From Haloarcula salina (GTDB lineage Archaea; Halobacteriota; Halobacteria; Halobacteriales; Haloarculaceae): a DNA stretch of 64,000 nucleotides. The position numbers and the translations under genes were made by a program. The stretch is taken from the NCBI RefSeq assembly GCF_010119195.1, contig NZ_WRXL01000001.1, positions 890,376-954,375 of the forward strand, in the 5' to 3' direction. Below the pieces are notes generated by a model. It searched no databases and was not told the DNA's origin. It worked only from the letters and a program-made list of their open reading frames with translations. Below, piece by piece: positions 1 to 64,000 of this stretch (its first letter is position 1; each line of letters starts with the position of its first letter).

Positions 1-691
1 GCTCGTTCCGGAACCGGTTCGTCGGCCCGGAGACGCTGATCGCGCCGAGGACGTTCCCGTCGTTGTCGAGGACCGGCGCGGCGACGCACCGGAGGCCGTC
101 GAGTCGTTCCTCATCGTCGAACGCGACGCCGTCCTCCCTGACCGAGTCGAGGCTCTCGCGGAGTTCATCCCGCGTGGTCACCGCGTTGTCGGTCTCGTCG
201 CCGAGCCCGTGTCGGTCGACGATCGTGTCGACGCGTTCCTCCGGGAGATGGGCGAGGATCGCCTTGCCCAGCGCGGTCGAGTGGAGGGGGACGCGCGTGC
301 CGACGTGGGCCTTGACCTGGACGGCCTGCTCGCCGCGGGCGCGGTAGAGGTACGACCCGCGGCCGTGCTCCTCGACGAGGACGTTCGCCAGTTCGCCCGT
401 CTCCTCCGCGAGGCGGTCGGCCTCGGGTTTTGCGATGCGAAACAGTTTCTGGCGGTGCCGGGAGTACGCACCGAGTTCGAGGAATCGGAGTCCGACCCTG
501 TACCGACCGTCGTCGTTGACGATGTACTCCTCCTGTTCGAGCGTGCTGAGGTAGTTGTGGATGGTGCTCTTCGGGAGGTCGAGGTGTCGCGAGAGCTCGG
601 TGACGCCGGCGCCGCCGAGGTCCTTGAGACCGTTGAGTATCTGAAACGTCGTCTCGACCGATTTGACCGGGTTTTGTGCCGTTCGTGCCAT
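1..691 (-). CDS. IclR-family transcriptional regulator (partial, XacR-like)
   Basis: The ATG at 691 reads MARTAQNPVKSVETTFQIL and stays open to the window edge, giving 230 visible residues; the C-terminus lies outside. An N-terminal winged helix (about residues 10-65, with TELSRHLDLPKSTIHNYLS) is followed by an IclR effector-binding domain (TRVPLHSTALGKAILAHLP and GLRCVAAPVLDNDGNVLGA). It is divergent from the aldehyde dehydrogenase and heads a pentose-oxidation cluster. In Haloferax volcanii an IclR protein, XacR, sits beside the same type of dehydrogenase and controls xylose/arabinose genes. That role is inferred from context. Confidence 0.9.
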   Translation of the reverse strand, partial: MARTAQNPVKSVETTFQILNGLKDLGGAGVTELSRHLDLPKSTIHNYLSTLEQEEYIVNDDGRYRVGLRFLELGAYSRHRQKLFRIAKPEADRLAEETGELANVLVEEHGRGSYLYRARGEQAVQVKAHVGTRVPLHSTALGKAILAHLPEERVDTIVDRHGLGDETDNAVTTRDELRESLDSVREDGVAFDDEERLDGLRCVAAPVLDNDGNVLGAISVSGPTNRFRNE

Positions 692-1037
692 AGTTTTGGT
701 TTCGAGTCTGGACTGTGAGGACTCGGTCACGCGCCCGGAGCCGTTGGTGCGACGTCCGGCGGCCTCCAACGGATCCGTCGTCGCAGACCCACCACCGGGC
801 CGCGTGGTGAGGGTGTTTCGTACCGAGTCGGGCGCGTCGGCCGTGAACCGTCGCCGAACGACCGAGGGTACTCGTATTCGTTAGATAACACTCACCGCAC
901 CGCTCCATTTAAAGCCATCGCTCGGCCGAGACGCGGTCCACAGGACGGGCCGGGCCCCGATCTCACTGGCGGTCCGCAGGGGCGTGGAAACGTCATGGGG
1001 AAACGCGTAAGTATCGTGGACGCAATCCATCGAACGT

Positions 1038-2486
1038 ATGACGCAGACGTACGAGAACTACATCGGTGGCGAGTGGACCGGTAGCGAATCCGGCGAGACA
1101 ACGGAGGTCACGAACCCGGTCGACGGCGAGGTCGTCAGCACCGTTCCGGTCTCCTCGACGGCGGAGACGGACGCGGCTGTCGCGGCCGCGGTCGAGGCGA
1201 CCGACGAGTGGGCCGGCATGCCGGGCCCGGAGCGCGGGGCGATCCTGCGCGAGACCGGTGAGATCCTCAAGAACCGGAAAGCGGAACTGGCGGAGACGCT
1301 CACCAGCGAAGAGGGCAAGCCGCTCGGCGAGGCCCAGGGCGAGGTACAGCGGGCCATCGACATCTTCTATTACTACGCCGAGAAGGCGCGCGACTTCGGC
1401 GGCACGGTCAAACAGCCCAGCGGCGGCCGCGCCGGGCTGTCGACCAAGAAGGAACCGCTCGGCGTCGCGGCGCTGATCACGCCGTGGAACTACCCCATCG
1501 CGATTCCGGCCTGGAAGATCGCGCCGGCGCTCGCGGTCGGCAACACCGTCGTCGTCAAGCCCGCGATGCAGGCCCCGACGGTCGGCGCCAAGATCATCGA
1601 AGCGCTCGACGAGGCCGGCATCCCGGACGGCGCCATCAATCTGGTCTGTGGCCCCGGCAGCGAGGTCGGCGAACGCCTGACCACCCACGACGACGTGGAC
1701 GCGGTGTCGTTCACCGGCAGCGCGTCGATCGGCGAGCACGTCTACGAGCAGTCGACGGCGAACGGCAAGCGCGCGCAGGCCGAGATGGGCGGAAAGAACC
1801 CCACGCTCGTCACGTCGAGCGCGGACGTCGACAAAGCGGTCGACATCGTCGGCGCCGGCGCCTTCGGCGGCACGGGCCAGGCCTGTACGGCGACCTCCCG
1901 CGCCATCGTCCACGAGGACGTCTACGACGAGTTCGTCGACGGCATCGTCGACTACGCCGAGTCCCTGACGGTCGGTGACGGCCTCGAGGGCGCGGACATG
2001 GGCCCCCACGTCAGCCAGGGCGAACTCGAGGGCAGTCTCGAGTACGTCGACATCGCCAAGTCCGAGGGCGCGACCCACGAGACCGGCGGCGAGGAGCTGA
2101 CCGGCGACGACTACGACGCCGGGAACTTCATCTCGCCGGCCGTCTTCTCCGACGTGGAGCCGGACATGCGCATCGCACAGGAGGAGGTCTTCGGTCCGGT
2201 ACTCGCCGTCATCCCCGTCTCGGACTTCGAGGAGGGCGTCGAAGTCGCTAACGGCGTGGACTACGGCCTCTCGGCCAGCATCGTGACCGAAAAGGTCGAC
2301 GAAGAGAACGCGTTCATCGAGCGCTCCGAGTCCGGCGTCGTGAAGGTCAACGAGAAGACCACCGGCCTCGAACTGCACGTCCCGTTCGGCGGCCTCAAGC
2401 GCTCCTCGACGAACACCTACCGAGAGCAGGGCGACGCCGGCCTCGAGTTCTTCAGCTACATCAAGACGGTCTACCGCAACAGCTAA
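1038..2486 (+). CDS. NAD(P)-dependent aldehyde dehydrogenase, probable 2-oxoglutarate semialdehyde dehydrogenase (XacF-like)
   Basis: A 482-residue ALDH-superfamily enzyme of normal length. Catalytic residues are visible: Asn151 in ITPWNYP, Glu249 in EMGGKNP and nucleophile Cys283 in GGTGQACTATSR; the cofactor motif FTGSASIGEHV is also present. A TATA-like TAAGTAT at 1008-1014 lies about 27 bp before the ATG, so the mRNA is probably leaderless. With a sugar dehydrogenase and a sugar-acid dehydratase nearby, the likely step is oxidation of 2-oxoglutarate semialdehyde at the end of the Weimberg-type pentose pathway. The exact substrate is inferred from neighbours. Confidence 0.88.
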   Translation: MTQTYENYIGGEWTGSESGETTEVTNPVDGEVVSTVPVSSTAETDAAVAAAVEATDEWAGMPGPERGAILRETGEILKNRKAELAETLTSEEGKPLGEAQGEVQRAIDIFYYYAEKARDFGGTVKQPSGGRAGLSTKKEPLGVAALITPWNYPIAIPAWKIAPALAVGNTVVVKPAMQAPTVGAKIIEALDEAGIPDGAINLVCGPGSEVGERLTTHDDVDAVSFTGSASIGEHVYEQSTANGKRAQAEMGGKNPTLVTSSADVDKAVDIVGAGAFGGTGQACTATSRAIVHEDVYDEFVDGIVDYAESLTVGDGLEGADMGPHVSQGELEGSLEYVDIAKSEGATHETGGEELTGDDYDAGNFISPAVFSDVEPDMRIAQEEVFGPVLAVIPVSDFEEGVEVANGVDYGLSASIVTEKVDEENAFIERSESGVVKVNEKTTGLELHVPFGGLKRSSTNTYREQGDAGLEFFSYIKTVYRNS

Positions 2487-2962
2487 CCGGCCCGCGACAT
2501 CCGGGTTCTCGGTCTCTCGGTCGCCCCGTAGCATCTACGGGAACACAATCTTTTTATACCAATCTTCTGTATGCCTACTTGCTCTTGTCCACCACAAGAG
2601 CGAGCCTGCAAAGTCATCAGTCATGGTCGTAGCCCAATCGACCAGGGATGGTGGAACGGCCCCAGCACCGACGGCCATCGTCTGTCCCGTACAGACGTTC
2701 CACTATCGTTGCAGTCTGTAGGCACCCGGACCGCAACGAACTCCCGTCGTTGGACACTCTCGCGTCGAAGCGATTCCCGTAACATCGGACCGCACAACCG
2801 CCGCATGGCTCGTGGCAGAGACGCGTTCCGGTTGGGTTCGGCCATGCATACTTTCTCTCTCCGGAGTCCGTCACCCGCCGAGGAGACGTATCGCCGGCCG
2901 ACGGCACCGAACGGCACCGCACACTGCCACGGCTGAACTCGCACCCCGGATTAGCTAGCGCT

Positions 2963-2981
2963 CGTTCACTGATAGTGAACG
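2963..2981. promoter_or_regulatory. 19-bp palindrome, possible operator
   Basis: CGTTCACT-GAT-AGTGAACG, a perfect 8-bp inverted repeat, lies 287 bp before the sugar dehydrogenase start. It might bind the IclR regulator of this cluster; I did not find a second clear copy near the other pentose genes. Confidence 0.35.
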
Positions 2982-3236
2982 GGAAGCGTAACGGTTGTAC
3001 TGTCGTTATTCCGCGGCCGGTCCCGTGAGACCGTCGGTCCCCAGACGGCCCGAAATCCGGCCGAGTCGCCGCGCTGACCGGTTACATCCCGCGAGACCAG
3101 AGTTCGGTCGAGTCCGCCCGCCGAGCCGCACACTATTCCATGATATCGAACACGAGTGCATCTGCAAGGGATCGGTTGGTCTGATCGCTGAATTCACATT
3201 CGCGAATTCGGAACGCAGTCGATGTGGCAACACAAC

Positions 3237-3246
3237 GCATAATAGC
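3237..3246 (+). promoter_or_regulatory. TATA box of the sugar dehydrogenase
   Basis: GCATAATAGC ends 22 bp before the ATG at 3268. This spacing suits a leaderless haloarchaeal transcript and supports starting the protein at MNVDALTTDF rather than at the upstream in-frame ATG. Confidence 0.5.
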
Positions 3247-3267
3247 GACGCGGGCGCAGCAACCGGC

Positions 3268-4350
3268 ATGAACGTCGACGCGCTCACGACGGACTTCGAT
3301 CACCGCGACTGGCAGGAGTTGACGGAAACCGACGACCCGGTCCGGTTCGCGATGGTCGGAGTGGGCTGGTGGACCACGGAGCAGGCCATGCCCGCCGTCG
3401 CCGCCGGCGACCTCTGTGAGACGACCGTGCTCGTCAGCGGCGACCGGGAGAAGGCCGCGGACGTGGCCGCCTCCTCGGAGACAGTGGAGCACGCGCTCAC
3501 CTACGAGGAGTTCCACGACGGGGCCGCGAGCGACGCGTACGACGCCGTCTACGTCGTCACGCCGAACGCCCGCCACCTGCCGTTCGTCGAGACGGCCGCG
3601 GAACTGGACAAGGCGATCCTCTGTGAGAAGCCGATGGAGTCGACGGTCGAGCGCGCCGAGCGGATGATCGAGGTCTGTGACGAGCACGACGCGACGCTGA
3701 TGATCGCCTACCGGATGCACACCGAGCCGGCCGTCAGGCGAGCGAAAGACCTCATCGACGAGGGCTACGTCGGCGAACCGCTGTTCGTCCACGGCAACAT
3801 GACCGAACCGATCCTCGACCTCGTGCCCGACCCCGACCAGTGGCGGCTGGACTGGGAGCTCTCGGGCGGCTGTGCCGTTATGGACATCGGGCTGTACCCG
3901 CTGAACACGAGCCGCTTCCTGCTGGAGGCGGACCCGGTTCGCGTCCGCGGCACCGTCGCCTCGGTCCAGGAGGAGTTCGACGACGTGCCCGACGAGCACG
4001 GGGCGTTCCAGCTCGACTTCCCCGGGCACGCCTACGCCGTCTGCACCGCCAGCCAGAACGCCCACCTCGACAGCCACATCTCGGTGCTCGGAACCGAGGG
4101 GAAGGTCCGCGTCGAGCCGGCGTTCTATCCGTGGGACGACCGCGCCCTCCAGCTCTCGCGAGGCGGGACGACGGTCGACATCGACTTCGAGCAGATCGAC
4201 CAGATGGAAGAGGAGTTCGAGTACTTCAGCCACTGCCTACTCACCGGCGCGGAGCCCTACGCCGACGGCGAGCACGGCCTGGTCGACATCAGGACGATCA
4301 AGGCCGTCTACGAGGCCTCCGAGACGGAGTCGACGGTCGAGCTCGACTGA
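3268..4350 (+). CDS. xdh: Gfo/Idh/MocA oxidoreductase, D-xylose dehydrogenase type
   Basis: 360 residues. The start MNVDALTTDFDHRDWQ and long internal stretches resemble, from memory, the characterised D-xylose 1-dehydrogenase of Haloferax volcanii. The N-terminal Rossmann motif is GVGWWTTE and the catalytic motif EKP is at residues 120-122. It oxidises an aldopentose to the lactone with NAD(P)+, the first step of oxidative pentose breakdown. An upstream in-frame extension exists (from 2995), but a TATA box 22 bp before 3268 argues for this start. The putative lactonase gene follows 42 bp later. Confidence 0.88.
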   Translation: MNVDALTTDFDHRDWQELTETDDPVRFAMVGVGWWTTEQAMPAVAAGDLCETTVLVSGDREKAADVAASSETVEHALTYEEFHDGAASDAYDAVYVVTPNARHLPFVETAAELDKAILCEKPMESTVERAERMIEVCDEHDATLMIAYRMHTEPAVRRAKDLIDEGYVGEPLFVHGNMTEPILDLVPDPDQWRLDWELSGGCAVMDIGLYPLNTSRFLLEADPVRVRGTVASVQEEFDDVPDEHGAFQLDFPGHAYAVCTASQNAHLDSHISVLGTEGKVRVEPAFYPWDDRALQLSRGGTTVDIDFEQIDQMEEEFEYFSHCLLTGAEPYADGEHGLVDIRTIKAVYEASETESTVELD

Positions 4351-4392
4351 CGGCACGAAGGTTTTTGTCGGGCGCGGACCCACTGGCGAGCC

Positions 4393-5259
4393 ATGGTCCA
4401 CTCGACCTGGGGCGACTGGTTCGTCCGCGACGAGATCGAAGCGACGGATCCCGGCGACGGCGTCGTGGTCTGGTACCTCGGCTGTAACGGCTTCGTCCTC
4501 CGGTCGGCGACGACGACGCTGTACGTCGACCCCTACTTCGGCGAGGGTGACCCGCCGACGCTCGTCCGCATGATTCCGGTCCCGATGGACCCGGCGGACG
4601 CGACGCTGTGTGACGCCGTGCTGGTCACCCACGAGCACATCGACCACATGCACCCGCCGTCGTTCGAGCCGCTGGTCGCGGACCGCGGCGCGGACGTGTA
4701 CGCGCCGTCCGCGTCCTACGCGGAGCCGGACTACGACGGCGAGATCCCCGTCGACGGCGACCAGCGCAACGAGGTCGCTGCCGGCGACACGTTCGAGGTC
4801 GGCGACTTCACCGTCCACGTCGCGGGCGCGAACGACCCCGACGCCATCGAGCCGGTGAGCTACGTCGTCGAGCACGAGTCCGGGACGTTCTTCCACGCGG
4901 GCGACAGCCGCCCGGCAGAGGCGTTCGCCGACGTGGGCGAGCGCCACGACGTCGACGTGGGCGCGCTGGCGTTCGGAACGGTCGGCTCCATCTACGAGGC
5001 GGAGCCGGACCGCGGCGTCCGTACGAAGTGGTACATGGACGAGAACGAGGTGATCGAGGCGGCGAACCAGTTGCAACTGACCCGGCTGCTGCCCTCGCAC
5101 CACGACATGTGGCAGGGCGAGGGCGGCGACCCGAAGGTCCTGCACGACCACGCGGTGTCACACGAGTACCCCCGGATCGTCGAACCGCCGTACGTCGGCT
5201 GTTCGGTCCGGCTGGGCGAGCCCGGTATCCGGCGTCTCGACGCGCTCGACGGCGACTGA
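4393..5259 (+). CDS. UlaG-like metallo-beta-lactamase-fold hydrolase, candidate pentonolactonase
   Basis: 288 residues of the metallo-beta-lactamase superfamily (L-ascorbate-6-phosphate lactonase/UlaG branch). The metal motif THEHIDHMH gives His80, His82, Asp84 and His85. Later ligands are probably in FFHAGDSR and in LLPSHHDMW. It sits between the sugar dehydrogenase, which makes a lactone, and the sugar-acid dehydratase, which needs the open acid, so lactone hydrolysis is the natural guess. The fold is clear; the substrate is inferred from position. Confidence 0.8.
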   Translation: MVHSTWGDWFVRDEIEATDPGDGVVVWYLGCNGFVLRSATTTLYVDPYFGEGDPPTLVRMIPVPMDPADATLCDAVLVTHEHIDHMHPPSFEPLVADRGADVYAPSASYAEPDYDGEIPVDGDQRNEVAAGDTFEVGDFTVHVAGANDPDAIEPVSYVVEHESGTFFHAGDSRPAEAFADVGERHDVDVGALAFGTVGSIYEAEPDRGVRTKWYMDENEVIEAANQLQLTRLLPSHHDMWQGEGGDPKVLHDHAVSHEYPRIVEPPYVGCSVRLGEPGIRRLDALDGD

Positions 5260-5340
5260 GAGGATCACCGCCCTTCGTTGTCGCGTCGACAAGCTGTGTG
5301 TCGGGGTACATTTATTACGCCGACCCCGGTACGTTCGCCA

Positions 5341-6516
5341 ATGTCGCCAACGATCACGAAGATCGAAAGCCGAGAGTTCGAGTACCCCCTCGAGGACGTG
5401 GGGACCGACGAGCACGGCTTCAATCTCGTCTACGAGCCGGGCGAGACCACGACGCGGAAGCTGTTCGGCGTGCAGGTCCACACCGACGAGGGCATCACGG
5501 GGGAGTACGTCGGCGGGAACTCCCCGGCGGCCGCCCAGTACAACATCGTCGCCCAGTACCTCGTCGGCAAGGACCCGCTGAAACGCGAGAAACACTGGTC
5601 GGAGTGCAAGCGCGCGCTCAGGAAGTACGACCGGATGGGCATCGGCCCCATCGACATCGCGCTGTGGGACTTCGCGGGCAAGTACTACGACGCGCCCATC
5701 CACGAACTGCTCGGCACCTACCGCGAGCGCATCCCCGCGTACGCCTCGACCTACCACGGCGACGACGCCGGCGGCCTGGACTCCCCCGAGGCCTTCGCCG
5801 ATTTCGCCGAGGAGTGTCGCGACGAGGGCTTCGGCGGCTTCAAGATCCACGGCTGGGGCGGCGGTGACGCGGCCCGGGACCTCACCCGCGAGGTCGACGC
5901 CGTCCACGCCGTCGGCGACGCCGTCGGCGACGAGATGGACCTCATGCACGACCCGGCCTGCGAACTGGAGACGTTCGCCGACGCCCTGAAGCTCGGCCGC
6001 GCGCTCGACGAGGAGGGCTTCTTCTGGTACGAGGACCCGTTCCGCGACGGCGGCATCTCGCAGCACGCCCACAAGAAGCTGGCACAGAAGCTCGATACCC
6101 CGATCCTCCAGACCGAGCACATCCGCGGGCTGGAGATCAAGTCCGATTTCGCCGCCAGCGAGGCCACCGACTTCCTGCGGGCCGACCCCGAGTACGACGC
6201 GGGCATCACCGGCGCGATCAAGGTGGCCCGCATGGCCGAGGCGTTCGGCCTCGACGTGGAGTTTCACGCTCCCGGACCCGCCCAACGCCACTGCATCGCC
6301 GCCTGCCGCAACTCCAACTACTACGAGATGGCGCTGGTCCACCCGGACTGCCAGAACACCCAGCCGCCGGTGTACGAGGGCGGCTACTCCGACCTGATGG
6401 ACGCCGTCGATTCCGACGGGACGGTGTCCGTGCCCGACGGTCCCGGCCTCGGCGTCGAGTACGACTGGGACTTCATCGCGGACAACACGACGGGGAGCGT
6501 CCACACGTACGAGTAG
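5341..6516 (+). CDS. Enolase-superfamily sugar-acid dehydratase (XacD-like)
   Basis: 391 residues starting MSPTITKIESREFEY; TTTATTA at 5311-5317 is about 27 bp upstream, so I use this ATG rather than one 63 bp earlier. It is of the mandelate racemase/muconate lactonising type: Lys168 and His170 (GGFKIHGWG), metal ligands Asp204, Glu231 (YEDPF) and Glu259 (QTEH), and His309 (EFHAPGP). The K-x-H pair occurs in several sugar-acid dehydratases. Together with the neighbours it probably converts xylonate/arabinonate to the 2-keto-3-deoxy acid. A separate 2-keto-3-deoxypentonate dehydratase (XacE) is not in the window. Confidence 0.82.
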   Translation: MSPTITKIESREFEYPLEDVGTDEHGFNLVYEPGETTTRKLFGVQVHTDEGITGEYVGGNSPAAAQYNIVAQYLVGKDPLKREKHWSECKRALRKYDRMGIGPIDIALWDFAGKYYDAPIHELLGTYRERIPAYASTYHGDDAGGLDSPEAFADFAEECRDEGFGGFKIHGWGGGDAARDLTREVDAVHAVGDAVGDEMDLMHDPACELETFADALKLGRALDEEGFFWYEDPFRDGGISQHAHKKLAQKLDTPILQTEHIRGLEIKSDFAASEATDFLRADPEYDAGITGAIKVARMAEAFGLDVEFHAPGPAQRHCIAACRNSNYYEMALVHPDCQNTQPPVYEGGYSDLMDAVDSDGTVSVPDGPGLGVEYDWDFIADNTTGSVHTYE

Positions 6517-6573
6517 CGCGTCGGGCGGCCGGATCGGTATAGTTCTTCTCTCGCTACCGCGGTAAATCGACGC

Positions 6574-7500
6574 CTACTCAGCCGCGTAAGCTCGCACGCC
6601 CGTTTCGAGGATGTCGCGGTAGCGGGCCACGTCGATGTCGACGGCCACCCGTCCGTTCGGGTCGTTGTCGGTCACGCCGTGCTCGTCGCAGATGACCGCG
6701 CCGTGGGAGGGCCCGCCGCTCGTGTCGACGGCGATGTAGTACTCCTCGAAGGTGAGGACGGCGTCGTCGACGATGTCGGCGACGACCGCGGCGTCGTGGA
6801 TGGCCGGGGCCTCGGCCGTGGGGTAGGTCCCGGAGTCGGGGCGGTAGTCGAGCCACTCGGCGACGGTGGCGCGGACGCCGCCGGCCTCGCGGCAGGACGC
6901 GACGAACTCCGGAGCCACGGTCGCGCGGTTGGTCACGTCGAGGCCCACCATCTTCGGGCCGGCGTCCTGCAGGACGCGGCTGGCCGCCGCGGGGTCGTTG
7001 TGGAAGTTCGCCTCGGCCATCGGCGTCACGTTCCCTGTCGTCATCGCCGCCCCGCCCATGAGGTAGATCTCGTCGACCAGGTCGGGAAGCGTCGGCTCTT
7101 TCGCGAGCGCCAGCGCGAGGTTCGGCAGCGGCCCGACGGCCGCGATGGTCAGCGCGTCGCCGTGCTCGCGGGCCGCCTCGATGATCGCGTCGGCCCCGTG
7201 GCTGTCGCGCGTCTCGCGGTCCGTCTCGGGCAGTTCGCCCTTGATACCGTTCTCCCCGTGGATCCACTCCGCGGTGTCGAGGTCGTCGACGAGCGGCCGG
7301 GCGCAGCCGCGCGCGACGGGCACGTCGTAGCCGCCCAGTTCCAGGATCCCGTGGGCGTTCCGCGTTGTGTTGTCGACGGTCGTGTTGCCACAGACCGTCG
7401 AGATGCCGACCACGTCGACGGCGTCGTGGCCGAGCGCCATCGCCAGCATCACGGCGTCGTCGCACCCGGGGTCCACGTCGAAGAAGACTTTGCGTGACAT
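6574..7500 (-). CDS. Inosine/uridine-preferring nucleoside hydrolase family protein
   Basis: 308 residues, the normal length. The N-terminal calcium-binding motif FFDVDPGCDDAVML (Asp10, Asp14, Asp15) and the later GPLPNLALAL and HNDPAAA motifs define the family. It hydrolyses N-ribosidic bonds to free base and ribose in the cytoplasm, so it could feed pentose into the neighbouring cluster. It converges with the dehydratase gene. A TATA box, CTTTATTAG on the minus strand at 7524-7532, lies 24-32 bp before the ATG, indicating a short or absent leader. Confidence 0.88.
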   Translation of the reverse strand: MSRKVFFDVDPGCDDAVMLAMALGHDAVDVVGISTVCGNTTVDNTTRNAHGILELGGYDVPVARGCARPLVDDLDTAEWIHGENGIKGELPETDRETRDSHGADAIIEAAREHGDALTIAAVGPLPNLALALAKEPTLPDLVDEIYLMGGAAMTTGNVTPMAEANFHNDPAAASRVLQDAGPKMVGLDVTNRATVAPEFVASCREAGGVRATVAEWLDYRPDSGTYPTAEAPAIHDAAVVADIVDDAVLTFEEYYIAVDTSGGPSHGAVICDEHGVTDNDPNGRVAVDIDVARYRDILETGVRAYAAE

Positions 7501-7876
7501 ACCGTTCGCGTTGCGGCCAGCGTCTAATAAAGACTGGTGCGCTCACGCGACGAGGTGCCGAGCCCGGCGAACGGACCGATACGCGGCCACAGACACGCCA
7601 GATGGAAGCGGTCCGAGCCGTGACACATGGCTGTGCCGGATGTGCGTGGCGGCACATGGAATGTGCCGGGGGGAACGCTCTTGAAGGAGACGCAAGGCGA
7701 CACCGGTACCGGCCGGCCACCGAGCGGGACCAGTCCACGACGCGTGGGCATCACGGCGGCGCTCGGTCACCGACCCGACGACGCGCGGAAACGTCGTTCC
7801 GCCACTATGTATTGTTTCGGGTACTTGTAGGCATTTGTTTGTCCGACGTAACTTTTAAATACGCTGTATTTATACC
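7501..7876. other. Divergent intergenic region with promoters and small palindromes
   Basis: It holds the nucleoside hydrolase promoter (7524-7532) and a TATA-like TTTTAAATA (7853-7861) just before the GTG of the PHP-domain gene. In between, 7651-7667 is a perfect inverted repeat (GGCACAT-GGA-ATGTGCC), with related CACA/TGTG half-sites just upstream (about 7622-7646). Overlapping frames here are low-complexity shadows; no gene is supported. Confidence 0.5.
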
Positions 7877-10800
7877 GTGCACAAAGTGACATCCAGTAAC
7901 AACGTCCGTTCGCTAGCGCTTAGCATCGTTCTCGTTCTCTCCGTCGTGAGCGGTCCTGTGGCCGCTTCGGCGACGACGTCGGCACAGCCGACGAACGCGA
8001 GCGCCGCGGCGACGGCACAGACCGCACAGAATTCGAGCGCACCGGCCGTGAACTGTCAGCTGAACCAGAGCTGCCCGAGGCCTGATAGTTCGGTCGACCT
8101 CAACGCCAGCGGAGCCGGCGTCGACGTGCTCATCGACGGGAGCCATCAGGGTTCGACGTTCACGAAGTTCGCGAACCGGCTCAGCGAGCGGGGGTACGAC
8201 GTGGACACGAAGCGCTCCACCACGGGCGGGCTGACCTCGTGGAACGACTCGGCCGCGAGCGGGCTGTCGGACTACGACGTGGTTATCATCCCGGTCCCGC
8301 AGACCGCTTACAGCGAGGCCGAGCAGCGGGCGCTGGACGAGTACGTCCGCAACGGCGGCAGCCTGTTCGTCGTGGCCGACTGGACCTCGCCGCTGCAGGG
8401 CAACGCGGGGAAGCTCAACGACATCACCGACCCGTACGGGCTCCACTTCAACGGCGAGAGCGACAAGTGGCTGCGCAACATCCAGGACCCGACTAACAAG
8501 ACCGTCGAGGACTACGAGTGGCGAGTAGTCCTGCACAACACCGGGAATCATCCCGTCACCGACGGCGTCGAGACGGTGGAGTACGACGGCGTCAGCATCA
8601 ACGTGACCGACACGGACAACGGGACCCAGGCCCCGCTGCTGTACGGCGACGAGGACACCTACGAGTACACGTACTCGACGACCGAGGAGCGCTTCCCCGG
8701 CGGGGAGCGCATCGTCGGCGCGGCCGCGACGTGGGACATCGGCCAGAACGGCCGCGTCGTCGCCTTCGGCAGCCAGAAGTCGCTGACGACCTACCTCACC
8801 GACGAGTGGCAGGCCGAACACCAGCAGACCGACACCCGGCCGTTCCTGTTCCGGACGGTGAAGTGGCTGGCCGCCTCGGGCCACGTCGAGCGCCCCGAGA
8901 GGCCGGTCGCGGTCACCGGCGAGCGGCTCAAGGGCGGCGAGACGCCCGCCAACGAGACCATCGTCCTGAAGAACAGCGAGGTCGCTGTCGCCATCGGGAC
9001 CGAGAGCAACGGGCCCTTCGGCACGCTCCCCGGCGGCATCTACGACGCCAACGCCTACGGGCTGACGACCGACCAGATCGGCGTCGCCGAGTTCGCGTTC
9101 AACAACTTCGGCACGTGGCCCGTCTACGAGTCCTTCGAGCGCCAGAACGCCACCGGACCGAACGGCGCGGCGGTCGTCACCGCGACCGGCCACGCCAGTA
9201 GCAATCCGAACGTCTCGCTCACGACGACGTACACGCTGCCGGCCAACTCCAGTCACGTCTGGATCAACACGACGATGGAGAACGGCGGCGACCGGCGCCT
9301 CCCGGTCAACGACTCAGAGCGCCTCCAGAGCGGGGCGGCACTGAGTTCCGAGGGCCAGTCCACCTGGCTCCCCGGTTCGGGGACTATCGAGGAGACGCGC
9401 GCGCCGCCGGTGAGCGCCGACACGCTCACCCAGCCGTGGGCCGCGCTGACCGGCGACCGAGTCAGCTACGGCGTCTGGGGCGGGAACGGCTCGTTCACCT
9501 CGTACACGGCCTCCTCGACGTGGGTCGATCCGTGGCTCGAACACCGCCTCGACCCCGGCGAGTCCCAGTCCGCAGAGTTCGCCTTCTTCGTCGGCGCGGA
9601 CGGGTCCAGTAGCGCGACCAGCGAGTACTACAACCGTCAGACCGACGCCGACGTGGGCTCGGTGACCGGCACGGTCGAGAGCGCGGACAACGAGTCCGTC
9701 TCGCGGGCCACGGTCACCGCCTCGACGGACGACGGCGCGTTCACGTACACCGTCGGGACCGACGAGGGGTCGTACGACCTCGACCTGCCGGCCGGCGAGT
9801 ACACCCTCCGGGCGGAGGCACCGGGCTTCGCGCCCTCCGAGTCCAAGACCGTGACCGTCACCGAGGGCGAGACGGCGGCCGTCTCCTTCGACACGCTCGA
9901 AGGCCCCGCGCCGGTCAACGTCACCACGTCGCTGAACGACAGCGGGCAGGTCAGCCCGGCCGACGCCCGGATCACGGTCCTCGACGAGGGCACGGCGGTC
10001 AAGACCGTCTACACGCAGACGACGCCCGTCGGAACGGCGTCCTTCGAACTGCCGCCCGGTAACTACACCCTCGTCCTGAACCACGGGACCGAGTACAACA
10101 CCGAACCGGTCCGCAAGAACGTCTCCGTGACGCCGGGCGAGGCAGTCACGGTCAACGCCACGTTCACGGAAGAACTCGACCCCAGCGAAAACGACTGGGT
10201 CAGCGTCGACCCGCACGCCCACAGCAGCGTGAGCTTCGACGGCAAGACGCCGATCGACAACTTCCTCGCCATCCAGAAGTCCTCGGGCGTCGACGCGGTG
10301 TTCATCTCGGACCACAACGCCATCGGCGGCTGGGGCTCGATGCAGTCCCAGGCCGAGGCGCGCGACGAGCTGTTCATCCGCAGCGAGGAGATCACCACCG
10401 GTGACCTCGGACACTTCAACCCCTACCCGATGCACGGCGAGGAGATGGTCGACTCCGAGGGGACGCTCGTGGAGTTCATCGAGGAGTCCCGCGCCCAGCA
10501 CAACGCGACCGTCTTCCAGATCAACCATCCCGGAGACCGCTTCGTCGACCTCTCTGAAGCGCCCGGACAGGAGGACGAGTACCTCCCGATGGTCGACGCC
10601 ATCGAGGCGTATAACGGCGAGTACGGGGCCGGTGACGCCGCCAGCGTCCGCGGGCTGTTCAATCTCTGGAATCAGGGCTACGACATCGCCGCGACCGGGG
10701 TCAGCGACGACCACTGCTCGCAGTGCTTCCCGGTCAAGTACGGCAGCGCCCGCACGCGGGCCTACGTCGAAGGCAACGTCACCGCCGACAAGTGGGCGCA

Positions 10801-11371
10801 GTCCGTGAAGGACGGCCACACCTACGCGACGTACGGACCGGCCGTCCAGTTCACCGTCGCTGACCGGATGCCCGGCGAGACCGTCACCACGACGGCCGGG
10901 TCGAACGTCACCGCCGAGGCCACGGTCCGTAACCTCGACGAACTCGCGTACGCCCACGTCATCAGGAACGGCACGACCGTCGCCAACGTCACGCTCGACG
11001 GGACGAACGACACGATGCGTACCGAGGTCCCGGTCGACGGGAACGCCTGGGTCGCGTTCCGTGTCGTCGACGTTGACGGCGACCGCGCGCTGACCAGTCC
11101 CGTCTGGATCGCGACCGGCCAGCGGGGCGAGTCCGACACCGAGAGCGACGGCGAGTCGGGCGGCGCGGCGTCCGACGACACCGAGACGGCCACCGACGCG
11201 AGCGGGACCGCGACCGACGCCGAGCCGGCGACCGAATCCGGCGGCGGGGCGACCCAGACCGACGCCGCGGGAACCGAGACCGCCGCGGCCGCTGGCCCCG
11301 GCTTCACCGCCGTCGCGGCGCTGATCGCGCTCGTCGGCGCGGCCCTGCTAACGGCCCGGCGGGGCGAGTGA
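7877..11371 (+). CDS. Secreted multidomain PHP-type (CehA/McbA-like) metallohydrolase with PGF-CTERM anchor
   Basis: 1164 residues from a GTG preceded by TTTTAAATA at 7853-7861. The order is: a Sec signal peptide (1-35, hydrophobic LALSIVLVLSVVSGPVAA); a DUF4350/ThuA-like domain (about 80-330, VDVLIDGSHQGSTFTKFA); a mixed region; a carboxypeptidase-regulatory-like Ig domain (about 594-670); a second Ig-like domain; and a PHP hydrolase domain (about 774-990, with VDPHAHSS, ISDHNAIGG and INHPGDR as metal ligands). A Thr/Asp/Glu-rich linker leads to PGF, a membrane helix and an RR tail (about 1140-1164), an archaeosortase A signal. Substrate unknown; phosphoester or carbamate hydrolysis is possible. 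Confidence 0.85.
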   Translation: MHKVTSSNNVRSLALSIVLVLSVVSGPVAASATTSAQPTNASAAATAQTAQNSSAPAVNCQLNQSCPRPDSSVDLNASGAGVDVLIDGSHQGSTFTKFANRLSERGYDVDTKRSTTGGLTSWNDSAASGLSDYDVVIIPVPQTAYSEAEQRALDEYVRNGGSLFVVADWTSPLQGNAGKLNDITDPYGLHFNGESDKWLRNIQDPTNKTVEDYEWRVVLHNTGNHPVTDGVETVEYDGVSINVTDTDNGTQAPLLYGDEDTYEYTYSTTEERFPGGERIVGAAATWDIGQNGRVVAFGSQKSLTTYLTDEWQAEHQQTDTRPFLFRTVKWLAASGHVERPERPVAVTGERLKGGETPANETIVLKNSEVAVAIGTESNGPFGTLPGGIYDANAYGLTTDQIGVAEFAFNNFGTWPVYESFERQNATGPNGAAVVTATGHASSNPNVSLTTTYTLPANSSHVWINTTMENGGDRRLPVNDSERLQSGAALSSEGQSTWLPGSGTIEETRAPPVSADTLTQPWAALTGDRVSYGVWGGNGSFTSYTASSTWVDPWLEHRLDPGESQSAEFAFFVGADGSSSATSEYYNRQTDADVGSVTGTVESADNESVSRATVTASTDDGAFTYTVGTDEGSYDLDLPAGEYTLRAEAPGFAPSESKTVTVTEGETAAVSFDTLEGPAPVNVTTSLNDSGQVSPADARITVLDEGTAVKTVYTQTTPVGTASFELPPGNYTLVLNHGTEYNTEPVRKNVSVTPGEAVTVNATFTEELDPSENDWVSVDPHAHSSVSFDGKTPIDNFLAIQKSSGVDAVFISDHNAIGGWGSMQSQAEARDELFIRSEEITTGDLGHFNPYPMHGEEMVDSEGTLVEFIEESRAQHNATVFQINHPGDRFVDLSEAPGQEDEYLPMVDAIEAYNGEYGAGDAASVRGLFNLWNQGYDIAATGVSDDHCSQCFPVKYGSARTRAYVEGNVTADKWAQSVKDGHTYATYGPAVQFTVADRMPGETVTTTAGSNVTAEATVRNLDELAYAHVIRNGTTVANVTLDGTNDTMRTEVPVDGNAWVAFRVVDVDGDRALTSPVWIATGQRGESDTESDGESGGAASDDTETATDASGTATDAEPATESGGGATQTDAAGTETAAAAGPGFTAVAALIALVGAALLTARRGE

Positions 11372-11374
11372 ACC

Positions 11375-12145
11375 ATGCGGGACGTCAGCCAGCGGTCGAC
11401 GCGGCGGGGGTTCCTCGGGACCCTCGCGCTGGCGGCGGCATCGAGCGCCGGCTGTAGCGGGTTCGGCGCGTCCTCGGGCCAGTCCGACCCCACCGGTGCA
11501 TCCGGATCGAGCCCCGAGACGGCCGCCCCGACGCGGACGCCGACCGAGGCGGACCACGAGCACGGCCACGACCACAGTACCGAGGACAGCGATCACGACG
11601 AGGCCCACACCCACGAGGACCACGCGGACGCGGCCGGTCCGCTCGGGTCGTTCGAGTCGTCGCTTCGCGAGCGCTTCGTCGACGTCGAGTCGCTCAGCGT
11701 CGAGGACGGCCGCGTCAGGCTGACGTACGTCACGCAGAGCACCCGGAGCCACGAGATCGCCGCGGGCATCGAGACGGTCGTCGTCTCGTTCGTGCAGGCC
11801 TACGCCGACGACTGGCGGGTCGACGGCCTCGACGCGAAGCTGATCGAGCCCTCGGGGACGGTGATGGGCTACTGGCGGACCGAAACCCGGTGGGCCAGGC
11901 CCGTCGTCTCGGGCCACGAGACCCGCACCGCGCTCCTCGAACGCACGCTCGACACCTACCACGGCCGTCTGACGCGCGACCACAGCCACGGCGACGGTGG
12001 CAGCGAGAATAGCGAAGGCGCTCACGACCACAGCGACGGAGATGGCGAGCACAGTCACGACGAAACCGATGCCGGACACAGTCACGGAGACGGCAGTGGC
12101 GACCACGCGCACGAGCCGACGGGGACGGGCCACACCGACGGGTGA
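11375..12145 (+). CDS. Tat-exported lipoprotein with two His-rich segments
   Basis: 256 residues, starting 3 bp after the PHP-protein stop, so co-transcribed. STRRGFLGTLALAAASSAGC is a Tat signal with a lipobox Cys. A His/Asp/Glu-rich stretch (about 56-85) precedes a conserved domain (about 88-200, with ESLSVEDGRVRLTYVTQS) of a haloarchaeal uncharacterised family. A second His-rich tail with repeated HSHGDG-type units closes the protein. The His-rich parts suggest binding of zinc or another divalent metal on the outer membrane face, perhaps supplying the metal-dependent PHP enzyme. Function is inferred. Confidence 0.75.
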   Translation: MRDVSQRSTRRGFLGTLALAAASSAGCSGFGASSGQSDPTGASGSSPETAAPTRTPTEADHEHGHDHSTEDSDHDEAHTHEDHADAAGPLGSFESSLRERFVDVESLSVEDGRVRLTYVTQSTRSHEIAAGIETVVVSFVQAYADDWRVDGLDAKLIEPSGTVMGYWRTETRWARPVVSGHETRTALLERTLDTYHGRLTRDHSHGDGGSENSEGAHDHSDGDGEHSHDETDAGHSHGDGSGDHAHEPTGTGHTDG

Positions 12146-12222
12146 TCGGAGGCCCGGGCGACCGCCGTCGCTCGACGGTGGCGAACGAATCAGCAGGAAA
12201 TTTCGGTTCCGTCGCGACCGAC

Positions 12223-12417
12223 TCAGATGCCGAACAGCGAATGGAGGCTGACGCCGACGTCGAAGTGCTCGACGAGGCGGTAGCCGACGAGGATGCCGGC
12301 GATGCCCATGACGCCCGCGAGGTTCGGCGGGGCCGGAATCGGAACGTCGAGGAGGCCGAAGGCGACGCCGGTGAAGACGCCGGTCATCGTCGCGAGGACG
12401 ACGAGCGAGAGATTCAT
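12223..12417 (-). CDS. XapX-domain small membrane protein
   Basis: 64 residues from the ATG at 12417: MNLSLVVLATMTGVFTGVAF, then LLDVPIPAPPNLAGVMGI and GYRLVEHFDVGVSL. The two hydrophobic helices around a P-x-P-A-P-P-x-L-A-G motif match the XapX family. A longer in-frame extension to 12558 has no conserved content. Function unknown. Confidence 0.8.
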   Translation of the reverse strand: MNLSLVVLATMTGVFTGVAFGLLDVPIPAPPNLAGVMGIAGILVGYRLVEHFDVGVSLHSLFGI

Positions 12418-12832
12418 CGGGCGCTCACCCCGTCCGTCAGCCGCGGTGCGGTCGCGTCGTCGCGGGTCGAACTGCGTGTCATTGGTGAGACAGGGAACGG
12501 CGTCGACGGATAAGTATGCTCGCTCTCGTCGCCGCAGTGCGTCGAACTCACATACCACTGCGGCTGGTCGAGTATCCCGGGTTCATAGAAGGCGATTCGA
12601 TATCCAGATAATTGCCTTTGTAATACATATCTGCATCGTAAGAGTTCATATCTCCGATATTGGCCAAGTAATGCAGAATTTGGAACTAGATTTGAGTATA
12701 TAGGTATTTTCTCGATATTTTTCACTATATAGACGTATAACGTCGATAGTCGTCAGCACTTCAGTGAGACGGCACCGTCCTGTCGGTTCCGCGGACTGGC
12801 CATTTATAAGAGTTGCACGATAAATGATGACG
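12418..12832. other. AT-rich intergenic region
   Basis: The stretch 12590-12760 is much richer in A+T than its surroundings and contains ATATC-TCC-GATAT (12648-12660) plus several TATA-like words, but no convincing reading frame. TTTATAA at 12803-12809 is the promoter of the following oxidoreductase; with a 26-27 bp offset it points to the third ATG (12833) as the real start. Confidence 0.5.
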
Positions 12833-13873
12833 ATGCAAGCCGTTCAGTTCGACCACCACGGCGACCGTGACGTGCTCGAGTATGGCGAGTTCCCGGACCC
12901 GGAGCCGGGACGCGACGAGGTAGTGATCGACGTGAAGGCCGCCGCGTTGAACCACCTGGACATCTGGACGCGGCGGGGCCTCCCCGGCGTCGACCTCGAC
13001 ATGCCCCACATCCCCGGCAGCGACGGCGCGGGCGTCGTGAGCGAGGTGGGCGAGGACGTATCGCGATTCGAACCCGGCGACCGCGTCGCCGTTCTCGCTG
13101 GCAAGAGCGGCGGGGGCGACGAGTTCACGCGGAAGGGCGACCCGACGCTCGCACCGGACTTCCACATCATCGGCGAGCACGTCCGCGGCGTCCACAGCGA
13201 GTTCGCCGCCGTGCCGGCCGAGAACCTCACGCCGGTCCCCGAGGGCGTCGACTGGGAGACGGCCGCCGCGGCCCCGCTCGTGTTCCAGACCGCCTGGCGG
13301 ATGCTCCGCGACCGCGGCGATCTGAAGGCCGGCGAGTCGGTGCTCGTCCTCGGCGCGTCCGGCGGCGTCGGCCACGCCGCCGTCCAGGTCGCCGACCACG
13401 CGGGCGCTGAGGTGTTCGCGACGGCCAGCAGCCAGGAGAAGCTCGACTACGCCGCCGAACTGGGCGCGGACCACACAATCAACTACGCGGAGACGGACTT
13501 CGCGAGCGAGATCCGCGACCTGACCGACGGCCGCGGTGTCGACATGGTCGTCGACCACGTCGGCGCACAGACCTGGCAGGACTCGCTCAAGAGCCTCGTC
13601 AAGGGCGGCCGCGTGGTGACCTGCGGCGCGACGACGGGCGGCACCCCCGAGACGGACCTGAACCGCATCTTCTGGAACCAGCTTCAGGTGATCGGGTCGA
13701 CGATGGCGACGCCGGGCCAGGCCGACGAGGTGCTCGAACTGGTCTGGGAGGGGCACATGGAGCCGCGCGTCCGCGAGACGCTGCCGATGAGCGAGATCGC
13801 CCGCGCCCACGAGATCATCGAGAACCGCGAGGGCTTCGGGAAAGTGGTCGTCGTCCCGGACAGCGAGCTGTAG
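12833..13873 (+). CDS. Zinc-type alcohol dehydrogenase-like / quinone oxidoreductase (MDR family)
   Basis: 346 residues. Three in-frame ATGs occur at 12824, 12827 and 12833; the TATA box favours MQAVQFDHHGDRDVLEYGEF at 12833. GroES-like N-terminal half (PHIPGSDGAGVV), then a Rossmann half with VLVLGASGGVGHAAVQVA for NAD(P)H. The four-cysteine structural zinc loop and the usual catalytic Cys are missing, so a zinc-independent quinone or enone reductase is more likely than a classical alcohol dehydrogenase. No functional link to neighbours is evident. Confidence 0.85.
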   Translation: MQAVQFDHHGDRDVLEYGEFPDPEPGRDEVVIDVKAAALNHLDIWTRRGLPGVDLDMPHIPGSDGAGVVSEVGEDVSRFEPGDRVAVLAGKSGGGDEFTRKGDPTLAPDFHIIGEHVRGVHSEFAAVPAENLTPVPEGVDWETAAAAPLVFQTAWRMLRDRGDLKAGESVLVLGASGGVGHAAVQVADHAGAEVFATASSQEKLDYAAELGADHTINYAETDFASEIRDLTDGRGVDMVVDHVGAQTWQDSLKSLVKGGRVVTCGATTGGTPETDLNRIFWNQLQVIGSTMATPGQADEVLELVWEGHMEPRVRETLPMSEIARAHEIIENREGFGKVVVVPDSEL

Positions 13874-13896
13874 GTCGCTCGTCGCGGGTTCGACGG

Positions 13897-15108
13897 CTAC
13901 TCCGTCCCGAACCGCTCGACCGCGAACCGTTCGAAGGGCGCTGAGTACTGCATCAGCATCGTCCCCAGCACGCTCATGACGAGCACGTAGGCGACGGTGA
14001 AGGAGTAAATCGCGTTGGCGAGATCGACCGACAGCGACACGCCCGCGCCCGTCAGCGCGACGGCGGCGATGATGAGCGAGAACTCCCCGCGCGTGACCAT
14101 GCCGAGACCGACGCGCATCGACCGCCGCGGGCCGAGGTCGTACGCGCGGCCGCCGAGATAGCCCGAGAGGATCTTGGTCGGCGTCGTGACGACGACGGCG
14201 GCGGCGACGAGGCCAGCGACGCCGGGGAACAGCGTCGGATCGGTCTCGACGCCGATCCAGAAGAAGAACACGGCCGCGAACGTGTCCCGGACCGGTTCCA
14301 GCAGGTTTTCGAGGTCGTGGGCGTGCGAGGTCGGGGCGAACGCCATGCCGACGAAGAAGGCCGCGACGGCCTCGCTGACGCCGATGGCGAGGGCCACGCC
14401 GGCGATCAGAACCGTGACGCCGACGGCCCGCAACACCTTGTACTCGTTAGAGTTGGTCTCGAGCGCCCGCTCGAACCACGGCGTGCCGTACTGCGCCAGC
14501 AGGAGGAGGCCGACGATGAACGCGAGCGCGACGCCGACGGAGGTCGCGGCGGCCCCCACGTCGGATCCGCCGGTGACGAGCGCCGCGGCGACGGTGAGAT
14601 ACACCGCGATGAACAGGTCCTCGAAGACGAGGGACCCGAGCATCGGTTCGGCCTCGTCGTTGGCGATCCAGCCGAGGTCGATGAGCGACTTGGTGATGAT
14701 GGCCGACGAGGAGATGTAGACGATGCCGGCCACCAGCACGGCCGCGAGCGGGTCGCGAAACAGCGCGAACCCGAGCAGCAGGCCGGCCCCGAAGTTGATG
14801 CCAAGGTCGAGGAGTCCCGCTCTCCCGATGCGCTGGCGGCTCTCGACGAGGCGGTCGAGGTTGAACTCCAGCCCGAGGAAAAAGAGGAGGAAGACGATGC
14901 CCAGTTCCGCGCCGATGTCGACGAATTCGGAGCCGCCGATGGTGGGGAACTCGACGCCGGCGACGGCGAGGTCGTCGGTCACGGACGGCGACAGCACCAT
15001 CCCGACGACGATGTACAGCGGGATGACGGACTTGTCGACCCTGACGGCGACGACGCCGGCGACGGCCACGGCGGCGAACAGCACGCCCACGCCCAGCAAG
15101 TCAGCCAC
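13897..15108 (-). CDS. CPA2-type cation:proton antiporter (KefB/KhtU-like)
   Basis: 403 residues from a GTG at 15108 (MADLLGVGVLFAAVAVAGVV). About 12 hydrophobic segments cover the length with no soluble C-terminal TrkA-N domain. Typical motifs are FFLGLEFNLDRLV, VYISSSAIITKSLIDL and FFVGMAFAPTSHA. It lies 34 bp downstream of a TrkA-C regulatory gene on the same strand, so the two probably form a K+(Na+)/H+ exchanger like Bacillus KhtTU. Confidence 0.87.
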   Translation of the reverse strand: MADLLGVGVLFAAVAVAGVVAVRVDKSVIPLYIVVGMVLSPSVTDDLAVAGVEFPTIGGSEFVDIGAELGIVFLLFFLGLEFNLDRLVESRQRIGRAGLLDLGINFGAGLLLGFALFRDPLAAVLVAGIVYISSSAIITKSLIDLGWIANDEAEPMLGSLVFEDLFIAVYLTVAAALVTGGSDVGAAATSVGVALAFIVGLLLLAQYGTPWFERALETNSNEYKVLRAVGVTVLIAGVALAIGVSEAVAAFFVGMAFAPTSHAHDLENLLEPVRDTFAAVFFFWIGVETDPTLFPGVAGLVAAAVVVTTPTKILSGYLGGRAYDLGPRRSMRVGLGMVTRGEFSLIIAAVALTGAGVSLSVDLANAIYSFTVAYVLVMSVLGTMLMQYSAPFERFAVERFGTE

Positions 15109-15142
15109 TCTGGGCCACCTCCCGCAGTCCGCTCACGTGCAT

Positions 15143-15631
15143 CTATTCGTCACCGGAGAGGAGGTGCTCGAAGGCGTCACAGCTCTCTCGATTGCCGACG
15201 ACGACGAGGGTGTCGCCCGCCTCGATGGTCCGCTCGGGCATCGGCCCCGGAATCACCTCACCGTCGCGCTGGATGGCGACGACGGTCACGCCCGTGCGCT
15301 GGCCCACGTCGGCGCTGGCGACCGTCTCACCGACGAGCGGGGAGTCCGGGTCGACGGCGAACCACTCCAGCAGCGTCCCCTCCGCCAGCATCGTCTCGAC
15401 GTGGTCGGACTGGACCGGCTGGAAGTACGCGCCCTCCAGGATGGTCCCGACCAGACGGGCCATCCGATCGGAGAGTTCGACGAGCTTCTCGGAATCGGCG
15501 TCGTCGCTCGCTTTCAGGTACAGTTCGCGGGTCCCCGTGTTGTGCGTGACGATGACCAGTTGCTGGCCGCCGCCGATGTCCACCTCGTGTTTCTTCCCCA
15601 CGCCGGGCAGGTCGCTCTCGGTCACGTCCAT
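15143..15631 (-). CDS. TrkA-C domain regulatory subunit of the antiporter (KhtT-like)
   Basis: 162 residues from the ATG at 15631 (MDVTESDLPGVGKKHEVDIG). The N-terminal beta-rich domain (about 1-70) is followed by an RCK_C domain (about 80-160, with DPDSPLVGETVASADVGQRT and AGDTLVVVGNRESCDAFEHL), which in KhtT binds a nucleotide second messenger. The architecture and the antiporter gene directly downstream support a gating subunit. The in-frame upstream extension is Arg-rich and unlikely. Confidence 0.83.
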   Translation of the reverse strand: MDVTESDLPGVGKKHEVDIGGGQQLVIVTHNTGTRELYLKASDDADSEKLVELSDRMARLVGTILEGAYFQPVQSDHVETMLAEGTLLEWFAVDPDSPLVGETVASADVGQRTGVTVVAIQRDGEVIPGPMPERTIEAGDTLVVVGNRESCDAFEHLLSGDE

Positions 15632-15734
15632 ACCCGCGAGATTGCGTCGGCGAGGCAATAAGACCCGGGTGCGAGAGCCGGTTCGAGGAAGGCGCAGGGA
15701 GTGACCCAAAGGTATTAGTGGACTCGACGTAACC

Positions 15735-15779
15735 CTAAGACAAGCCAACTTTCGCTAAGACAAAGTAATTTGTTTTAGC
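15735..15779. promoter_or_regulatory. Palindromic operator plus upstream half-site before cbiX
   Basis: CTAAGACAA occurs at 15735-15743 and again at 15755-15763, exactly 20 bp apart. The second copy belongs to an inverted repeat GCTAAGACAAA (15754-15764) - GTAAT - TTTGTTTTAGC (15769-15779), with one mismatch in 11 bp. It ends 14 bp before the cbiX ATG, where TATA/TFB contacts of a leaderless gene would be, so a bound regulator would repress. A cobalt- or cobalamin-responsive factor is a guess. Confidence 0.6.
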
Positions 15780-15793
15780 GACGGGAGCCACCA

Positions 15794-16567
15794 ATGCCAC
15801 ACGACACACTCCTGCTCATCGGTCGCGACGCGCCGCGTGCGACGCCGTTCGAGACACACGCTCGCCGCCTTCGCGACCGCGGGGTAGCCACGGACGTGCG
15901 AGTGCTGACCTACGACCGCGAGCCCCGCCGGGAGCTGCGCGAGGCCCTCGCCGCCGTCGACGCCGACCGCGTGTTCGCGCTCCCGCTGACCGTCGCCCAC
16001 GACCACACGACGGTCACCGAGATTCCGGCCGCGCTGGCGGCCGTCGACGCCGAGACGCACTACTGCGAGCCCGTCGGGCGCAGTCCGCTCGTCACCGAGG
16101 CGCTCCGAGAGCGCGCGGTGTCGGTCGTCCCGGAGTCACACGACTCGTCGCTCGCGCTGGTCGCCTTCGGCTCCGGCGGCACGCCCTACCAGCGACAGGT
16201 GACGGAGTACCACGCCGAGCGCCTGCGCGAGCGGACCGACTTCGGCGAGGTCGAGCCCTGCTACCTGCTCCAGAACCCCGCCGTCGAGTGCGTGCGCTAC
16301 AACCTCACCCGCGACCACGCCGCCGCCGTCCCGCTCTTTCTCGCGCCGAGCGAAGCGACCGCCGAGCAGATTCCCGCCAAGCTCGACCTCGACCGCGGCG
16401 GCCTCGCCTACGCCGACCCGCTCGGCGAGCACCCGCTCGTCACCGAGGCCATCGAGACCGCCGTCGAGACGACGCGGACGCTCGCCTGCGCGACCACGCC
16501 GCGGACCTTCGAGGCCACGCTGGCCGGGACGACGCGGCCGATGGCGACCGACGGCGAAGGCGACTAG
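15794..16567 (+). CDS. cbiX: CbiX-like sirohydrochlorin cobaltochelatase (standalone copy)
   Basis: 257 residues starting MPHDTLLLIGRDAPRATPFE. The CbiX half-domains are recognisable in FALPLTVAHDHTTVTEIPAA and VALVAFGSGG-type text (LALVAFGSGGTPYQRQVTEY) and PLFLAPSEATAEQIP. CbiX inserts Co2+ into sirohydrochlorin, the commitment step to cobalamin in the early-insertion pathway. It is transcribed away from the other cobalamin genes and is preceded by a palindromic operator. A second, ferredoxin-fused CbiX lies at 28067-29290, so the two may differ in metal or regulation. Confidence 0.75.
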   Translation: MPHDTLLLIGRDAPRATPFETHARRLRDRGVATDVRVLTYDREPRRELREALAAVDADRVFALPLTVAHDHTTVTEIPAALAAVDAETHYCEPVGRSPLVTEALRERAVSVVPESHDSSLALVAFGSGGTPYQRQVTEYHAERLRERTDFGEVEPCYLLQNPAVECVRYNLTRDHAAAVPLFLAPSEATAEQIPAKLDLDRGGLAYADPLGEHPLVTEAIETAVETTRTLACATTPRTFEATLAGTTRPMATDGEGD

Positions 16568-16955
16568 GAACGGGTTGGTCGGTTCTCGCTAGGTCAGTGG
16601 GCCGTTTTGAAATAGTGGATAGCACGGACAGCGCTTTTCGGACCGCCTCGAACGCCCTCGACCGCTCGCGGTCGCCGGCCGGCATATCCTCGCTCGCGTC
16701 GCTCGCTCGGATAGCGGCCGCCCGGGCGACTCCCCGCTGGCGCGAGTCGCTCACGGCTCGCGTCGCTCTCCGTTCGCGAACGAGGCGCGTCGCGCCTCGT
16801 CGGTCTCGCCCGTTCAGTCCGCCAGGAGCCACCAGTTCCGTTCGACAGCCTTCCCTTCCCCGGGTCGGCCGACGGAGCGGCCTCCCGGCCACGGTAGATC
16901 GAGTGGCCTTCGAAGCGACGGGTGAACAGCGGAAAAACGCCGCTCTCCGGCGCCG
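16568..16955. other. Convergent intergenic region with hairpins
   Basis: Between the convergent ends of cbiX and cbiE. It contains ACGAGGCGCG-T-CGCGCCTCGT (16780-16800), a perfect 10-bp inverted repeat, plus repeated TCGCTCGCG-type words. No gene is supported; a bidirectional 3'-end structure is the likely role. Confidence 0.45.
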
Positions 16956-17717
16956 TCAGTCCCGGCGGACGACCAGCACCGAGAGGTCCGAGAACCGCGT
17001 GTCCTCGCGGCCGTCGCCGCCGGCGTCGGCGGCGAGGTCGCCGAGCGTCGTCGCGGTGCGCGCCTCGTCGTCGTGGGTGAGCCGCTCGTACACGAGCGCC
17101 GGCAAGTCGGGGTCGCCGCCGGCGTCGAGCAGATCGGCGGCGACGTCCTCCGGCATCAGGTCGAACGGCCGGGGGAGGACGAGCAGGTGACGGTCGTCCA
17201 CGTCGCGGCGGAGGCGGGCGCGGTCGTCGGCGAGGTCGCCGCTCTTGTGCAGCGTGACGAACGTCGCGTCCTCCATCGGCGTCCGGGCGCGACTGGCCGC
17301 GACCTGGAGCGACGAGATACCCGGCACGACGCGAACGGGGCGGTCGACGGTCCGCTGGACCTTCCCGACGAACTGGTAGCCCGAGTGGTTCGGGTCGCCC
17401 ATCAGCACGGCCGTCCCGCGCTCGCCGGCGGCCACGCGCTCGGCGAAAGCGTCGAGCGTGTCCAGTTCGTCCCGGTAGCCGCAGGTCAGCAAGTCGGCGT
17501 CGGTGCGCTCGGCGACGAAGTCGACGACCGTCTCGAAGCCGACGACCACGTCGGCCTCGCAGATGGCCCGCTCGCCGCGCGGCGTGAGGAAGTCGAGATT
17601 CCCCGGTCCGATGCCGACGGCGCGGATCGGCCGGTCGGCGTCGGGGTCCTCGGGCGCGCTCGCCGCGAGAGCCGCGGGGTCCGGCCCGCTATCGAGGTCG
17701 TAGTCGTCGTCACTCAT
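16956..17717 (-). CDS. cbiE: Cobalt-precorrin-7 (C5)-methyltransferase CbiE
   Basis: 253 residues. After an acidic leader (1-30) comes the tetrapyrrole methylase fold: AVGIGPGNLDFLTPRGERAI (SAM P-loop), VVGFETVVDFV, VLMGDPNHSGYQ and RVVPGISSLQVAASR. The single-domain form matches CbiE; the partner C15 methylase/decarboxylase CbiT is separate at 35335. Its start overlaps the cbiC stop by 8 bp, making it third in a cobN-cbiC-cbiE operon. Confidence 0.85.
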   Translation of the reverse strand: MSDDDYDLDSGPDPAALAASAPEDPDADRPIRAVGIGPGNLDFLTPRGERAICEADVVVGFETVVDFVAERTDADLLTCGYRDELDTLDAFAERVAAGERGTAVLMGDPNHSGYQFVGKVQRTVDRPVRVVPGISSLQVAASRARTPMEDATFVTLHKSGDLADDRARLRRDVDDRHLLVLPRPFDLMPEDVAADLLDAGGDPDLPALVYERLTHDDEARTATTLGDLAADAGGDGREDTRFSDLSVLVVRRD

Positions 17718-18438
17718 CCAGGGAGACCGCCCCCTCGCGCACGTCTGACGCGACGTGCACCAGTTCGTTCGTCAGCCCGGCGGCCAGCCCGCTCCCGCCC
17801 CGGCGGCCGACGTTCGTGATGGTCGGAACGCCGTGCTCGGCCGCCACCTCGCGGAGCCGTTTCCGGCTTTCGGCGGCCTTGACGAAGCCGACGGGCGTCG
17901 CGACGACGACGGCCGGCCGGGTCCCGTCCTCGATACAGTCCGCCAGCGCGAGCGCCGCGGTCGGCGCGTTGCCTACGACGGCGATAGCGCCGTCGTAGAC
18001 GCCCTCCCTGTCGAGTTCGAGCACCGACGCGGCCGTCCGGGTCATCCCGGTCTCGGCGGCCAGCTCCGCGCCGTTGCCGATGGCCTTCCGCACCGGGCAG
18101 TCGTGCCCGCGGCCGGTGATACCCGCTTTCACCATCGTGATGTCGGTGACGATTGGCTGTTCGTCCAGCACGGCGCGCGCACCCGCGCGGACCGGTTCGT
18201 CGTCGTCCGCGCCGGTGAAGCGAACGAGATGCTGGAACTCGGGGTCTCCGGACGCGTGGACCGACTTCTGGCGGATGCGGTCGGCGAGCGTCTCGTCGGG
18301 GACGAGTCTGCGAACGCGGTCCATCGAGGTCTCGGCGATGTCCATCGCGTTCTCCGTCGTCGCGCCGAGGTCGGCGTACTCTTCGAAGTCGCCCTCGCTG
18401 TTCGCGTCGTCTGTCGCGTCGTCCGTGTTAGTCGTCAT
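17710..18438 (-). CDS. cbiC: Cobalt-precorrin-8 methylmutase CbiC
   Basis: 242 residues. The catalytic His61 is in RQKSVHASGDPEFQHLV. The rest is typical: DITMVKAGITGRGHDCPVRK, VVGNAPTAALALADCI and ATPVGFVKAAESRKRL. It moves the C11 methyl group to C12 to give cobyrinic acid. It overlaps cobN by 11 bp upstream and cbiE by 8 bp downstream, indicating translational coupling. An acidic N-terminal tail of about 20 residues is usual for halophiles. Confidence 0.92.
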   Translation of the reverse strand: MTTNTDDATDDANSEGDFEEYADLGATTENAMDIAETSMDRVRRLVPDETLADRIRQKSVHASGDPEFQHLVRFTGADDDEPVRAGARAVLDEQPIVTDITMVKAGITGRGHDCPVRKAIGNGAELAAETGMTRTAASVLELDREGVYDGAIAVVGNAPTAALALADCIEDGTRPAVVVATPVGFVKAAESRKRLREVAAEHGVPTITNVGRRGGSGLAAGLTNELVHVASDVREGAVSLDE

Positions 18439-21400
18439 CTGAAGTCACCTCCGTCCGTTCCGCACTGGTGTTGCGCGCTTCGAGGTCGCCATCCACTTCG
18501 AGGTTCAGGTCCCGCAGTCGGTCGCGCGTCTCGTCGTCGGCATCCCAGAGGCCGCGGTCGATGGCCTCCAGCAGCGTGTCGGTGATGGAGTCCAGCGCCC
18601 AGGGGTTCACGTCGCGGAGCCAGTCCTGGCGGTCCGCGTCGAAGGCGTACCGCTCGGCCACGTCGTCCCAGAGCGCGTCGCTGACGACGCCGGTGGTGGC
18701 GTCCCAGCCCAGCACCACGTCGACCGTGGTCGAGAGGTCGCCCGCGCCCTTGTAGCCGTGTTCCTCCATCGAGTCGAGCCACGATGGGTTGAGGACGCGG
18801 GCGCGCATCGCCTTGCGCACCTTCTCCTCGTTGGTGTACACGTCGACGTTGTCCGGGTCCGAGGAGTCGCCGACGTAGGAGTTCGGTTCCTCGCCGGCGA
18901 TCTCGGTCACGGCGGAGATGAATCCGCCGTGGAAGGCGTACCAGTCGGAGGAGTCGAACTCGTCCTGCTCGGCGGTGTCCTCGATCTTGACCGTCGCGTC
19001 GACGGAAGCGAGGCGGCGCTCGAAGGACTCGTGGGCCTCGCTGACGCGGCCACGGGACCCCATCGCGTAGCCGCCCCACTGAACGTACACGTCGGCGAGG
19101 TCCGAGCGGTCGTCCCAGTTGCCCTCGTCGACGGCCTTGTTGGTGCCTGCGCCGTAGCCGCCGGGCCGCGTCGTGAAGACGCGGTGTTTCGCCGCGCTCT
19201 CGGCGTCGTCCTCGTCCATGCCGTCGGCCACGAGGTCGTCGGTCTCCGCCTCGACGTGTTTCTTCACGTAGTTCATCTCGTGGGGTTCGTCGAGGTCGAC
19301 GACCGCGTCGACCGCGTCGTGGACCACGCCCGCCGCCGCGGGGAAGGCGTCCCGGAACAGGCCCGAGACGCGCGTCGTCACGTCGATGCGCGGGCGGCCG
19401 AGTTCCTCCAGCGGAATCGGTTCCACGTCCTCGACGCGGCCGGCGTCGGACCAGACAGGTTCGACGCCCATCAGCGCGAGCACCTGCGCGATGGTCTCGC
19501 CGCGGGTGCGGACCGTCGGCGTCCCCCAGACGACGACGCCGATCTCCTCGGGGTACTCGCCCTCGTCGCTCTCGTGGCGCTCCACCACGCCGGCGGCGAC
19601 CTCGCGGCCCACGTCCCAGGCCGTCTTGGCCGGCACCTTCCGCGGGTCGAGCGTGTAGAAGTTCCGGGCCGTGGGGAGCAGGTCGACGCCGCCGCGGGTC
19701 GGCGCGCCGGAACCGCCGGGCGGGACGTACTCGCCCGCCAGCGCGTCGGCGGTGCGGGGAATCTCGTCGGCCGCGCCGGCCACCCGCGGGGCGGCCTCCT
19801 CGCAGATGTACGCGAGCGCCTCGCGCAGGTCGTCGTGCGCGCCGGACCGAGCGCGGGCGTCCCCGATGGGGTCGATGTCGACGACGAGGAGGTTCATGTT
19901 CACCTCCGAGTCGCCGTCGTCGAGTTCGCTCACGGGCACGTCGAAGTCGTGCTCGGCCAGCGTCCGGACGAGAGCTTTGCTCGTCTCGTGGACGCGGTCG
20001 GCGGCCTCGGCGTAGGTCATCCCCATGGCCTCGTCGTACTCGCCGGGGGCGTTGCGCAGTTTGTCGTAGTCGACGCCCAGCACGCCCGCGACGCTCTCGC
20101 GAAGGGACGGTGCGCCGGGGTTTTCGAGGCGCGTGAGCGCGACGAGGTAGTCGACCAGTCGGTCGTCGGCCGGCGGTTCGCCCATCGTGTGCAGGCCCTT
20201 GCGGATCTGGGTCGTCTTCACGTCGGTGAGGTACTCGTGGACGCGCTCGACGAGTCCGTCGATGGCCACGTCGTCACCGTCCACGTCTCCCTCCGCGAGC
20301 GTCGACCCCGCCTCGTCGGGCCCCCGCACGTCCGCTTTCTCGGAGATGTCGCCGGCGATGCCGAGTTCAACGGCGAGGTCCAGTTCGTCCACCGTCTGTC
20401 GAATCTGCTCGGCCAGGTGCTCGCCGTCGTCGGTGCGGGCGTCCTCCATGCCCGCCTCGCGGTAGCGGTCGGCCAGTTCCTCCAGGTCGGCGAGGTCGTC
20501 GTAGGTCCCGGCGTTGGCCATCACCGGGGTCAGATAGTCGACGATGGCGGCGTAGGACCGGCGCTTGGCCTGGGTCCCCTCGCCGGGGTTGTTGACGATG
20601 TAGGGGTAGACGTTCGGGATATCGTCGATCAGCTGGTCGGGCGCGCTCTCGCCGTCCAGTCCGACCGTCTTGCCGGGGAGCCACTCCAGACTGCCGTGGG
20701 TCCCCAGGTGGACGACGGCGTCGGCCTCGTAGGCGTTCCGGAGCCAGCGGTAGAAGGCGACGTAGTCGTGGGGCGGCTGGAGGGCCGAGTCGTGGTACAC
20801 CTTCGAGGGGTCCATGCCGAACCCGCGCGGCGGCTGGACCGTGACGAGGACGTTGCCGAACTCCGCGCCCGGAATCGCGAACGGGCGCTCGGGCGGGTCG
20901 CCCCACTCCTCGACAACGTTCGCGCGGAAGTCCGGGTCCAGCGCCTCGAACCACTCGCCGTACTGGGCCGGCGAGACGGTGTCGACGCTCAGTTCGCGCA
21001 CGTCCTCGGGCGCGACCCAGCGGTCGTCGAGCGTCAACTGGGCGGTGAGCCGTTCGACGAGCGACTGACCGCTCTCGGGCATCGTATTGCCCAAGTCGTA
21101 GCCGCGCCCGTCCAGTTCCTCCAGCAGATTCACCGCGCTCTCGGGCGAGTCCAGCCCGAAGGCGGTCCCGATGCCGTCGTCGCTCGGCGGGTAGTTGTGG
21201 AGGACGACGGCCACGTTCTTCTCGTCGTTTGGCGTGTGGCGCAGTTCGGCCCAGTTGACCGCGAGGCGCGCGACGTGGTCGACGCGGTCGTCGATGGGGA
21301 AGTGCTGTTTCGGGGCGCTGCCGATGCCGGCGGCGTCGTCTGTGCGCTCCTTGCCCGAGATGGGGTGGGTGATGACGTTGCCGTCGAACTCCGGCAGCGC

Positions 21401-22315
21401 GACCGAGAGCGCGAGTTCGAAGCCCATCACGCCCGTGTCGCTGGCGTCGTACCGGGAGCGCGAGCGCATCGTCGTCACGGTCTGGATGACGGGGACGCCC
21501 AGTTTGTCGAGGAACACGTCTTCGGCGCCGTCGCCCTCGTCGTCAGCGCTGCGTCCGCGTTCGTCCATCGACAGCGAGAACATGAACGACGAGCAGACGG
21601 CGTCGACGAGTGGATTGCCGTCCTCATCCAGCAGCCACTCCTCGGTGACCTGCTCGGCGTTCCACTGGCCCTCGGCGTCGGTCGCCGGCTCGCAGAATAT
21701 CGGGAGCGCGTTCGCGCCCTGGGCCTCGATGGCCCGGACCTGCGCGTCGACGTAACGGGTGTTCTCGTGGGTCCAGTGGGACTCGTAGAACCACACGGCG
21801 ACGGTCGGCTTCGACGGATCGAACGTCGCCCGCAGGTCCGCGACGCTCGCGCCCGGGTGGTCCGGGTGGTAGACGCCCTCCGTCGGGAGCGCCACCGGGT
21901 CGTCGTAGGCGGGGTCGGCGTCGCCGTACTGCGCGACGAGGTAGCGGGCGCAGTTGGCGACGTTGCTCGCGCCGCCCTTCTCTAAGTACTCGTAGACCGT
22001 CTCGCGGTGCTCGTCGGGGACCGACGTGTCCTCGAAGGCGAAGGCGTCGCCGGTGGCTTTCACGACCAGCGGGACGCCGGCCTCGCGCAGGCGCTCGACG
22101 GCCAGGTCGTAGCCCGGCATGCTGTCCTCGGCCCCGTGGAGCCAGAGGACGACGGCGTCGGCGTCGGTCAGTTCGTCGACGAACGCCTCGACCGCCGGTT
22201 CGTCGTCGAGGTCGCTCTCAGAGCGCACGACGAGGTCCGCGTCCACCTCGCCCGCGGCCCGCTGAACGGCCCCGAGTTCGTTCTCTGTCGCGGTGTAGAG
22301 TCCAAGCTGTGGCAT
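18428..22315 (-). CDS. cobN: Cobaltochelatase large subunit CobN
   Basis: 1295 residues, normal length for CobN/BchH. Recognisable stretches are CARYLVAQYGDADPAYDDPV, VLHNYPPSDDGIGTAFGLDS, VVHLGTHGSLEWLPGKTVGL, NNPGEGTQAKRRSYAAIVDY and GVVVWGTPTVRTRGETIAQV. It is the metal-binding catalytic subunit of the ATP-dependent chelatase; the ATPase partner ChlID is encoded divergently only 35 bp away. In the late-insertion route it puts cobalt into hydrogenobyrinic acid a,c-diamide. It heads the cobN-cbiC-cbiE operon. A 1075-codon open antisense frame (18758-21985) is a high-GC shadow. Confidence 0.95.
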   Translation of the reverse strand: MPQLGLYTATENELGAVQRAAGEVDADLVVRSESDLDDEPAVEAFVDELTDADAVVLWLHGAEDSMPGYDLAVERLREAGVPLVVKATGDAFAFEDTSVPDEHRETVYEYLEKGGASNVANCARYLVAQYGDADPAYDDPVALPTEGVYHPDHPGASVADLRATFDPSKPTVAVWFYESHWTHENTRYVDAQVRAIEAQGANALPIFCEPATDAEGQWNAEQVTEEWLLDEDGNPLVDAVCSSFMFSLSMDERGRSADDEGDGAEDVFLDKLGVPVIQTVTTMRSRSRYDASDTGVMGFELALSVALPEFDGNVITHPISGKERTDDAAGIGSAPKQHFPIDDRVDHVARLAVNWAELRHTPNDEKNVAVVLHNYPPSDDGIGTAFGLDSPESAVNLLEELDGRGYDLGNTMPESGQSLVERLTAQLTLDDRWVAPEDVRELSVDTVSPAQYGEWFEALDPDFRANVVEEWGDPPERPFAIPGAEFGNVLVTVQPPRGFGMDPSKVYHDSALQPPHDYVAFYRWLRNAYEADAVVHLGTHGSLEWLPGKTVGLDGESAPDQLIDDIPNVYPYIVNNPGEGTQAKRRSYAAIVDYLTPVMANAGTYDDLADLEELADRYREAGMEDARTDDGEHLAEQIRQTVDELDLAVELGIAGDISEKADVRGPDEAGSTLAEGDVDGDDVAIDGLVERVHEYLTDVKTTQIRKGLHTMGEPPADDRLVDYLVALTRLENPGAPSLRESVAGVLGVDYDKLRNAPGEYDEAMGMTYAEAADRVHETSKALVRTLAEHDFDVPVSELDDGDSEVNMNLLVVDIDPIGDARARSGAHDDLREALAYICEEAAPRVAGAADEIPRTADALAGEYVPPGGSGAPTRGGVDLLPTARNFYTLDPRKVPAKTAWDVGREVAAGVVERHESDEGEYPEEIGVVVWGTPTVRTRGETIAQVLALMGVEPVWSDAGRVEDVEPIPLEELGRPRIDVTTRVSGLFRDAFPAAAGVVHDAVDAVVDLDEPHEMNYVKKHVEAETDDLVADGMDEDDAESAAKHRVFTTRPGGYGAGTNKAVDEGNWDDRSDLADVYVQWGGYAMGSRGRVSEAHESFERRLASVDATVKIEDTAEQDEFDSSDWYAFHGGFISAVTEIAGEEPNSYVGDSSDPDNVDVYTNEEKVRKAMRARVLNPSWLDSMEEHGYKGAGDLSTTVDVVLGWDATTGVVSDALWDDVAERYAFDADRQDWLRDVNPWALDSITDTLLEAIDRGLWDADDETRDRLRDLNLEVDGDLEARNTSAERTEVTSDDD

Positions 22316-22350
22316 AACGTTATTAAATCTCCGTTTTCACTAGTACAAGT
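22316..22350. promoter_or_regulatory. 35-bp shared divergent promoter of cobN and chlID
   Basis: Only 35 bp separate the two start codons. The perfect palindrome ATAACGTTAT (22314-22323) overlaps the cobN start, followed by the AT-rich TATTAAATC. Two leaderless promoters would need TATA boxes about 27 bp from each start, so the two pre-initiation complexes must overlap or exclude each other. Confidence 0.55.
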
Positions 22351-24498
22351 ATGGTTGTATTCGGCGCGGGCAAAAAAGCTTCGCAGGGGCCGGCGTTCGC
22401 GGCCGTCGTCGGCCAGCGCGACCTGAAGGACGGCCTGCTGGCGGTCGCGACGGACGACGACCTCGACGGCCTGCTGGTCCGCGGCGAGAAGGGCACGGCG
22501 AAGTCGACGGCGGTGCGCGCCCTCGCCGATCTGCTTCCCGAGCAGCGTGCGGTCGCGGACTGCCCCTACGGCTGTCCGCCCGACCGCCCCGAGGCCCAGT
22601 GCGAGGACTGCCGGGCGCGGGCGGATCCGCCCGTCGAGACGCGGTCGGTCCCGCTGGTGACACTCCCGCTCGGGGCGACGCGGGACCGCGTCGTCGGCAC
22701 GCTCTCCGTCGCCGACGCGCTGGACGGCGACCACGAGTTCGACCCCGGCCTGCTGGCCCGCGCGAACCGCGGCATCCTCTACGTCGACGAGGTGAACCTC
22801 CTCGACGACCACCTCGTGGACGTGCTGTTAGACGCCGCCGCGAGCGGTCAGAATCGCGTCGAGCGCGACGGCGTCACCGTCACGCACCCCGCCGAGTTCA
22901 CGCTCGTCGGGACGATGAACCCAGAGGAGGGCGACCTGCGGCCCCAACTCCGGGATCGCTTTGCCCTCCAGACCGAAGTCAGCGCGTGCGAGGCGCTCGA
23001 CGACCGGGTCGCCATCATCGACCGGGCGCTCGGTGCGGACGCCGAGACTGAAACGACGGCCGAGGCGGACGACCGCGGCCCCGGCGAGCGACTGCGGACC
23101 GCCCGCGACCTGCTCCCCGAGGTCGACCTCGCCCGCGAGTTCCGCGAGCAGATCGCCGAACTGTGTCGCGACGCCGGCCTCGACGGCCACCGTGGCGACA
23201 TCGCCACCGCGCGGGCGGCCCGGACGTTCGCCGCGCTCGACGGTCGGGCGACGGTGCTCGAATCCGACGTGGAACGCGCCGCCGCGTTCGCGCTCCCGCA
23301 CCGACTCACCAGTCGCCCCTTCGAGGACGCGCCGGACGTAGACGACGTGCTGGACGACCACTTCGAGGACGAGGAGGGCGAGTCCGAGGAAGAGTCCGCC
23401 ACCGACGAGGGGAGCGACGCGGACGGCGACGAGGAAGGAGAGGCCGGTGACGAGTCGGCAGACGACGGAGCCGATTCCGAAGGCGACGGCGATGGGGGGA
23501 AACAGGAACAGCCCCCGGACAGCAGCGGGGAATCTGACGATGAGAGGGACGAGTCGGAGGAGCGCGGTGAGCAACCGACGCCGGCATCCGCCGACAGCGA
23601 CGGCGAGCGCCAGGAGGCCGACGCCGGCGACGAGAGCACCGCCGGCGGCGACGGGGACGCCGACGAGTCGGGCGAACCCGACCAGCCCGAGGATGCCGAG
23701 GACGCGACGCCGCTCCTGCCGGGACAGTCCCGCGCTGCGGTCGGCGACAGCGGCGCGCCCGACGTGGACGCGCCGACGGTCGACACGGACGGCGGCGAGA
23801 CGAGCGGGCGCGCGGGAGCGACGGGGACCAGCCGCGGCGCGACGGTCCGCACCGAGCGCGCCGGAGAGGACGACGAGGTCGACGCAGCGGCGTCGGTCAG
23901 GGCGGCGGCCGGGCGCGGGAGCGACCGCGTCGAGTCGCGCGACCTCCGCAAGTCGGTCCGGGCGGGCGACGCGGAGACGCTGGTCGTGTTCGCCGTCGAC
24001 GCGAGCGCGTCGATGCGGCCGGCGATGCGCGCGGCGAAGGGCACGGTGCTCGAACTCCTGAAGGACGCCTATCAGGCCCGCGACGGGGTGGCGTTCGTCA
24101 CGTTCGCCGGCGACGGAGCGGACGTGGTCCTGCCGCCCACCGACAGCGTCTCGCTGGCCGCCCGCCACCTCAAGGACCTGCCGACCGGCGACCGGACGCC
24201 GCTCCCCGACGGCCTCGTCGCCGCCCGCGAGGTGCTCGACCGCGCCGACCCGGACGCCGGCGTCGTCGTCCTGGTGACCGACGGCCGGGCCAACGCCGCC
24301 GAGGGGAGCCCCGTCGAGGCGACGCGGACCGCGGCCCGCGCGCTCGGCGAGGCGGCCGACCGGACCGTCGTCGTCGATGCGGGCGACGGGAGCCGCGCCG
24401 GCCTGCTCGACCTCGTGGCCGGCGAGACGGACGCGCGAATCGTGTCGCTCGACGCGCTGAGCGCCGAGCGCGTCGACGCCGTGGCGGGCGATCGATAG
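22351..24498 (+). CDS. chlID: Fused AAA+/VWA chelatase subunit ChlID (CobS/CobT equivalent)
   Basis: 715 residues. The N-terminal AAA+ domain carries Walker A GEKGTAKSTAV (about 46-56) and Walker B GILYVDEVNLL (about 140). An insert CPYGCPPDRPEAQCEDC has four cysteines. A Glu/Asp-rich linker (about 330-515) leads to a von Willebrand A domain with MIDAS DASASM at about 550-555 and VTDGRAN. This fusion of BchI- and BchD-like parts drives ATP-dependent metal insertion with CobN, whose gene is divergent and 35 bp away. Confidence 0.92.
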   Translation: MVVFGAGKKASQGPAFAAVVGQRDLKDGLLAVATDDDLDGLLVRGEKGTAKSTAVRALADLLPEQRAVADCPYGCPPDRPEAQCEDCRARADPPVETRSVPLVTLPLGATRDRVVGTLSVADALDGDHEFDPGLLARANRGILYVDEVNLLDDHLVDVLLDAAASGQNRVERDGVTVTHPAEFTLVGTMNPEEGDLRPQLRDRFALQTEVSACEALDDRVAIIDRALGADAETETTAEADDRGPGERLRTARDLLPEVDLAREFREQIAELCRDAGLDGHRGDIATARAARTFAALDGRATVLESDVERAAAFALPHRLTSRPFEDAPDVDDVLDDHFEDEEGESEEESATDEGSDADGDEEGEAGDESADDGADSEGDGDGGKQEQPPDSSGESDDERDESEERGEQPTPASADSDGERQEADAGDESTAGGDGDADESGEPDQPEDAEDATPLLPGQSRAAVGDSGAPDVDAPTVDTDGGETSGRAGATGTSRGATVRTERAGEDDEVDAAASVRAAAGRGSDRVESRDLRKSVRAGDAETLVVFAVDASASMRPAMRAAKGTVLELLKDAYQARDGVAFVTFAGDGADVVLPPTDSVSLAARHLKDLPTGDRTPLPDGLVAAREVLDRADPDAGVVVLVTDGRANAAEGSPVEATRTAARALGEAADRTVVVDAGDGSRAGLLDLVAGETDARIVSLDALSAERVDAVAGDR

Positions 24499-24524
24499 CC
24501 CGACCGAGGCGGAAGTTTTACAAT

Positions 24525-24549
24525 CTCACTTGTTCTTTAGACAATTGAG
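24525..24549. promoter_or_regulatory. Inverted repeat overlapping the cbtB promoter
   Basis: CTCACTTGT (24525-24533) and ACAATTGAG (24541-24549) form a 9-bp inverted repeat with one mismatch and a 7-bp spacer, ending 6 bp before the cbtB ATG. The position overlaps the core promoter of a leaderless gene and suits a repressor of cobalt uptake. Confidence 0.5.
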
Positions 24550-24555
24550 TCTTCA

Positions 24556-24762
24556 ATGCAGGACGACACTGACACTGCACGCGCTACGGACAGCGTGTAC
24601 GACCGAATCGACCGCGCCAGAGCGTCCCTGACCGGACCACAGATCGCCATCGCCGTCGCGCTGGTGGCGGCGCTGGGCTTCACGCTCCTGTTCGTCCAGG
24701 ACCCGATGCTCCACGACTCGCTGCACAACTTCCGACACAGCGCCGGTATCACCTGCCACTGA
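24556..24762 (+). CDS. cbtB: CbtB, small subunit of predicted cobalt transporter
   Basis: 68 residues with one membrane helix (about 32-50, IAIAVALVAALGFTLLFVQ) and the diagnostic His/Cys C-terminus HDSLHNFRHSAGITCH. CbtB proteins are co-encoded with CbtA and cobalamin genes and are proposed to act in cobalt uptake. The cbtA ATG overlaps its TGA by one base (TGATG), indicating coupled translation. Confidence 0.92.
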   Translation: MQDDTDTARATDSVYDRIDRARASLTGPQIAIAVALVAALGFTLLFVQDPMLHDSLHNFRHSAGITCH

Positions 24763-25475
24763 TGGCGACCGACTACCTCGAACGGGGCGCGGTCGCCGGC
24801 GTCGCCGGCGGGCTCGTCTACGGGCTGTTCGTCGCGACCGTCGGTAACGCGTTCACCGCCGGGCTGGAGACGTTCGAACACGGGCACGGTCACGGCGGCG
24901 GCCCGGTCGTCTCCGAACTGACGACGACCGTCGCCAGCGTCGGCGGCGGCGTCCTCTGGGGCGTCCTCTTCGGCGTCGCCGCCTTCGGCATGGCGTACTT
25001 CTTCCTCGAACCGGCCCTGCCGGGAACGGGGGCGACGAAGCGCCTCGCGCTCGCCGGAGCGGGCTTTCTCACCGCCTCGGGCGCGCCGTGGCTCGTCCTA
25101 CCGCCCCAGCCGCCGGGCGTCGAGCAGGCACTGGGAACGGACACCCGGCTGGCGTGGTACGCCGGCATGATGGTCCTCGGGGCGCTGGTCGCGGCGCTCG
25201 CTGCCCTCGCCGCGCGGCGGACCGCGGATCGGCACGCGGCGGTCAGGCTGGCCGCGACCGCGGCTCCGCTCGCGCTGCTCGCGGTCCCGGTCGCACTCGC
25301 GCCCGCCAACCCCGTCCACGGCGACGTGCCCGCGTCGCTGGTCGCCGCGTACCGCTGGACGGTCGTGTTCGGTCAGCTACTCCTGTGGGCGACCATCGCT
25401 GGCGTCCACGCGTGGCTCGGCGACGCCGAGACCCGAGTGAGCGAGGACCTCGACTACCCGGCGACGGCCGACTGA
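24762..25475 (+). CDS. cbtA: CbtA, predicted cobalt transporter membrane subunit
   Basis: 237 residues with five or six hydrophobic segments. The family N-terminus is visible (RGAVAGVAGGLVYGLFVATV), followed by a metal-binding-like loop FEHGHGHGGG (about 43-52) and GVLFGVAAFGMAYFFLEPAL. It is coupled to cbtB and follows the cobalt chelatase ATPase gene, which fits cobalt import for cobalamin synthesis. Confidence 0.92.
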   Translation: MATDYLERGAVAGVAGGLVYGLFVATVGNAFTAGLETFEHGHGHGGGPVVSELTTTVASVGGGVLWGVLFGVAAFGMAYFFLEPALPGTGATKRLALAGAGFLTASGAPWLVLPPQPPGVEQALGTDTRLAWYAGMMVLGALVAALAALAARRTADRHAAVRLAATAAPLALLAVPVALAPANPVHGDVPASLVAAYRWTVVFGQLLLWATIAGVHAWLGDAETRVSEDLDYPATAD

Positions 25476-25487
25476 CTGCGCCGCAGC

Positions 25488-26258
25488 TCAGATTTTTCCG
25501 GCGACGGTGCCGAGGTTCAGCGCCAGCCCGACGATGGCGACGACCGCCGCGACAGCGAGGTTCGCCGTCGTCCCGCCGAGGCCGAACGACACCGTCCCGG
25601 CCGACGCCAGCGCGCCGAACCCGATGCCGGCGACGACCAGTGCCACGCCTGCCAGCCCGACTAACATCGTGCCGGTCGGGCCGAACCGGCCGGTCGACCG
25701 ACTCGCCTCGTACCGATCGAGCGCGTCGTGCATCGTCTCCGTGACGGACGCCTCTACGTCCTCCATCTGCCCGGAAAGGTAGGTGTTCAGCGTCTCCTCG
25801 TCGTCGTCGAGCTCCTCGGCGCGCTCTGACAGCCGCCTGTCGTACTCGGTCAGCTCGGCCTCGCGCTCGTCGAGGTCGGTCTCCCGGTCGTCGAGCACGG
25901 CCTCGCGTTCGTCAAGCCGATACTCCCGCTCGTCGAGGTCGGCCGCTCGCTCGTCCAGTTCCTCCGTGCGGATTTCCAGGTTCTCCTCGCGCCGGTCGAG
26001 TTCCGCGCCCCGCTGGTCGAGGCCCATCTCGCGCTCGTTCAGCCGGCGCTGCATCGTCGCGAACTCCCGCTCGCGCTCGGTCGGGTGGTCCTCGGTCTGG
26101 GCGTCGACCTCCGAATCGTCGGACTCCGCGTCGGCGTCAGCGGCCAAGGCCGCTATCGGCGTTCCGTCCAGGTCCTCAGTCGTCTCGGACGACCCCGACT
26201 CGTCGTCCGTTTCAGCCGATTCGTCCGGGTCGTGGTCCGCGTCTGTGTCATTGGCCAT
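25488..26258 (-). CDS. Long coiled-coil membrane-anchored protein
   Basis: 256 residues. An acidic disordered N-terminus (1-65) is followed by a continuous heptad region (about 70-170) built of near-identical seven-residue units such as LDEREYR, LDEREAV, LDDRETD and LDEREAE. Two hydrophobic segments close the protein (LVGLAGVALVVAGIGFGALA and LAVAAVVAIVGLALNLG). It converges with cbtA. I recognise no family; a scaffold or sensor anchored in the membrane is possible. Its place beside the cobalamin genes may be incidental. Confidence 0.75.
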   Translation of the reverse strand: MANDTDADHDPDESAETDDESGSSETTEDLDGTPIAALAADADAESDDSEVDAQTEDHPTEREREFATMQRRLNEREMGLDQRGAELDRREENLEIRTEELDERAADLDEREYRLDEREAVLDDRETDLDEREAELTEYDRRLSERAEELDDDEETLNTYLSGQMEDVEASVTETMHDALDRYEASRSTGRFGPTGTMLVGLAGVALVVAGIGFGALASAGTVSFGLGGTTANLAVAAVVAIVGLALNLGTVAGKI

Positions 26259-26406
26259 GTTCGACGGTCCCGTGTCGAGAGGATATGGCCGAGCGGACGG
26301 TTAGTTTGCCAGCGCCTACCACAGTAGCCGGAGCCAAACCGGCGGCTCGCGTCCGAGCGGTAGCCGGCAGAACAGATTCTACTGCACCGATGTCCGCGTC
26401 GGTGCG

Positions 26407-27675
26407 TCAGCGATGCGGGTCAGCCACACCGCTCGTCGCCGCCAGCCGGTGCAAGCGATAGGCCCCGCGTTCGCGTCCGTCGTCGTGGTAGATCACCGGC
26501 TCCTCGACGGCGACCGCGCAGTCGCCGTCGACCGCCGCCGCCGTCACGACGCCGTCCGTCTCCAGCGTCCCGACCGCGCCGTCGGCGATGTCGAACAGAC
26601 GGAGCGCGTGGGCGTCGGCGTCGCGGTCGCGGAAGTGCTGCGCCCCGGGGACGGCCAGCAGGTCGCCGGCCGCGCCGAGGCCGCTGGCGAATCCGCCGAC
26701 TGGGGCCGACCAGCGTCGCTCGCCGTCGAGCGAGACGCCGACAGCGGTGTGTTCGTTCGGGTGGCGGGCGTCGGTCTGGCGGCCCTCCTCGGGGTAGGTG
26801 TTGCCGGTGACGAACACCGCGCCCCCGTCGGTCGCGCGGACGTGGTTCGGGTAGGCGTAGACGGTGTCGCCGGCCACGTCGGTCGGCGTCGCGAGCGGGA
26901 CGCGCCAGCGTTCGCTCCCGCTCTCGTTCAGCCGGTAGCCGCAGTAATCGCCGTGGCTCGACAGGACCGCTCCCTCGTCGAGCAGCGCCACGTCGCCGAC
27001 TCGCCGCTGGCCGTCGGTCCCGGGGTCCCACATCCAGCGGGGCGAGCCGTCGGCGGCGTCGAGGACGACCAACCCGTGCTGGTGGTCGCCGGGACAGCGG
27101 TTGTAGGCGACGGCGACGCGGTCGTTCCGGACCGACAGTGCGATCGGTGAGGCGTCGGTCGGGTAGGTCCACGCGACCGACCCGTCCGGGCGGAAGGCGT
27201 AGACCGCGCTCTCGAAGTGCCGAACGTCGTCGCCGTCGGCGTCCGTTCGGCGCTCGTACCGGCGCGCCGCGGCGTACAGCCGGTCGCCGTCGGCGGCGAG
27301 GGCGGCGACGAACGGCAGGAGAAAGCGCGTCTTCTTCTGGGCCGCGCCGAGGTCGGTTCGGGTGTCGTAGCTCCAGCGGACGCCGCCGTCGGCGTCGTGA
27401 CAGCGGACCTGCCCGCGGGCGCTCCGCTCGCCGACGGCGACGCCGCCGTCGAACGGGACGGCCGCGACGACGCTCGGGTCGCCCTCGGTCTCGTGACGCC
27501 ACCGGCGGGTCGGCGGGCCGTCGCTCGCGATGTCGAAGGCCAGCACGTCCCCGTCGGCGGTCCCGACGACGGCCAGCCCGTCGGCCAGCGCGACCGCCGA
27601 ACGGCGCCCCTGGTGGCGCGAGCGGGCCGGGGGAATATCGCCGAGCGACGCGGCCTGTGCGCGCCGGCTACTCAT
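26407..27675 (-). CDS. PQQ-like beta-propeller protein of the cobalamin operon
   Basis: 422 residues without signal peptide or membrane helix, so cytoplasmic. Several propeller blades are visible as repeats of the form G-D-V-L-A-F-D or G-L-V-V-L-D-A-x-D-G (GTADGDVLAFDIAS, GLVVLDAADGSPRW, AVGVSLDGERRWSAPVGG). Its start overlaps the DUF3209 stop by 8 bp, so it is the last gene of the long leftward cobalamin operon. The family is not a known pathway enzyme; a binding or regulatory role is inferred only from operon membership. Confidence 0.78.
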   Translation of the reverse strand: MSSRRAQAASLGDIPPARSRHQGRRSAVALADGLAVVGTADGDVLAFDIASDGPPTRRWRHETEGDPSVVAAVPFDGGVAVGERSARGQVRCHDADGGVRWSYDTRTDLGAAQKKTRFLLPFVAALAADGDRLYAAARRYERRTDADGDDVRHFESAVYAFRPDGSVAWTYPTDASPIALSVRNDRVAVAYNRCPGDHQHGLVVLDAADGSPRWMWDPGTDGQRRVGDVALLDEGAVLSSHGDYCGYRLNESGSERWRVPLATPTDVAGDTVYAYPNHVRATDGGAVFVTGNTYPEEGRQTDARHPNEHTAVGVSLDGERRWSAPVGGFASGLGAAGDLLAVPGAQHFRDRDADAHALRLFDIADGAVGTLETDGVVTAAAVDGDCAVAVEEPVIYHDDGRERGAYRLHRLAATSGVADPHR

Positions 27676-28039
27676 CGACTGGGAACGCCTCGTGGAGTAC
27701 GTCGTGGGCCTCGCCGAGGCCGGCGAGCACGTCCTCGCCCTGCGCGGTGAGGCGGTGGACCGCGCGCTCGGCGTCGCGGACCGCGACGAGCCGGCCCCGG
27801 AGGTAGTCGTACTCGGGGTCGTCCTCGTCGGCGGCGGCGATCTCCTCTTCCAGATCGACGAGCGCGGCGTCGAGGTGGCGCTCGATGCCCGCGAGCGTCT
27901 CCGCGTTCGCGAGCGCCTCGATCGGGCCGTCGAGATGCCCCTCCAGCTCCTGTTCCGCGTGCTGGCGCGCGTGGTCGTCTTCGGTGCCGAGAACGGTCAT
28001 GAGGCCGAGTCGGAGGGCCTCGATTTCGTAGCAGCTCAT
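27668..28039 (-). CDS. DUF3209 family protein
   Basis: 123 residues, all helical and acidic (MSCYEIEALRLGLMTVLGTE, then HLDAALVDLEEEIAAADEDD). I recognise it as DUF3209, usually found in haloarchaeal cobalamin operons between the chelatase and propeller genes. It lies 27 bp after the CbiX-ferredoxin gene. No enzymatic motif is visible. Confidence 0.8.
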   Translation of the reverse strand: MSCYEIEALRLGLMTVLGTEDDHARQHAEQELEGHLDGPIEALANAETLAGIERHLDAALVDLEEEIAAADEDDPEYDYLRGRLVAVRDAERAVHRLTAQGEDVLAGLGEAHDVLHEAFPVDE

Positions 28040-28066
28040 GGATGTGGTGTGGGTTGTCAGTGGGAG

Positions 28067-29290
28067 TCACAGCGTCTGGTCGACGAGTTCGCTGACGATG
28101 CGGTCGCGGTCGAGGTGCGAGGAGACGATCTCCTCTGCGTCGCGCTCCCCGACGCCGCCGTACCAGACCCCGTCGGGGTAGACGGCGACCATCGGCCCCT
28201 CGCCGCAGCGGCCGAGACACGACGAGCGCGTGATGCGGGCGTCGCACTGGTCGCTGTCGCGCGCGGCCTGGCGGAGGCGTTCGAGGACCGCGGGCGAGCC
28301 CTCGCCCGCGCAGGTCTGGTTCGTGCAGACCGCGACGTGCTTCTCGGGCGCGTCGTGGACGTGGGGGTCGTCGGCCACGTCCTCGCGGTCGGCGTGTTCG
28401 GCCTGATGGGTCAGCGCCCGGAGCATCGCCCGCGCGCCGCCCTGGTCTTCCTCGTAGCCGTCGAGTTCGACCTTGTACTTGCAGGTGTCACAGGACATCT
28501 CGACGCTCCCCGTGCGGGCCTCCTGCCAGCGGTCGCCGAGCACGTCGAGCAGGCGTGGATCGGTCCCCAGCGGCTCGCCGGGGGCGGCGTCGACGTACGG
28601 GTACTCCTCGTCGAACTCGCGCGCGCCGTCCTTGATGCGGCCGGTCAGCACGCCGTCGCCGAGCATGTAGGGCACGACGACGACGGCGTCGGGTCGGCTC
28701 TTCGCCAGGTCGTGCAGCGTCTCGGAGAGCAGCGGCTCGGTGACGCCGATGAACGACGCCTCGACCCGCGAGAAGTCGCGGCCCTCGTAGAGCAGGCGGG
28801 CGAGCTTGTGTACGTCGGCGTTGGCGTCCGGGTCGCTGGAGCCCCGGGCACAGACCACGACGGCCACGTCGTCGCGTTCGCGGTCGACGCCCAGGTCGGC
28901 CTCCACGCTCGCCGCCCGGTCGTCGAGCAGGTCGAGGATCGCGGGGTGGACGCCCAGGTGCGCGCCGTTGTTGATGGTCAGTTCGGGGTGGGCCTCGCGG
29001 GCCTGCGTGACCGCCAGCGGCACGTCGTTCTTGACGTGGCTCGCGGCGAACAGCGAGAGGTGGACGACCGTGACCTGTGAGACTGTCGCGGCCAGCCCCG
29101 AGACGGCCTCGTCGATGGCCGGCTCGGCCAGTTCGAGGAACGCCGCGTCGACCGGGATGCCGAGCCGCCCTTCGAGGTCGGCGGCCAGCTCTCGGACCTG
29201 CTCGTTGGACCTCTCGCGCCGGGAGCCGTGGCCGACGAGCAGGACCGCCTCGTCGTCCAGCGCGTCGGCGGCGACGGTCGCTTCGCTCAT
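28067..29290 (-). CDS. cbiX: CbiX sirohydrochlorin cobaltochelatase fused to a thioredoxin-like [2Fe-2S] domain
   Basis: 407 residues. Residues 1-260 are two CbiX repeats (AVLLVGHGSRRERSNEQVRE and VVVVPYMLGDGVLTGRIKDG). A CDTCKYK motif (about 265) is followed by a C-terminal thioredoxin-like [2Fe-2S] domain from about 316 (HVAVCTNQTCAGEG, then SSCLGRCGEGPMVAVYPDG). The four cysteines match the family's cluster ligands. It inserts cobalt into sirohydrochlorin; the attached cluster may pass electrons or sense redox state. It overlaps the upstream gene by 4 bp. Confidence 0.9.
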   Translation of the reverse strand: MSEATVAADALDDEAVLLVGHGSRRERSNEQVRELAADLEGRLGIPVDAAFLELAEPAIDEAVSGLAATVSQVTVVHLSLFAASHVKNDVPLAVTQAREAHPELTINNGAHLGVHPAILDLLDDRAASVEADLGVDRERDDVAVVVCARGSSDPDANADVHKLARLLYEGRDFSRVEASFIGVTEPLLSETLHDLAKSRPDAVVVVPYMLGDGVLTGRIKDGAREFDEEYPYVDAAPGEPLGTDPRLLDVLGDRWQEARTGSVEMSCDTCKYKVELDGYEEDQGGARAMLRALTHQAEHADREDVADDPHVHDAPEKHVAVCTNQTCAGEGSPAVLERLRQAARDSDQCDARITRSSCLGRCGEGPMVAVYPDGVWYGGVGERDAEEIVSSHLDRDRIVSELVDQTL

Positions 29291-29946
29291 CGGACTCGCT
29301 CGACGCTCTTTCGGAGCTTGCGCCGCCGGCTCGGCGCGAACAGCCCCGTCGCGTCGCTGCCCTCGTACAGCCAGTCGCCCAGCGCCGGAGCGGCCTCGTC
29401 GGCCACCCCGAACCAGTGGCCCGACGACGCCTCGGCGAGGTCGTCGGACGGCGCGTCGACCGGGCAGCGGTCGAGCAGCGTCTGGATCGTCCGGAGCAGG
29501 CGCTCGTCTTCGTGGACGAACGAGATGCCCACGGCGCCGGCGTCGGACTTGAAACAGACCGTGCCACAGCCCTCCAGCAGGCCCCGGAGGAGCTGGCGGT
29601 CGTAGTCGGCGAAGGCGTCGAAGCGGTAGCCGCCGGCCTCCCCGTCGAAGGGCAGGCCCAGCGCCGCGCTGGCGCGGTCGGCCAGCCCGCCGATGACCTG
29701 GACGGTGAACTCCTCCTCGCGGCGGGTGATCGAGGTGTCGTGGGCGTAGGCCCGCTCGACGATGCGGCGGTCGGCGCGCTCCGCGCCGGCGATGGACGCG
29801 AGGCGGCGGGCGGCGGTCTCGTCGCTCGTCCGCACGGTGACACAGCCGTCTTCGCAGTCGCCGTCGGCGGCGACCCGCCCCCAGAAGTACGCCGTCTCCG
29901 GGTGGGCTGCGAGCATGTCCGACGGCGCGCCGGTCTCGACGCTCAC
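29287..29946 (-). CDS. LAGLIDADG-like 'cobalamin operon protein'
   Basis: 219 residues. Two LAGLIDADG-type helices can be read: AYFWGRVAADGDC near the N-terminus and QLLRGLLEGCGTVCF in the middle. The tail ALGDWLYEGSDATGLF followed by SRRRKLRK mirrors the WLY...RK end of homing-endonuclease domains. The second motif has Cys where the catalytic acid should be, so cleavage is probably lost. It overlaps both neighbours by 4 bp within the cobalamin operon, so it appears domesticated. A DNA-binding regulator is my inference. Confidence 0.72.
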   Translation of the reverse strand: MSVETGAPSDMLAAHPETAYFWGRVAADGDCEDGCVTVRTSDETAARRLASIAGAERADRRIVERAYAHDTSITRREEEFTVQVIGGLADRASAALGLPFDGEAGGYRFDAFADYDRQLLRGLLEGCGTVCFKSDAGAVGISFVHEDERLLRTIQTLLDRCPVDAPSDDLAEASSGHWFGVADEAAPALGDWLYEGSDATGLFAPSRRRKLRKSVERVR

Positions 29947-30215
29947 GGCTGGACCTCCCCGGCGTCGGTCGCCGGCGACCCGTCGGCCGGCACGTCGTGC
30001 TCGACTGACTCGACGGTGATTGCGTCCAGCGGACAGGCGGCGGCGGCCTGCTCGGCGTCGTCCCGGCGGTCGTCCTCGAAGGTGGCCTCGATCGCCGTCC
30101 GGTCGTCCGTCTCGACGGCTGCCAGCCCCTCGCTATCCTCGACGAAGCGGTCGTCGCGGACGAGACAGGCGAACACGCCGTCGCAGGCCTCGCGGTCGAT
30201 GGTGATTCGGTACAT
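29943..30215 (-). CDS. Small single-cluster ferredoxin
   Basis: 90 residues. Three cysteines, Cys11 and Cys17 (CDGVFAC) and Cys61 (AACPLDAITV), fit a monocluster ferredoxin of the 3Fe-4S type, or a 4Fe-4S type with a non-Cys ligand. Starts 2 bp after the cbiH1 stop and overlaps the next gene by 4 bp. It could supply electrons to reductive steps of corrin ring synthesis. Confidence 0.85.
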   Translation of the reverse strand: MYRITIDREACDGVFACLVRDDRFVEDSEGLAAVETDDRTAIEATFEDDRRDDAEQAAAACPLDAITVESVEHDVPADGSPATDAGEVQP

Positions 30216-30217
30216 GG

Positions 30218-31312
30218 TCAGTAGTCGTACTTGGTCTCGTAGCCCCGCGGCGTCACCATCCGGTCGTCCCAGACGTACGTGTCCTCGTTGCCCACGAGCA
30301 GCGTGGTGGTCATGTCCACGAGGTCCGTCTCGCCGAGTTCGGGCAGGTCCGCCAGTTCGACGATTTCGACCTGTTCGTCCTCCCGGCCGGCCGCGTGGAC
30401 CACGCCGACCGGCGTCTCCGGGTCGCGGTGCTCCAGTAAGATCTCGCAGCACTTCTCGTAGTTGTCCCGGCGCTTGCGGCTCCAGGGGTTGTAGATCGTG
30501 ATGGTGAACCCCTCCTTGGCGGCGGCGTGGAGCCGCGACTCGATGGTCGGCATGTCCGTGAGGTGGTCCGACAGCGAGATGGAGACGGTGTCGTTGACCA
30601 GCGGCGCGCCGACGCGGGCCGCACAGGACTGGGCCGCCGGAACGCCCGGGACCACGTCGAAGTCGAGCATCGTCGCCGTCGCGCCCTTGGACTCGACGAT
30701 CTCCAGGGCGAGGCCGGCAAGCGCGTAGACGTTCGGGTCGCCGCTGCCGATGATGGCCACGTCGTTGCCCGCCAGCGCGCGGTCGATGGCCTCCTCCGTC
30801 CGCGAGACCTCGCCGCACATCGGCGTGTCGTAGATGTCCTCGGCTCCCTCGGTGATCTCGTCGGGCAGCAGGTCGACGTAGGTCGTGTAGCCGACGATGT
30901 GCTCGGCGTCCAGCAGGGCAGCGCGGGCGCGAGCGGTCATCCCCTCGGGCTGGCCGGGACCGAGGCCGACCGCGATGAGTCGGCCGGGATCGGCGTCGAA
31001 GTCGTCGACGGTCGCGCCGACTTCCTCCTCGTCCGAGGAATCTGACGAGGCCGCGCCGCAGGAACTGCTGGTGGACGAAGACGACGAGGACGACGAAGCG
31101 CCACACTCCGAGGTGGTGTCGTCGGCCTCCGTCGACGGACTCGCCTCGCCGGCCGAGGCGCTCGATTCCGGCCCGCTCTCGGCTCCGCTCGCACCACATT
31201 TCGACCCGGTGTTTGCCTCCGTATCGGTCTCTCCGGCCGATGCCTGTGCCTCGCTCGCGCCGCACTTCGATTCCGTCTCTGTACTCCCGTCGGTGGTGTT
31301 GTCAGTGCTCAT
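30218..31312 (-). CDS. cbiH: Cobalt-precorrin-3B C17-methyltransferase CbiH (copy 1) with Cys/Ser-rich N-terminal tail
   Basis: 364 residues. The first 110 are low-complexity Ser/Thr/Glu with four Cys-Gly-Ala units (SKCGASEA, SKCGASGA, SECGASSS, SSCGAASS). The enzyme domain then starts at RLIAVGLGPGQPEGMTARAR, with IIGSGDPNVYALAG, VVPGVPAAQSCAARVGAPL and IYNPWSRKRRDNYEK, typical of CbiH/CobJ ring-contraction enzymes. A second CbiH lies 2 bp upstream in the same operon. The Cys tail is unusual and might bind cobalt or a cluster. Confidence 0.88.
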   Translation of the reverse strand: MSTDNTTDGSTETESKCGASEAQASAGETDTEANTGSKCGASGAESGPESSASAGEASPSTEADDTTSECGASSSSSSSSTSSSCGAASSDSSDEEEVGATVDDFDADPGRLIAVGLGPGQPEGMTARARAALLDAEHIVGYTTYVDLLPDEITEGAEDIYDTPMCGEVSRTEEAIDRALAGNDVAIIGSGDPNVYALAGLALEIVESKGATATMLDFDVVPGVPAAQSCAARVGAPLVNDTVSISLSDHLTDMPTIESRLHAAAKEGFTITIYNPWSRKRRDNYEKCCEILLEHRDPETPVGVVHAAGREDEQVEIVELADLPELGETDLVDMTTTLLVGNEDTYVWDDRMVTPRGYETKYDY

Positions 31313-31314
31313 TG

Positions 31315-32238
31315 TCAGAAATCGTCGACGTCACGCCCGCCGCGCGGGGTGACGAGGAACTCCCGGTAGTCGTTGCGCCAGACGCGCGTCTCGTGGGTGC
31401 CGACGACGATGGACGATCCCATGCCGCCGACCTCCTCGTCGTGGTCGGGCAGGTCGCCCAGCGTCGTGATGGTCTCCGTCTCGTCGTCCAGGTTCCGGCC
31501 GGCCGTCCCGCGGCCGGCGTCGTTGACGATGGCGGCGGGCACGCCGTCGGCCCGCTCCTCGCGGAGGACGGCGACGGCCCGCTCGTAGTCGCGCCAGCAG
31601 TTGTAGAGGACGACGACGAAGCCCGAGATGGCCGCGGCGCGAAGCTTCTCCTCGATCTCGTCCCAGCCGCGCCACTTGTCCGACAGCGATATCGTACAGA
31701 AGTCGTTGGACAGCGGCGCGCCGAGGTTCGCCGCGCCCGACAGCGCCGCGGTCACGCCGGGGACGATCTCGATGGGCACGTCGTCGGCGTCGTCGGCGTC
31801 GGCCATCGTGAACAGCAGGTCGGACTTCCCGTAGACGTTCGGATCGCCGCCGGAGACGTGGGCCACGTCCTCGCCGTCCCGGACCCGCGCGAACGCCTCG
31901 CGCGCGAGTTCGACCTGTTTGCCCATCGACGAGCGGATCAAAGTCTGCGTGTGGCCGTCGGTTCGTTCGAGGACGGTTCCCTCCTCGTCGGCCACCTCGC
32001 TGTCGTCGGTTCGGCCCGACAGCGCGGCGGACTCGGGCGGGAGCGTCCCGTCCTTGCGCAGGAACTCCTGGTAGAGGTTCGAGGCGACGACGCAGTCGGC
32101 CGTCTGGATGACGTCCTTCGCGCGCTGAGTCATGTCGTGGGGGAGGCCCGGCCCGATGCCGACGACGTACAGCGTGCCGTAGTCGTCGGGGGTCGCGGTC
32201 GCCGGGGCCGACGCGGCCACGTCCTCGGTCCCGCTCAT
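31315..32238 (-). CDS. cbiH: Cobalt-precorrin-3B C17-methyltransferase CbiH (copy 2)
   Basis: 307 residues from the ATG at 32238, which overlaps the cbiG stop. LYVVGIGPGLPHDMTQRAKD, HVSGGDPNVYGKSDLL, EIVPGVTAALSGAANLGAPL and VVLYNCWRDYERAVAVLREE place it in CbiH/CobJ. It shares the fold with copy 1 but lacks the Cys tail and has an insert (about 60-95). One copy may have taken on another methylation, as no cbiD is visible here. Confidence 0.87.
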   Translation of the reverse strand: MSGTEDVAASAPATATPDDYGTLYVVGIGPGLPHDMTQRAKDVIQTADCVVASNLYQEFLRKDGTLPPESAALSGRTDDSEVADEEGTVLERTDGHTQTLIRSSMGKQVELAREAFARVRDGEDVAHVSGGDPNVYGKSDLLFTMADADDADDVPIEIVPGVTAALSGAANLGAPLSNDFCTISLSDKWRGWDEIEEKLRAAAISGFVVVLYNCWRDYERAVAVLREERADGVPAAIVNDAGRGTAGRNLDDETETITTLGDLPDHDEEVGGMGSSIVVGTHETRVWRNDYREFLVTPRGGRDVDDF

Positions 32239-33206
32239 TTGCCGATCGCCACCGTCACGGCCTCGTCGTAGCGGGTCTTCTCGGCCAGCAGGTCGTGCTC
32301 GCGGCCGGCGGCGATGGCCGACGCCTCGGCGATGCCCGGCCAGCCGATGAGTTCCTTCGAGCGCGAGGGGGTCGGTCCCTCGAAGCGCTCCAGCGTCTCC
32401 TTCTCGAAGGCGATCACGCCCAGCCCCCACGCCTCGGCGGCGGCGAGCATCCCCTCCTCGTCGGCCTTCCGCGTGCCGGTGGCGACGAACTCCACGTCGG
32501 AGCGGTCGCGGCCGGCCGCGTCGAGCGCGCGCTCCCACGCGGCGTGGAACTGGTCCACGTCCGCGCCGGCGACGCTGCCACAGCCCAGCACGACGCCGTC
32601 GTCGCTGTTGCGCTTGAGGACGGTCACGTCGTCGCCGACCACCACCGCCTTCGGGCCGTCGAGGCGCTCGACGGGGCCGAGTTCGTCGTCCAGCACGGCG
32701 AGGTTGGTGGCGACCGTCGAGTCGCCGTTGACGACGTGGGCGTCGAGGGCCTTCGCCCGCTTCTCGACGCCCTGCTTGTCGGCCGCCTCGCTGGCGGTCG
32801 TCATCGCCGGGACCGCGCCCATCGACGCCAGGTCGTCGGCGACCTGGTTCGCGCCGTGGTGGCCGCCGGTGATGGGGATGGCCCACGTCAGTTCCTCGTC
32901 GACCACGCAGATGGCGGGGTCGTCCCACTTGTCGTCGAGCAGATGGGCGGTCTTGCGCATCGCGATGCCGCTGGCCATCAGGCCGACGAAGCAGTCGTAC
33001 TCGCCCCAGTGCTCGTCGAACACCGCGCCGTGGTATTCGAGGACGTCGATGGACTCGTAGCGGTCGCCGATGCCGTCGACGATCTCCTCGGCGGTGTCCA
33101 TCTTCCGCTCGAAGGCGACGATGGCGATGTCCTCTGCCACCTCGCCGTCGGAGTCGGGCGCTTTGCAACTGTTCGAACTCGAATCGCCGTCGCTGTCTGT
33201 GCTCAT
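32235..33206 (-). CDS. cbiG: Cobalt-precorrin-5A hydrolase CbiG
   Basis: 323 residues. After a short polar tail the CbiG N domain (FVGLMASGIAMRKTAHLLDD, WAIPITGGHHGANQVADDLA) and C domain (EFVATGTRKADEEGMLAAAE, PSRSKELIGWPGIAEASAIA) are complete. It opens the delta-lactone and releases acetaldehyde (C2) after ring contraction. The start overlaps nothing; a 426-bp gap separates it from cbiF upstream. Confidence 0.9.
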   Translation of the reverse strand: MSTDSDGDSSSNSCKAPDSDGEVAEDIAIVAFERKMDTAEEIVDGIGDRYESIDVLEYHGAVFDEHWGEYDCFVGLMASGIAMRKTAHLLDDKWDDPAICVVDEELTWAIPITGGHHGANQVADDLASMGAVPAMTTASEAADKQGVEKRAKALDAHVVNGDSTVATNLAVLDDELGPVERLDGPKAVVVGDDVTVLKRNSDDGVVLGCGSVAGADVDQFHAAWERALDAAGRDRSDVEFVATGTRKADEEGMLAAAEAWGLGVIAFEKETLERFEGPTPSRSKELIGWPGIAEASAIAAGREHDLLAEKTRYDEAVTVAIGK

Positions 33207-33632
33207 GAATGTCCTCCGGCCGGTGTTCGGTCACACGCGGCTGCCGGCCAGTCAGCCGCTCGGCTACTGCCAGCCATTCCACTCCCAGCTGCTGTCGGCG
33301 CGCGCCGGCGCGCTCGGATGGCGCGCCAGAAATCGTGCGAGGGATGAGCGACCGACAGTCGAAGGGAGCGAATCGGATGGGGAGGCGTGTGGTCTGCTGT
33401 TTGGTGCGGTGCTGTGGGGTGGACTGAAAGGGGCCGGGCGCTCCGGGAAGACGACTGACGCAAGCACGCAAGCGAAGCGAGCGCGCGCAGCGAGGTCCTC
33501 GACCGGAGCGACCGGGGGCTTTCTACCTGTACTCGGCACCTCCCGCTACTCCTAGTCCTCGACCGGAGCGACCGGGGGCTTTCTGGCGGTTCGCGGTCGC
33601 GTCCGCAGTGACCACGGCGCGTCCGGACCATC
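33207..33632. other. Gap in the cobalamin operon with a 30-bp direct repeat
   Basis: This lies between cbiG and the cbiF stop. A 30-bp sequence beginning GTCCTCGACCGGAGCGACCG is present twice, at 33495-33524 and 33555-33584 (60 bp apart). Both end in GGGGGCTTTCT. No TATA box is obvious near cbiG, and no reading frame is convincing, so the gap may be a spacer, an attenuator or a processing region. Confidence 0.6.
33495..33584. repeat. Pair of identical 30-bp direct repeats
   Basis: Copies at 33495-33524 and 33555-33584 are identical over 30 bp; the flanks differ. Seen directly in the sequence. Similar GC-rich spacer repeats are common in haloarchaeal intergenic DNA. Confidence 0.9.
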
Positions 33633-34547
33633 CTAGTCGTCGGCCTCCTGTGAGTCCGCGTCGCTCCCCCGGTTCGCCCAGTCGCCGTACAGGTACGAAC
33701 GCTCGTAGTCGTCCCCGCCCACCGCGTCGCCGATGACGACCATGGCTGAGGCGCGATAGCCGGCGTCTTCGAGTTTCTCGCCGATGGTCGCAATCGTTCC
33801 TTCGATGACGTCCTCGTCGGGCCAGGACGCGTGGTACACGGCCGCCACGGGCGTGTCGGGGTCGTGCCCGTCGGCCAGCAGGCGGTCCATCGTCTCGCTC
33901 ACGGCGTGGGTCCCCAGATAGATACAGGTCGTCACGTCGCCCATGCCGACGAACTCGGAGATGTGGTCCTCCTCGGCGTCGAGCGTCTTGCCCTGCGGGC
34001 GGGTGAAGGCGACGTGGTTGGCGACCTCGTTGAGGGTCAACTGCGTGCGCATCGTCGCGCTGGCGGCGAACGCCGAGGTGACGCCGGGGACGATGTAGGT
34101 GGGGACGCCCTCGTGTTCGAGCGCGTCCATCTGCTCCAGGGCGGCCCCGTAGATGGCCGGGTCGCCGCTGTGGAGGCGAACCACGGTGTCGCCGGCCTCG
34201 TAGGCGTCGCGCATCAGCGGGATCAGCTCCTCCAGGTCCTTGCCGATGGACGACACCGTCTCGGCGTCGGCGCAGTACTCGTCCAGCAGTTCGCTGTTGA
34301 CCAGCGAACCGGCGTGGACCACGAGGTCGGCGTCGGCGAGCAGGTCGCGGCCGGCGACGGTCAGCAGGCGGGGGTTCCCGGGGCCGGCCCCGACGAAGGG
34401 GATGCCCGCCTGCTCGTCACCGGCGCTGTGCTCGTAGACGCGGTCGTCCCGGTTCCCGGCGACGGAGTCGATGGCGTCCTGCGGGTCCGTCTCGTCCGCG
34501 GGCGGGGCGTCGGGCGTCTCGCCGTTGGCAGCGTCGTCGCCGGTCAT
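33633..34547 (-). CDS. cbiF: Cobalt-precorrin-4 C11-methyltransferase CbiF
   Basis: 304 residues from the ATG at 34547, overlapping the cbiL stop by 4 bp. After an acidic leader (1-45): PFVGAGPGNPRLLTVAGRDL, HAGSLVNSELLDEYC, RLHSGDPAIYGAALEQMDAL, VPGVTSAFAASATMRTQLTL and TRPQGKTLDAEEDHISEFVG, diagnostic of CbiF/CobM. It methylates C11 of the ring-contracted intermediate. Confidence 0.92.
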   Translation of the reverse strand: MTGDDAANGETPDAPPADETDPQDAIDSVAGNRDDRVYEHSAGDEQAGIPFVGAGPGNPRLLTVAGRDLLADADLVVHAGSLVNSELLDEYCADAETVSSIGKDLEELIPLMRDAYEAGDTVVRLHSGDPAIYGAALEQMDALEHEGVPTYIVPGVTSAFAASATMRTQLTLNEVANHVAFTRPQGKTLDAEEDHISEFVGMGDVTTCIYLGTHAVSETMDRLLADGHDPDTPVAAVYHASWPDEDVIEGTIATIGEKLEDAGYRASAMVVIGDAVGGDDYERSYLYGDWANRGSDADSQEADD

Positions 34548-35338
34548 CGTCGCACCTCGTCGCCGCAGAGGGCGGCCTCGGAGCGTTCCTGGCGTTCGAG
34601 GTCGCCGATGGACTGCGCACCGCCGTCGGTAACGACCCCGCTCTCGTCGGCCGCTTCGAGGAACGCGTCGGTGGCCTGCTCGACGCGGGCGTCGGGTCGC
34701 TCGGCGTAGGCCAGCGTGTAGTAGTCTCGCTCGTCGATGTCGGTCGGGTCGTCGGTGACGACCGTCTCGCCCTGCTCCATGAACAGCCGGCGGCCGTACA
34801 CCACGTCGTAGCCGGCCTCGGTCAGGCCCTCGTGAGTGGCCGGCGCGTCGGTCACCTTGAACAGAATCATTCGGTCGGGACCGGTCGGCGACGCGCCCTG
34901 ATCGGCCTCCCGCAGGGCGAGGCTGGAGCCGGCGGTGACCTCGACGCCCAGCGCGGTGGCGAACGCCGTCACCGCGCTGACGCCGGGGACGACTTCGAGG
35001 TCGACCGCGGGGTGAAACGCCGCGAGCGTCCGCCGGAGGTGACCGAACGTCGAGTAGACGTTCGGATCGCCCAGCGTGACGAAGGCGGCGTCGCCGTCGC
35101 GGGCGGTCGGCGCGATCTCCGCGGCGGCCTCCTTCCACGCCGCGCGCAGTTTCTCCTCGTCGCGCGTCATCGGGAAGTCGAGGTCGCCGATCCGCGATTC
35201 CGGGACGTGCTCGGTCGCGACCGAGCGGGAGAGTCGACCCGGCGAGTACACCACGTCGGCCGACTCCAGCGCGCGCTTGCCACGGACCGTCACGAGGTCG
35301 GGCTGACCGGGACCGAGGCCGACGCCGTAGAGCGTCAT
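34544..35338 (-). CDS. cbiL: Cobalt-precorrin-2 C20-methyltransferase CbiL
   Basis: 264 residues starting MTLYGVGLGPGQPDLVTVRG. The motifs FVTLGDPNVYSTFGHLRRTL and EVVPGVSAVTAFATALGVEV match CbiL/CobI. It adds the C20 methyl group to cobalt-factor II. It overlaps cbiT upstream and cbiF downstream by 4 bp each. Confidence 0.92.
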   Translation of the reverse strand: MTLYGVGLGPGQPDLVTVRGKRALESADVVYSPGRLSRSVATEHVPESRIGDLDFPMTRDEEKLRAAWKEAAAEIAPTARDGDAAFVTLGDPNVYSTFGHLRRTLAAFHPAVDLEVVPGVSAVTAFATALGVEVTAGSSLALREADQGASPTGPDRMILFKVTDAPATHEGLTEAGYDVVYGRRLFMEQGETVVTDDPTDIDERDYYTLAYAERPDARVEQATDAFLEAADESGVVTDGGAQSIGDLERQERSEAALCGDEVRR

Positions 35339-35973
35339 CGCTCGCCTCCGTCGACCGCGTTGCCGTCGGCCGTCTCTGCGGTACTCGGACTGCCGCCGCT
35401 CGTTCCGCCACAGCCGTCAGCGGCCACGTCCGCGCTCGCGCTGCCGACGAGCATGTAGACGGGATTCTCGGAGTCGAAGCTGGTCGCGCCGGCGAGCTCG
35501 TAGCCGTGACTCACCTGGAACTGGACGACCTCTTCCAAGATGTCTCGCTCGCGGAAGGCCTCGGTCGCCGCGCCGGCGACCTCCAACCGCGAGACGTTCA
35601 TGACGATTCGGTCGACGCCGGTCTCGACGGCGTGGTCGAGGACGGCCTCGTAGTTGCGCGAGCCGCCGAGAAAGAGCGCGTCGGCGTCGTCGGGCAGGCC
35701 CTCGGGGGCCTCGGCCTCGCGCAGTTCGACGGCGGCGCTGGTGTCGTTCGCCGCGAGGTTCTCGCGGGTCACGTCGAGTCGACCGGCCTTGCGTTCGAGC
35801 GCAGTGACCCGCCCGGCCCGGCGCGCCGCCTCGATGGTGACGGCCCCGGTACAGGAGCCGACCTCGACGAAGTGGTCGGACTCGCTGAGGGCGAGTTTGC
35901 TTGCGAGGACGGCCCGGACCTCCGGCTTGGTCGGGCCGGCCTTCGCGTCGTGTGGGAGCGAGACGCGTGACAT
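35335..35973 (-). CDS. cbiT: Cobalt-precorrin-6B C15-methyltransferase (decarboxylating) CbiT
   Basis: 212 residues from the ATG at 35973 (MSRVSLPHDAKAGPTKPEVR). Class I SAM fold: FVEVGSCTGAVTIEAARRAG, ALERKAGRLDVTRENL and LFLGGSRNYEAVLDHA. The C-terminal 30 residues are a Gly/Ser-rich tail with one Cys. It methylates C15 and decarboxylates the C12 acetate. First gene of the long leftward cobalamin set; a palindrome lies 33 bp upstream. Confidence 0.92.
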   Translation of the reverse strand: MSRVSLPHDAKAGPTKPEVRAVLASKLALSESDHFVEVGSCTGAVTIEAARRAGRVTALERKAGRLDVTRENLAANDTSAAVELREAEAPEGLPDDADALFLGGSRNYEAVLDHAVETGVDRIVMNVSRLEVAGAATEAFRERDILEEVVQFQVSHGYELAGATSFDSENPVYMLVGSASADVAADGCGGTSGGSPSTAETADGNAVDGGER

Positions 35974-36005
35974 CACGCTATACAACTGCGGTAGCGCGTA
36001 AAACA

Positions 36006-36028
36006 ATTTTGGTTGTATTAACCAAAAT
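36006..36028. promoter_or_regulatory. Perfect palindrome upstream of the cbiT operon
   Basis: ATTTTGGTT (36006-36014) - GTATT - AACCAAAAT (36020-36028), a perfect 9-bp inverted repeat, 33-55 bp before the cbiT ATG. On the minus strand the centre reads GGTTAATACAACC, so it may overlap BRE/TATA. It is a candidate site for a regulator of the cobalamin operon. Confidence 0.6.
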
Positions 36029-36117
36029 AGATGTGGTCGTCGGGCGCTTTGGAGACAAATCGAGTTGTGTTTTCGCTCGGACACGATCGAAACGCGTCCG
36101 TGACGGAGACGCCGTCC

Positions 36118-38175
36118 TCAGAAGTCGGGACCCGGCGCGGGGACGCCGCCGTCGTCCCCGCCGTCGAGGTCGAACTCCTCGCGCAGTTCGCGGATTCGGT
36201 CGCGGATGTCGGCGGCCAGTTCGAACTCCAGGTTGTCCGCGGCCTCGTGCATCCGCGCCTCCAGTTGCTCGACCTGCCGGGCCGCCTCGTCGGCGTCGCC
36301 GGGCCCCTCGCCCGTGACGCCGCCGGTGTCGGTCTTGCTCCCGGGGAGGTTCGTCTCGCCGACTTCCTTCTCGATGGTCGTCGGCTCGTAGCCGTGCTCC
36401 TCGTTGTACTGCTGCTGGATGCGGCGGCGGCGCTGGGTCTCCTCGATGGCCGACTGCATGGCGTCGCTGCGGTCGTCGGCGTACAGCACCACCTCGCCGT
36501 TGACGTTTCTGGCCGCGCGGCCCATCGTCTGGACGAGCGTGGTCTCCGAGCGCAGGAACCCCTCCTGATCGGCGTCGAGGATGGCGACGAGCGAGACCTC
36601 GGGGATGTCGAGTCCCTCTCGAAGGAGGTTGATGCCGACCAGCACGTCGATCTCGCCGAGGCGGAGCGAGCGGATGAGTTCGTGGCGCTCCAGCGTGTCG
36701 GTCTCGTCGTGCATGTAGGCCACGTCCACGCCGGCCTCCTCCAGGTACTCCGTGAGGTCCTCGGCCATCCGCTTGGTCAGCGTCGTGACGAGCACGCGCT
36801 CGTCGCGCTCGACGCGGTCGTCGATGCGGTCCAGCAGGTCCTCGACCTGCCCCGTCGCCGACGCGACCTCGACCGCCGGGTCGACGAGGTGCGTCGGGCG
36901 GACGATCTGTTCGACCACCTGCTCGCTGTGGTCGCGCTCGTAGTCGGCGGGCGTCGCGGAGACGTACAGCGTCCGGTCGGTCTTCTCCTCGAACTCCTCG
37001 AAGGTCAGCGGGCGGTTGTCGAAGGCCGTCGGCAGGCGGAAGCCGTTCTCGACGAGACTCTCCTTGCGGCTCTTGTCGCCCTGGAACTGCCCGCGGATCT
37101 GCGGGAGCGTCTGGTGGGACTCGTCGACGACGGTGAGGAAGTCCTCCGGGAAGTAATCCAGCAGGGTGTACGGGGCCTCGCCAGTCTCGCGGTCCGAGAG
37201 ATGGACCGAGTAGTTCTCTATCCCCGAGCAGTAGCCAGTCTCCTGCATCATCTCGATGTCGAAGGTGGTCCGCTCCTCGATGCGCTGGGCCGCGACGTGG
37301 TTGCCCTGGCGCTCGAAGTAGCGGATGCGCTGTTCGAGTAGCTCCTCGATCTCGTCGATGGCGCGCTGGAGGCGCTCCTCGGGGATGGAGTAGTGTTCGG
37401 CCGGGTGGACGAGCGCCGCCGGCTCCTCGCTCTTGACCTCTCCCTCCAGCGGGTCGACCTTCAGCATCCGGTCGATCTCGTCGCCCCAGAACTCCACGCG
37501 GATGGCGTAGCGGCCGTACATCGGGTAGATTTCGAGCGTGTCCCCGCGCACGCGGAAGGTCCCCTGCGTGAAGTCCACGTCGTTGCGCTCGTAGTTCAGA
37601 TCGACCAGCCGTTTGAGCACCTCGTCGCGGTCGATCCGCTGGCCGACTTCCAGCGAGAGGGACATGTCCACGTAGTTGCGCGGGTCGCCGAGGCCGTAGA
37701 TGGCCGACACGGAGGCGACGACGATCACGTCGTCGCGGGTGAGCAGCGAGCGCGTCGCCGAGTGGCGCAGGCGGTCGATCTCGTCGTTGATCGAGGCGTC
37801 CTTGTCGATGAACGTGTCCGTCTGCTCGACGTAGGCCTCGGGCTGGTAGTAGTCGTAGTAGGAGACGAAGTACTCGACGGCGTTGTCCGGGAACAGATTT
37901 CGGAACTCCTCGTAGAGCTGGGCCGCGAGCGTCTTGTTGTGGGCGATGACCAGCGTGGGCTTCTGGATCTCCTCGACCACCCACGAGACGGTGTTCGTCT
38001 TCCCGGAGCCGGTCACGCCGAGCAGGGTCTGTCGGTCCATGCCCTGACGGTACCCGTCGGCAAGCTGCTCGATGGCCTCGGGCTGGTCGCCGGCCGGCTC
38101 GAACGGGGCGTCGACGCGGAACGCGCGCTCGGCGTCGGGACGGTCGATGGAGAGGGGACCACCGGAGTCGCTCAT
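36118..38175 (-). CDS. uvrB: Excinuclease ABC subunit B
   Basis: 685 residues, full length. Walker A GVTGSGKT with Lys59, the damage-probing hairpin [23 protein letters not shown]-box-like [12 protein letters not shown], helicase motif [13 protein letters not shown] and a C-terminal UVR domain (about 630-665) that contacts UvrC. It verifies DNA lesions in bacterial-type nucleotide excision repair, present in haloarchaea. It is monocistronic, 145 bp upstream of the cbiT start on the same strand, and unrelated to the cobalamin genes. Confidence 0.97.
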
Positions 38176-38447
38176 TACCGGCTTCTAGGGCCGCACGGAC
38201 TTGAGCCGCGTGGTTCGGCCGACGCGGTCGACCCACGACACCGGCCGTGGGCCGGCTAGCTACCACTCACGGTGCGAGCACGTGTCTGGAAACCGACGAG
38301 CTGAGGCCCGGACGGCAGCGGGCGGTGGTTCGGTCCGCGTCGAACCCACCGACCGACATCGCTCATCAGGGGTAGGTGAGACGTTCGCACCCCGTTGGGT
38401 CCTGAACGGACACGCACCTTTATCATATCAAAAATCCGATACCGCAT

Positions 38448-39035
38448 ATGGGAGAGACTGATCCGAAAACGCCGAGCGAGAGCGTCGGGGTGCTCGCGGA
38501 GGGGAACTGGTCGGTCGGGAACTGGCTCGTCATCCTCGTGTTCGTGGTGCTGACCGTCGTCGGCGTCGCGATGACCGCCGGACTGTTCGGCGGCGACGTC
38601 CTGACGACCTCCATCGAATCGGAGACGGACGGCATCGGCATCCCGCTGGCCGTCTTCCTGTACGCGACGCTGGGCGCACTGGGCTACGTGTTCACGCGCC
38701 TGATGACCGCGCTCGACGACTACGACGAGTGGAGCGACATCGAGAACCTCGCCGAGATGGGGATGCGGATTCCCGCCGCCTGGCTGCTCGCCGCCGGCGT
38801 CTTCCAGTTCGGGAGCCTCGCGGTCGGGTCGGCGAACCTGGCCGAGTCCCAGCTGGTCACCGGCGTGCCCTTCCTCGTCGGCCTCTACGTCAACGTCGCC
38901 TACAGGTGGCTCGGCGGGCTGGCCGACCGACTGCTCGGCCGACAGTCCGGGGCCAACGCGGTCGTGACGGAGGACACCGAGTCACAGCCCGGGCAGCCCA
39001 GGGCCGACGGCGGAACGGACGGAAGCGGCCGCTGA
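38448..39035 (+). CDS. DUF-type integral membrane protein
   Basis: 195 residues with four or five hydrophobic segments: WLVILVFVVLTVVGVAMTAG, IGIPLAVFLYATLGALGYVF, AAWLLAAGVFQFGSLAVG and ESQLVTGVPFLVGLYVNVAY. A TATA-like TTTATCATAT lies at about 38419-38428, 20-29 bp upstream. The C-terminal 25 residues are polar. I do not recognise the family. Confidence 0.72.
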   Translation: MGETDPKTPSESVGVLAEGNWSVGNWLVILVFVVLTVVGVAMTAGLFGGDVLTTSIESETDGIGIPLAVFLYATLGALGYVFTRLMTALDDYDEWSDIENLAEMGMRIPAAWLLAAGVFQFGSLAVGSANLAESQLVTGVPFLVGLYVNVAYRWLGGLADRLLGRQSGANAVVTEDTESQPGQPRADGGTDGSGR

Positions 39036-39052
39036 CGCCGCTGCGTCTACCG

Positions 39053-39667
39053 TTAACAGACCGGCTTCGGGTTCACGCCGAGGTCTTCGAGCGTCCCGAC
39101 GTACTCGTCGTAGGCGGCCTGAATCACGTCGACGGCGGCCCCCTCCGCGGCGTCCCAGTCGTCGTCGCCGTCACAGACGGCGGCGAGCAGGTCGGCCGCC
39201 TCTTCGCGTAGGTCTTCCACGTCGCTGCCGGCGCTACGGAACGTGCTCGCCGTCTGTGGGTCGGCCTGCCCGGTGAAGAACCCGGTGGCCTGCTCTTTGA
39301 CCTTCTTGTCGACCAGCGCCCAGCCGACGAAACCGCCCAGTCGCTCGACCGTCCCTTCGAGGTCGTCGAGCACGTCGTGTACCGACAGCGTCCGGTCGGC
39401 CGCCTCGGCGTCGATGGCCTCGCGGCGCTCGGCCGCCCCGGCCGCGGCGTCGGCGAACAGCGCCGCCGCGCTCTCGTCGGCGTCGTCGCTCCAGGCGTCG
39501 AACGTCTCGTGTGCGGCCGCCTCGCGGGCGGCGACGGCCGCGAGCACCGCGTCGGGCTCCATCTCGCCGCGGGTGTCGGCGTACAGCGTCTTCGAGGAAC
39601 CCAGTCGCGAGAGCTCCGTCTGCTGGTCGTCCCGAACGGCGTCGATGAGATCGGCTCCGGTGGTCAT
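39053..39667 (-). CDS. Rubrerythrin/ferritin-like helical protein, uncharacterised
   Basis: 204 residues, predicted almost all helical (MTTGADLIDAVRDDQQTELS, then DAVLAAVAAREAAAHETFDA). The spacing of E and H in AREAAAHETF and GAAERREAIDAEA resembles ferritin-like four-helix proteins, but the full iron-binding E-x-x-H set is not clear. Haloarchaeal homologues carry vague names such as transcription antitermination protein. Ends VNPKPVC. Function unknown. Confidence 0.65.
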   Translation of the reverse strand: MTTGADLIDAVRDDQQTELSRLGSSKTLYADTRGEMEPDAVLAAVAAREAAAHETFDAWSDDADESAAALFADAAAGAAERREAIDAEAADRTLSVHDVLDDLEGTVERLGGFVGWALVDKKVKEQATGFFTGQADPQTASTFRSAGSDVEDLREEAADLLAAVCDGDDDWDAAEGAAVDVIQAAYDEYVGTLEDLGVNPKPVC

Positions 39668-39724
39668 AGCCCATTCTGTGACCGGCGCGGGCTTGTAACC
39701 ATCGAACCCGTCGCTGGCGAGTCA

Positions 39725-40160
39725 CGGCGGCTGAGGGGAGTAAGCCCCCTTCTGTTCGGGCCGGCATTCGGCTCAGCGGCCGCGTCCAGCGCTCGCGCGC
39801 GGCGTCGGACTACCTGTCGACGCGGCCTTGCACCGGTGAGGTTTCGCCGTTCCATCGGTCCGTCGCCGGGAGCGTGGAGCACGATTGCGCTCCACGTCGA
39901 CCGCGGGCAAGACGCCCGCAGTCGCGCGGATCGAGTCACGATCCGCGACTGCCCTCGGTGGGTTAGCTCTCCCTCGCTTCGGCCGCGATCGGGCGGCCTC
40001 GCTCGGGATTCGCGCACCTCATCGGTCCGGCGACGACGTGTCGTTTCTGTTCCAGAGCCGACGGTCTCCCGCCCCGGACTTGCGCCCGGTCACCCGTCCG
40101 ACGGGTGGGGGGACTTTCCTCATGCCTCGCGGCACGGGAGCCGGCCTCCCTCTGCCGGTC
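39725..40160 (-). ncRNA. rnpB: RNase P RNA (archaeal type A)
   Basis: On the minus strand the universally conserved GAGGAAAGTCCCCCCACC (P4/CR-I, about 40107-40124) and ACAGAAGGGGGCTTACTCC (CR-V, about 39735-39753) occur in order about 360 nt apart. The 5' end CGGCAGAGGGAG (about 40158-40147) pairs with the 3' end CTCCCCTCAGCCG to form P1. A TATA-like CTTATC at 40181-40186 is about 26 bp before the inferred start. The length near 436 nt fits haloarchaeal RNase P RNA. It processes pre-tRNA 5' ends. Ends are estimated to a few nucleotides. Confidence 0.93.
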
Positions 40161-40180
40161 AGAGATACGCGATTGCCGCC

Positions 40181-40186
40181 GATAAG
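40181..40186 (-). promoter_or_regulatory. TATA element of RNase P RNA
   Basis: CTTATC on the minus strand, centred about 26 bp upstream of the inferred RNA 5' end at 40158-40160. Confidence 0.5.
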
Positions 40187-40269
40187 GCTTACCAACCACC
40201 TTTTTCGTCGTCGGGTTTCCTCGGCCGCCGTCGGCGGCCTGTGGGAACCCTCCTCGAAAAACGTGGGCG

Positions 40270-40301
40270 AAAAATGCCGAGCGCGGCGACGCCGCGCTCG
40301 G
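40270..40301 (-). terminator. Hairpin plus T-run after the lipoprotein gene
   Basis: CCGAGCGCGGCG (40277-40288) and CGCCGCGCTCGG (40290-40301) are perfectly complementary around one base. On the minus strand this stem is followed by GCATTTTT and, 9 bp later, TTTTT. It lies about 100 bp after the lipoprotein stop and before the RNase P promoter, so it likely insulates the two. Confidence 0.55.
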
Positions 40302-40400
40302 GGAAACCGCGCCGTCGGCGCGGTATGCTCGTCGCGGGCCTTCCCTCCCCCGACGCCAGCGACGAGCCGCTGGCGCGGCCATTCGGCGGCGGAGAAGGTA

Positions 40401-41030
40401 TCATACCTCGGATAGTTCGACGGTGATGGCGTCGACGTAGTGGGTCGAGTCGCCCTCCCAGATGACGCTCGTGCCGACGGCGAGGTACAGCGTGTCCGTC
40501 GAGAGGGCGGGCGTGGTCCACTCGAACTGGTAGGCCCGCCAGCCGTCGGCGAGCCACAGCGGTTCGCGGAGGCCGCCGTAAGGCGTCTGCCCCAGCGCGG
40601 TCGTGTTGACCCCGGGACTCGGGAAGTCTTCCTCGGCCTGCGGCGGTTCGGGACCGAGGCGGACCACGGCGTCCCGGAGGGTGTTGAACGACTCCGACTC
40701 GCTCCAGAACTCGACGGTGACCGTCGCCGTGTAGCTACCGGGGGCGACCGAGATCGGGCGGACCGCCCAGCAGGTGCCGTCGTCGTAGTCGCCCTCGTTG
40801 AAGACGCTGAGGCTGCGCTCGCCGTCGTGGGCCTGTTCCGTCGAGACCTCGATGCGCCACTCGAAGTCCGGCAAGTCCACCTCAGGCCCGATGGCGGCGT
40901 CGCGCCCCCACTCTCCGAGCCCGTCTTCGAACCCCTCCTCGAAGGTCGGGCCGCGGGAGGTCCCGAGACAGCCGGCGACGCCGGAGGCGGTGACGACAGC
41001 GCCGGCGCGCAGCAGGTCACGTCGGTTCAT
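40401..41030 (-). CDS. Tat-exported lipoprotein, uncharacterised
   Basis: 209 residues from the ATG at 41030. MNRRDLLRAGAVVTASGVAG followed by Cys is a Tat signal with lipobox. The mature part is a single beta-rich domain (DGLGEWGRDAAIGPEVDL, GSYTATVTVEFWSESESFNT, HYVDAITVELSEV) resembling carbohydrate-binding or jelly-roll modules. Divergent from the next lipoprotein gene, 113 bp away. No enzyme motif seen. Confidence 0.75.
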   Translation of the reverse strand: MNRRDLLRAGAVVTASGVAGCLGTSRGPTFEEGFEDGLGEWGRDAAIGPEVDLPDFEWRIEVSTEQAHDGERSLSVFNEGDYDDGTCWAVRPISVAPGSYTATVTVEFWSESESFNTLRDAVVRLGPEPPQAEEDFPSPGVNTTALGQTPYGGLREPLWLADGWRAYQFEWTTPALSTDTLYLAVGTSVIWEGDSTHYVDAITVELSEV

Positions 41031-41143
41031 GCCTACCGATCGGGCCGCTGACATCCTAAAACGCACGGCGGCCACGCGACCGGACGGTCCGCGTCAGTTT
41101 GAGCCTCCGCAAGACGTTTTATCCGGGACGCGGCACAGCCACT

Positions 41144-41788
41144 ATGGACTGGTCCCGCAGACGCCTCCTCGCGACGGCCGCGACGGGCCTCGGCGTCGCC
41201 CTCGCCGGCTGTGATACGACCGACGACGCTCCGCCGCCGTCACCGGGGCTCGACCGCCGTCCCGTCGACGACTACGAGGTCGAACGGGTCAGAAACACCG
41301 ACGCGGTCCCGCTGTTCACCCGTGGGTCGTTCCCGACGTCGACGGACGATGCCGACAGAGAGGGCCGACCAGCCGGGAGCTACGACCACGCGTACGTCGT
41401 CTCGGAGGCAGACGTAGACGAACTCGCGTTCGCCGACGTGCCCGAGGCGAAGCGCCTCCGGTCGTTCGCCGCCGCCACCGACTTCGAGGCGGGGTCGGTG
41501 TACCTCTTTACCACGCCGGTCGGCGCGTGCTACGACGTCCGGATCGAGTCGATCTCGCTCGACCCCGACGGCGACCCGGACGGCGACTTCTGTCGGGCGC
41601 TCCGGCCGGCCGACGTGGCCTGCGACGTCGACGAGTACGACACCCTCGGGTACGCGATACGGCTTCCGGTGGCCCGCGAGCAGACGAACGGGCACAGCGG
41701 CGGGATGTCGAGTTCCTGTCGCCGGGCCCCGTCACGGGTCGCCTTCGACGCCGAACTGACGCCCCACGACGGGAGTGACGGCGAATGA
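41144..41788 (+). CDS. Tat-exported lipoprotein, uncharacterised
   Basis: 214 residues from the ATG at 41144. MDWSRRRLLATAATGLGVAL then AGC is a Tat lipoprotein signal; ACGTTTTATCC at about 41114-41124 is a TATA-like element 20-30 bp upstream, which selects this start. The mature domain contains SYDHAYVVSEADVDELAFAD and four further cysteines. The downstream gene starts 4 bp before its stop. Unknown function. Confidence 0.75.
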   Translation: MDWSRRRLLATAATGLGVALAGCDTTDDAPPPSPGLDRRPVDDYEVERVRNTDAVPLFTRGSFPTSTDDADREGRPAGSYDHAYVVSEADVDELAFADVPEAKRLRSFAAATDFEAGSVYLFTTPVGACYDVRIESISLDPDGDPDGDFCRALRPADVACDVDEYDTLGYAIRLPVAREQTNGHSGGMSSSCRRAPSRVAFDAELTPHDGSDGE

Positions 41789-43122
41789 CGGGGTCGACGC
41801 GCCGGGACCTGCTCGCCGCCTGCGGTGCGGGGCTGGCCGGCCTGGCCGGCTGTTCGGGGCTGTCGCCGTTCGAGGAGCGCGAGGAGCGCGTCGACACCGG
41901 ACGGCTCGACGGCGACCTCGCGACGGTCGCGCTGCCGGCGTCGCCGTATCCGGTTTCGGTCCCGGCCTCGCTCGGCCAGCGACACCGCGAGCGGGCCCGC
42001 GAACTGCTCGACGGCGTCCCGGACTCGCCGTCGATACCCAACGCCGCCGTGGCACAGAAGCTCGTAGAGGAGCGCGACCGGGCCGAGAACTCGCTGGAGT
42101 CGGACGGCGACGGGCGCGAGGAGTGGCCGCTCAACCGACTCGACGGCCACCGGTACGACCGGAGCGAGGCCGCGAGGGTTCGGTCGGCGTATCGCGCCGC
42201 CGTCGGCGAGGACGACGGCGACCCGCTCCGCGAGTACCGGCGAACGGTCGCGGCGAGCCGCGGGGCGTTCGAGGGAGACCTGGCGTACCGCGCGAGCGAC
42301 CCGGTGACGGCGGTGCTGGCCCACGAGCCGGTGGAGGAACTGCTCGCCGAGTGCCGCGAGACCAACCAGCCGACGCCACCGTATCCCGACGACCCGCGAA
42401 CCGAACCGTTCCGGGCCGGCGAGGCCGTCGGGACCGTCGAGCGAGGCGCGGCGGCGCTGGGCGACGCGCGACGGCTCCGAGAGCGCTACCTGCGCGCGGC
42501 GTCCGACCCGACGCCCCAGTGGGACCGTCTCGCGGTCGCCGCCGAGTCCCTGGAGCGAGCGCTCCGGTTCTCGCAGGACCGCGTCGAGGGGTACCGAGAC
42601 CCCGGCCCAGACGTCTTCGAACGAGACCTCGACGGGACGGCGGCGCGGCGGCTGTACGCCGACGCGGCCCGCGACCTCCGAACCCGAACCGAGGAGACGG
42701 AGGCGGCGGTCGACGACGCGGACTTCGCGACCGCCGTTCTCGACGCCGGGCAGGGACTCGTCGCGCTGGAGGTTCTGACGGCGGTCGTCATGGGAATCCG
42801 CGATGGCGAGTACCAGGGAGATCCGTCGCTGTCGACGGTCCGGTCGAGCGCCGAGGCGTCCGCCGCGGCCGTCGAGTCGGCCCTCGGCACGGAGCCACGG
42901 GGTCTCGCCGTTCGGCTCTGTGAGCCGGCGCTGTTCACCCATCGCTACGCGGTTCGGAGCGTCGCCAGGTACGAGCCCGACGCCGCCGAACTGCTCGCGG
43001 AGTTCCGACGCGCAGAGCTGTTGGCCAGCGCGGTCCCCGCCGCGACAGCGTTCGTCGTCGAACGACTGCGGGACGGGGAGACGGCACAGTGGGACGGCGA
43101 CGCGACTCGGCGGAGCGGGTGA
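41785..43122 (+). CDS. Tat-exported lipoprotein, uncharacterised, helical
   Basis: 445 residues, overlapping the upstream lipoprotein gene by 4 bp (ATGA). STRRDLLAACGAGLAGLAGC gives a Tat signal with lipobox. The mature part is mostly helical, with YPVSVPASLGQRHRERAREL and many Arg/Ala/Glu helices. The coupled pair probably works together on the outer cell surface. No known family recognised. Confidence 0.72.
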   Translation: MTGSTRRDLLAACGAGLAGLAGCSGLSPFEEREERVDTGRLDGDLATVALPASPYPVSVPASLGQRHRERARELLDGVPDSPSIPNAAVAQKLVEERDRAENSLESDGDGREEWPLNRLDGHRYDRSEAARVRSAYRAAVGEDDGDPLREYRRTVAASRGAFEGDLAYRASDPVTAVLAHEPVEELLAECRETNQPTPPYPDDPRTEPFRAGEAVGTVERGAAALGDARRLRERYLRAASDPTPQWDRLAVAAESLERALRFSQDRVEGYRDPGPDVFERDLDGTAARRLYADAARDLRTRTEETEAAVDDADFATAVLDAGQGLVALEVLTAVVMGIRDGEYQGDPSLSTVRSSAEASAAAVESALGTEPRGLAVRLCEPALFTHRYAVRSVARYEPDAAELLAEFRRAELLASAVPAATAFVVERLRDGETAQWDGDATRRSG

Positions 43123-43149
43123 AAATCGGAAAACGCGGCGGTCGTGACG

Positions 43150-44913
43150 TTAGTCGTCAGACGGGAGCGGCTCGCCGGAGCCGTCGGTCGGCGCGGGCGA
43201 GGCCTGCATGTCGTCGTCTTCGGCGTAGGGGTACCACGTCATCTTCGTGTTGTGCATGTACGGGTCGTGGTAGTCGGTCTCCTCCGGTTCGACCATCTCG
43301 GCCAGCGTCTCCTCGTCGCGGTCTTCGACGAAGTCGCGGAACGTCTCGCCGTCCTCGCGGGCGTCCTCGAAGTTGTTCACGAGGTTCTTGATCGCGCCGG
43401 GCACCTCGTCGGCGGGGACGCGCATCTCAACCCAGTCGGCGAAGCGCGGGTCGTCGCCGAGGCCGCCGCCGAGGCCGATGTCGAGCGCCTCGACCGGCTC
43501 GCCGTCCTTGCGCGTCTTCATGCCGCGCAGGGACACGTCGGCGATCTGGGGCTGAGCGCAGGAGGCCGTACAGCCCGAGAGGTGGATGTGGAACTCGTCG
43601 TGGTCCGCGGGCAGTTCGACGTTGTCGCGGAGCCAGCGGGCGTAGCGGACCTGCCGGTTCTTCGTCTCCACGATGGACAGCGAGCAGAACTCCGTGCCGG
43701 TACAGGCGATGGAGCCGCGCATGAACGGCGACGGGTCGGGAGAGTAGTCCTCGAGCAGTGGCTCGTCGAGCAGGTCGTCGAGGTTCTCCTCGGGCACGTC
43801 GGTGACGATGATGTTCTGGCGCTGGGTCAGACGGACCTCGCCGGAGCCGTACTCGTCGGCGAGTTCGGCCAGTTCGAGCGTGTCGTCCGCGCCCATCCGG
43901 CCGACCAGGACGTTCAGGCCGACGTAGTAGTTGCCGTCGTTCTGCTCGTGGACGCCGACGTGGTCGTTGTGGCCGTCCTGCGAGCCGGTGTTGTAGCTGT
44001 ACTGGTCGCGCATGTCCTCGCCGGCGGTCTCCAGTTCGAAGTCGACGTACTCCTCCTGCAGGACCGAGCGCATCTTCTCCGGTCCCCATTCGTCCATGAG
44101 GAACTTGATTCGGGCGTTGAAGCGGTCCTCGCGGTCGCCGTGGTCCCGGAAGAGCGCGGACATGCCGTGGGCCACGTCCGCGGCCTGCTCCGGCGGGACC
44201 CACACGTCGAGTTCGCGGGCGAGACGCGGTTCCTTGCGGGAGAGGCCGCCGCCGATGCGGACGTTGAAGCCGAGTTCGCCGTCCTTCTCGGCGGGCTCGA
44301 AGGCGAGGTCGTTGATGTCGCCCTGGCCGCAGCCCTCGTCGCAGCCGGCGATAGCGACCTTCCACTTGCGCGGGAGGTTCGAGTAGTCGTCGTTGCCCTT
44401 GAACGTCTCGTGGAGGTCCTTCGCGACGGGCCAGGCGTCGACGTGCTCGTGCTTGTCCTTGCCGGCGACCGGGCAGCCGACGATGTTGCGCCAGGAGTCA
44501 CCGCAGGCCTGCTGGGTGCCGAGACCGACGGACTCCAACTTCTCGAAGATCTCCGGGATGTCCTCCAGTTTGATCCAGTGGAGCTGGATCGACTGACGGG
44601 TCGTCCAGTCGCAGTAGGCGTCGCCGAACTCGGGGTTGTCGGCGGGGCCGGTCGCGTACTCCTTTGCGACCTCGCCGATGACCTCCAGCTGGCCCGGTTC
44701 GATGACGCCGTTCGGTGTCCCGATCCGCATCATGAAGTACGACTCCTGCCCGGAGCGCTGGTGGTACAGGCCCCACCACTTGAAGCGCTCGAACCACGCG
44801 TCGTGCTCGTCCTCGGGGATGGCGTCCCACCCCTCCTCAGCGAACTCCATCAGGTGCTCTCGGATCTCGTTGCCGTACACCTCGTCCTTCCAGTTCTCTA
44901 CTTTCGTGGGCAT
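43150..44913 (-). CDS. nirA: Ferredoxin-dependent assimilatory nitrite (or sulfite) reductase
   Basis: 587 residues from the ATG at 44913 (MPTKVENWKDEVYGNEIREH). The duplicated ferrodoxin-like/sirohaem domains are complete. Siroheme and [4Fe-4S] ligands are CTGTEFC (about 403-409) and GCTASC (about 446-451); NIVGCPVAGKDKHE and WTTRQSIQLHWIKLEDIPEI are typical of NirA. It reduces nitrite to ammonia with six electrons from ferredoxin. A TATA-like element, TGTATATGT on the minus strand (about 44945-44953), lies upstream. No nitrate reductase is in the window, so a sulfite substrate remains possible. Confidence 0.88.
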   Translation of the reverse strand: MPTKVENWKDEVYGNEIREHLMEFAEEGWDAIPEDEHDAWFERFKWWGLYHQRSGQESYFMMRIGTPNGVIEPGQLEVIGEVAKEYATGPADNPEFGDAYCDWTTRQSIQLHWIKLEDIPEIFEKLESVGLGTQQACGDSWRNIVGCPVAGKDKHEHVDAWPVAKDLHETFKGNDDYSNLPRKWKVAIAGCDEGCGQGDINDLAFEPAEKDGELGFNVRIGGGLSRKEPRLARELDVWVPPEQAADVAHGMSALFRDHGDREDRFNARIKFLMDEWGPEKMRSVLQEEYVDFELETAGEDMRDQYSYNTGSQDGHNDHVGVHEQNDGNYYVGLNVLVGRMGADDTLELAELADEYGSGEVRLTQRQNIIVTDVPEENLDDLLDEPLLEDYSPDPSPFMRGSIACTGTEFCSLSIVETKNRQVRYARWLRDNVELPADHDEFHIHLSGCTASCAQPQIADVSLRGMKTRKDGEPVEALDIGLGGGLGDDPRFADWVEMRVPADEVPGAIKNLVNNFEDAREDGETFRDFVEDRDEETLAEMVEPEETDYHDPYMHNTKMTWYPYAEDDDMQASPAPTDGSGEPLPSDD

Positions 44914-45006
44914 AGCTAATTCTACACGATCACTAGCCACCCACACATATACACCACGCCTTGCCGTCAACCGTCTCCCCCACTCCCCAATATAGGGGAT
45001 ATTTAC

Positions 45007-45348
45007 CTACTCCGGAGGGCGAGCGAGCCGCGTCCGCTTCTCCGGGAAATGAATGCTCTCGTGGTCGACACCGTAGAACTCCCCGGATTCGGGGTCTACG
45101 ACGCGACCGACCGTCAGCCAGTCGGTGACGCCGCTCTCGCCACACGCGATACACTGACCGGCGATACGAGCCTCGATGTCCGGGTAGTCGATACCCACTT
45201 TCACGAACCCTTCAGCGAGGAAATCCGTCGTCTCACACCCGCAGAAGTCGCTTCGAGCCAGCAACCACAGGTCCGAGACGTTCACTTCCCTGGAGTCGTT
45301 GACGGAGATCCACGCACCGTCGTCGAGCTGGTGAACGTCGGTCGTCAT
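45007..45348 (-). CDS. Haloarchaeal conserved protein with CxC and CxxC motifs
   Basis: 113 residues. MTTDVHQLDDGAWISVNDSR leads to a domain with FCGCETTDFL and QCIACGESGVTDW, four cysteines that could bind zinc or an iron-sulphur cluster. It lies 93 bp upstream of nirA on the same strand, with nirA having its own promoter between. I know such proteins only as uncharacterised haloarchaeal DUFs. Confidence 0.7.
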   Translation of the reverse strand: MTTDVHQLDDGAWISVNDSREVNVSDLWLLARSDFCGCETTDFLAEGFVKVGIDYPDIEARIAGQCIACGESGVTDWLTVGRVVDPESGEFYGVDHESIHFPEKRTRLARPPE

Positions 45349-45619
45349 TACATCTCATTAACTCACTGGGACACCTGAGGGCGTCGGCGATTGCAAGATT
45401 CACCGGAGCCGGACGGACACCGCTGCAGTCTTGCGGTGGGTGCGTGTCGTTCGCATGGTCCATCCCCCGTCGTCAGACGTACTAGATAGCGGACCTTGTT
45501 TCCGGTAGGCCGCAGTGCGGGTAGAGCTTACAGGAGAGAGGGCGTTTAAGATAGTGGCTCCGTTACAGAGGAGTACGACAGCAGGACGGCCCCGACGGGT
45601 CGTGGCTGCGAGAGAAACG

Positions 45620-45763
45620 ATGACGGACGCACAACAGACCTACGACGAAGACGCTGATCGCGAAGAGCCGACCACGGACCACCTCGACGACGTCGAGGAC
45701 GGGTGCGGCTGTACCGAGATCTGGGAGCACATGAGCGAAGAGCGCGAGAGCGCCGACGACTGA
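45620..45763 (+). CDS. Small acidic protein with CGC motif
   Basis: 47 residues from the ATG at 45620: MTDAQQTYDEDADREEPTTD followed by HLDDVEDGCGCTEIWEHMSE. The DGCGCTEIWEH core is one I associate with a conserved haloarchaeal family of tiny proteins; paired cysteines suggest metal binding. The 35-codon upstream extension is basic and unlikely to be translated. Confidence 0.65.
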   Translation: MTDAQQTYDEDADREEPTTDHLDDVEDGCGCTEIWEHMSEERESADD

Positions 45764-45809
45764 GGCCCGTACGGGATACTTTTGTGCGACGGCCCGTAAA
45801 GAGGGACTG

Positions 45810-46487
45810 ATGCCAGAGGGGCCCGAGGACCACGTACCGTCAACCGATCGCGAGTCGCCGGTCGGGAAGCCGGTCATCCGCGGCGATCCGACACTGACCG
45901 GACAGCGGCCGGAAGACGCCGTCGAGTTCGATCCCGACGACCCCGAGAGCCTCGAACTCGCCGCTGAGACCGTCCGCCGATTCTCCGAGAACACCGCGGG
46001 CGCGGACGACAACGTGTACATCCTCCGCGGTGCGGCCGCGTGTGCCGCCCTGGTCCGCGGCGAGGGGTCCTACAAGGCCGCCGCACAGCGCGCCGGCGGC
46101 GAGGCCTCGGTGTCGTTCATCCGCAAGTGGTCCCGAGTCCACGACCTTCCCCGGTCGATCCGCATCCACGTCGCGAAAGGAGAGATCGCACCGACGGCGG
46201 CGAAACACATCGCCAGAGTTGCGGGCGAAGCTCGACTCCTGCTCGCCTGGGCCGCCATCGATCACGACCTGACCGTCCGCCAGATCCGAGCGATCGCGAG
46301 CCGCGTCAACGACGGTGCGTCGGTCGACGCCGCGCTGGCGGCCGAGGGCTACACGCTCGGGGAGTTGCGGACGCGGATCGACCGCGACGCCTACCGCCGA
46401 CTCCGCCGACAGGCGGCCCTCGACGGTGCGGCTCCGGGCGAGATCCTCTCTGAAGCGGTCGAACAGTACTACGACGACGGACCGTAA
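45810..46487 (+). CDS. DUF7119-like putative DNA-binding protein
   Basis: 225 residues. The centre contains a helix-turn-helix-like pattern SYKAAAQRAGGEASVSFIRK and IAPTAAKHIARVAGEARLLL, similar to ParB-type/HTH sampling domains. The C-terminal segment DRDAYRRLRRQAALDGAAPG resembles a ribbon-helix-helix. Conserved in haloarchaea beside tRNA-Lys as far as I recall. Function unknown; nucleic-acid binding is inferred. Confidence 0.7.
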   Translation: MPEGPEDHVPSTDRESPVGKPVIRGDPTLTGQRPEDAVEFDPDDPESLELAAETVRRFSENTAGADDNVYILRGAAACAALVRGEGSYKAAAQRAGGEASVSFIRKWSRVHDLPRSIRIHVAKGEIAPTAAKHIARVAGEARLLLAWAAIDHDLTVRQIRAIASRVNDGASVDAALAAEGYTLGELRTRIDRDAYRRLRRQAALDGAAPGEILSEAVEQYYDDGP

Positions 46488-46490
46488 GGT

Positions 46491-46498
46491 CTTAATCG
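46491..46498 (+). promoter_or_regulatory. TATA element of tRNA-Lys
   Basis: CTTAATCG, 24-31 bp before the first base of tRNA-Lys. Confidence 0.4.
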
Positions 46499-46521
46499 CC
46501 ACTGCCCCGAGCGAGTATCGA

Positions 46522-46595
46522 GGGCCGGTAGCTCAGTTAGGCAGAGCGTCTGGCTTTTAACCAGATGGTCGGGGGTTCAACTCCCTCCCGGCCCG
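46522..46595 (+). tRNA. tRNA-Lys(UUU)
   Basis: 74 nt. Acceptor GGGCCGG pairs with CCGGCCC; the anticodon arm TCTGG-CTTTTAA-CCAGA has anticodon TTT; the T arm is GGGGGTTCAACTCCC. No intron. The last 22 nt are repeated exactly at 46695-46716, suggesting use as an integration site. Confidence 0.97.
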
Positions 46596-46716
46596 CTCCT
46601 GCGACGAACGGACGTGAAGAGCGGAGCGGCTACGGAGGAATTGAACCCTGAGAGTCGCAGCGTCCGAACGAAGGGAGGACGACCGTCTCTCTCCGGTTCA
46701 ACTCCCTCCCGGCCCG
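46574..46716. repeat. 22-bp direct repeat: tRNA-Lys 3' end and a downstream copy (old attachment site)
   Basis: Positions 46574-46595 (T arm to 3' end of tRNA-Lys) and 46695-46716 are identical over 22 bp, beginning GGTTCAACTCCC. Only 99 bp lie between, with no gene. A duplicated tRNA 3' end is the footprint of site-specific integration; the small interval suggests a decayed or excised element. Confidence 0.8.
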
Positions 46717-46866
46717 TGAGATAGCCGCGAGCGACAGCGGGCGAAGTGAAAATGCAATTCTCTCCCGGGCCACTATGAACGACAGTGAGCAGTGCCGGAG
46801 ACGGATGAAGCGAAGCGACGATCCGGGACCGGACCATTTACCATCGGCACGGCCGACGGGACGGGT

Positions 46867-47082
46867 ATGAGCACGTTAGCAAACGGACTCGACGACCCGT
46901 TTAAACCGCTCGGAGCGACAGTCGGTATTCTGCTCGTCCTGGCGATGCTCGCGGTCCTCGCCGGCGCACCGTGGGCAGTGCATCAACGCATTGGGCCGGT
47001 CGTCGTGCAGATACTGGGCGCACTCGTAATGGGCGTCATCGGGCTCGGGCTCGCATACCTCAGTCTCACGACGGAGGCATAA
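46867..47082 (+). CDS. Small two-helix membrane protein
   Basis: 71 residues from the ATG at 46867 (MSTLANGLDDPFKPLGATVG). Two hydrophobic helices, ILLVLAMLAVLAGAPWAV and VVQILGALVMGVIGLGLAYL. No family recognised. The start is chosen because upstream codons are polar and include tRNA-distal repeat DNA. Confidence 0.65.
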   Translation: MSTLANGLDDPFKPLGATVGILLVLAMLAVLAGAPWAVHQRIGPVVVQILGALVMGVIGLGLAYLSLTTEA

Positions 47083-47142
47083 ACGTCGGCCGGATCCGCT
47101 CGAAGCGAGTCGAAGAGAAAACAGACGTCGTCTGGCCGCTCG

Positions 47143-48012
47143 TTATCCGCGGTTTGGCAGGTACGCCATCGACAGCATCAGGACCGCCGCGATCCCTGAG
47201 AGGATCGAAACGCCCCAGAGACCGTTCGTACGCTCCTTGAAGTAATCCTGCTCGCTGAGTTGCGTCTGGTACTCGCCGTAGTGCTGCGCCGAAACGATTT
47301 CGACCGTGTGGTGGTCTGGGAAGTGCGCGAAGAACCGCTGGTCGTTCAGCGTCACGTTACCGCCTTCCGAGAGTTCGACGGTGTTGTCGCGCGGAGCGAA
47401 CCACTCGAGCGTCGCGCCGCTCTCGGAGACGTTGACGATCGCGGTCTCCTGGGTGCCGCTGTCAGTCTGATGCGGGTAGGTGTCCCCGGTCGAGAACGTC
47501 CGGGTCGCTGGTTCGGGGAGCCACTCCTCGAGCGGGACCTGCGTGTTGTTCGAGCGGTAGACGACGTACTGCGACCCGTTCTGCGTCGCGAGAGTGTTCT
47601 TGACCGCGGAGTCTTGTGCCAGGAGCGCCGAGACGTTGAGTTCTTCGCGGAGCGTCACCGTGCTCTCGTTGGCGTCGGTGAGGACGCGATAGCTCTCGTT
47701 TTGGTACGTTGTCGTCGCGTTGTGTTCGAGCGTCGCGGTGTATCTCGACGACTCGTTCGTCCACGACAGGTCCGCGGCCATGGACCCGCCGCCACCGCCG
47801 CCGTGGCCGCCACCGCCGCCGCCTGCCATGTGGATGTTCGAGGCGGTGTAGGTCGTTCCGCCGACAGTGAACGTGCTCTCGTTGGTCAGTTCCGCGCTCG
47901 CGTCGAGCGTCACGTGCGGCCGCTGGCTCTCCGCGACCCCTATGTACGCGTACGCGGCAACACTGATAACGAGGAAGAACGCGAAGTACGCCGCCGCGGC
48001 TCGTCGTTGCAT
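47143..48012 (-). CDS. Membrane-anchored extracellular protein with Gly/His-rich loop
   Basis: 289 residues. An N-terminal helix (YFAFFLVISVAAYAYIGV) and a C-terminal helix (LWGVSILSGIAAVLMLSMAY) flank an outside domain with many N-x-S/T sites. A GGGGGGHGGGGGG segment lies near residue 65. It probably spans the membrane twice with the large domain outside. The family is unknown to me. An 18-bp palindrome precedes its promoter. Confidence 0.75.
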   Translation of the reverse strand: MQRRAAAAYFAFFLVISVAAYAYIGVAESQRPHVTLDASAELTNESTFTVGGTTYTASNIHMAGGGGGGHGGGGGGSMAADLSWTNESSRYTATLEHNATTTYQNESYRVLTDANESTVTLREELNVSALLAQDSAVKNTLATQNGSQYVVYRSNNTQVPLEEWLPEPATRTFSTGDTYPHQTDSGTQETAIVNVSESGATLEWFAPRDNTVELSEGGNVTLNDQRFFAHFPDHHTVEIVSAQHYGEYQTQLSEQDYFKERTNGLWGVSILSGIAAVLMLSMAYLPNRG

Positions 48013-48350
48013 ATCAGGACGGTCAGACGGCGCGCGGTTTAATGATTACTTTTCGACCGCACGCTCGAGCGTGCGAGCGGCAGGGTACGAGCGATATTCC
48101 CGACTCCATCGGTACATACTGTGGGTCGGTGCGTGACACAGGTCTGTGCGTGTCGCCGGTCAGCGACTCACACGTGCGGGAGACGGCACGCTCACCCGGT
48201 CGCCGGCGGCCCTGCGTGACCCTCGTCAGGACGGACGAGGTGTGCGATCCCACGTTACCGAGAGCAGTACGTCACGACGGGGGTACTGTGACGCCACACG
48301 AAGGCACTGCTCGAAGTAACGTTCAAACGGCCGTGACGCCACGTTCTAGT
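48013..48350. other. Divergent intergenic region
   Basis: Contains a TATA-like stretch GTAATCATTAAACC (minus strand, about 48036-48050) for the membrane protein and the perfect palindrome at 48058-48075. The rest has CACACG/CGTGTG-type words but no convincing gene, although one frame is open from 48042 into the downstream gene. Confidence 0.45.
48058..48075. promoter_or_regulatory. 18-bp perfect palindrome
   Basis: CGCACGCTCGAGCGTGCG, fully self-complementary, directly upstream of the TATA-like region of the gene ending at 47143. The placement suits an activator or repressor site. Confidence 0.45.
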
Positions 48351-48764
48351 GTGACCCAAACCCTTCTCATCTACGACGGGAGCACTCGACTCTTTCGCGC
48401 CGCCGCCGAGACTGTTTCCCGCTTCACCGAGACCCTGACCCTCGTTCCCTGGGAATCCGACGCGGTGCAGGCGTTTCTCCGAGCGCAATTCGGCGACCCA
48501 CCGTTCGCTCTCGTTCTGATCGACGGCGACGCCGTCCACGTCGGTGAAGCGGCCGTCGGTCGCGCTCTCGACGACCTCGACGTGGCGAGGCCGGTCGCGG
48601 ACCTGGTGGAACAGCTGTACCCGGCCGTCGCCGCCCCGTTCGGCCGCGTCGTCCACGGAAAGGCTCCCGCAGATATACACGGGACGTTCAAACTGGACGA
48701 AGCGGCGGCGGCCCACATCGAATCGCTCCGCCGCGTGCACACGATTCCTGTCGATAGCGAGTGA
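48351..48764 (+). CDS. DCC (DUF393)-family protein lacking the active-site cysteines
   Basis: 137 residues from a GTG at 48351: MTQTLLIYDGSTRLFRAAAE. DCC proteins begin YDGxCxLC; here the motif is YDGSTRLF, so both cysteines are gone. The rest fits the family (LTLVPWESDAVQAFLRAQFG, ALVLIDGDAVHVGEAAVGRA). A thiol-oxidoreductase function is therefore unlikely. An in-frame ATG lies 309 bp upstream in non-coding-like sequence and is not used here. Confidence 0.65.
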   Translation: MTQTLLIYDGSTRLFRAAAETVSRFTETLTLVPWESDAVQAFLRAQFGDPPFALVLIDGDAVHVGEAAVGRALDDLDVARPVADLVEQLYPAVAAPFGRVVHGKAPADIHGTFKLDEAAAAHIESLRRVHTIPVDSE

Positions 48765-48911
48765 GACGGCTCTGTTGAAATCCTCGGCCGCGGATAGTTT
48801 TTCGCAGGAGCGCGCTGAATACAGAGCGCGAGTCGGTCACGAGCGAACTGCCCACGTCGAGCGGGAGAGGCAGGATATGAGATTATTACGTCAGAACCCA
48901 GTTTACAGCGT

Positions 48912-49097
48912 ATGCGCTCTTCCGTACAATCAATCCTGTTGATGGGATTTGGATTCATCTTCATCATCACTGGCGGGTTTCTGTTCACACAACTCTCGAC
49001 TATTTCATCGGGGCATGTCCGTCCACGGGTGCTGATCGCCGGGCTAATCTCGGTCGTTCTTGGCGGTGTGTTCCTCTACACGCTTGTGGATGCGTGA
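48912..49097 (+). CDS. Small two-helix membrane protein
   Basis: 61 residues with two hydrophobic segments (VQSILLMGFGFIFIITGGFL and VLIAGLISVVLGGVFLYTLV). No known family. It is the last chromosomal gene before the integrated element; the next 205 bp contain no gene. Confidence 0.65.
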   Translation: MRSSVQSILLMGFGFIFIITGGFLFTQLSTISSGHVRPRVLIAGLISVVLGGVFLYTLVDA

Positions 49098-49302
49098 GCC
49101 CTCAAAACCAAGTGCGTTCCCGTATCGGTACGTTCGCCCAACAACCGTAGCGAATCCACTTACCAGTGACCGAATGAAATATCTGAATGACGGTTGCTGA
49201 ACACAGCGGCGTTTGTATCAAATGTCATGGGTTTCGACGGGGCCAGTGAGACCGAATAGCCGGGGTGCCGATGGCGCTACCGCTCGTCGATGGGTTCGAA
49301 AG

Positions 49303-49319
49303 AAGCCAAGGGCCGGATT
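49303..49319. repeat. attL, left 17-bp attachment repeat
   Basis: AAGCCAAGGGCCGGATT, identical to 63694-63710. It is the reverse-strand copy of the tRNA-Cys 3' end, next to the integrase gene. Confidence 0.88.
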
Positions 49320-49360
49320 CTAGCCCTAGCCTTACAATCCACACAGCCCTCCGTTTGAGT

Positions 49361-50587
49361 ATGACCGACGCCGACCCGAGCGAGGAAATACAGACACTCC
49401 GCGAGCGCCTGGAGAGCGGCGAGCGGGGAGGCAGTGACGCCGACCGCGACCGCCTGCTGGAGATGAGCGACAACATGCAGCTCATCCCATCGGAAATCGG
49501 TGACCATCGGCAGTTGAAGATCCTCCGGCACTGCACGCGGATGTCCGAAGAGGTCGACGACCTCGACCTCGTGGACGTCCTCGACGACGAGGAGGCCGCT
49601 CGCGAGGTCGTCCGCTGGATCCACCGAGAGTACGACAACGAGCACACGAATCAGGACTACCGGACCGCCCTGCGCTCGTTTGGCCGGTACGTCCTCGGTC
49701 GCGACGAACCGCCCGAAACGCTCGCCTGGATCCCGACCGGCACAAGTAACGACTTCGACCCTGTCCCGTCCGAGCGCGACCTGCTCGACTACGAGGCCGA
49801 TGTGAAGCCGATGGCCGAGGCCTGCCACAACACCCGCGACGCCGCCCTCATCATGGTACAGTTCGAGGCCGGACTCCGCGCTGGCGAACTCTACGACCTG
49901 GAAGTCGGCGATATCTTCGACGCCGAGCATACCGTCGGGATCCACCCGGATGGAAAACAGGGTGAAAAGCCGACCCATCTCAAGGTCGCAGTGCCGTTCT
50001 TGCAGAAGTGGCTCGCGGAGCACCCCGCTGGTGGTGACGTGGACGCGCCGCTCTGGAGCAAGATAAGCGACCCCGAGCGTCCTTCCTACAACACCTTCCT
50101 CGAATACTTCAAGCGCGCCGCCGACCGCGCCGGAGTCGACAAGCCAGTCACGCCGACGAACTTCCGGAAGTCGAACACTCGCTTCCTCATCCGTCTCGGG
50201 ATGGACCTCCCGAAGATCGAGGAACGCCAGGGACGCGAGCAGGGGAGTGAACACACGGCCCGCTACCTGGCCCGGTTCGGCGACGACTCGCTGGAACGGT
50301 CCTATGCCGCCCTCCACGGCGTCGACGTCGAAACCGACGACCACGACGAGGTCGCGCCGATCACGTGCCCGCGGTGTGATCGAGACACACCGCGTGACCG
50401 CGACCGATGCATGTGGTGTGGCTTCGCGCTCTCGCAGGAGGCCACCGAGGAAGCCCGCGCCGAGCGAAAACAGGCCCTCGAAGCGGTCAGCCAACTCTCG
50501 GCCCGCGACGATCTCGACACCGACGCCGTCGTCGATACAATCGACCGTCTCATCGACGAACGAGTCGACGCCCGACTCGATCAGTGA
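49361..50587 (+). CDS. Tyrosine recombinase (haloarchaeal SNJ2-like integrase) with C-terminal zinc ribbon
   Basis: 408 residues from the ATG at 49361. Catalytic Arg173 (EAGLRAGELYDLE), Arg269 (PTNFRKSNTRFL) and Tyr302 (TARYLARFG) are visible. The usual H-x-x-R box reads T-N-F-R, as in a haloarchaeal integrase subgroup. A zinc ribbon CPRCDRDTPRDRDRCMWC lies near 355, followed by a helical tail. It should catalyse integration and excision between the two 17-bp repeats. An in-frame upstream ATG at 49265 would begin outside attL and is rejected. Confidence 0.9.
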   Translation: MTDADPSEEIQTLRERLESGERGGSDADRDRLLEMSDNMQLIPSEIGDHRQLKILRHCTRMSEEVDDLDLVDVLDDEEAAREVVRWIHREYDNEHTNQDYRTALRSFGRYVLGRDEPPETLAWIPTGTSNDFDPVPSERDLLDYEADVKPMAEACHNTRDAALIMVQFEAGLRAGELYDLEVGDIFDAEHTVGIHPDGKQGEKPTHLKVAVPFLQKWLAEHPAGGDVDAPLWSKISDPERPSYNTFLEYFKRAADRAGVDKPVTPTNFRKSNTRFLIRLGMDLPKIEERQGREQGSEHTARYLARFGDDSLERSYAALHGVDVETDDHDEVAPITCPRCDRDTPRDRDRCMWCGFALSQEATEEARAERKQALEAVSQLSARDDLDTDAVVDTIDRLIDERVDARLDQ

Positions 50588-50595
50588 CGCGGCCG

Positions 50596-50763
50596 TCACT
50601 GGTCGCCCTCCTGTGCATCGAGGTACTCGAGGGCGCGCCGTGCCCGACCGCTGAGGGGCGAGCCGGACTCGACGATGGCTCGGAGGACCTCGCGGTCGGC
50701 TTCTCGCAGTTGTTCGTACACGTATTCGTCAAGGTCGGTATCTGGTTGAGATGCTCGGCTCAT
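50596..50763 (-). CDS. Small helical protein (55 aa)
   Basis: ATG at 50763, reading MSRASQPDTDLDEYVYEQLR and then EADREVLRAIVESGSPLSGR. The ATGA at 50760-50763 overlaps the stop of the upstream gene. Its composition is that of a halophilic protein, and it converges with the integrase 9 bp away. The helical pattern with LSGRARRALEYL suggests a small DNA-binding or accessory protein, perhaps an excisionase-like factor; no match recognised. Confidence 0.6.
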   Translation of the reverse strand: MSRASQPDTDLDEYVYEQLREADREVLRAIVESGSPLSGRARRALEYLDAQEGDQ

Positions 50764-50984
50764 GAACTCGTCACATCCTCGAAAGTGTCGTCGGGGTGGT
50801 CACACCAACAGGCCTGAGGAACGTCTTCGTAGCCCCCGGAGAGGTCCGAATCAAGGCGCTTCCAGGCCGGTTCGTCATGCGGGCCTGAGAACGCGCGCTC
50901 CGCGGGGAAGACTCGGCTGTCAGTGGACTGATCAGCGGGCTGTTCTGGTTGGTCGGCGTTCGGTTCAGTTCTCTGAGCGCTCAT
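50760..50984 (-). CDS. Small hypothetical protein with CWCD motif
   Basis: 74 residues from the ATG at 50984 (MSAQRTEPNADQPEQPADQS), ending ACWCDHPDDTFEDVTSS. Acidic and largely disordered. It overlaps the next gene by 4 bp (ATGA). A longer in-frame extension to 51137 looks unlike a haloarchaeal protein start. Unknown. Confidence 0.5.
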   Translation of the reverse strand: MSAQRTEPNADQPEQPADQSTDSRVFPAERAFSGPHDEPAWKRLDSDLSGGYEDVPQACWCDHPDDTFEDVTSS

Positions 50985-51173
50985 GGGGTGAAAAACCGCC
51001 CCGAGCACGAACCACGCGAAAAGCGTAAGCCGCTGGAGTGCGAAACCCAGCGTGAGTACGTGCCATTGGCGGTCGTGCTCGTCGTCGCAGCTTACTTCGG
51101 TGGCTCGCGGGCGCTGGTGACGCCCGGTCATCACCACCGTTCAATTCGACTTTAGTGAGTGTCATCTGTCTGT

Positions 51174-51329
51174 TTAGTTGATTGCCTCACCGGCCTCAGT
51201 CGACATCCCAAGCACTACCCGGAGATAGTCGTCGTACGTCTCTAATCCCGCCCCGTCGACGCGTTCTTTGAGTTCGTCACGAACTGCGGGCGTCGTTGGA
51301 ACGCGAGCAGTCAGCCGGTCGGAAGGCAT
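51174..51329 (-). CDS. Small RHH-type (antitoxin-like) regulator
   Basis: 51 residues from the ATG at 51329: MPSDRLTARVPTTPAVRDEL and then KERVDGAGLETYDDYLRVVL. The V-P-x-T...L-K-E-R...TYDDYLR pattern matches short haloarchaeal ribbon-helix-helix antitoxin-like proteins. It is divergent from the next gene with a 62-bp gap that should hold both promoters. No toxin gene is adjacent. Confidence 0.6.
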   Translation of the reverse strand: MPSDRLTARVPTTPAVRDELKERVDGAGLETYDDYLRVVLGMSTEAGEAIN

Positions 51330-51391
51330 ATCTCGTTTACAACTCACAGCCGGAGGGTTTATTATTCTGCCGGAACAAAAAACATTCCGAG

Positions 51392-51997
51392 ATGGCTGAT
51401 TCCGATGAAACTGGGTTATTAACACAGAACCAGCGCGAGTTCCTGAGAACGACTGATCCCGATATGAGTGATCGTGGGGTTCGGGCTGCAAAGTCTCGAA
51501 TTCGAAAGCGTATTCAGGTTGCATTTGACGATTTGCGGTTGTTATTTGGAACTGAGGAAACCGAACAGAAGTTAGATCTTGACAAAGTGCTGGGTGATAT
51601 TGATCCTGGACGCGTGTGGCCTCTCTCAGCGATATTATTCATGTGGAGCGTCCACCATCCCACGCTCCTTAATCGCAATCTTGACCAGGGAATGTCAACA
51701 CCAGATAAGGGACTCTCAACACACGAACAAGTTGATCGAGTCACTGCATCGTTCGATAGCCAGGTAGAACGTGGTGTGCGAACCGCGCTTGAATCTGTAG
51801 AAACCGACCGGATTCCAGAAGAGGTCAATAACGACCTTACAATCTCTCTCGGCGGGTCCGTGGCAGATATGTCCGATGAGGAACTCGCAGAACTCTCACG
51901 CCGGTCGCTCGATCTGCTCTTTCGAAGGGGGGACCTCGATAACGCGGAGTACGCTCGTATCATGAAGCGGAAGCTCGCTGACGCCGACGAGAAGTGA
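51392..51997 (+). CDS. AT-rich gene, conserved haloarchaeal mobile-element protein
   Basis: 201 residues from the ATG at 51392. LLTQNQREFLRTTDPDMSDR and KSRIRKRIQVAFDDLRLLF form an N-terminal helical motif shared with the protein at 52508-52732. A middle segment and an all-helical C-terminus (ELAELSRRSLDLLFRRGDLD) follow. Base composition is clearly lower in G+C than the flanking genes, suggesting a separate origin. Such proteins recur on haloarchaeal plasmids and proviruses, and their function is not known to me. Confidence 0.7.
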   Translation: MADSDETGLLTQNQREFLRTTDPDMSDRGVRAAKSRIRKRIQVAFDDLRLLFGTEETEQKLDLDKVLGDIDPGRVWPLSAILFMWSVHHPTLLNRNLDQGMSTPDKGLSTHEQVDRVTASFDSQVERGVRTALESVETDRIPEEVNNDLTISLGGSVADMSDEELAELSRRSLDLLFRRGDLDNAEYARIMKRKLADADEK

Positions 51998-52022
51998 CAC
52001 CAGTGTGCGTTGAACACGGGCC

Positions 52023-52493
52023 TCATGCTCCCCCTCTCACAAGCACCAGCGTCCCTACGGCCACGAGAACCCCGGCAGCGAGCAGCGTGTAGTTCGCGAC
52101 CGGGTTCGACGCCGTCGTGACGTCGAGCGAGTACTCGCGTCCGTTGATCGGCGCGAAGGGCCGGATCCCCATCGGCGTCAGCGCGTCGGCCAGCAGGTGC
52201 GCGCCGACTAGGACCACACCAGCGAGCGCCCCGACCACGCCGGCGGCGACGCTGTCGACGGCGTAACCAGCGATGCCGAGGAGCACGCCGGCCGCGAGTG
52301 CAAACCAGACCGTGTGCGTGATCCCGCGGTGTGAGATACCAGGCACGCGTAGGTCGAGGTCCGGCGTCATGGCCCCGCCGACGGCCACCACGCCACCGGC
52401 GACGGCGAGCGACTCGAAGCCGGCGGCGGAGACGACCGCGCCGATGGGCGCGTACACCGCGAGCGCGACGCCGTAGTGGCCGGTGCGGTGCAT
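52023..52493 (-). CDS. Membrane-bound metal-dependent hydrolase (DUF457/YdjM family)
   Basis: 156 residues, four hydrophobic segments. His motifs HRTGHYG, SHRGITHTVWFALAAG and VLVGAHLLADALTPMGIRPF are the family signature. Many haloarchaeal viruses and plasmids carry one; a role in lipid or membrane turnover has been suggested for the family. It is convergent with the gene ending at 51997. Confidence 0.85.
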   Translation of the reverse strand: MHRTGHYGVALAVYAPIGAVVSAAGFESLAVAGGVVAVGGAMTPDLDLRVPGISHRGITHTVWFALAAGVLLGIAGYAVDSVAAGVVGALAGVVLVGAHLLADALTPMGIRPFAPINGREYSLDVTTASNPVANYTLLAAGVLVAVGTLVLVRGGA

Positions 52494-52507
52494 CCCTCGG
52501 TCACCTA

Positions 52508-52732
52508 TCAGCCTTGATCCTCGCAGACGACTTGACGAAGTTCTTCGAGCAGTTCTGGCGCTTCGTTTTCGAACAACTCGACGTCCCCGGCGAGTTGTTC
52601 GTTGATCCGAGATTTGACTCGGGAGCGAGCCTCGTACATCCGCTGGTCGCCGTGTTCGCCTCGAAGATATTCGCGTTCCGCTTCTGTCGTTAGTGCCCGG
52701 CCGGTAGCCATACCTGCCGATTGTGAACTCAT
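52508..52732 (-). CDS. Small conserved protein sharing a domain with the 51392 gene
   Basis: 74 residues from the ATG at 52732 (MSSQSAGMATGRALTTEAER). The core LTTEAEREYLRGEHGDQR and ARSRVKSRINEQLAGDVELF aligns with the N-terminus of the protein at 51392-51997. Predicted helical; a DNA-binding role is plausible since it is divergent from the SWIM operon across a multi-site operator. The longer start at 52783 would lie inside that operator region, so I do not use it. Confidence 0.65.
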   Translation of the reverse strand: MSSQSAGMATGRALTTEAEREYLRGEHGDQRMYEARSRVKSRINEQLAGDVELFENEAPELLEELRQVVCEDQG

Positions 52733-52740
52733 CGTACTTA

Positions 52741-52835
52741 CTTGTTGTATTTGACCACCCTTAACACTTGTCCCATACGACAACTTGTCCTATACAACAA
52801 GTATTAAGTGATTGGGGATTGTTGTATCTAACAAG
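52741..52835. promoter_or_regulatory. Multi-site operator or iteron cluster
   Basis: The 9-mer TTGTTGTAT occurs at 52742-52750 (+), inverted as ATACAACAA at 52792-52800, and at 52819-52827 (+); ATACGACAA at 52775-52783 is a fourth copy with one mismatch. CTTGTTGTAT (52741-52750) and ATACAACAAG (52792-52801) form a perfect 10-bp inverted repeat. The cluster fills the 177-bp region between divergent genes. It could be a cooperative repressor site or replication iterons. Confidence 0.7.
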
Positions 52836-52909
52836 CACGGGAGTTCGGCCACGTAGAAACTGGCCGACGGGCGCTGGAACGCCCTCGACCGTGCTGCAGG
52901 ATAGCAGCA

Positions 52910-53500
52910 ATGTCCACCAAGGATACCGCGGCACTTCAGACTGCCGCCACGGCGGAGCGAATCGACGACCGAACGAAGCGCGCGCTGGAGGAGTACCTCA
53001 CGGTCACGCCCGACATCGGCCGCGCTCGCGGTGCGGACGACCTGGTCCTCGTGACCAGTGCCTCGGGCAAGGAGTACCTCGTCGACGTCCGCGGGGGCAG
53101 CTGTGAATGCCCCGATGCAACCCACCGCGACGTCGAGTGCAAGCACCAGATCCGCGCGAAAATGGCGCTGGGACTGGCGGCCGTGCCCGCCGGCGCGGCC
53201 GAGGCGTGCGACATCGACCCCGACCTCGGCCAGCACTGCGACGCCGAGCTGCGGTTTGCCGCCGCGGACGGTGGCGTGGTCTCGACGGCCAGCGACGAGG
53301 CGGCCGACGACGTCGTCGACCTGAGCGAGGAGCACGGCGAGGCCCCGATTGACGGGACGTGTATCGCCGGCCACGAACGCTGTGCTGGTATCTCGGGGAT
53401 GTACATGGGCGAGTTCCCCTGTGCGAACTGCTGGCTGTACGCGCCGGCCAGCGCCCACATCCACTTCCACGAGGCGACCGACAACGGGGGCGACCTGTAA
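52910..53500 (+). CDS. SWIM zinc-finger protein
   Basis: 196 residues. The SWIM motif is complete: SCECPDATHRDVECKHQIR (CxC...CxH), about residues 64-82. Downstream a second Cys/His-rich region (CIAGHERCAGISGMYMG and FPCANCWLY) could bind another metal. It is first in the rightward operon and starts 75 bp after the operator cluster. SWIM domains bind DNA or proteins and are common on haloarchaeal plasmids. Confidence 0.82.
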   Translation: MSTKDTAALQTAATAERIDDRTKRALEEYLTVTPDIGRARGADDLVLVTSASGKEYLVDVRGGSCECPDATHRDVECKHQIRAKMALGLAAVPAGAAEACDIDPDLGQHCDAELRFAAADGGVVSTASDEAADDVVDLSEEHGEAPIDGTCIAGHERCAGISGMYMGEFPCANCWLYAPASAHIHFHEATDNGGDL

Positions 53501-53634
53501 TGCCGGTCGAACAGGCCGCCGCCGGCGAGCGCGAGTACGCCACGCTGCAGTACGACGACGAGTTCGTCGTCTACCAGTGTGACCAAGAGCAGGCGTGGCT
53601 GCAGTCCGACACCGTCGTGGAGGTGCGCCAATGA
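53500..53634 (+). CDS. Small hypothetical protein (44 aa)
   Basis: ATG at 53500 overlaps the SWIM stop by one base (TAATG). It reads MPVEQAAAGEREYATLQYDD followed by EFVVYQCDQEQAWLQSDTVV. The next gene overlaps its TGA (ATGA). Compact beta-rich pattern. The coupling at both ends supports translation. Confidence 0.65.
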   Translation: MPVEQAAAGEREYATLQYDDEFVVYQCDQEQAWLQSDTVVEVRQ

Positions 53635-53891
53635 GGATGTCCACCACGTCCGTTGCCGAGGTCGACGCGACCGCGGAGTTCGACGACGGCGGTGTGTTGG
53701 CTGTGCAAACACACGAGCGCGACCTCGACTTGCGTGTGCAAGCGCCCGAGGAGCGCCCGCTGTCCGGCATTGAACCCCACGCCCAGCTCACCATCTCGGG
53801 CGCGGACCTGACCGTCGACGTCGTCCTCGATGCCGACGCGCTCGACGCACTCCTCGACGGGCTGCCAGTCGCCCCGCGGGGAGAATCATGA
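53631..53891 (+). CDS. Small hypothetical protein (86 aa)
   Basis: ATG at 53631 overlaps the previous stop; a second ATG at 53637 is possible. Predicted beta-sheet (EFDDGGVLAVQTHERDLDLR, LTISGADLTVDVVLDADALD). The next gene overlaps by 4 bp. No family recognised. Confidence 0.68.
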   Translation: MRMSTTSVAEVDATAEFDDGGVLAVQTHERDLDLRVQAPEERPLSGIEPHAQLTISGADLTVDVVLDADALDALLDGLPVAPRGES

Positions 53892-54307
53892 CCGACGACG
53901 GTGACGAGGATCGCGAGACCGAGCGGGTGAGTGCGCGGACGTACGTGCCGGCCTACCAACGCGATATCTGGGACGACCACGCCGACCGCTTGGATATGTC
54001 CCGCTCAGAGTTTATCCGCTCGATGGTGCAGGCAGGCCGTCGGGGATACACCGGTGAGGACATCGGCGAGACGCCCGGCGCGGGTGACGCTGGCGACGAC
54101 CGCTTGCCAGCCATCGCCAGCGACGCCGTCCTCACGGCCCTCGAACAGGTCGACACCGTCCGCTACGAGGAGCTTCGGGAGATCCTGGTCGAGGACATGA
54201 CGCGGGCGCTCGACGCCGCGCTTGACGAACTGCAGGCGGAGAACGCCATCATTCACACTCGCGACGAGGGGTACACGCTCGTCGACGACTCGGGAGGGGG
54301 CCGATGA
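53888..54307 (+). CDS. RHH plus winged-helix regulator (DUF5805-like)
   Basis: 139 residues. The N-terminal VSARTYVPAYQRDIWDDHAD and RLDMSRSEFIRSMVQAGRRG form a ribbon-helix-helix. The C-terminal half (DTVRYEELREILVEDMTRAL, ALDELQAENAIIHTRDEGYT) is winged-helix-like. It is a probable DNA-binding regulator of the element. Overlaps both neighbours by 4 bp. Confidence 0.8.
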   Translation: MTDDGDEDRETERVSARTYVPAYQRDIWDDHADRLDMSRSEFIRSMVQAGRRGYTGEDIGETPGAGDAGDDRLPAIASDAVLTALEQVDTVRYEELREILVEDMTRALDAALDELQAENAIIHTRDEGYTLVDDSGGGR

Positions 54308-54594
54308 CGCTCGTCATCGAGGACGCCGGCGACGGGGATTTCACGCTGTTGGTCACTGACGACGGCGCTGTCGAAGCCCGCAAGCGCATCCCCTACGACG
54401 GCGTCCTGCGGTTCACGACCGAGACGCGGGCCCTGCCAACGGGACGACAGACCAGCAGCCAGTACGGGCTCGGTGTCGACGACGTCATCGAGCGCTACCA
54501 GGCCCGCACTGACACGGAGACCCCGCGGGTCGAACTCGCCGAGTCCGTGGCGCAAGCACTGCGCGCCGTGCACCAGGAGGGGCAGGATGCCTGA
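54304..54594 (+). CDS. Small hypothetical protein (96 aa)
   Basis: Starts within the previous stop (ATGA) and extends 8 bp past the next start. MTLVIEDAGDGDFTLLVTDD suggests beta strands, with a helical tail ELAESVAQALRAVHQEGQDA. No family recognised; operon position is the only clue. Confidence 0.7.
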   Translation: MTLVIEDAGDGDFTLLVTDDGAVEARKRIPYDGVLRFTTETRALPTGRQTSSQYGLGVDDVIERYQARTDTETPRVELAESVAQALRAVHQEGQDA

Positions 54595-55060
54595 CCGGCG
54601 TGCGTTCCTTGAGGCCGCCGCGCTCGTCGCGACGACACCACTGCCCGGCGGTAACGACACAGCTGCCGACGACGACCCCGCGACCGCCGAGTGCGACATC
54701 TGCGGTGCGGCCAAGCCCGCCGGCATGGTCGACCGGACGACGGTCGACCCCATCGCGCCCCTGGAGGCGGATATCTGTGCAGTCTGTCAGTTCGTGCAGA
54801 ACCACGCGCTGGCCGACGGCGTCTGTGACGAGTGCGGTGACCCCGCCGAGCCCGGCTTTTCCATCGAACTGGAGTATCCGCTGGGGGAGGCGAACCTCCC
54901 AGCGTTCTCGGCCTGGGAATTGTGTGGCGACTGTGTCAGTTGGATCGCGTCGGATATTGCCTACCGCGGGGTCGATGCTGACCCCGAGGCCAAGGAAACG
55001 TATGTGGACCTGATTGACGCCCAGCACGAGCGAGGGGCGGACCAGGAGGGGTCAGAGTGA
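54587..55060 (+). CDS. Four-CxxC zinc protein
   Basis: 157 residues from the ATG at 54587. After a hydrophobic Tat-like start (MPDRRAFLEAAALVATTPLP, lacking a full twin-Arg motif) come CDICGAAKPAGM, CAVCQF, CDECGDPAEPG and CGDCVSW, eight cysteines for two zinc sites. It overlaps both neighbours. Function unknown; nucleic-acid or protein binding is plausible. Confidence 0.7.
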   Translation: MPDRRAFLEAAALVATTPLPGGNDTAADDDPATAECDICGAAKPAGMVDRTTVDPIAPLEADICAVCQFVQNHALADGVCDECGDPAEPGFSIELEYPLGEANLPAFSAWELCGDCVSWIASDIAYRGVDADPEAKETYVDLIDAQHERGADQEGSE

Positions 55061-55197
55061 CGCCTGCTCGATCTGAGCGCGCCGACACCGTCGGCATCGC
55101 ACGACTCGCTACGGCCCATTCGCGCGCGATTCGGTCAAAAAAGTCGGAGGAGGAGCTGCCCGTGATAGCTCCGGACACAGTGGGGGCCGAACAGTGA
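55057..55197 (+). CDS. Probable micro-protein (46 aa), coupled
   Basis: GTG at 55057 overlaps the upstream TGA (GTGA), and its own TGA overlaps the next GTG. It reads MTPARSERADTVGIARLATA and continues HSRAIRSKKSEEELPVIAPD. No homologue recognised. The double 4-bp overlap in an operon built of such overlaps is the evidence. Confidence 0.45.
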   Translation: MTPARSERADTVGIARLATAHSRAIRSKKSEEELPVIAPDTVGAEQ

Positions 55198-55274
55198 GCC
55201 GCATCGGCCCCAAGAGCGCCACCGCTGCCTGCGAGGCTGGGGCCCGAAGCGACCGTCGGGAGTGGTCGCGATGA
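55194..55274 (+). CDS. Possible micro-protein or leader (26 aa)
   Basis: GTG at 55194, reading MSRIGPKSATAACEAGARSD and ending with TGA at 55272-55274 that overlaps the ATG of the TnpB-like gene (ATGA). It may exist mainly to couple translation of that gene. Weak evidence. Confidence 0.3.
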   Translation: MSRIGPKSATAACEAGARSDRREWSR

Positions 55275-55897
55275 GTTCTACGCCAGCGCCGGCGAGTGGG
55301 GCTGCCCCGACGTCGGACCACACGCCGATTGGTGTCGACCTCGGCGAGAAGCGCCTGGTCGCCGCCGCGCCGGCTGACGCCGACCCAGACGCGGCGTTGG
55401 TCATCGACGGCGACCCACTGCGAGAGCGCTACGACCTGCTCGTCGAGGCGACGCACGCCCTCCAAGCGGCGTCGTTCGACACCACCGCCGGCGAGGCCCA
55501 GCTCTTCGCGGCGCTGTACGAGCGGCTTCGACCGGCCCTATTCGACGCGGCGCATCGGTTGGTTCGGTACGCCGACGAGTTCGCGACGCCGCTGTTGGTC
55601 CTCGAAGACATGGACTTCGGCGGACCCTCGCTGTGGGAACGGCGGACAGTCGACGAGATGGGCGCGTGGCTTCTGCCGGCGCTGCAGGCAGTAATCGTCG
55701 AGGTTGCGCGTGACGCTGGGCTGCCTGTCACGTTCGTCGACGCGAAGTACACGAGCCAGGCCTGCCACGTCTGTGAGAAACTCGGCCGACTCGACAGCAA
55801 CGCTATCGTGTGTACGACCGATGACTGCCCGGTCGAACGCGTCTGTCGGGATCGGAGTGCTGCGCTGACGATTGCCCGGCGCGCTGGGCCATCCTGA
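55271..55897 (+). CDS. Miniature TnpB-like (RuvC plus zinc ribbon) protein
   Basis: 208 residues, about half the usual TnpB length; the N-terminal WED/REC half is absent. RuvC-I Asp23 (IGVDLGEKRL), RuvC-II Glu112 (LLVLEDMDF), the zinc ribbon Cys165/168/181/186 (YTSQACHVC and CTTDDC) and RuvC-III Asp194 (CRDRSAALTIARR) are all present, so nuclease chemistry may survive. There is no TnpA and no IS end, and it is the last gene of the element's rightward operon, coupled by ATGA to the preceding frame. A stem-loop follows its stop. It may be a domesticated nuclease or RNA-guided regulator; transposase activity is unlikely. Confidence 0.82.
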   Translation: MSSTPAPASGAAPTSDHTPIGVDLGEKRLVAAAPADADPDAALVIDGDPLRERYDLLVEATHALQAASFDTTAGEAQLFAALYERLRPALFDAAHRLVRYADEFATPLLVLEDMDFGGPSLWERRTVDEMGAWLLPALQAVIVEVARDAGLPVTFVDAKYTSQACHVCEKLGRLDSNAIVCTTDDCPVERVCRDRSAALTIARRAGPS

Positions 55898-55940
55898 GCA
55901 GGCGAGCGCGCCTGCCGGTTTCGGACAGGCGGCGGGTTTT

Positions 55941-55984
55941 ACTAACCAACACACTCGGCCATTCGCAGCCGAATGTTGGTTAGT
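55941..55984. promoter_or_regulatory. Long stem-loop after the TnpB-like gene
   Basis: ACTAACCAACA (55941-55951) and TGTTGGTTAGT (55974-55984) are perfectly complementary over 11 bp; inside, TCGGC (55955-55959) pairs with GCCGA (55968-55972). It lies 43 bp after the TnpB-like stop and 26 bp before the next ATG. It could be a guide-RNA scaffold, an operator for the downstream gene, or a replication hairpin. Confidence 0.6.
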
Positions 55985-56010
55985 GCAACCCGTCGTCCCG
56001 GAGACCGATC

Positions 56011-56274
56011 ATGCACGACCCGACCATAGACGACGACACGGCAGACGAAGCCCAGCTTCCCGACTATATCCTGAGCGCACCCTACGGCGACGGCCGGGCG
56101 ACTATCGACCTCGGCGACGCCGAGACGTACCAGCGGGCGCGCGACGCCTACGAACAGGCCCTCGATGCCGGCGCGGAGGTCGCGTTCGACACGTTCCTGC
56201 TCAACAACGTCGACCTGGAGTGGGACATCGCGGTCGGTGGCGAGGCCGTTCCCCCATTCAACGGGCCTGAGTAA
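56011..56274 (+). CDS. Small acidic hypothetical protein (87 aa)
   Basis: MHDPTIDDDTADEAQLPDYI start, then LGDAETYQRARDAYEQALDA and ending WDIAVGGEAVPPFNGPE. It follows the stem-loop by 26 bp, so it may have its own promoter and be controlled by that palindrome. No family recognised. It converges with the leftward operon. Confidence 0.65.
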   Translation: MHDPTIDDDTADEAQLPDYILSAPYGDGRATIDLGDAETYQRARDAYEQALDAGAEVAFDTFLLNNVDLEWDIAVGGEAVPPFNGPE

Positions 56275-56338
56275 CGACTGCCGTCCTTACTCGAGTAGCG
56301 GAGGTATTCCATTCTATCAATGGAGCCTCTCTATCGCC

Positions 56339-57319
56339 CTATTCGAATGCCCGCTCCAGTCGGTCAACCTGCTGTTGCAGTTCGCGGATACCATCGAGTG
56401 TAATGTCGACGGCAGGGGAATCGCGGGCCATGTCGTTGATCGAGCGCTTCGGGCGCGGTCCGAACCGCTGCTGGCTCGGGGTTTGTTCGTCGCCGCCGCC
56501 AGTGAGCGCGTCCAGCCAGCCCGGCGTCGGCACGTCGGGCCAGAACGAGCGCCCGGGCTCGGGCAGTTGCGGCCAGTAGTTGCCGCCGGGGTCGGGCAGG
56601 TCAGGCCAGTCGGCACCCTCCATCGGGTCGACTTCCGGCCACGACGCGCCCTCGAAGGGGTCGGGGATGGACGACAACTCTTGCTCCCAGACGTCGACGC
56701 CGCGTTGCATCCCCGAGACGAGTTCCTCGTCGAGTGTGGTCTGTGAGGTGAGCTCTGTCGCGGCCGAGCGAGCGAACGTCTCGCCCAGTCCCGTCGGGTC
56801 GATCATGTTCTTGAACCCGGTCCCCGCCGCGCCGAGTGGGTCGTCCATCGCCCGATCGATACCGTCGAGGCCCTGGAAGTTCGTCCGCGCGCCGAGCGTA
56901 TCCTGGCCGGCCTGCCCCAGCCATCCCTGTCCCATCGCGTGGCGCGCCCCGCCGAGAAGACCGGCGGCCGTGCCGATGCCCGCTGCTGCAGTGCCAGCCG
57001 CCCCGCCCAGGAAGCTGCGGGCGAGACCGCCGCCGAATGCGCCGGCACCGCCACCCCCGCCACCGCCGCCGCCGATGCCGCCACCGCCTTGCAGTTCGTC
57101 CAGCATCTCCTGTTGAAGGGCGACCTGTTCTTCGAGGAGCGACTGCTGGCCCTCTGCGGCGGCCGTCATACTCCCGAGCGCGCCCGTTCCGACGCCGCCG
57201 CTGGGCGGCTGGGCTGTTACGTCGAGCGAGCCGACGCGGCTGACCTCCTGTTCGATCGCCGCCGGCGCGCCCTCGACGGACTCTATCGTCAGGGTCCCGC
57301 TTGCCCCGAACTCTGTCAC
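56339..57319 (-). CDS. Gly-rich protein with WP repeats (possible structural protein)
   Basis: 326 residues from a GTG at 57319 (MTEFGASGTLTIESVEGAPA), whose GTGA overlaps the upstream stop; a GTG at 57328 is an alternative. A coiled coil (SLLEEQVALQQEMLDELQ) leads to a poly-Gly run and a Gly/Ala-rich segment. A tandem repeat of about 10 residues follows (ASWPEVDP, ADWPDLPDP, NYWPQLPEP, SFWPDVPTP), then a C-terminal coiled coil. It is the last and largest gene after the replication protein in the leftward operon. It resembles a virion or surface component more than an enzyme; this is inference. Confidence 0.68.
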   Translation of the reverse strand: MTEFGASGTLTIESVEGAPAAIEQEVSRVGSLDVTAQPPSGGVGTGALGSMTAAAEGQQSLLEEQVALQQEMLDELQGGGGIGGGGGGGGGAGAFGGGLARSFLGGAAGTAAAGIGTAAGLLGGARHAMGQGWLGQAGQDTLGARTNFQGLDGIDRAMDDPLGAAGTGFKNMIDPTGLGETFARSAATELTSQTTLDEELVSGMQRGVDVWEQELSSIPDPFEGASWPEVDPMEGADWPDLPDPGGNYWPQLPEPGRSFWPDVPTPGWLDALTGGGDEQTPSQQRFGPRPKRSINDMARDSPAVDITLDGIRELQQQVDRLERAFE

Positions 57320-57408
57320 GACGACCACCTCCAGGCGGAAGGGAGGGAGTCACGCAGATCGGTGGTGTCGGTGTCGTCGAACGCCTCGGCGCTGGTGGTG
57401 TCAGTCAT
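57316..57408 (-). CDS. Possible micro-protein (30 aa)
   Basis: ATG at 57408, 5 bp after the previous stop, reading MTDTTSAEAFDDTDTTDLRD. The TGA at 57316-57318 overlaps the GTG at 57319. It is acidic like its neighbours. The evidence is position and coupling only. Confidence 0.35.
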   Translation of the reverse strand: MTDTTSAEAFDDTDTTDLRDSLPSAWRWSS

Positions 57409-57413
57409 GCGTA

Positions 57414-57848
57414 TCAGAGCCCCCTACTGGGTGCGACGTCCTCTGGTTGGAGCACGGAGTCGACGCGGTCACGGTCCTCGAAGCGCTCTCGCTTGAGCTC
57501 GCGCTTCCGCTCGCTGATTGCGTCGAGCACAGTGACGCGATCGCCGTATGCCTCGCGTTCGGCGAACACCAGGATATCGAGAACGTCGTCGTGGTCGCCG
57601 GCTTTGATAGCCGATGCGGCACCGCTGGCCGAGTCGAGAATCCCATCAAGATCCTCGGCCGTGATGTCGCGGAAGGCCGACGGGTTGCGATTCTGGTCGT
57701 ACTCCCGAAGGTCGGCCGCGAGACGGTCGTCGTCGATGAGGCGGTAGCGCTCCTCAGTCGACTCCAGTCCGAACTCTGCAAGGTCGCGGATGTGGAGCGT
57801 TGGGGGGACTCGCCGCCCGGTGCGAAGGGCGAATGCGTGTGGCGACAT
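57414..57848 (-). CDS. Hypothetical protein (144 aa)
   Basis: MSPHAFALRTGRRVPPTLHI, then ERYRLIDDDRLAADLREYDQ and a helical C-terminus with DAISERKRELKRERFEDRDR. Its ATGA overlaps the upstream gene's stop. No family recognised. Confidence 0.7.
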   Translation of the reverse strand: MSPHAFALRTGRRVPPTLHIRDLAEFGLESTEERYRLIDDDRLAADLREYDQNRNPSAFRDITAEDLDGILDSASGAASAIKAGDHDDVLDILVFAEREAYGDRVTVLDAISERKRELKRERFEDRDRVDSVLQPEDVAPSRGL

Positions 57849-58165
57849 CAGCGGCCACCGAGGGCGTCAGCGACGCTTTTCAGTTTGCCCGACTCTGTAA
57901 TGTCGGGCGTCGTGGTATCACCTCCGGCCGCGTCAGCAGCGGCGGCGAGTGCTTTCGCGTTCTGCTCGAAGAGCCAGGCCACGCGCTCCGCCTCGGTCAT
58001 TTCGGCGTCCTTTCTGGTGGTGTCGCCGATGTCGAACGCAGCTGCCATTTTGGCCTGCTTGGCGGGGTCCTCGGGAAACTCGTGATCGACCTCAAGGGCC
58101 GCGAGGAGGGTTTCGAGATTCTGCCGGTTCTGTTCGAGTGCGTTCTGAAGGACATCGGATGTCAT
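57848..58165 (-). CDS. Hypothetical helical protein (105 aa)
   Basis: Predicted all-helical: NALEQNRQNLETLLAALEVD and MTEAERVAWLFEQNAKALAA. Overlaps both neighbours by 3-4 bp. No family recognised. Confidence 0.7.
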   Translation of the reverse strand: MTSDVLQNALEQNRQNLETLLAALEVDHEFPEDPAKQAKMAAAFDIGDTTRKDAEMTEAERVAWLFEQNAKALAAAADAAGGDTTTPDITESGKLKSVADALGGR

Positions 58166-58536
58166 TGGTGGGTCTCCGTGGTTGCTGCTGGGTCGAATCG
58201 CTTCGCCAGGTCGTCGAGGTTCGCGTTGTCGGCCTCAGCCGCTTCCCTGACGAGTTGCTTTTCGCGCTCGGTCGCTTTCCCGGTCGCGACGGCCAGGCGT
58301 GCGACCTCAAGCTCGATCTCTGCGAAAACACGGCGCTGCATTTCTCGCCGACGGTCGCGGTTCGTTTTCCGCTGTGTGAGGTGGTCCGTGAGTCTGCTGA
58401 CGGCGTCGGTGAGGCCGGCGATTCGTTCTGCGTTTTCGAGGGACTGCGGCGACGCGTCGGGGTACTCTTTGGCGAGAGTCTTGGTCGTGTCTGTGCCCGT
58501 CACTGCGGCGTCGAGGTCGTTGATGTAGTCGGTCAT
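58162..58536 (-). CDS. Hypothetical coiled-coil protein (124 aa)
   Basis: Helical throughout, basic in the middle (LTQRKTNRDRRREMQRRVFA) with IELEVARLAVATGKATEREK. Overlaps both neighbours by 4 bp. Function unknown. Confidence 0.7.
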   Translation of the reverse strand: MTDYINDLDAAVTGTDTTKTLAKEYPDASPQSLENAERIAGLTDAVSRLTDHLTQRKTNRDRRREMQRRVFAEIELEVARLAVATGKATEREKQLVREAAEADNANLDDLAKRFDPAATTETHQ

Positions 58537-58763
58537 TGGAACATTCCGGCGGGGTCGCTGTCGATTTCTTCGGGGCTGTACTCCGGCGTCGCTTGCTCGT
58601 CGAGTTCGGTGGCGAGCGTGCCGACCTTGCCGGTGAGCGTCTCCAGCAGGCCGATGATGGACTGTATCTGTTCTGCGTTCTCCGCCGGCGTCGGGGCGGT
58701 GGTTTGTTCTGCGGTCTCAGCGTCGTCGTCGCCGAACTCCGAGAGGGTCGTCTGGTCCGTCAT
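58533..58763 (-). CDS. Hypothetical acidic protein (76 aa)
   Basis: MTDQTTLSEFGDDDAETAEQ start, then a predicted helix IQSIIGLLETLTGKVGTLAT. The ends overlap both neighbours by 4 bp. Function unknown. Confidence 0.68.
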   Translation of the reverse strand: MTDQTTLSEFGDDDAETAEQTTAPTPAENAEQIQSIIGLLETLTGKVGTLATELDEQATPEYSPEEIDSDPAGMFQ

Positions 58764-58945
58764 CGCTCCTCTCGCTCCGGGTCAACTGTCTGGAACTGTG
58801 GCCCGGTGCCGTCAGCGTTCGTTTCGTAGGTGACGAAGTCTGCAGTGACGCCGAGGCCAACGTCGGTGACGTCGCCACCACAGTCCGGATCGTCGATGAG
58901 ATTCTCGATCGAGCGCTCTATCTCCCGCTTCGATTTGCGAGTCAC
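58760..58945 (-). CDS. Tandem paralogue 3 of the MTRxSKREIER family (61 aa)
   Basis: Begins MTRKSKREIERSIENLIDDP, matching the two genes upstream. The C-terminal part (LGVTADFVTYETNADG) differs from its paralogues. Overlaps neighbours by 4 bp. Confidence 0.72.
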   Translation of the reverse strand: MTRKSKREIERSIENLIDDPDCGGDVTDVGLGVTADFVTYETNADGTGPQFQTVDPEREER

Positions 58946-59172
58946 GAGTCCTCACCCCCGGCAGTGAAATCCGCGACGAGGCGGACGTCGTCGGCGCTGT
59001 CGAGGCCCGGAATATCTGCCACCGTCGCTTCCTCGATTCCGTCGTCGGTGACCCGGCCCCACACCTCTCCGTCGCCGTCGGTAAACACCATCTCGTCGAA
59101 CTCTGTCCCGTCGCTGTCGACCTCGATGTCGTCGAGCGCGCGCTCGATCTCACGCTTCGAGCGGCGCGTCAT
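58942..59172 (-). CDS. Tandem paralogue 2 of the MTRxSKREIER family (76 aa)
   Basis: Begins MTRRSKREIERALDDIEVDS. A beta-rich acidic C-terminus follows (EMVFTDGDGEVWGRVTDDGI). Same conserved basic helix as its neighbours on both sides. Confidence 0.75.
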   Translation of the reverse strand: MTRRSKREIERALDDIEVDSDGTEFDEMVFTDGDGEVWGRVTDDGIEEATVADIPGLDSADDVRLVADFTAGGEDS

Positions 59173-59393
59173 TGGTCTCGCTCCCAGTCAGTCGGGACCA
59201 CGATGTCGTTGATCACGATGTCCTGAGACGCGCTGGTTTCGATGTCGTGCTCAGTCTCGTGGACACACTCGACTGGGTCACCGTCTTCGTCACCGCGCCA
59301 CTCGCGGAATGTCACGGTGGCGACGCCGGTATCTGGCGAGTCGTTGAGGTCTTCGAGCGCGCGCTCGATCTCCCGCTTCGATTTGCGGGTCAT
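59169..59393 (-). CDS. Tandem paralogue 1 of the MTRxSKREIER family (74 aa)
   Basis: Starts at the ATG at 59393 (MTRKSKREIERALEDLNDSP), overlapping the upstream stop. The basic N-terminal helix is followed by an acidic beta-rich part (VATVTFREWRGDEDGDPVEC). The longer upstream frame is Arg-rich and a shadow of the next gene. Confidence 0.75.
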   Translation of the reverse strand: MTRKSKREIERALEDLNDSPDTGVATVTFREWRGDEDGDPVECVHETEHDIETSASQDIVINDIVVPTDWERDQ

Positions 59394-59689
59394 GACGACA
59401 CCCCACTGGGCCCGACGACGTCGCCGTCGGCACGTTCTTCGAGCTGCTCGATGCGCTCGGTCAGTTCCTGCAGGTCGCGGTCGGCCATGACCTTCCGCTT
59501 CTCCGCGACGACGTCCTTCGCGATGCGGATCCACTTGATGCGCACCCGTTCGTTCTCGGCGTCGTACACGCGCCCGCTCTCAACCTTCCGGAGCGCCTCG
59601 GTCTCCAGCATGTCGAGCGTCGCGAGTAGGTCGTCGTAGCTGTCGGCGACGTCCTCTTCGCGGGCGTGGGCGCTCGCGTCGTCGGTCAC
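59390..59689 (-). CDS. Coiled-coil protein conserved on haloarchaeal elements (99 aa)
   Basis: From a GTG at 59689. SYDDLLATLDMLETEALRKV and RVRIKWIRIAKDVVAEKRKV, ending in a leucine-rich coiled coil ELTERIEQLEERADG. I recall similar proteins on other haloarchaeal plasmids and proviruses; function unknown. Confidence 0.72.
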   Translation of the reverse strand: MTDDASAHAREEDVADSYDDLLATLDMLETEALRKVESGRVYDAENERVRIKWIRIAKDVVAEKRKVMADRDLQELTERIEQLEERADGDVVGPSGVSS

Positions 59690-59820
59690 AGGCGGTCACC
59701 TCGGGTTTTTCGTGGGTTCTTCGGTCGGAATCGGGGCCTGTGGGAACTCATGGTGTAATTCGCTCGCACTTGGCGACGCCTTCGCCCCGGCTTCGCACAG
59801 GCGTCGTGACGGGTAGTCAT
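59686..59820 (-). CDS. Possible basic micro-protein (44 aa)
   Basis: ATG at 59820 overlaps the winged-helix stop (ATGA) and its TGA overlaps the next GTG (GTGA). It reads MTTRHDACAKPGRRRRQVRA and continues with RPRFRPKNPRKTRGDRL. It is strongly basic, which is unusual in a halophile and argues against; the double overlap argues for. Confidence 0.4.
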   Translation of the reverse strand: MTTRHDACAKPGRRRRQVRANYTMSSHRPRFRPKNPRKTRGDRL

Positions 59821-60050
59821 TGCTCCGCGGCGGCGTACAGTCGCCGCCGGTGATCGGCCGGATGTTCACGCGCCTCGACGAGCCCGCGCTCGCGGAGTTC
59901 GGCGAGTGCGCTGTTGACGGTTCGCCGGGCGATTCCCGTCTCGTCGATCAACTCCTCGCGTTCCAGTGGCCCGTTCGCGTCGAGAGCGGTGTAGACCAGC
60001 CTTGCACTGGCAGGGGTCTCTTTGACCCGGTTCGGGACGAGTGTGCTCAT
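59817..60050 (-). CDS. Winged-helix (MarR-like) transcriptional regulator
   Basis: 77 residues. ASARLVYTALDANGPLEREE, LIDETGIARRTVNSALAELR and ERGLVEAREHPADHRRRLY form a complete wHTH with wing. An inverted repeat lies 20-36 bp before its start, suggesting autoregulation. Helicase-linked neighbours suggest control of replication genes. Confidence 0.85.
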   Translation of the reverse strand: MSTLVPNRVKETPASARLVYTALDANGPLEREELIDETGIARRTVNSALAELRERGLVEAREHPADHRRRLYAAAEQ

Positions 60051-60069
60051 GATTCTCTCCGGCAGGAAA

Positions 60070-60086
60070 TACAGGCTACACCTGCA
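60070..60086. promoter_or_regulatory. Inverted repeat before the winged-helix gene
   Basis: TACAGG-CTACA-CCTGCA, 6-bp arms with one mismatch, 20-36 bp upstream of the ATG at 60050. Candidate autoregulatory site. Confidence 0.35.
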
Positions 60087-60139
60087 TAGTTCGGGGGCGG
60101 TTTTTCACGAGAGGGGGCGAACGACCTCCTCGGACGCTC

Positions 60140-60334
60140 TCAGTCCGTGATGTCCTCGCCGGCGTGGTCAAGATGGAGCGTACAGTAGGCGACGCCAGCC
60201 AGCGCGTCGCGTTCGCACCGTTCACTCGTCGAGACGGCGATAGCCTTGCACTGGCCGGTAAACTCATCAAGCCGTAGCTGTCGCTCGTCGGTGGGGGCCG
60301 AAGGCCCCCACGGATCGGGGTCAGTCTGACTCAT
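60140..60334 (-). CDS. Small Cys/His zinc protein (64 aa)
   Basis: From the ATG at 60334, overlapping the replication-protein stop by 14 bp. QCKAIAVSTSERCERDALAG followed by VAYCTLHLDH has the spacing C...C...C-x-x-H of a small zinc finger seen on many mobile elements. Confidence 0.75.
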   Translation of the reverse strand: MSQTDPDPWGPSAPTDERQLRLDEFTGQCKAIAVSTSERCERDALAGVAYCTLHLDHAGEDITD

Positions 60335-63300
60335 TTGGCGGTGGGCCACTTCCCGTTGGGACGTGCTCGTCACTCGTTTCGGGGGAACCGCCCCTGTCCG
60401 GGGTTGACACCCCCTCCGTTTCGGCTGGAGTGCGGAACTGCCACGTATAGGTACTACTACGCGCCAGTTCCGCACTTTCCTCGGCGCTCAACTCCTCGAG
60501 GTCGACCGGCGTGAGTTCGACTGCGCCGTGGTCGCCCAGCCGGTGCAGGCCGCCGTCGCGCCAGACGAACCCACAGCCATCGGTCTCGCGGTCGACGACG
60601 TCGTGCTCCTCGGCGAGTGTCGTGAGGTGGGCCCGGACCTGCCGCTCGCCGATCTCGACGTCGGGATGGGAGGCGATGTCGGCGGTCGTCCACTCCCCAA
60701 GGTCGGCCGCGGCGTCGACGACCTGGCGCATCCCGTCACTCCAAGTGGTGAGCACGCGCCCCTCGTCGGCGATGGGAACCCAGTCCGGCAGCGTGTCCGT
60801 GTGGACGTAGACGACGGCCCCGTTGCCGTCGCGGCCGAAGCGCATCGCCGCCTGGAGCGTGTCGTGCTCGCGCATGTGCGTCAGCACGCGGTCGCCGAAC
60901 CCCGTGTACGACAGCCCCGCACCCTTCTCGGCGTTGCGCTCGACGGCCTCGCCGGCGTACGCGCCCCACTTCTTGATGAACCGATCGCCGTAGTGGTTCG
61001 ACCCGATCACCGCGCCCAGGCGGGTCTCCTTGAACTCGTTGGACCCGAGGACGTTCCCGTAGTGTTTCGTCTCGTCGACGAGGTCGAGCACGCCCGCGGC
61101 GTCGTACTCGCCTTCGGCCGTCGAGGACGTGATGAGCGACGGCCGCTGGTCGTGGGCGTCGGCGATGCCCTCCAGCAGCGCGGCGTCCTGATCGACCGTG
61201 ACGTGGTCAGCGCTGTTGTAGGGCTTGACCGCGTCGGTCGTCCGCACGAGATTCAGGTTCAGCACGTCGGCGACGTACTCGCTCCGCTCGGCGTCACTGA
61301 GGACCGATCGAAGCGAGAGCCGCACCCCGAGGGAGAGCTCCCACATGCGCTTCGTGGGCGTCCCGTCGAGGGCGACGACGCCACTTGCGTAGTCGAGACT
61401 CGGCGGCTGGAGCAGCGACACCTCGCCCGTCTCGCGGTCGAACGTGGCCGTGCCGGCGTCCTGCAGGTCGGCGGTCTCGAAACCGTTACCGAGGTCGTCG
61501 CCGGCGAGGATCGCGAACGCGGCCAGCGGGGCCGCGGCGTGGGCGCTGTCGTCGTCGAACACCAGGGACTCTGCCGTGTCGAGCGCATCTCCATCATCGT
61601 CGAGGAACCACGCCAGCGCATCGGCACGCCGGCCATCGTCATCGCGGTGCTCGATGAGGTCCGTGTAGTCGTCGAACGGGACGGCGTCGACGGTCGACAG
61701 CCAGTAGCTCACTGCGCCCTGGAGCCAGTTGCCCGACAGCGACGTCTCGTAGGCCCCGTCGGGGAACTCGTCGAACACGACGGTCCGCCCGGTGGTGACC
61801 TTCTCCTTGTAGGCGTGCGTGTAGTGCCCGATCAGCACGTCAATCGGGACGTCCTCGTCGGCGTCGGCGCTGCCATCGGTCTCGGGGTCGAAGTTCCACA
61901 GGTGGGCGTACTGACAGCCGACGTGACTACCTTCGTCGTCGACCTGGCAGGGGAGCGGCTTCCCGAGGACGTCCTCGGCGAACTTGTGGATGGCTTTCGG
62001 CGTCGCCCCGCGGCGATACCAGTCCATCACCATCTCGCGCCACTCGTCGCCGTGGTCGCCGGCGGCCGTGGGGCAGTCGTGCGTGAACGACGGGAGTTCC
62101 TTGTACGTCAGCCCGTGTTCGTCGCACCACTCCGTGAGCTGCGCGTACTGCTCTTTGCGCCCGCGCCCGGTGAGAATCGTCACGGGCTCGCCGGTCTCAG
62201 CAGCGGCGGCGATTGACCCGTAGGACTTCCCCATCGTCGGGAGCGCCTCGACGAGGACCTGGTCGTTGCGCTGGTAGGCGTCGGCGATGGCCTCGGTCGT
62301 GCGCTCGCGAGCGTCGGTGATCGAGAGACTCGACGCGTCGCGACCAGCGTGGTGCCAGTCCCAGCCCGAGGTCGCCGTCTCCAGGGCATCGCGTCCCGGT
62401 AGGACGGCCGTGTGGCCGATGTCGCCCTCGCTGGGTTCGAACTCGGGGATGTGCGCGCCGCGATCGCGAAGCGCCTCGACGGCCTCCCAGAAGTCTGCGC
62501 CACTGGGATACTCCGTCTCGGTGGTGATGATGCGCTCTTCGAGAGCGACGACCTGGAGCGCGTCGAGGCCGACCATGCCCTTGCGGTAGACCCAGCCGTC
62601 GCCGACCTGAGCCAGCCGGGTTCCACTTTTACTCTGGGCCCAGGCGGGATCCATCGACGTCGTCCCGTCGGACCGCTCCTGCGTGACCGTCGAGCGCAGG
62701 CGGATGTCACGCGGGCCCGTGTGCTGGATGGCGTCGAGGACGTCCTGCATGTCGCTGGTCGTCTCGACGTCGGCGATCTCGGCGGCAGTCTTCTCGGGCT
62801 CCTGGATCAGCTCGTCGGGCGTGCCCTCGGCGACGGTGGTGTACTCGTCGGCGAGGTCGTCGATGAACTGCTGGCAGCGCGTGGTCTCCGTCGGCGTCGA
62901 CGCGATGTGCGTGCCGGTCATCGCGACGAACCGGGCGGAGTCGTATACCTCGATCTCCGCATCGGAGAAGTCGGGATCCTCGGGGAGGTGCGCCTCGATG
63001 GATTTGACGCCATCGGGGAGCTGCCCGCGACAGAGGATGTGGACGCCAGTCCCACTCGTCGAGACATCGGCGTAACTGTCGGCTCGCTGGAGGTGCTTGC
63101 GAACAGTCTGGTGGATCTCGCCAGTCTCGGGATCGCGTGCGTCGTCGTAGTCGACGAGGACGAGGTCCGTGTCGTGCTCGTCGCGGTCGGGGATGTTGTA
63201 CGCGAGGTCGAACCCGGAGAGTTTGTCGAGCCAGGCCTGGGCCGTTTCGAGGTCGACCCAGACGTCGGGATCCTGGGCGCTGACGAACGCATCGCCGCCG

Positions 63301-63554
63301 GTCACCCACGGAGCCCGAGGCACCTTTCGCTCGTCGTCGGTTTCCTTCCAGGCGATCCAGCGCTCGCGGCCTTCGAGGTCGGCCGGGAGAACGCCCGTCT
63401 CGACGGTCGACGGGGCAGGATCGCCACCGTCGTCCTGCTCGACCGTCTTCTCTGAGGACCGCCCCTGCAGTCGGGCGAGACAGTCGTCACAGAGGTAGCT
63501 GTTACCGTCGACGTTGTCGGGGGGACCGCCGCAGAGGTGGCACTCGGCGGTCAC
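60321..63554 (-). CDS. Primase-polymerase / helicase fusion, probable replication initiator
   Basis: 1077 residues from a GTG. Zinc finger Cys5/Cys8/Cys22/Cys25 at the N-terminus. An AEP-like prim-pol domain (about 55-235) has Asp135 and Asp137 (VLVDYDDARD), SGTGVHILCRG with His172, and EIEVYDSARF near 202-205. A helicase-like half follows: Walker A ALPTMGKSYG (about 436), Walker B TVVFDEFPDG (about 590), motif VI-like QAAMRFGRDG (about 905), and a C-terminal winged helix (ADIASHPDVEIGERQVRAHL). It should initiate replication of the element. Its start lies 140 bp after tRNA-Cys on the same strand. Confidence 0.82.
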   Translation of the reverse strand: MTAECHLCGGPPDNVDGNSYLCDDCLARLQGRSSEKTVEQDDGGDPAPSTVETGVLPADLEGRERWIAWKETDDERKVPRAPWVTGGDAFVSAQDPDVWVDLETAQAWLDKLSGFDLAYNIPDRDEHDTDLVLVDYDDARDPETGEIHQTVRKHLQRADSYADVSTSGTGVHILCRGQLPDGVKSIEAHLPEDPDFSDAEIEVYDSARFVAMTGTHIASTPTETTRCQQFIDDLADEYTTVAEGTPDELIQEPEKTAAEIADVETTSDMQDVLDAIQHTGPRDIRLRSTVTQERSDGTTSMDPAWAQSKSGTRLAQVGDGWVYRKGMVGLDALQVVALEERIITTETEYPSGADFWEAVEALRDRGAHIPEFEPSEGDIGHTAVLPGRDALETATSGWDWHHAGRDASSLSITDARERTTEAIADAYQRNDQVLVEALPTMGKSYGSIAAAAETGEPVTILTGRGRKEQYAQLTEWCDEHGLTYKELPSFTHDCPTAAGDHGDEWREMVMDWYRRGATPKAIHKFAEDVLGKPLPCQVDDEGSHVGCQYAHLWNFDPETDGSADADEDVPIDVLIGHYTHAYKEKVTTGRTVVFDEFPDGAYETSLSGNWLQGAVSYWLSTVDAVPFDDYTDLIEHRDDDGRRADALAWFLDDDGDALDTAESLVFDDDSAHAAAPLAAFAILAGDDLGNGFETADLQDAGTATFDRETGEVSLLQPPSLDYASGVVALDGTPTKRMWELSLGVRLSLRSVLSDAERSEYVADVLNLNLVRTTDAVKPYNSADHVTVDQDAALLEGIADAHDQRPSLITSSTAEGEYDAAGVLDLVDETKHYGNVLGSNEFKETRLGAVIGSNHYGDRFIKKWGAYAGEAVERNAEKGAGLSYTGFGDRVLTHMREHDTLQAAMRFGRDGNGAVVYVHTDTLPDWVPIADEGRVLTTWSDGMRQVVDAAADLGEWTTADIASHPDVEIGERQVRAHLTTLAEEHDVVDRETDGCGFVWRDGGLHRLGDHGAVELTPVDLEELSAEESAELARSSTYTWQFRTPAETEGVSTPDRGGSPETSDEHVPTGSGPPPNESD

Positions 63555-63642
63555 GCTGGAACACCCCCCGAAGCGGAGGGGTCGCTATTGTCGAGAAAAC
63601 TGTCTATCCGGTGAAGTGAATCGTCACTGCGCTGAAGAGTAT

Positions 63643-63665
63643 GAGAGGCGCTAAAGAAGCCTCTC
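63643..63665 (-). terminator. Hairpin between tRNA-Cys and the replication gene
   Basis: GAGAGGC (63643-63649) and GCCTCTC (63659-63665) form a 7-bp stem with a 9-nt loop, 30 bp inside attR. It may be a weak terminator for rRNA-operon readthrough or a 5'-UTR structure of the replication mRNA. Confidence 0.35.
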
Positions 63666-63693
63666 AAAATGTGGATTGTAAGGAAAGTGGTAT

Positions 63694-63710
63694 AAGCCAA
63701 GGGCCGGATT
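63694..63710. repeat. attR, right 17-bp attachment repeat within tRNA-Cys
   Basis: AAGCCAAGGGCCGGATT; positions 63695-63710 are the last 16 nt of tRNA-Cys on the minus strand. Identical to 49303-49319. Confidence 0.88.
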
Positions 63711-63770
63711 TGAACCGGCGATGGGCGGCTCTGCAGGCCGCTGCGTTAGGCCGGACTCTGCCACCTTGGC
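63695..63770 (-). tRNA. tRNA-Cys(GCA)
   Basis: 76 nt. Acceptor GCCAAGG/CCTTGGC, anticodon arm GCGGC-CTGCAGA-GCCGC with anticodon GCA, and T arm GCCGG-TTCAAAT-CCGGC. It follows 5S rRNA as in haloarchaeal rRNA operons. The integrated element reconstitutes its 3' end. Confidence 0.97.
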
Positions 63771-63926
63771 GCACTCGTTGGTACTGTAGTCAGTCGCTTA
63801 AGGCTAGCGAATTTGCCCAGCAGACTCCGAGGAGACGTAGCCCTGTGACCGCTATCGCTCGTCGGGGTGGTTCTGCGGTGAGACGGCTGGTGGGAGAGAT
63901 AGCTCTGTGGGATCGGTATAGAGGAA

Positions 63927-63957
63927 AAGCCCACAGCACGCGCTGTGCTGTGGGCTT
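63927..63957 (-). other. Stable hairpin between 5S rRNA and tRNA-Cys
   Basis: AAGCCCACAGCAC (63927-63939) and GTGCTGTGGGCTT (63945-63957) are perfectly complementary over 13 bp with a 5-nt loop, just downstream of the 5S 3' end. Probably an RNA-processing signal. Confidence 0.6.
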
Positions 63958-63970
63958 GGGTAGGTATGAA

Positions 63971-64000
63971 TGGTGGCGGCGAACCGGTTTTCCCAGAGGC
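63971..64000 (-). rRNA. 5S rRNA, 3' end (partial)
   Basis: On the minus strand the last 30 nt read GCCTCTGGGAAAACCGGTTC and CGCCGCCACCA, matching the 3' end of haloarchaeal 5S rRNA. The rest lies beyond the window. Order 5S then tRNA-Cys is the usual haloarchaeal rRNA operon end. Confidence 0.85.

Follow-up and report, generated by a model that had tools for sequence, protein, structure and literature searches.

What a TnpB homologue might do when the half that binds guide RNA and target DNA is missing is the question raised by a gene at positions 55271..55897 (forward strand) of the DNA analysed here, a 64,000-nucleotide stretch of Haloarcula salina hereafter called the window. The gene encodes a 208-aa, half-length TnpB homologue, referred to below as mini-TnpB, which consists of a RuvC domain and a TNB zinc ribbon. 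A reading with close to an even chance of being right is that mini-TnpB represents a detached, TnpB-derived RuvC nuclease subunit, predicted to need aiming by partners encoded in its own operon; it keeps the half predicted to cut nucleic acid, and since the guide- and target-binding half is absent, the protein would have to be aimed by other proteins. The domain content, conserved residues, half length, and selection on the gene, its overlap with a Cas7-like gene in one lineage, an eight-cysteine protein shared between contexts, and a structured leader RNA are the observations on which this inferred role builds.

An earlier, sequence-only reading of the window had assigned a catalytic triad and four zinc cysteines to this ORF, and D23, E112, and D194, together with C165, C168, C181, and C186, were all found at the positions given. 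The Pfam family PF07282 (Cas12f1-like TNB) matches the protein with an E-value of 3.2e-7 and 30.9 bits, above its cut-off of 26.3, and the NCBIfam model guided_TnpB aligns through its positions 196-389 of 389 only, at 32.2 bits where the cut-off is 100. This C-terminal alignment, along with the lack of any match to the N-terminal half in the 2.5 kb upstream, bears out the claim that the half comprising the WED and REC domains in TnpB is missing. The predicted structure of mini-TnpB superposes on the C-terminal half of TnpB/Cas12f, and in the comparison with TnpB/Cas12 RuvC folds that had been proposed as a check, the closest folds were halves of RNA-guided Cas12f and TnpB proteins. Cas12 descends from TnpB, and, to our knowledge, guide binding and cutting reside in one chain in known proteins of both kinds. 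The reported absence of TnpA extends to the entire genome of the window, where no Y1 transposase was found by a search with a positive control in five of 14 named genomes; solo-TnpB elements are also without TnpA. Mini-TnpB therefore shares with TnpB (IS200/IS605) and Cas12f a RuvC fold with its D/E/D residues and a TNB zinc ribbon, but differs from TnpB in lacking both the N-terminal half and a TnpA in the genome and in belonging to a multi-gene operon; by these tests, it is a descendant of TnpB, and not a TnpB. A longer TnpB-like frame of 349 aa also occurs in the window's genome (L017; G000:C1:675094-675594), although no Y1 transposase was found there.

Mini-TnpB is not confined to the window. 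A search of 5.8 billion proteins, admitting only lengths of 0.55-1.75 times the query, returned 42 proteins of like design at E<=1e-3, the window copy included, and 40 of these are 190-225 aa long. Without any length restriction, a six-frame search of 392 genomes found at least 19 mini-TnpB places in 15 genomes (open frames of 171-275 aa, E-values from 4e-108 to 2e-43), a lower bound given that seven candidates were scored per genome. Most of the other six-frame matches were TnpBs with frames of approximately 400 aa and E-values of 1e-42 or weaker. Half-length and full-length proteins were told apart by frame length and not by score alone: a 430-aa frame (G224) reaches 1.9e-44, a value that falls among those of half-length proteins. 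Conversely, three frames (G275, G339, and G203; 254-268 aa) have scores like those of full-length TnpBs and stand outside the mini-TnpB counts. A 20th short place (G313) proved to be a decayed full-length TnpB and is also outside the 19. Relatives of the window copy are thus half-length as well, and the contrary outcome named by the earlier reading, full-length homologues in near relatives with a frameshift in the window, did not materialise.

The D/E/D triad is kept in 35 of the 42 proteins and the four zinc cysteines in 40, so that a family-wide loss of catalytic residues, the other contrary outcome named, was not observed either. The departures include five proteins from short contigs (P0030, P0035, P0036, P0037, and P0041), in which S, A, and G replace all three catalytic residues together, as well as P0042, with N/E/D at these positions, the truncated P0033, and the plasmid-type locus L064, with Tyr in place of Cys181. 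In P0042, where the first catalytic Asp is Asn, a SWIM-like domain is joined directly to mini-TnpB, as the product of either a fusion or a deletion. All 12 codon comparisons within the family gave dN/dS values of 0.18-0.28, the pairs sharing sequences and dS being 1.2 for the window versus L057; these values and the 42 like-designed proteins indicate that mini-TnpB is no chance product. Queries made from the N-terminal parts of 15 TnpBs found no match within 2.5 kb upstream at 27 of 28 loci (2.4 kb for L009 and L013). The sole locus with a match, L065, holds a full-length TnpB in decay and was set aside, as were L004, whose place in the tree is among full-length TnpBs, and L013, L015, L055, and L058, which are broken or truncated. 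In the tree, which omits L013, L015, L055, L058, and L065, includes only the best-scoring full-length rows, and is rooted at its midpoint, the split between half-length and full-length proteins has moderate support (87/81). No mini-TnpB, the branch without the triad included, was found in viral contigs with patterns derived from a few peptides.

Within the window, mini-TnpB closes an unbroken chain of nine ORFs (52910 to 55897) in which neighbours overlap by 1, 4, or 8 nt, making its translational coupling to upstream genes stronger than had been claimed. The chain, entirely on the forward strand, opens with a SWIM-like zinc-finger protein of 196 aa (52910..53500; phrog_17897, with Pfam SWIM below the cut-off) and continues with a 44-aa ORF (53500..53634), an 86-aa small protein of the s81 family (53631..53891), a 139-aa small protein matching DUF5805 above and RHH_1 below the Pfam cut-off (53888..54307), a 96-aa small protein of the s96 family that is common to L057 and L061 (54304..54594), an eight-cysteine protein of 157 aa with four CxxC motifs and a Tat-like N terminus (54587..55060), a 46-aa ORF in whose place several relatives have s144 or s105 (55057..55197), and a 26-aa ORF that overlaps the mini-TnpB start as ATGA (55194..55274).

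The operon lies in what is likely a 14.4-kb integrative plasmid at a tRNA gene (49303..63710), a conclusion drawn from a 17-bp direct repeat, an integrase, and the tRNA-Cys flank. The two putative att copies of the repeat, AAGCCAAGGGCCGGATT, are found on the forward strand at the left end (49303..49319) and at the right end (63694..63710), where the repeat overlaps the 3' end of tRNA-Cys (63695-63770, reverse strand); in a control with 266 random 1.5-kb pieces, the longest match was 11 bp. Between the copies are a tyrosine integrase (49361..50587, forward strand, with the ATG at 49361 read from the sequence as its start), the operon, a series of small ORFs on the minus strand, and a primase-like replication protein (60321..63554, reverse strand). 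A protein encoded on an 8.9-kb plasmid of Halorientalis litorea matches this primase-like protein with 64.7% identity over 97%. The tRNA-Cys flank is shared in 18 of 21 genomes, its own included; the left flank (48700-49300) matches only short pieces in the 20 others, and no empty attachment site was found. At 58760-59534, three adjacent small minus-strand ORFs have related MTRKSKREIER-type stretches, and 56-nt repeats occur there at distances of 221-227 nt. Together with the conserved half-length family, the intact triad, purifying selection, and the shared operon, these element ends agree with the earlier suggestion of a domesticated nuclease in a mobile-element operon.

The 19 listed mini-TnpB places occur in two main contexts. 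In eight, namely the window, G157, G248, G046, G268, G370 (two), and G337, mini-TnpB is part of an operon that a mobile element carries and that has no Cas genes; the named plasmids pHG4 and pCBA1220-04 provide the same context, and an integrase, ParA, or primase lies nearby in nine of these ten plasmid-type loci. In eight others, a Cas7-like gene (Cas7L) follows directly 3', its frame opening before the mini-TnpB stop, an overlap that is also seen in the annotation of Halomicrobium urmianum. This arrangement is the main clue to function, and one that the sequence-only reading had no means of seeing. The Cas7-like protein has 287-288 aa in five of these eight places and is broken in three, and it is followed by an uncharacterised middle protein and a Cas5-like protein (Cas5L). 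A ninth place, G220, retains the Cas5-like gene alone and has a stop inside its mini-TnpB, and the remaining two, both in G306, keep just a small upstream gene. Cas7L is matched by Csm3 profiles (E 1.9e-4) and, below the cut-off, by Pfam RAMPs (E 0.008), and Cas5L by Cmr3 profiles (E 1.3e-7); by these profile matches and their gene content, the loci with Cas7L, the middle protein, and Cas5L are HRAMPs. HRAMP (haloarchaeal RAMP) is described in two reviews as derived from type III CRISPR but without an array, its most frequent nuclease partners being HNH and PD-(D/E)xK proteins (PMC8730458, PMC12669027). Relatives of Cas7L number 522 at E<=1e-3, and two of the best 120 of these carry source names of "CRISPR-associated RAMP" or "Csm3". 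The gene occurs in 91 of 392 genomes, mostly without mini-TnpB, which was present at eight of 120 Cas7L places.

The window locus itself is not an HRAMP: its operon contains neither Cas7 nor Cas5 genes, and a search of the remaining genome, which is 99.96% complete by a tool's estimate, revealed no Cas7-like gene. For this genome, the possibility that the window copy works in trans with a resident HRAMP is thereby rejected. Among the seven genomes with plasmid-type mini-TnpB, only G370 has Cas7L, which makes it unlikely that the plasmid form depends on a resident HRAMP. In the tree, plasmid-type rows are more diverse than the HRAMP-linked rows; the latter form one group, which includes pHG4, nested with moderate support among the plasmid-type rows; the original role of mini-TnpB may thus have been unrelated to HRAMP. 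A search for repeats of at least 24 nt spaced by up to 120 nt found no CRISPR array in the window element, only two-copy repeats with copies 71-78% alike, and none in 6.5 kb of L047. A DDE transposase of approximately 600 aa lies divergently upstream of several HRAMP loci (L047 5124-6917, L048, and L052); its best NCBIfam match, ISH3, is below the cut-off, and traces of it also occur near HRAMP loci without mini-TnpB. Two divergent HRAMP loci (L199 10513-11199, and L200) have an RNase H-like gene, just under the Pfam cut-off, after Cas5L, and another RNase H-like gene is near the mini-TnpB of pHG4 (L001 15582-16253).

The eight-cysteine protein is found in both contexts. It occurs at 11 places in nine of 392 genomes, and its four CxxC motifs are invariant in 11 aligned sequences. 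All eight places with E<1e-60 lie within 400 bp of mini-TnpB (seven upstream and one downstream), three in the HRAMP and five in the plasmid context; the three weaker places are not beside mini-TnpB. At 11 of the 19 listed mini-TnpB places the search turned up no eight-cysteine protein, which weighs against it as a general partner. A Tat-like start (RRxFLxAAA) is seen in seven of the 11 copies (window, L001, L047, L048, L052, L057, and L008) and absent from L003, L059, L061, and L063. Such a start, as read from the sequence, would be unexpected in a protein that works with a cytoplasmic nuclease and counts against this role, and the structure model of the protein (pLDDT 56) was too poor for a fold search. 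Of nine strong places of s144, four are within 2 kb of mini-TnpB, two are directly upstream of Cas7L, and three are near neither gene.

Directly in front of the operon is a structured leader RNA (52831..52912, forward strand), with a three-way junction and a start-codon hairpin, whose 3' end is the start codon of the first gene. It has no match in Rfam 15 at E<=1, and a limited literature search yielded no description. In an alignment of eight leaders (A7), 96.3% of cells are paired, as in none of 500 shuffles; five of 20 pairs are changed on both sides, which is marginal (23 of 500 shuffles as high), and further pair types, one of five measures, do no better than shuffles (356 of 500). At E<=1e-4, a covariance model built from the eight sequences has matches in 99 of the 372 genomes searched. 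Across 39 fitted leaders, the alignment of which leans towards the structure, 14 of 20 pairs are changed on both sides, where none of 500 shuffles reaches 14 and slid structures give 1 to 6. In 36 of the 39, a stem of at least six pairs, G-U allowed, is possible for the bases that immediately precede the start codon; among shuffled tails, a mean of 15.6 and a maximum of 22 of 39 reach five pairs. By inspection, these bases pair with the strand that also serves as the 3' side of the helix closing the junction. When one helix is fully formed, the other is necessarily incomplete, a competition that suggests a translational switch; this switch would gate translation of the whole ORF chain.

The leader precedes the first gene of haloarchaeal mobile-element, HRAMP, and some virus operons. 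It lies within 3 kb upstream, on the same strand, at 24 of 120 Cas7L places (two of them pieces of one gene), and at none of the 120 on the opposite strand or downstream; it is also present at nine of the 19 listed mini-TnpB places, the leader search covering 372 genomes and the Cas7L search 392. At E<=1e-5, it occurs in six of 80 viral loci, in viruses with neither system, these loci being part of 92 palindrome-selected stretches and not a random sample. This viral occurrence and the position at the start codon weaken the idea of the leader as an HRAMP-specific guide RNA.

The opposite end of the operon also features a structure, a palindrome with arms ACTAACCAACA/TGTTGGTTAGT that begins 43 nt past the mini-TnpB stop (55941..55984). 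It belongs to a motif, TAACCAACA-N(10-30)-TGTTGGTTA, that recurs, often in several copies, in haloarchaeal plasmids and viruses: it was found in 92 stretches of viral contigs and in L003, L001, L061, and L106, with three copies in one 55,145-base viral contig and four in pCBA1220-04. Its exact arms occur once in the window's genome. Rfam has no match for this 3' hairpin region, and the hairpin is improbable as a guide RNA, given the presence of the motif in the viral stretches and the lack of the palindrome downstream of mini-TnpB at 26 of 28 loci.

These observations bear on several other explanations of mini-TnpB. The idea that the gene is left over from the decay of an IS200/IS605 or IS1341 insertion, prompted by source names such as "IS1341-type transposase" for some family members, is barely credible, being contradicted by a family that is half-length throughout, the absence of an N-terminal half upstream, dN/dS values near 0.2, and precise overlaps with neighbouring genes; the same upstream test does catch a real remnant, L065. 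It is very unlikely that mini-TnpB is guided by an RNA of its own, either the leader or the 3' hairpin, bound by the RuvC/TNB half alone. The hairpin past the stop codon is stable (z -6.3) and the leader at the head of the operon is conserved, but the palindrome is missing from nearly all loci, and the leader, which also occurs without mini-TnpB, almost always runs up to a start codon in the cases inspected. Moreover, the mini-TnpB stop in the HRAMP lineage overlaps the next start, leaving, in contrast to TnpB, no non-coding room for a 3' guide.

More weight is due to the analogy with junction resolution by cellular RuvC, by which mini-TnpB may be a lone, guide-independent nuclease serving the plasmid by acting on, for instance, intermediates of replication or recombination. 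This is somewhat unlikely, even though it fits the greater diversity of the plasmid-type context, the lack of Cas genes and the prevalence of integrase, ParA, or primase genes at such loci, and the cruciform-capable palindrome 3' of the gene in the window and L003. The nearest folds are halves of RNA-guided proteins, the HRAMP lineage has the gene within a Cas7/Cas5 operon, and the palindrome is common in elements without mini-TnpB. Less probable than a lone nuclease, and on the whole unlikely, is a function other than cutting, as a regulator, decoy, or binding protein, such as the blocking of TnpB or HRAMP, whether these belong to the host or to competitors. The five-member branch with S, A, and G in place of the triad would suit such a role, as would the TnpB-related TldR proteins, which are RNA-guided transcription factors (PMC13418256). 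The triad is nevertheless intact in the window copy and most of the family, so that the RNA-guided regulator considered by the sequence-only reading lacks support for this copy, and one operon with Cas7L and Cas5L suggests cooperation rather than inhibition. The single HRAMP among the seven plasmid-type host genomes neither favours nor excludes a decoy role.

If mini-TnpB is instead a detached subunit, the Cas7-like and Cas5-like proteins of the HRAMP lineage would supply RNA and target binding, and mini-TnpB would cut. In the plasmid form, including the window, the eight-cysteine protein and the adjacent small proteins may take the aiming role; these are the candidates, because no Cas7L was found in the window's genome and there are no Cas genes beside mini-TnpB. 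The plasmid might benefit through interference with competing elements; an anti-competitor factor, one of the roles raised by the earlier reading, is a possibility. It is possible, more speculatively, that a Cas5/Cas7 scaffold of class 1 type captured a cutting half of class 2 type, with HRAMP complexes recruiting a TnpB-derived RuvC subunit devoid of its former guide-binding half, and that plasmids carry the same nuclease under the same RNA switch as a weapon aimed by the eight-cysteine protein.

Among known systems, several come close to mini-TnpB. One of its lineages has the Cas7-like and Cas5-like neighbours of HRAMP and shares s144 and the leader RNA with it; the window operon differs in having no Cas7 or Cas5 and, like HRAMP, its element has no CRISPR array, whereas the Cas12 effector of type V CRISPR-Cas has one. 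TldR, likewise a TnpB descendant on mobile DNA, keeps the guide-binding part and loses cutting, being near full-length with an inactivated triad; the window mini-TnpB, half-length with its triad intact, is the reverse, although one branch of the family also lost the triad. IsrB/IscB are likewise small RuvC proteins of mobile elements, and they and other compact RNA-guided nucleases keep RNA-binding domains, while the mini-TnpB family, at roughly 208 aa, has RuvC and zinc ribbon only. The founding HRAMP paper of Makarova et al. (2019, fnz079) reportedly refers to "various nucleases" in its abstract. Titles and abstract openings retrieved for HRAMP with TnpB, truncated TnpB, and haloarchaeal TnpB/RuvC do not describe the family, which is weak evidence of its novelty, and an earlier mention among the nucleases of the founding paper is possible.

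If the detached-subunit reading is true, a TnpB cutting half in a Cas5/Cas7 operon would demonstrate module exchange between the two CRISPR classes, and HRAMP would gain a testable nuclease. The plasmid-borne form, a predicted minimal RuvC nuclease of 208 residues, would allow aiming to be studied partner by partner, and the leader RNA provides a handle on how mini-TnpB and HRAMP operons are switched on.
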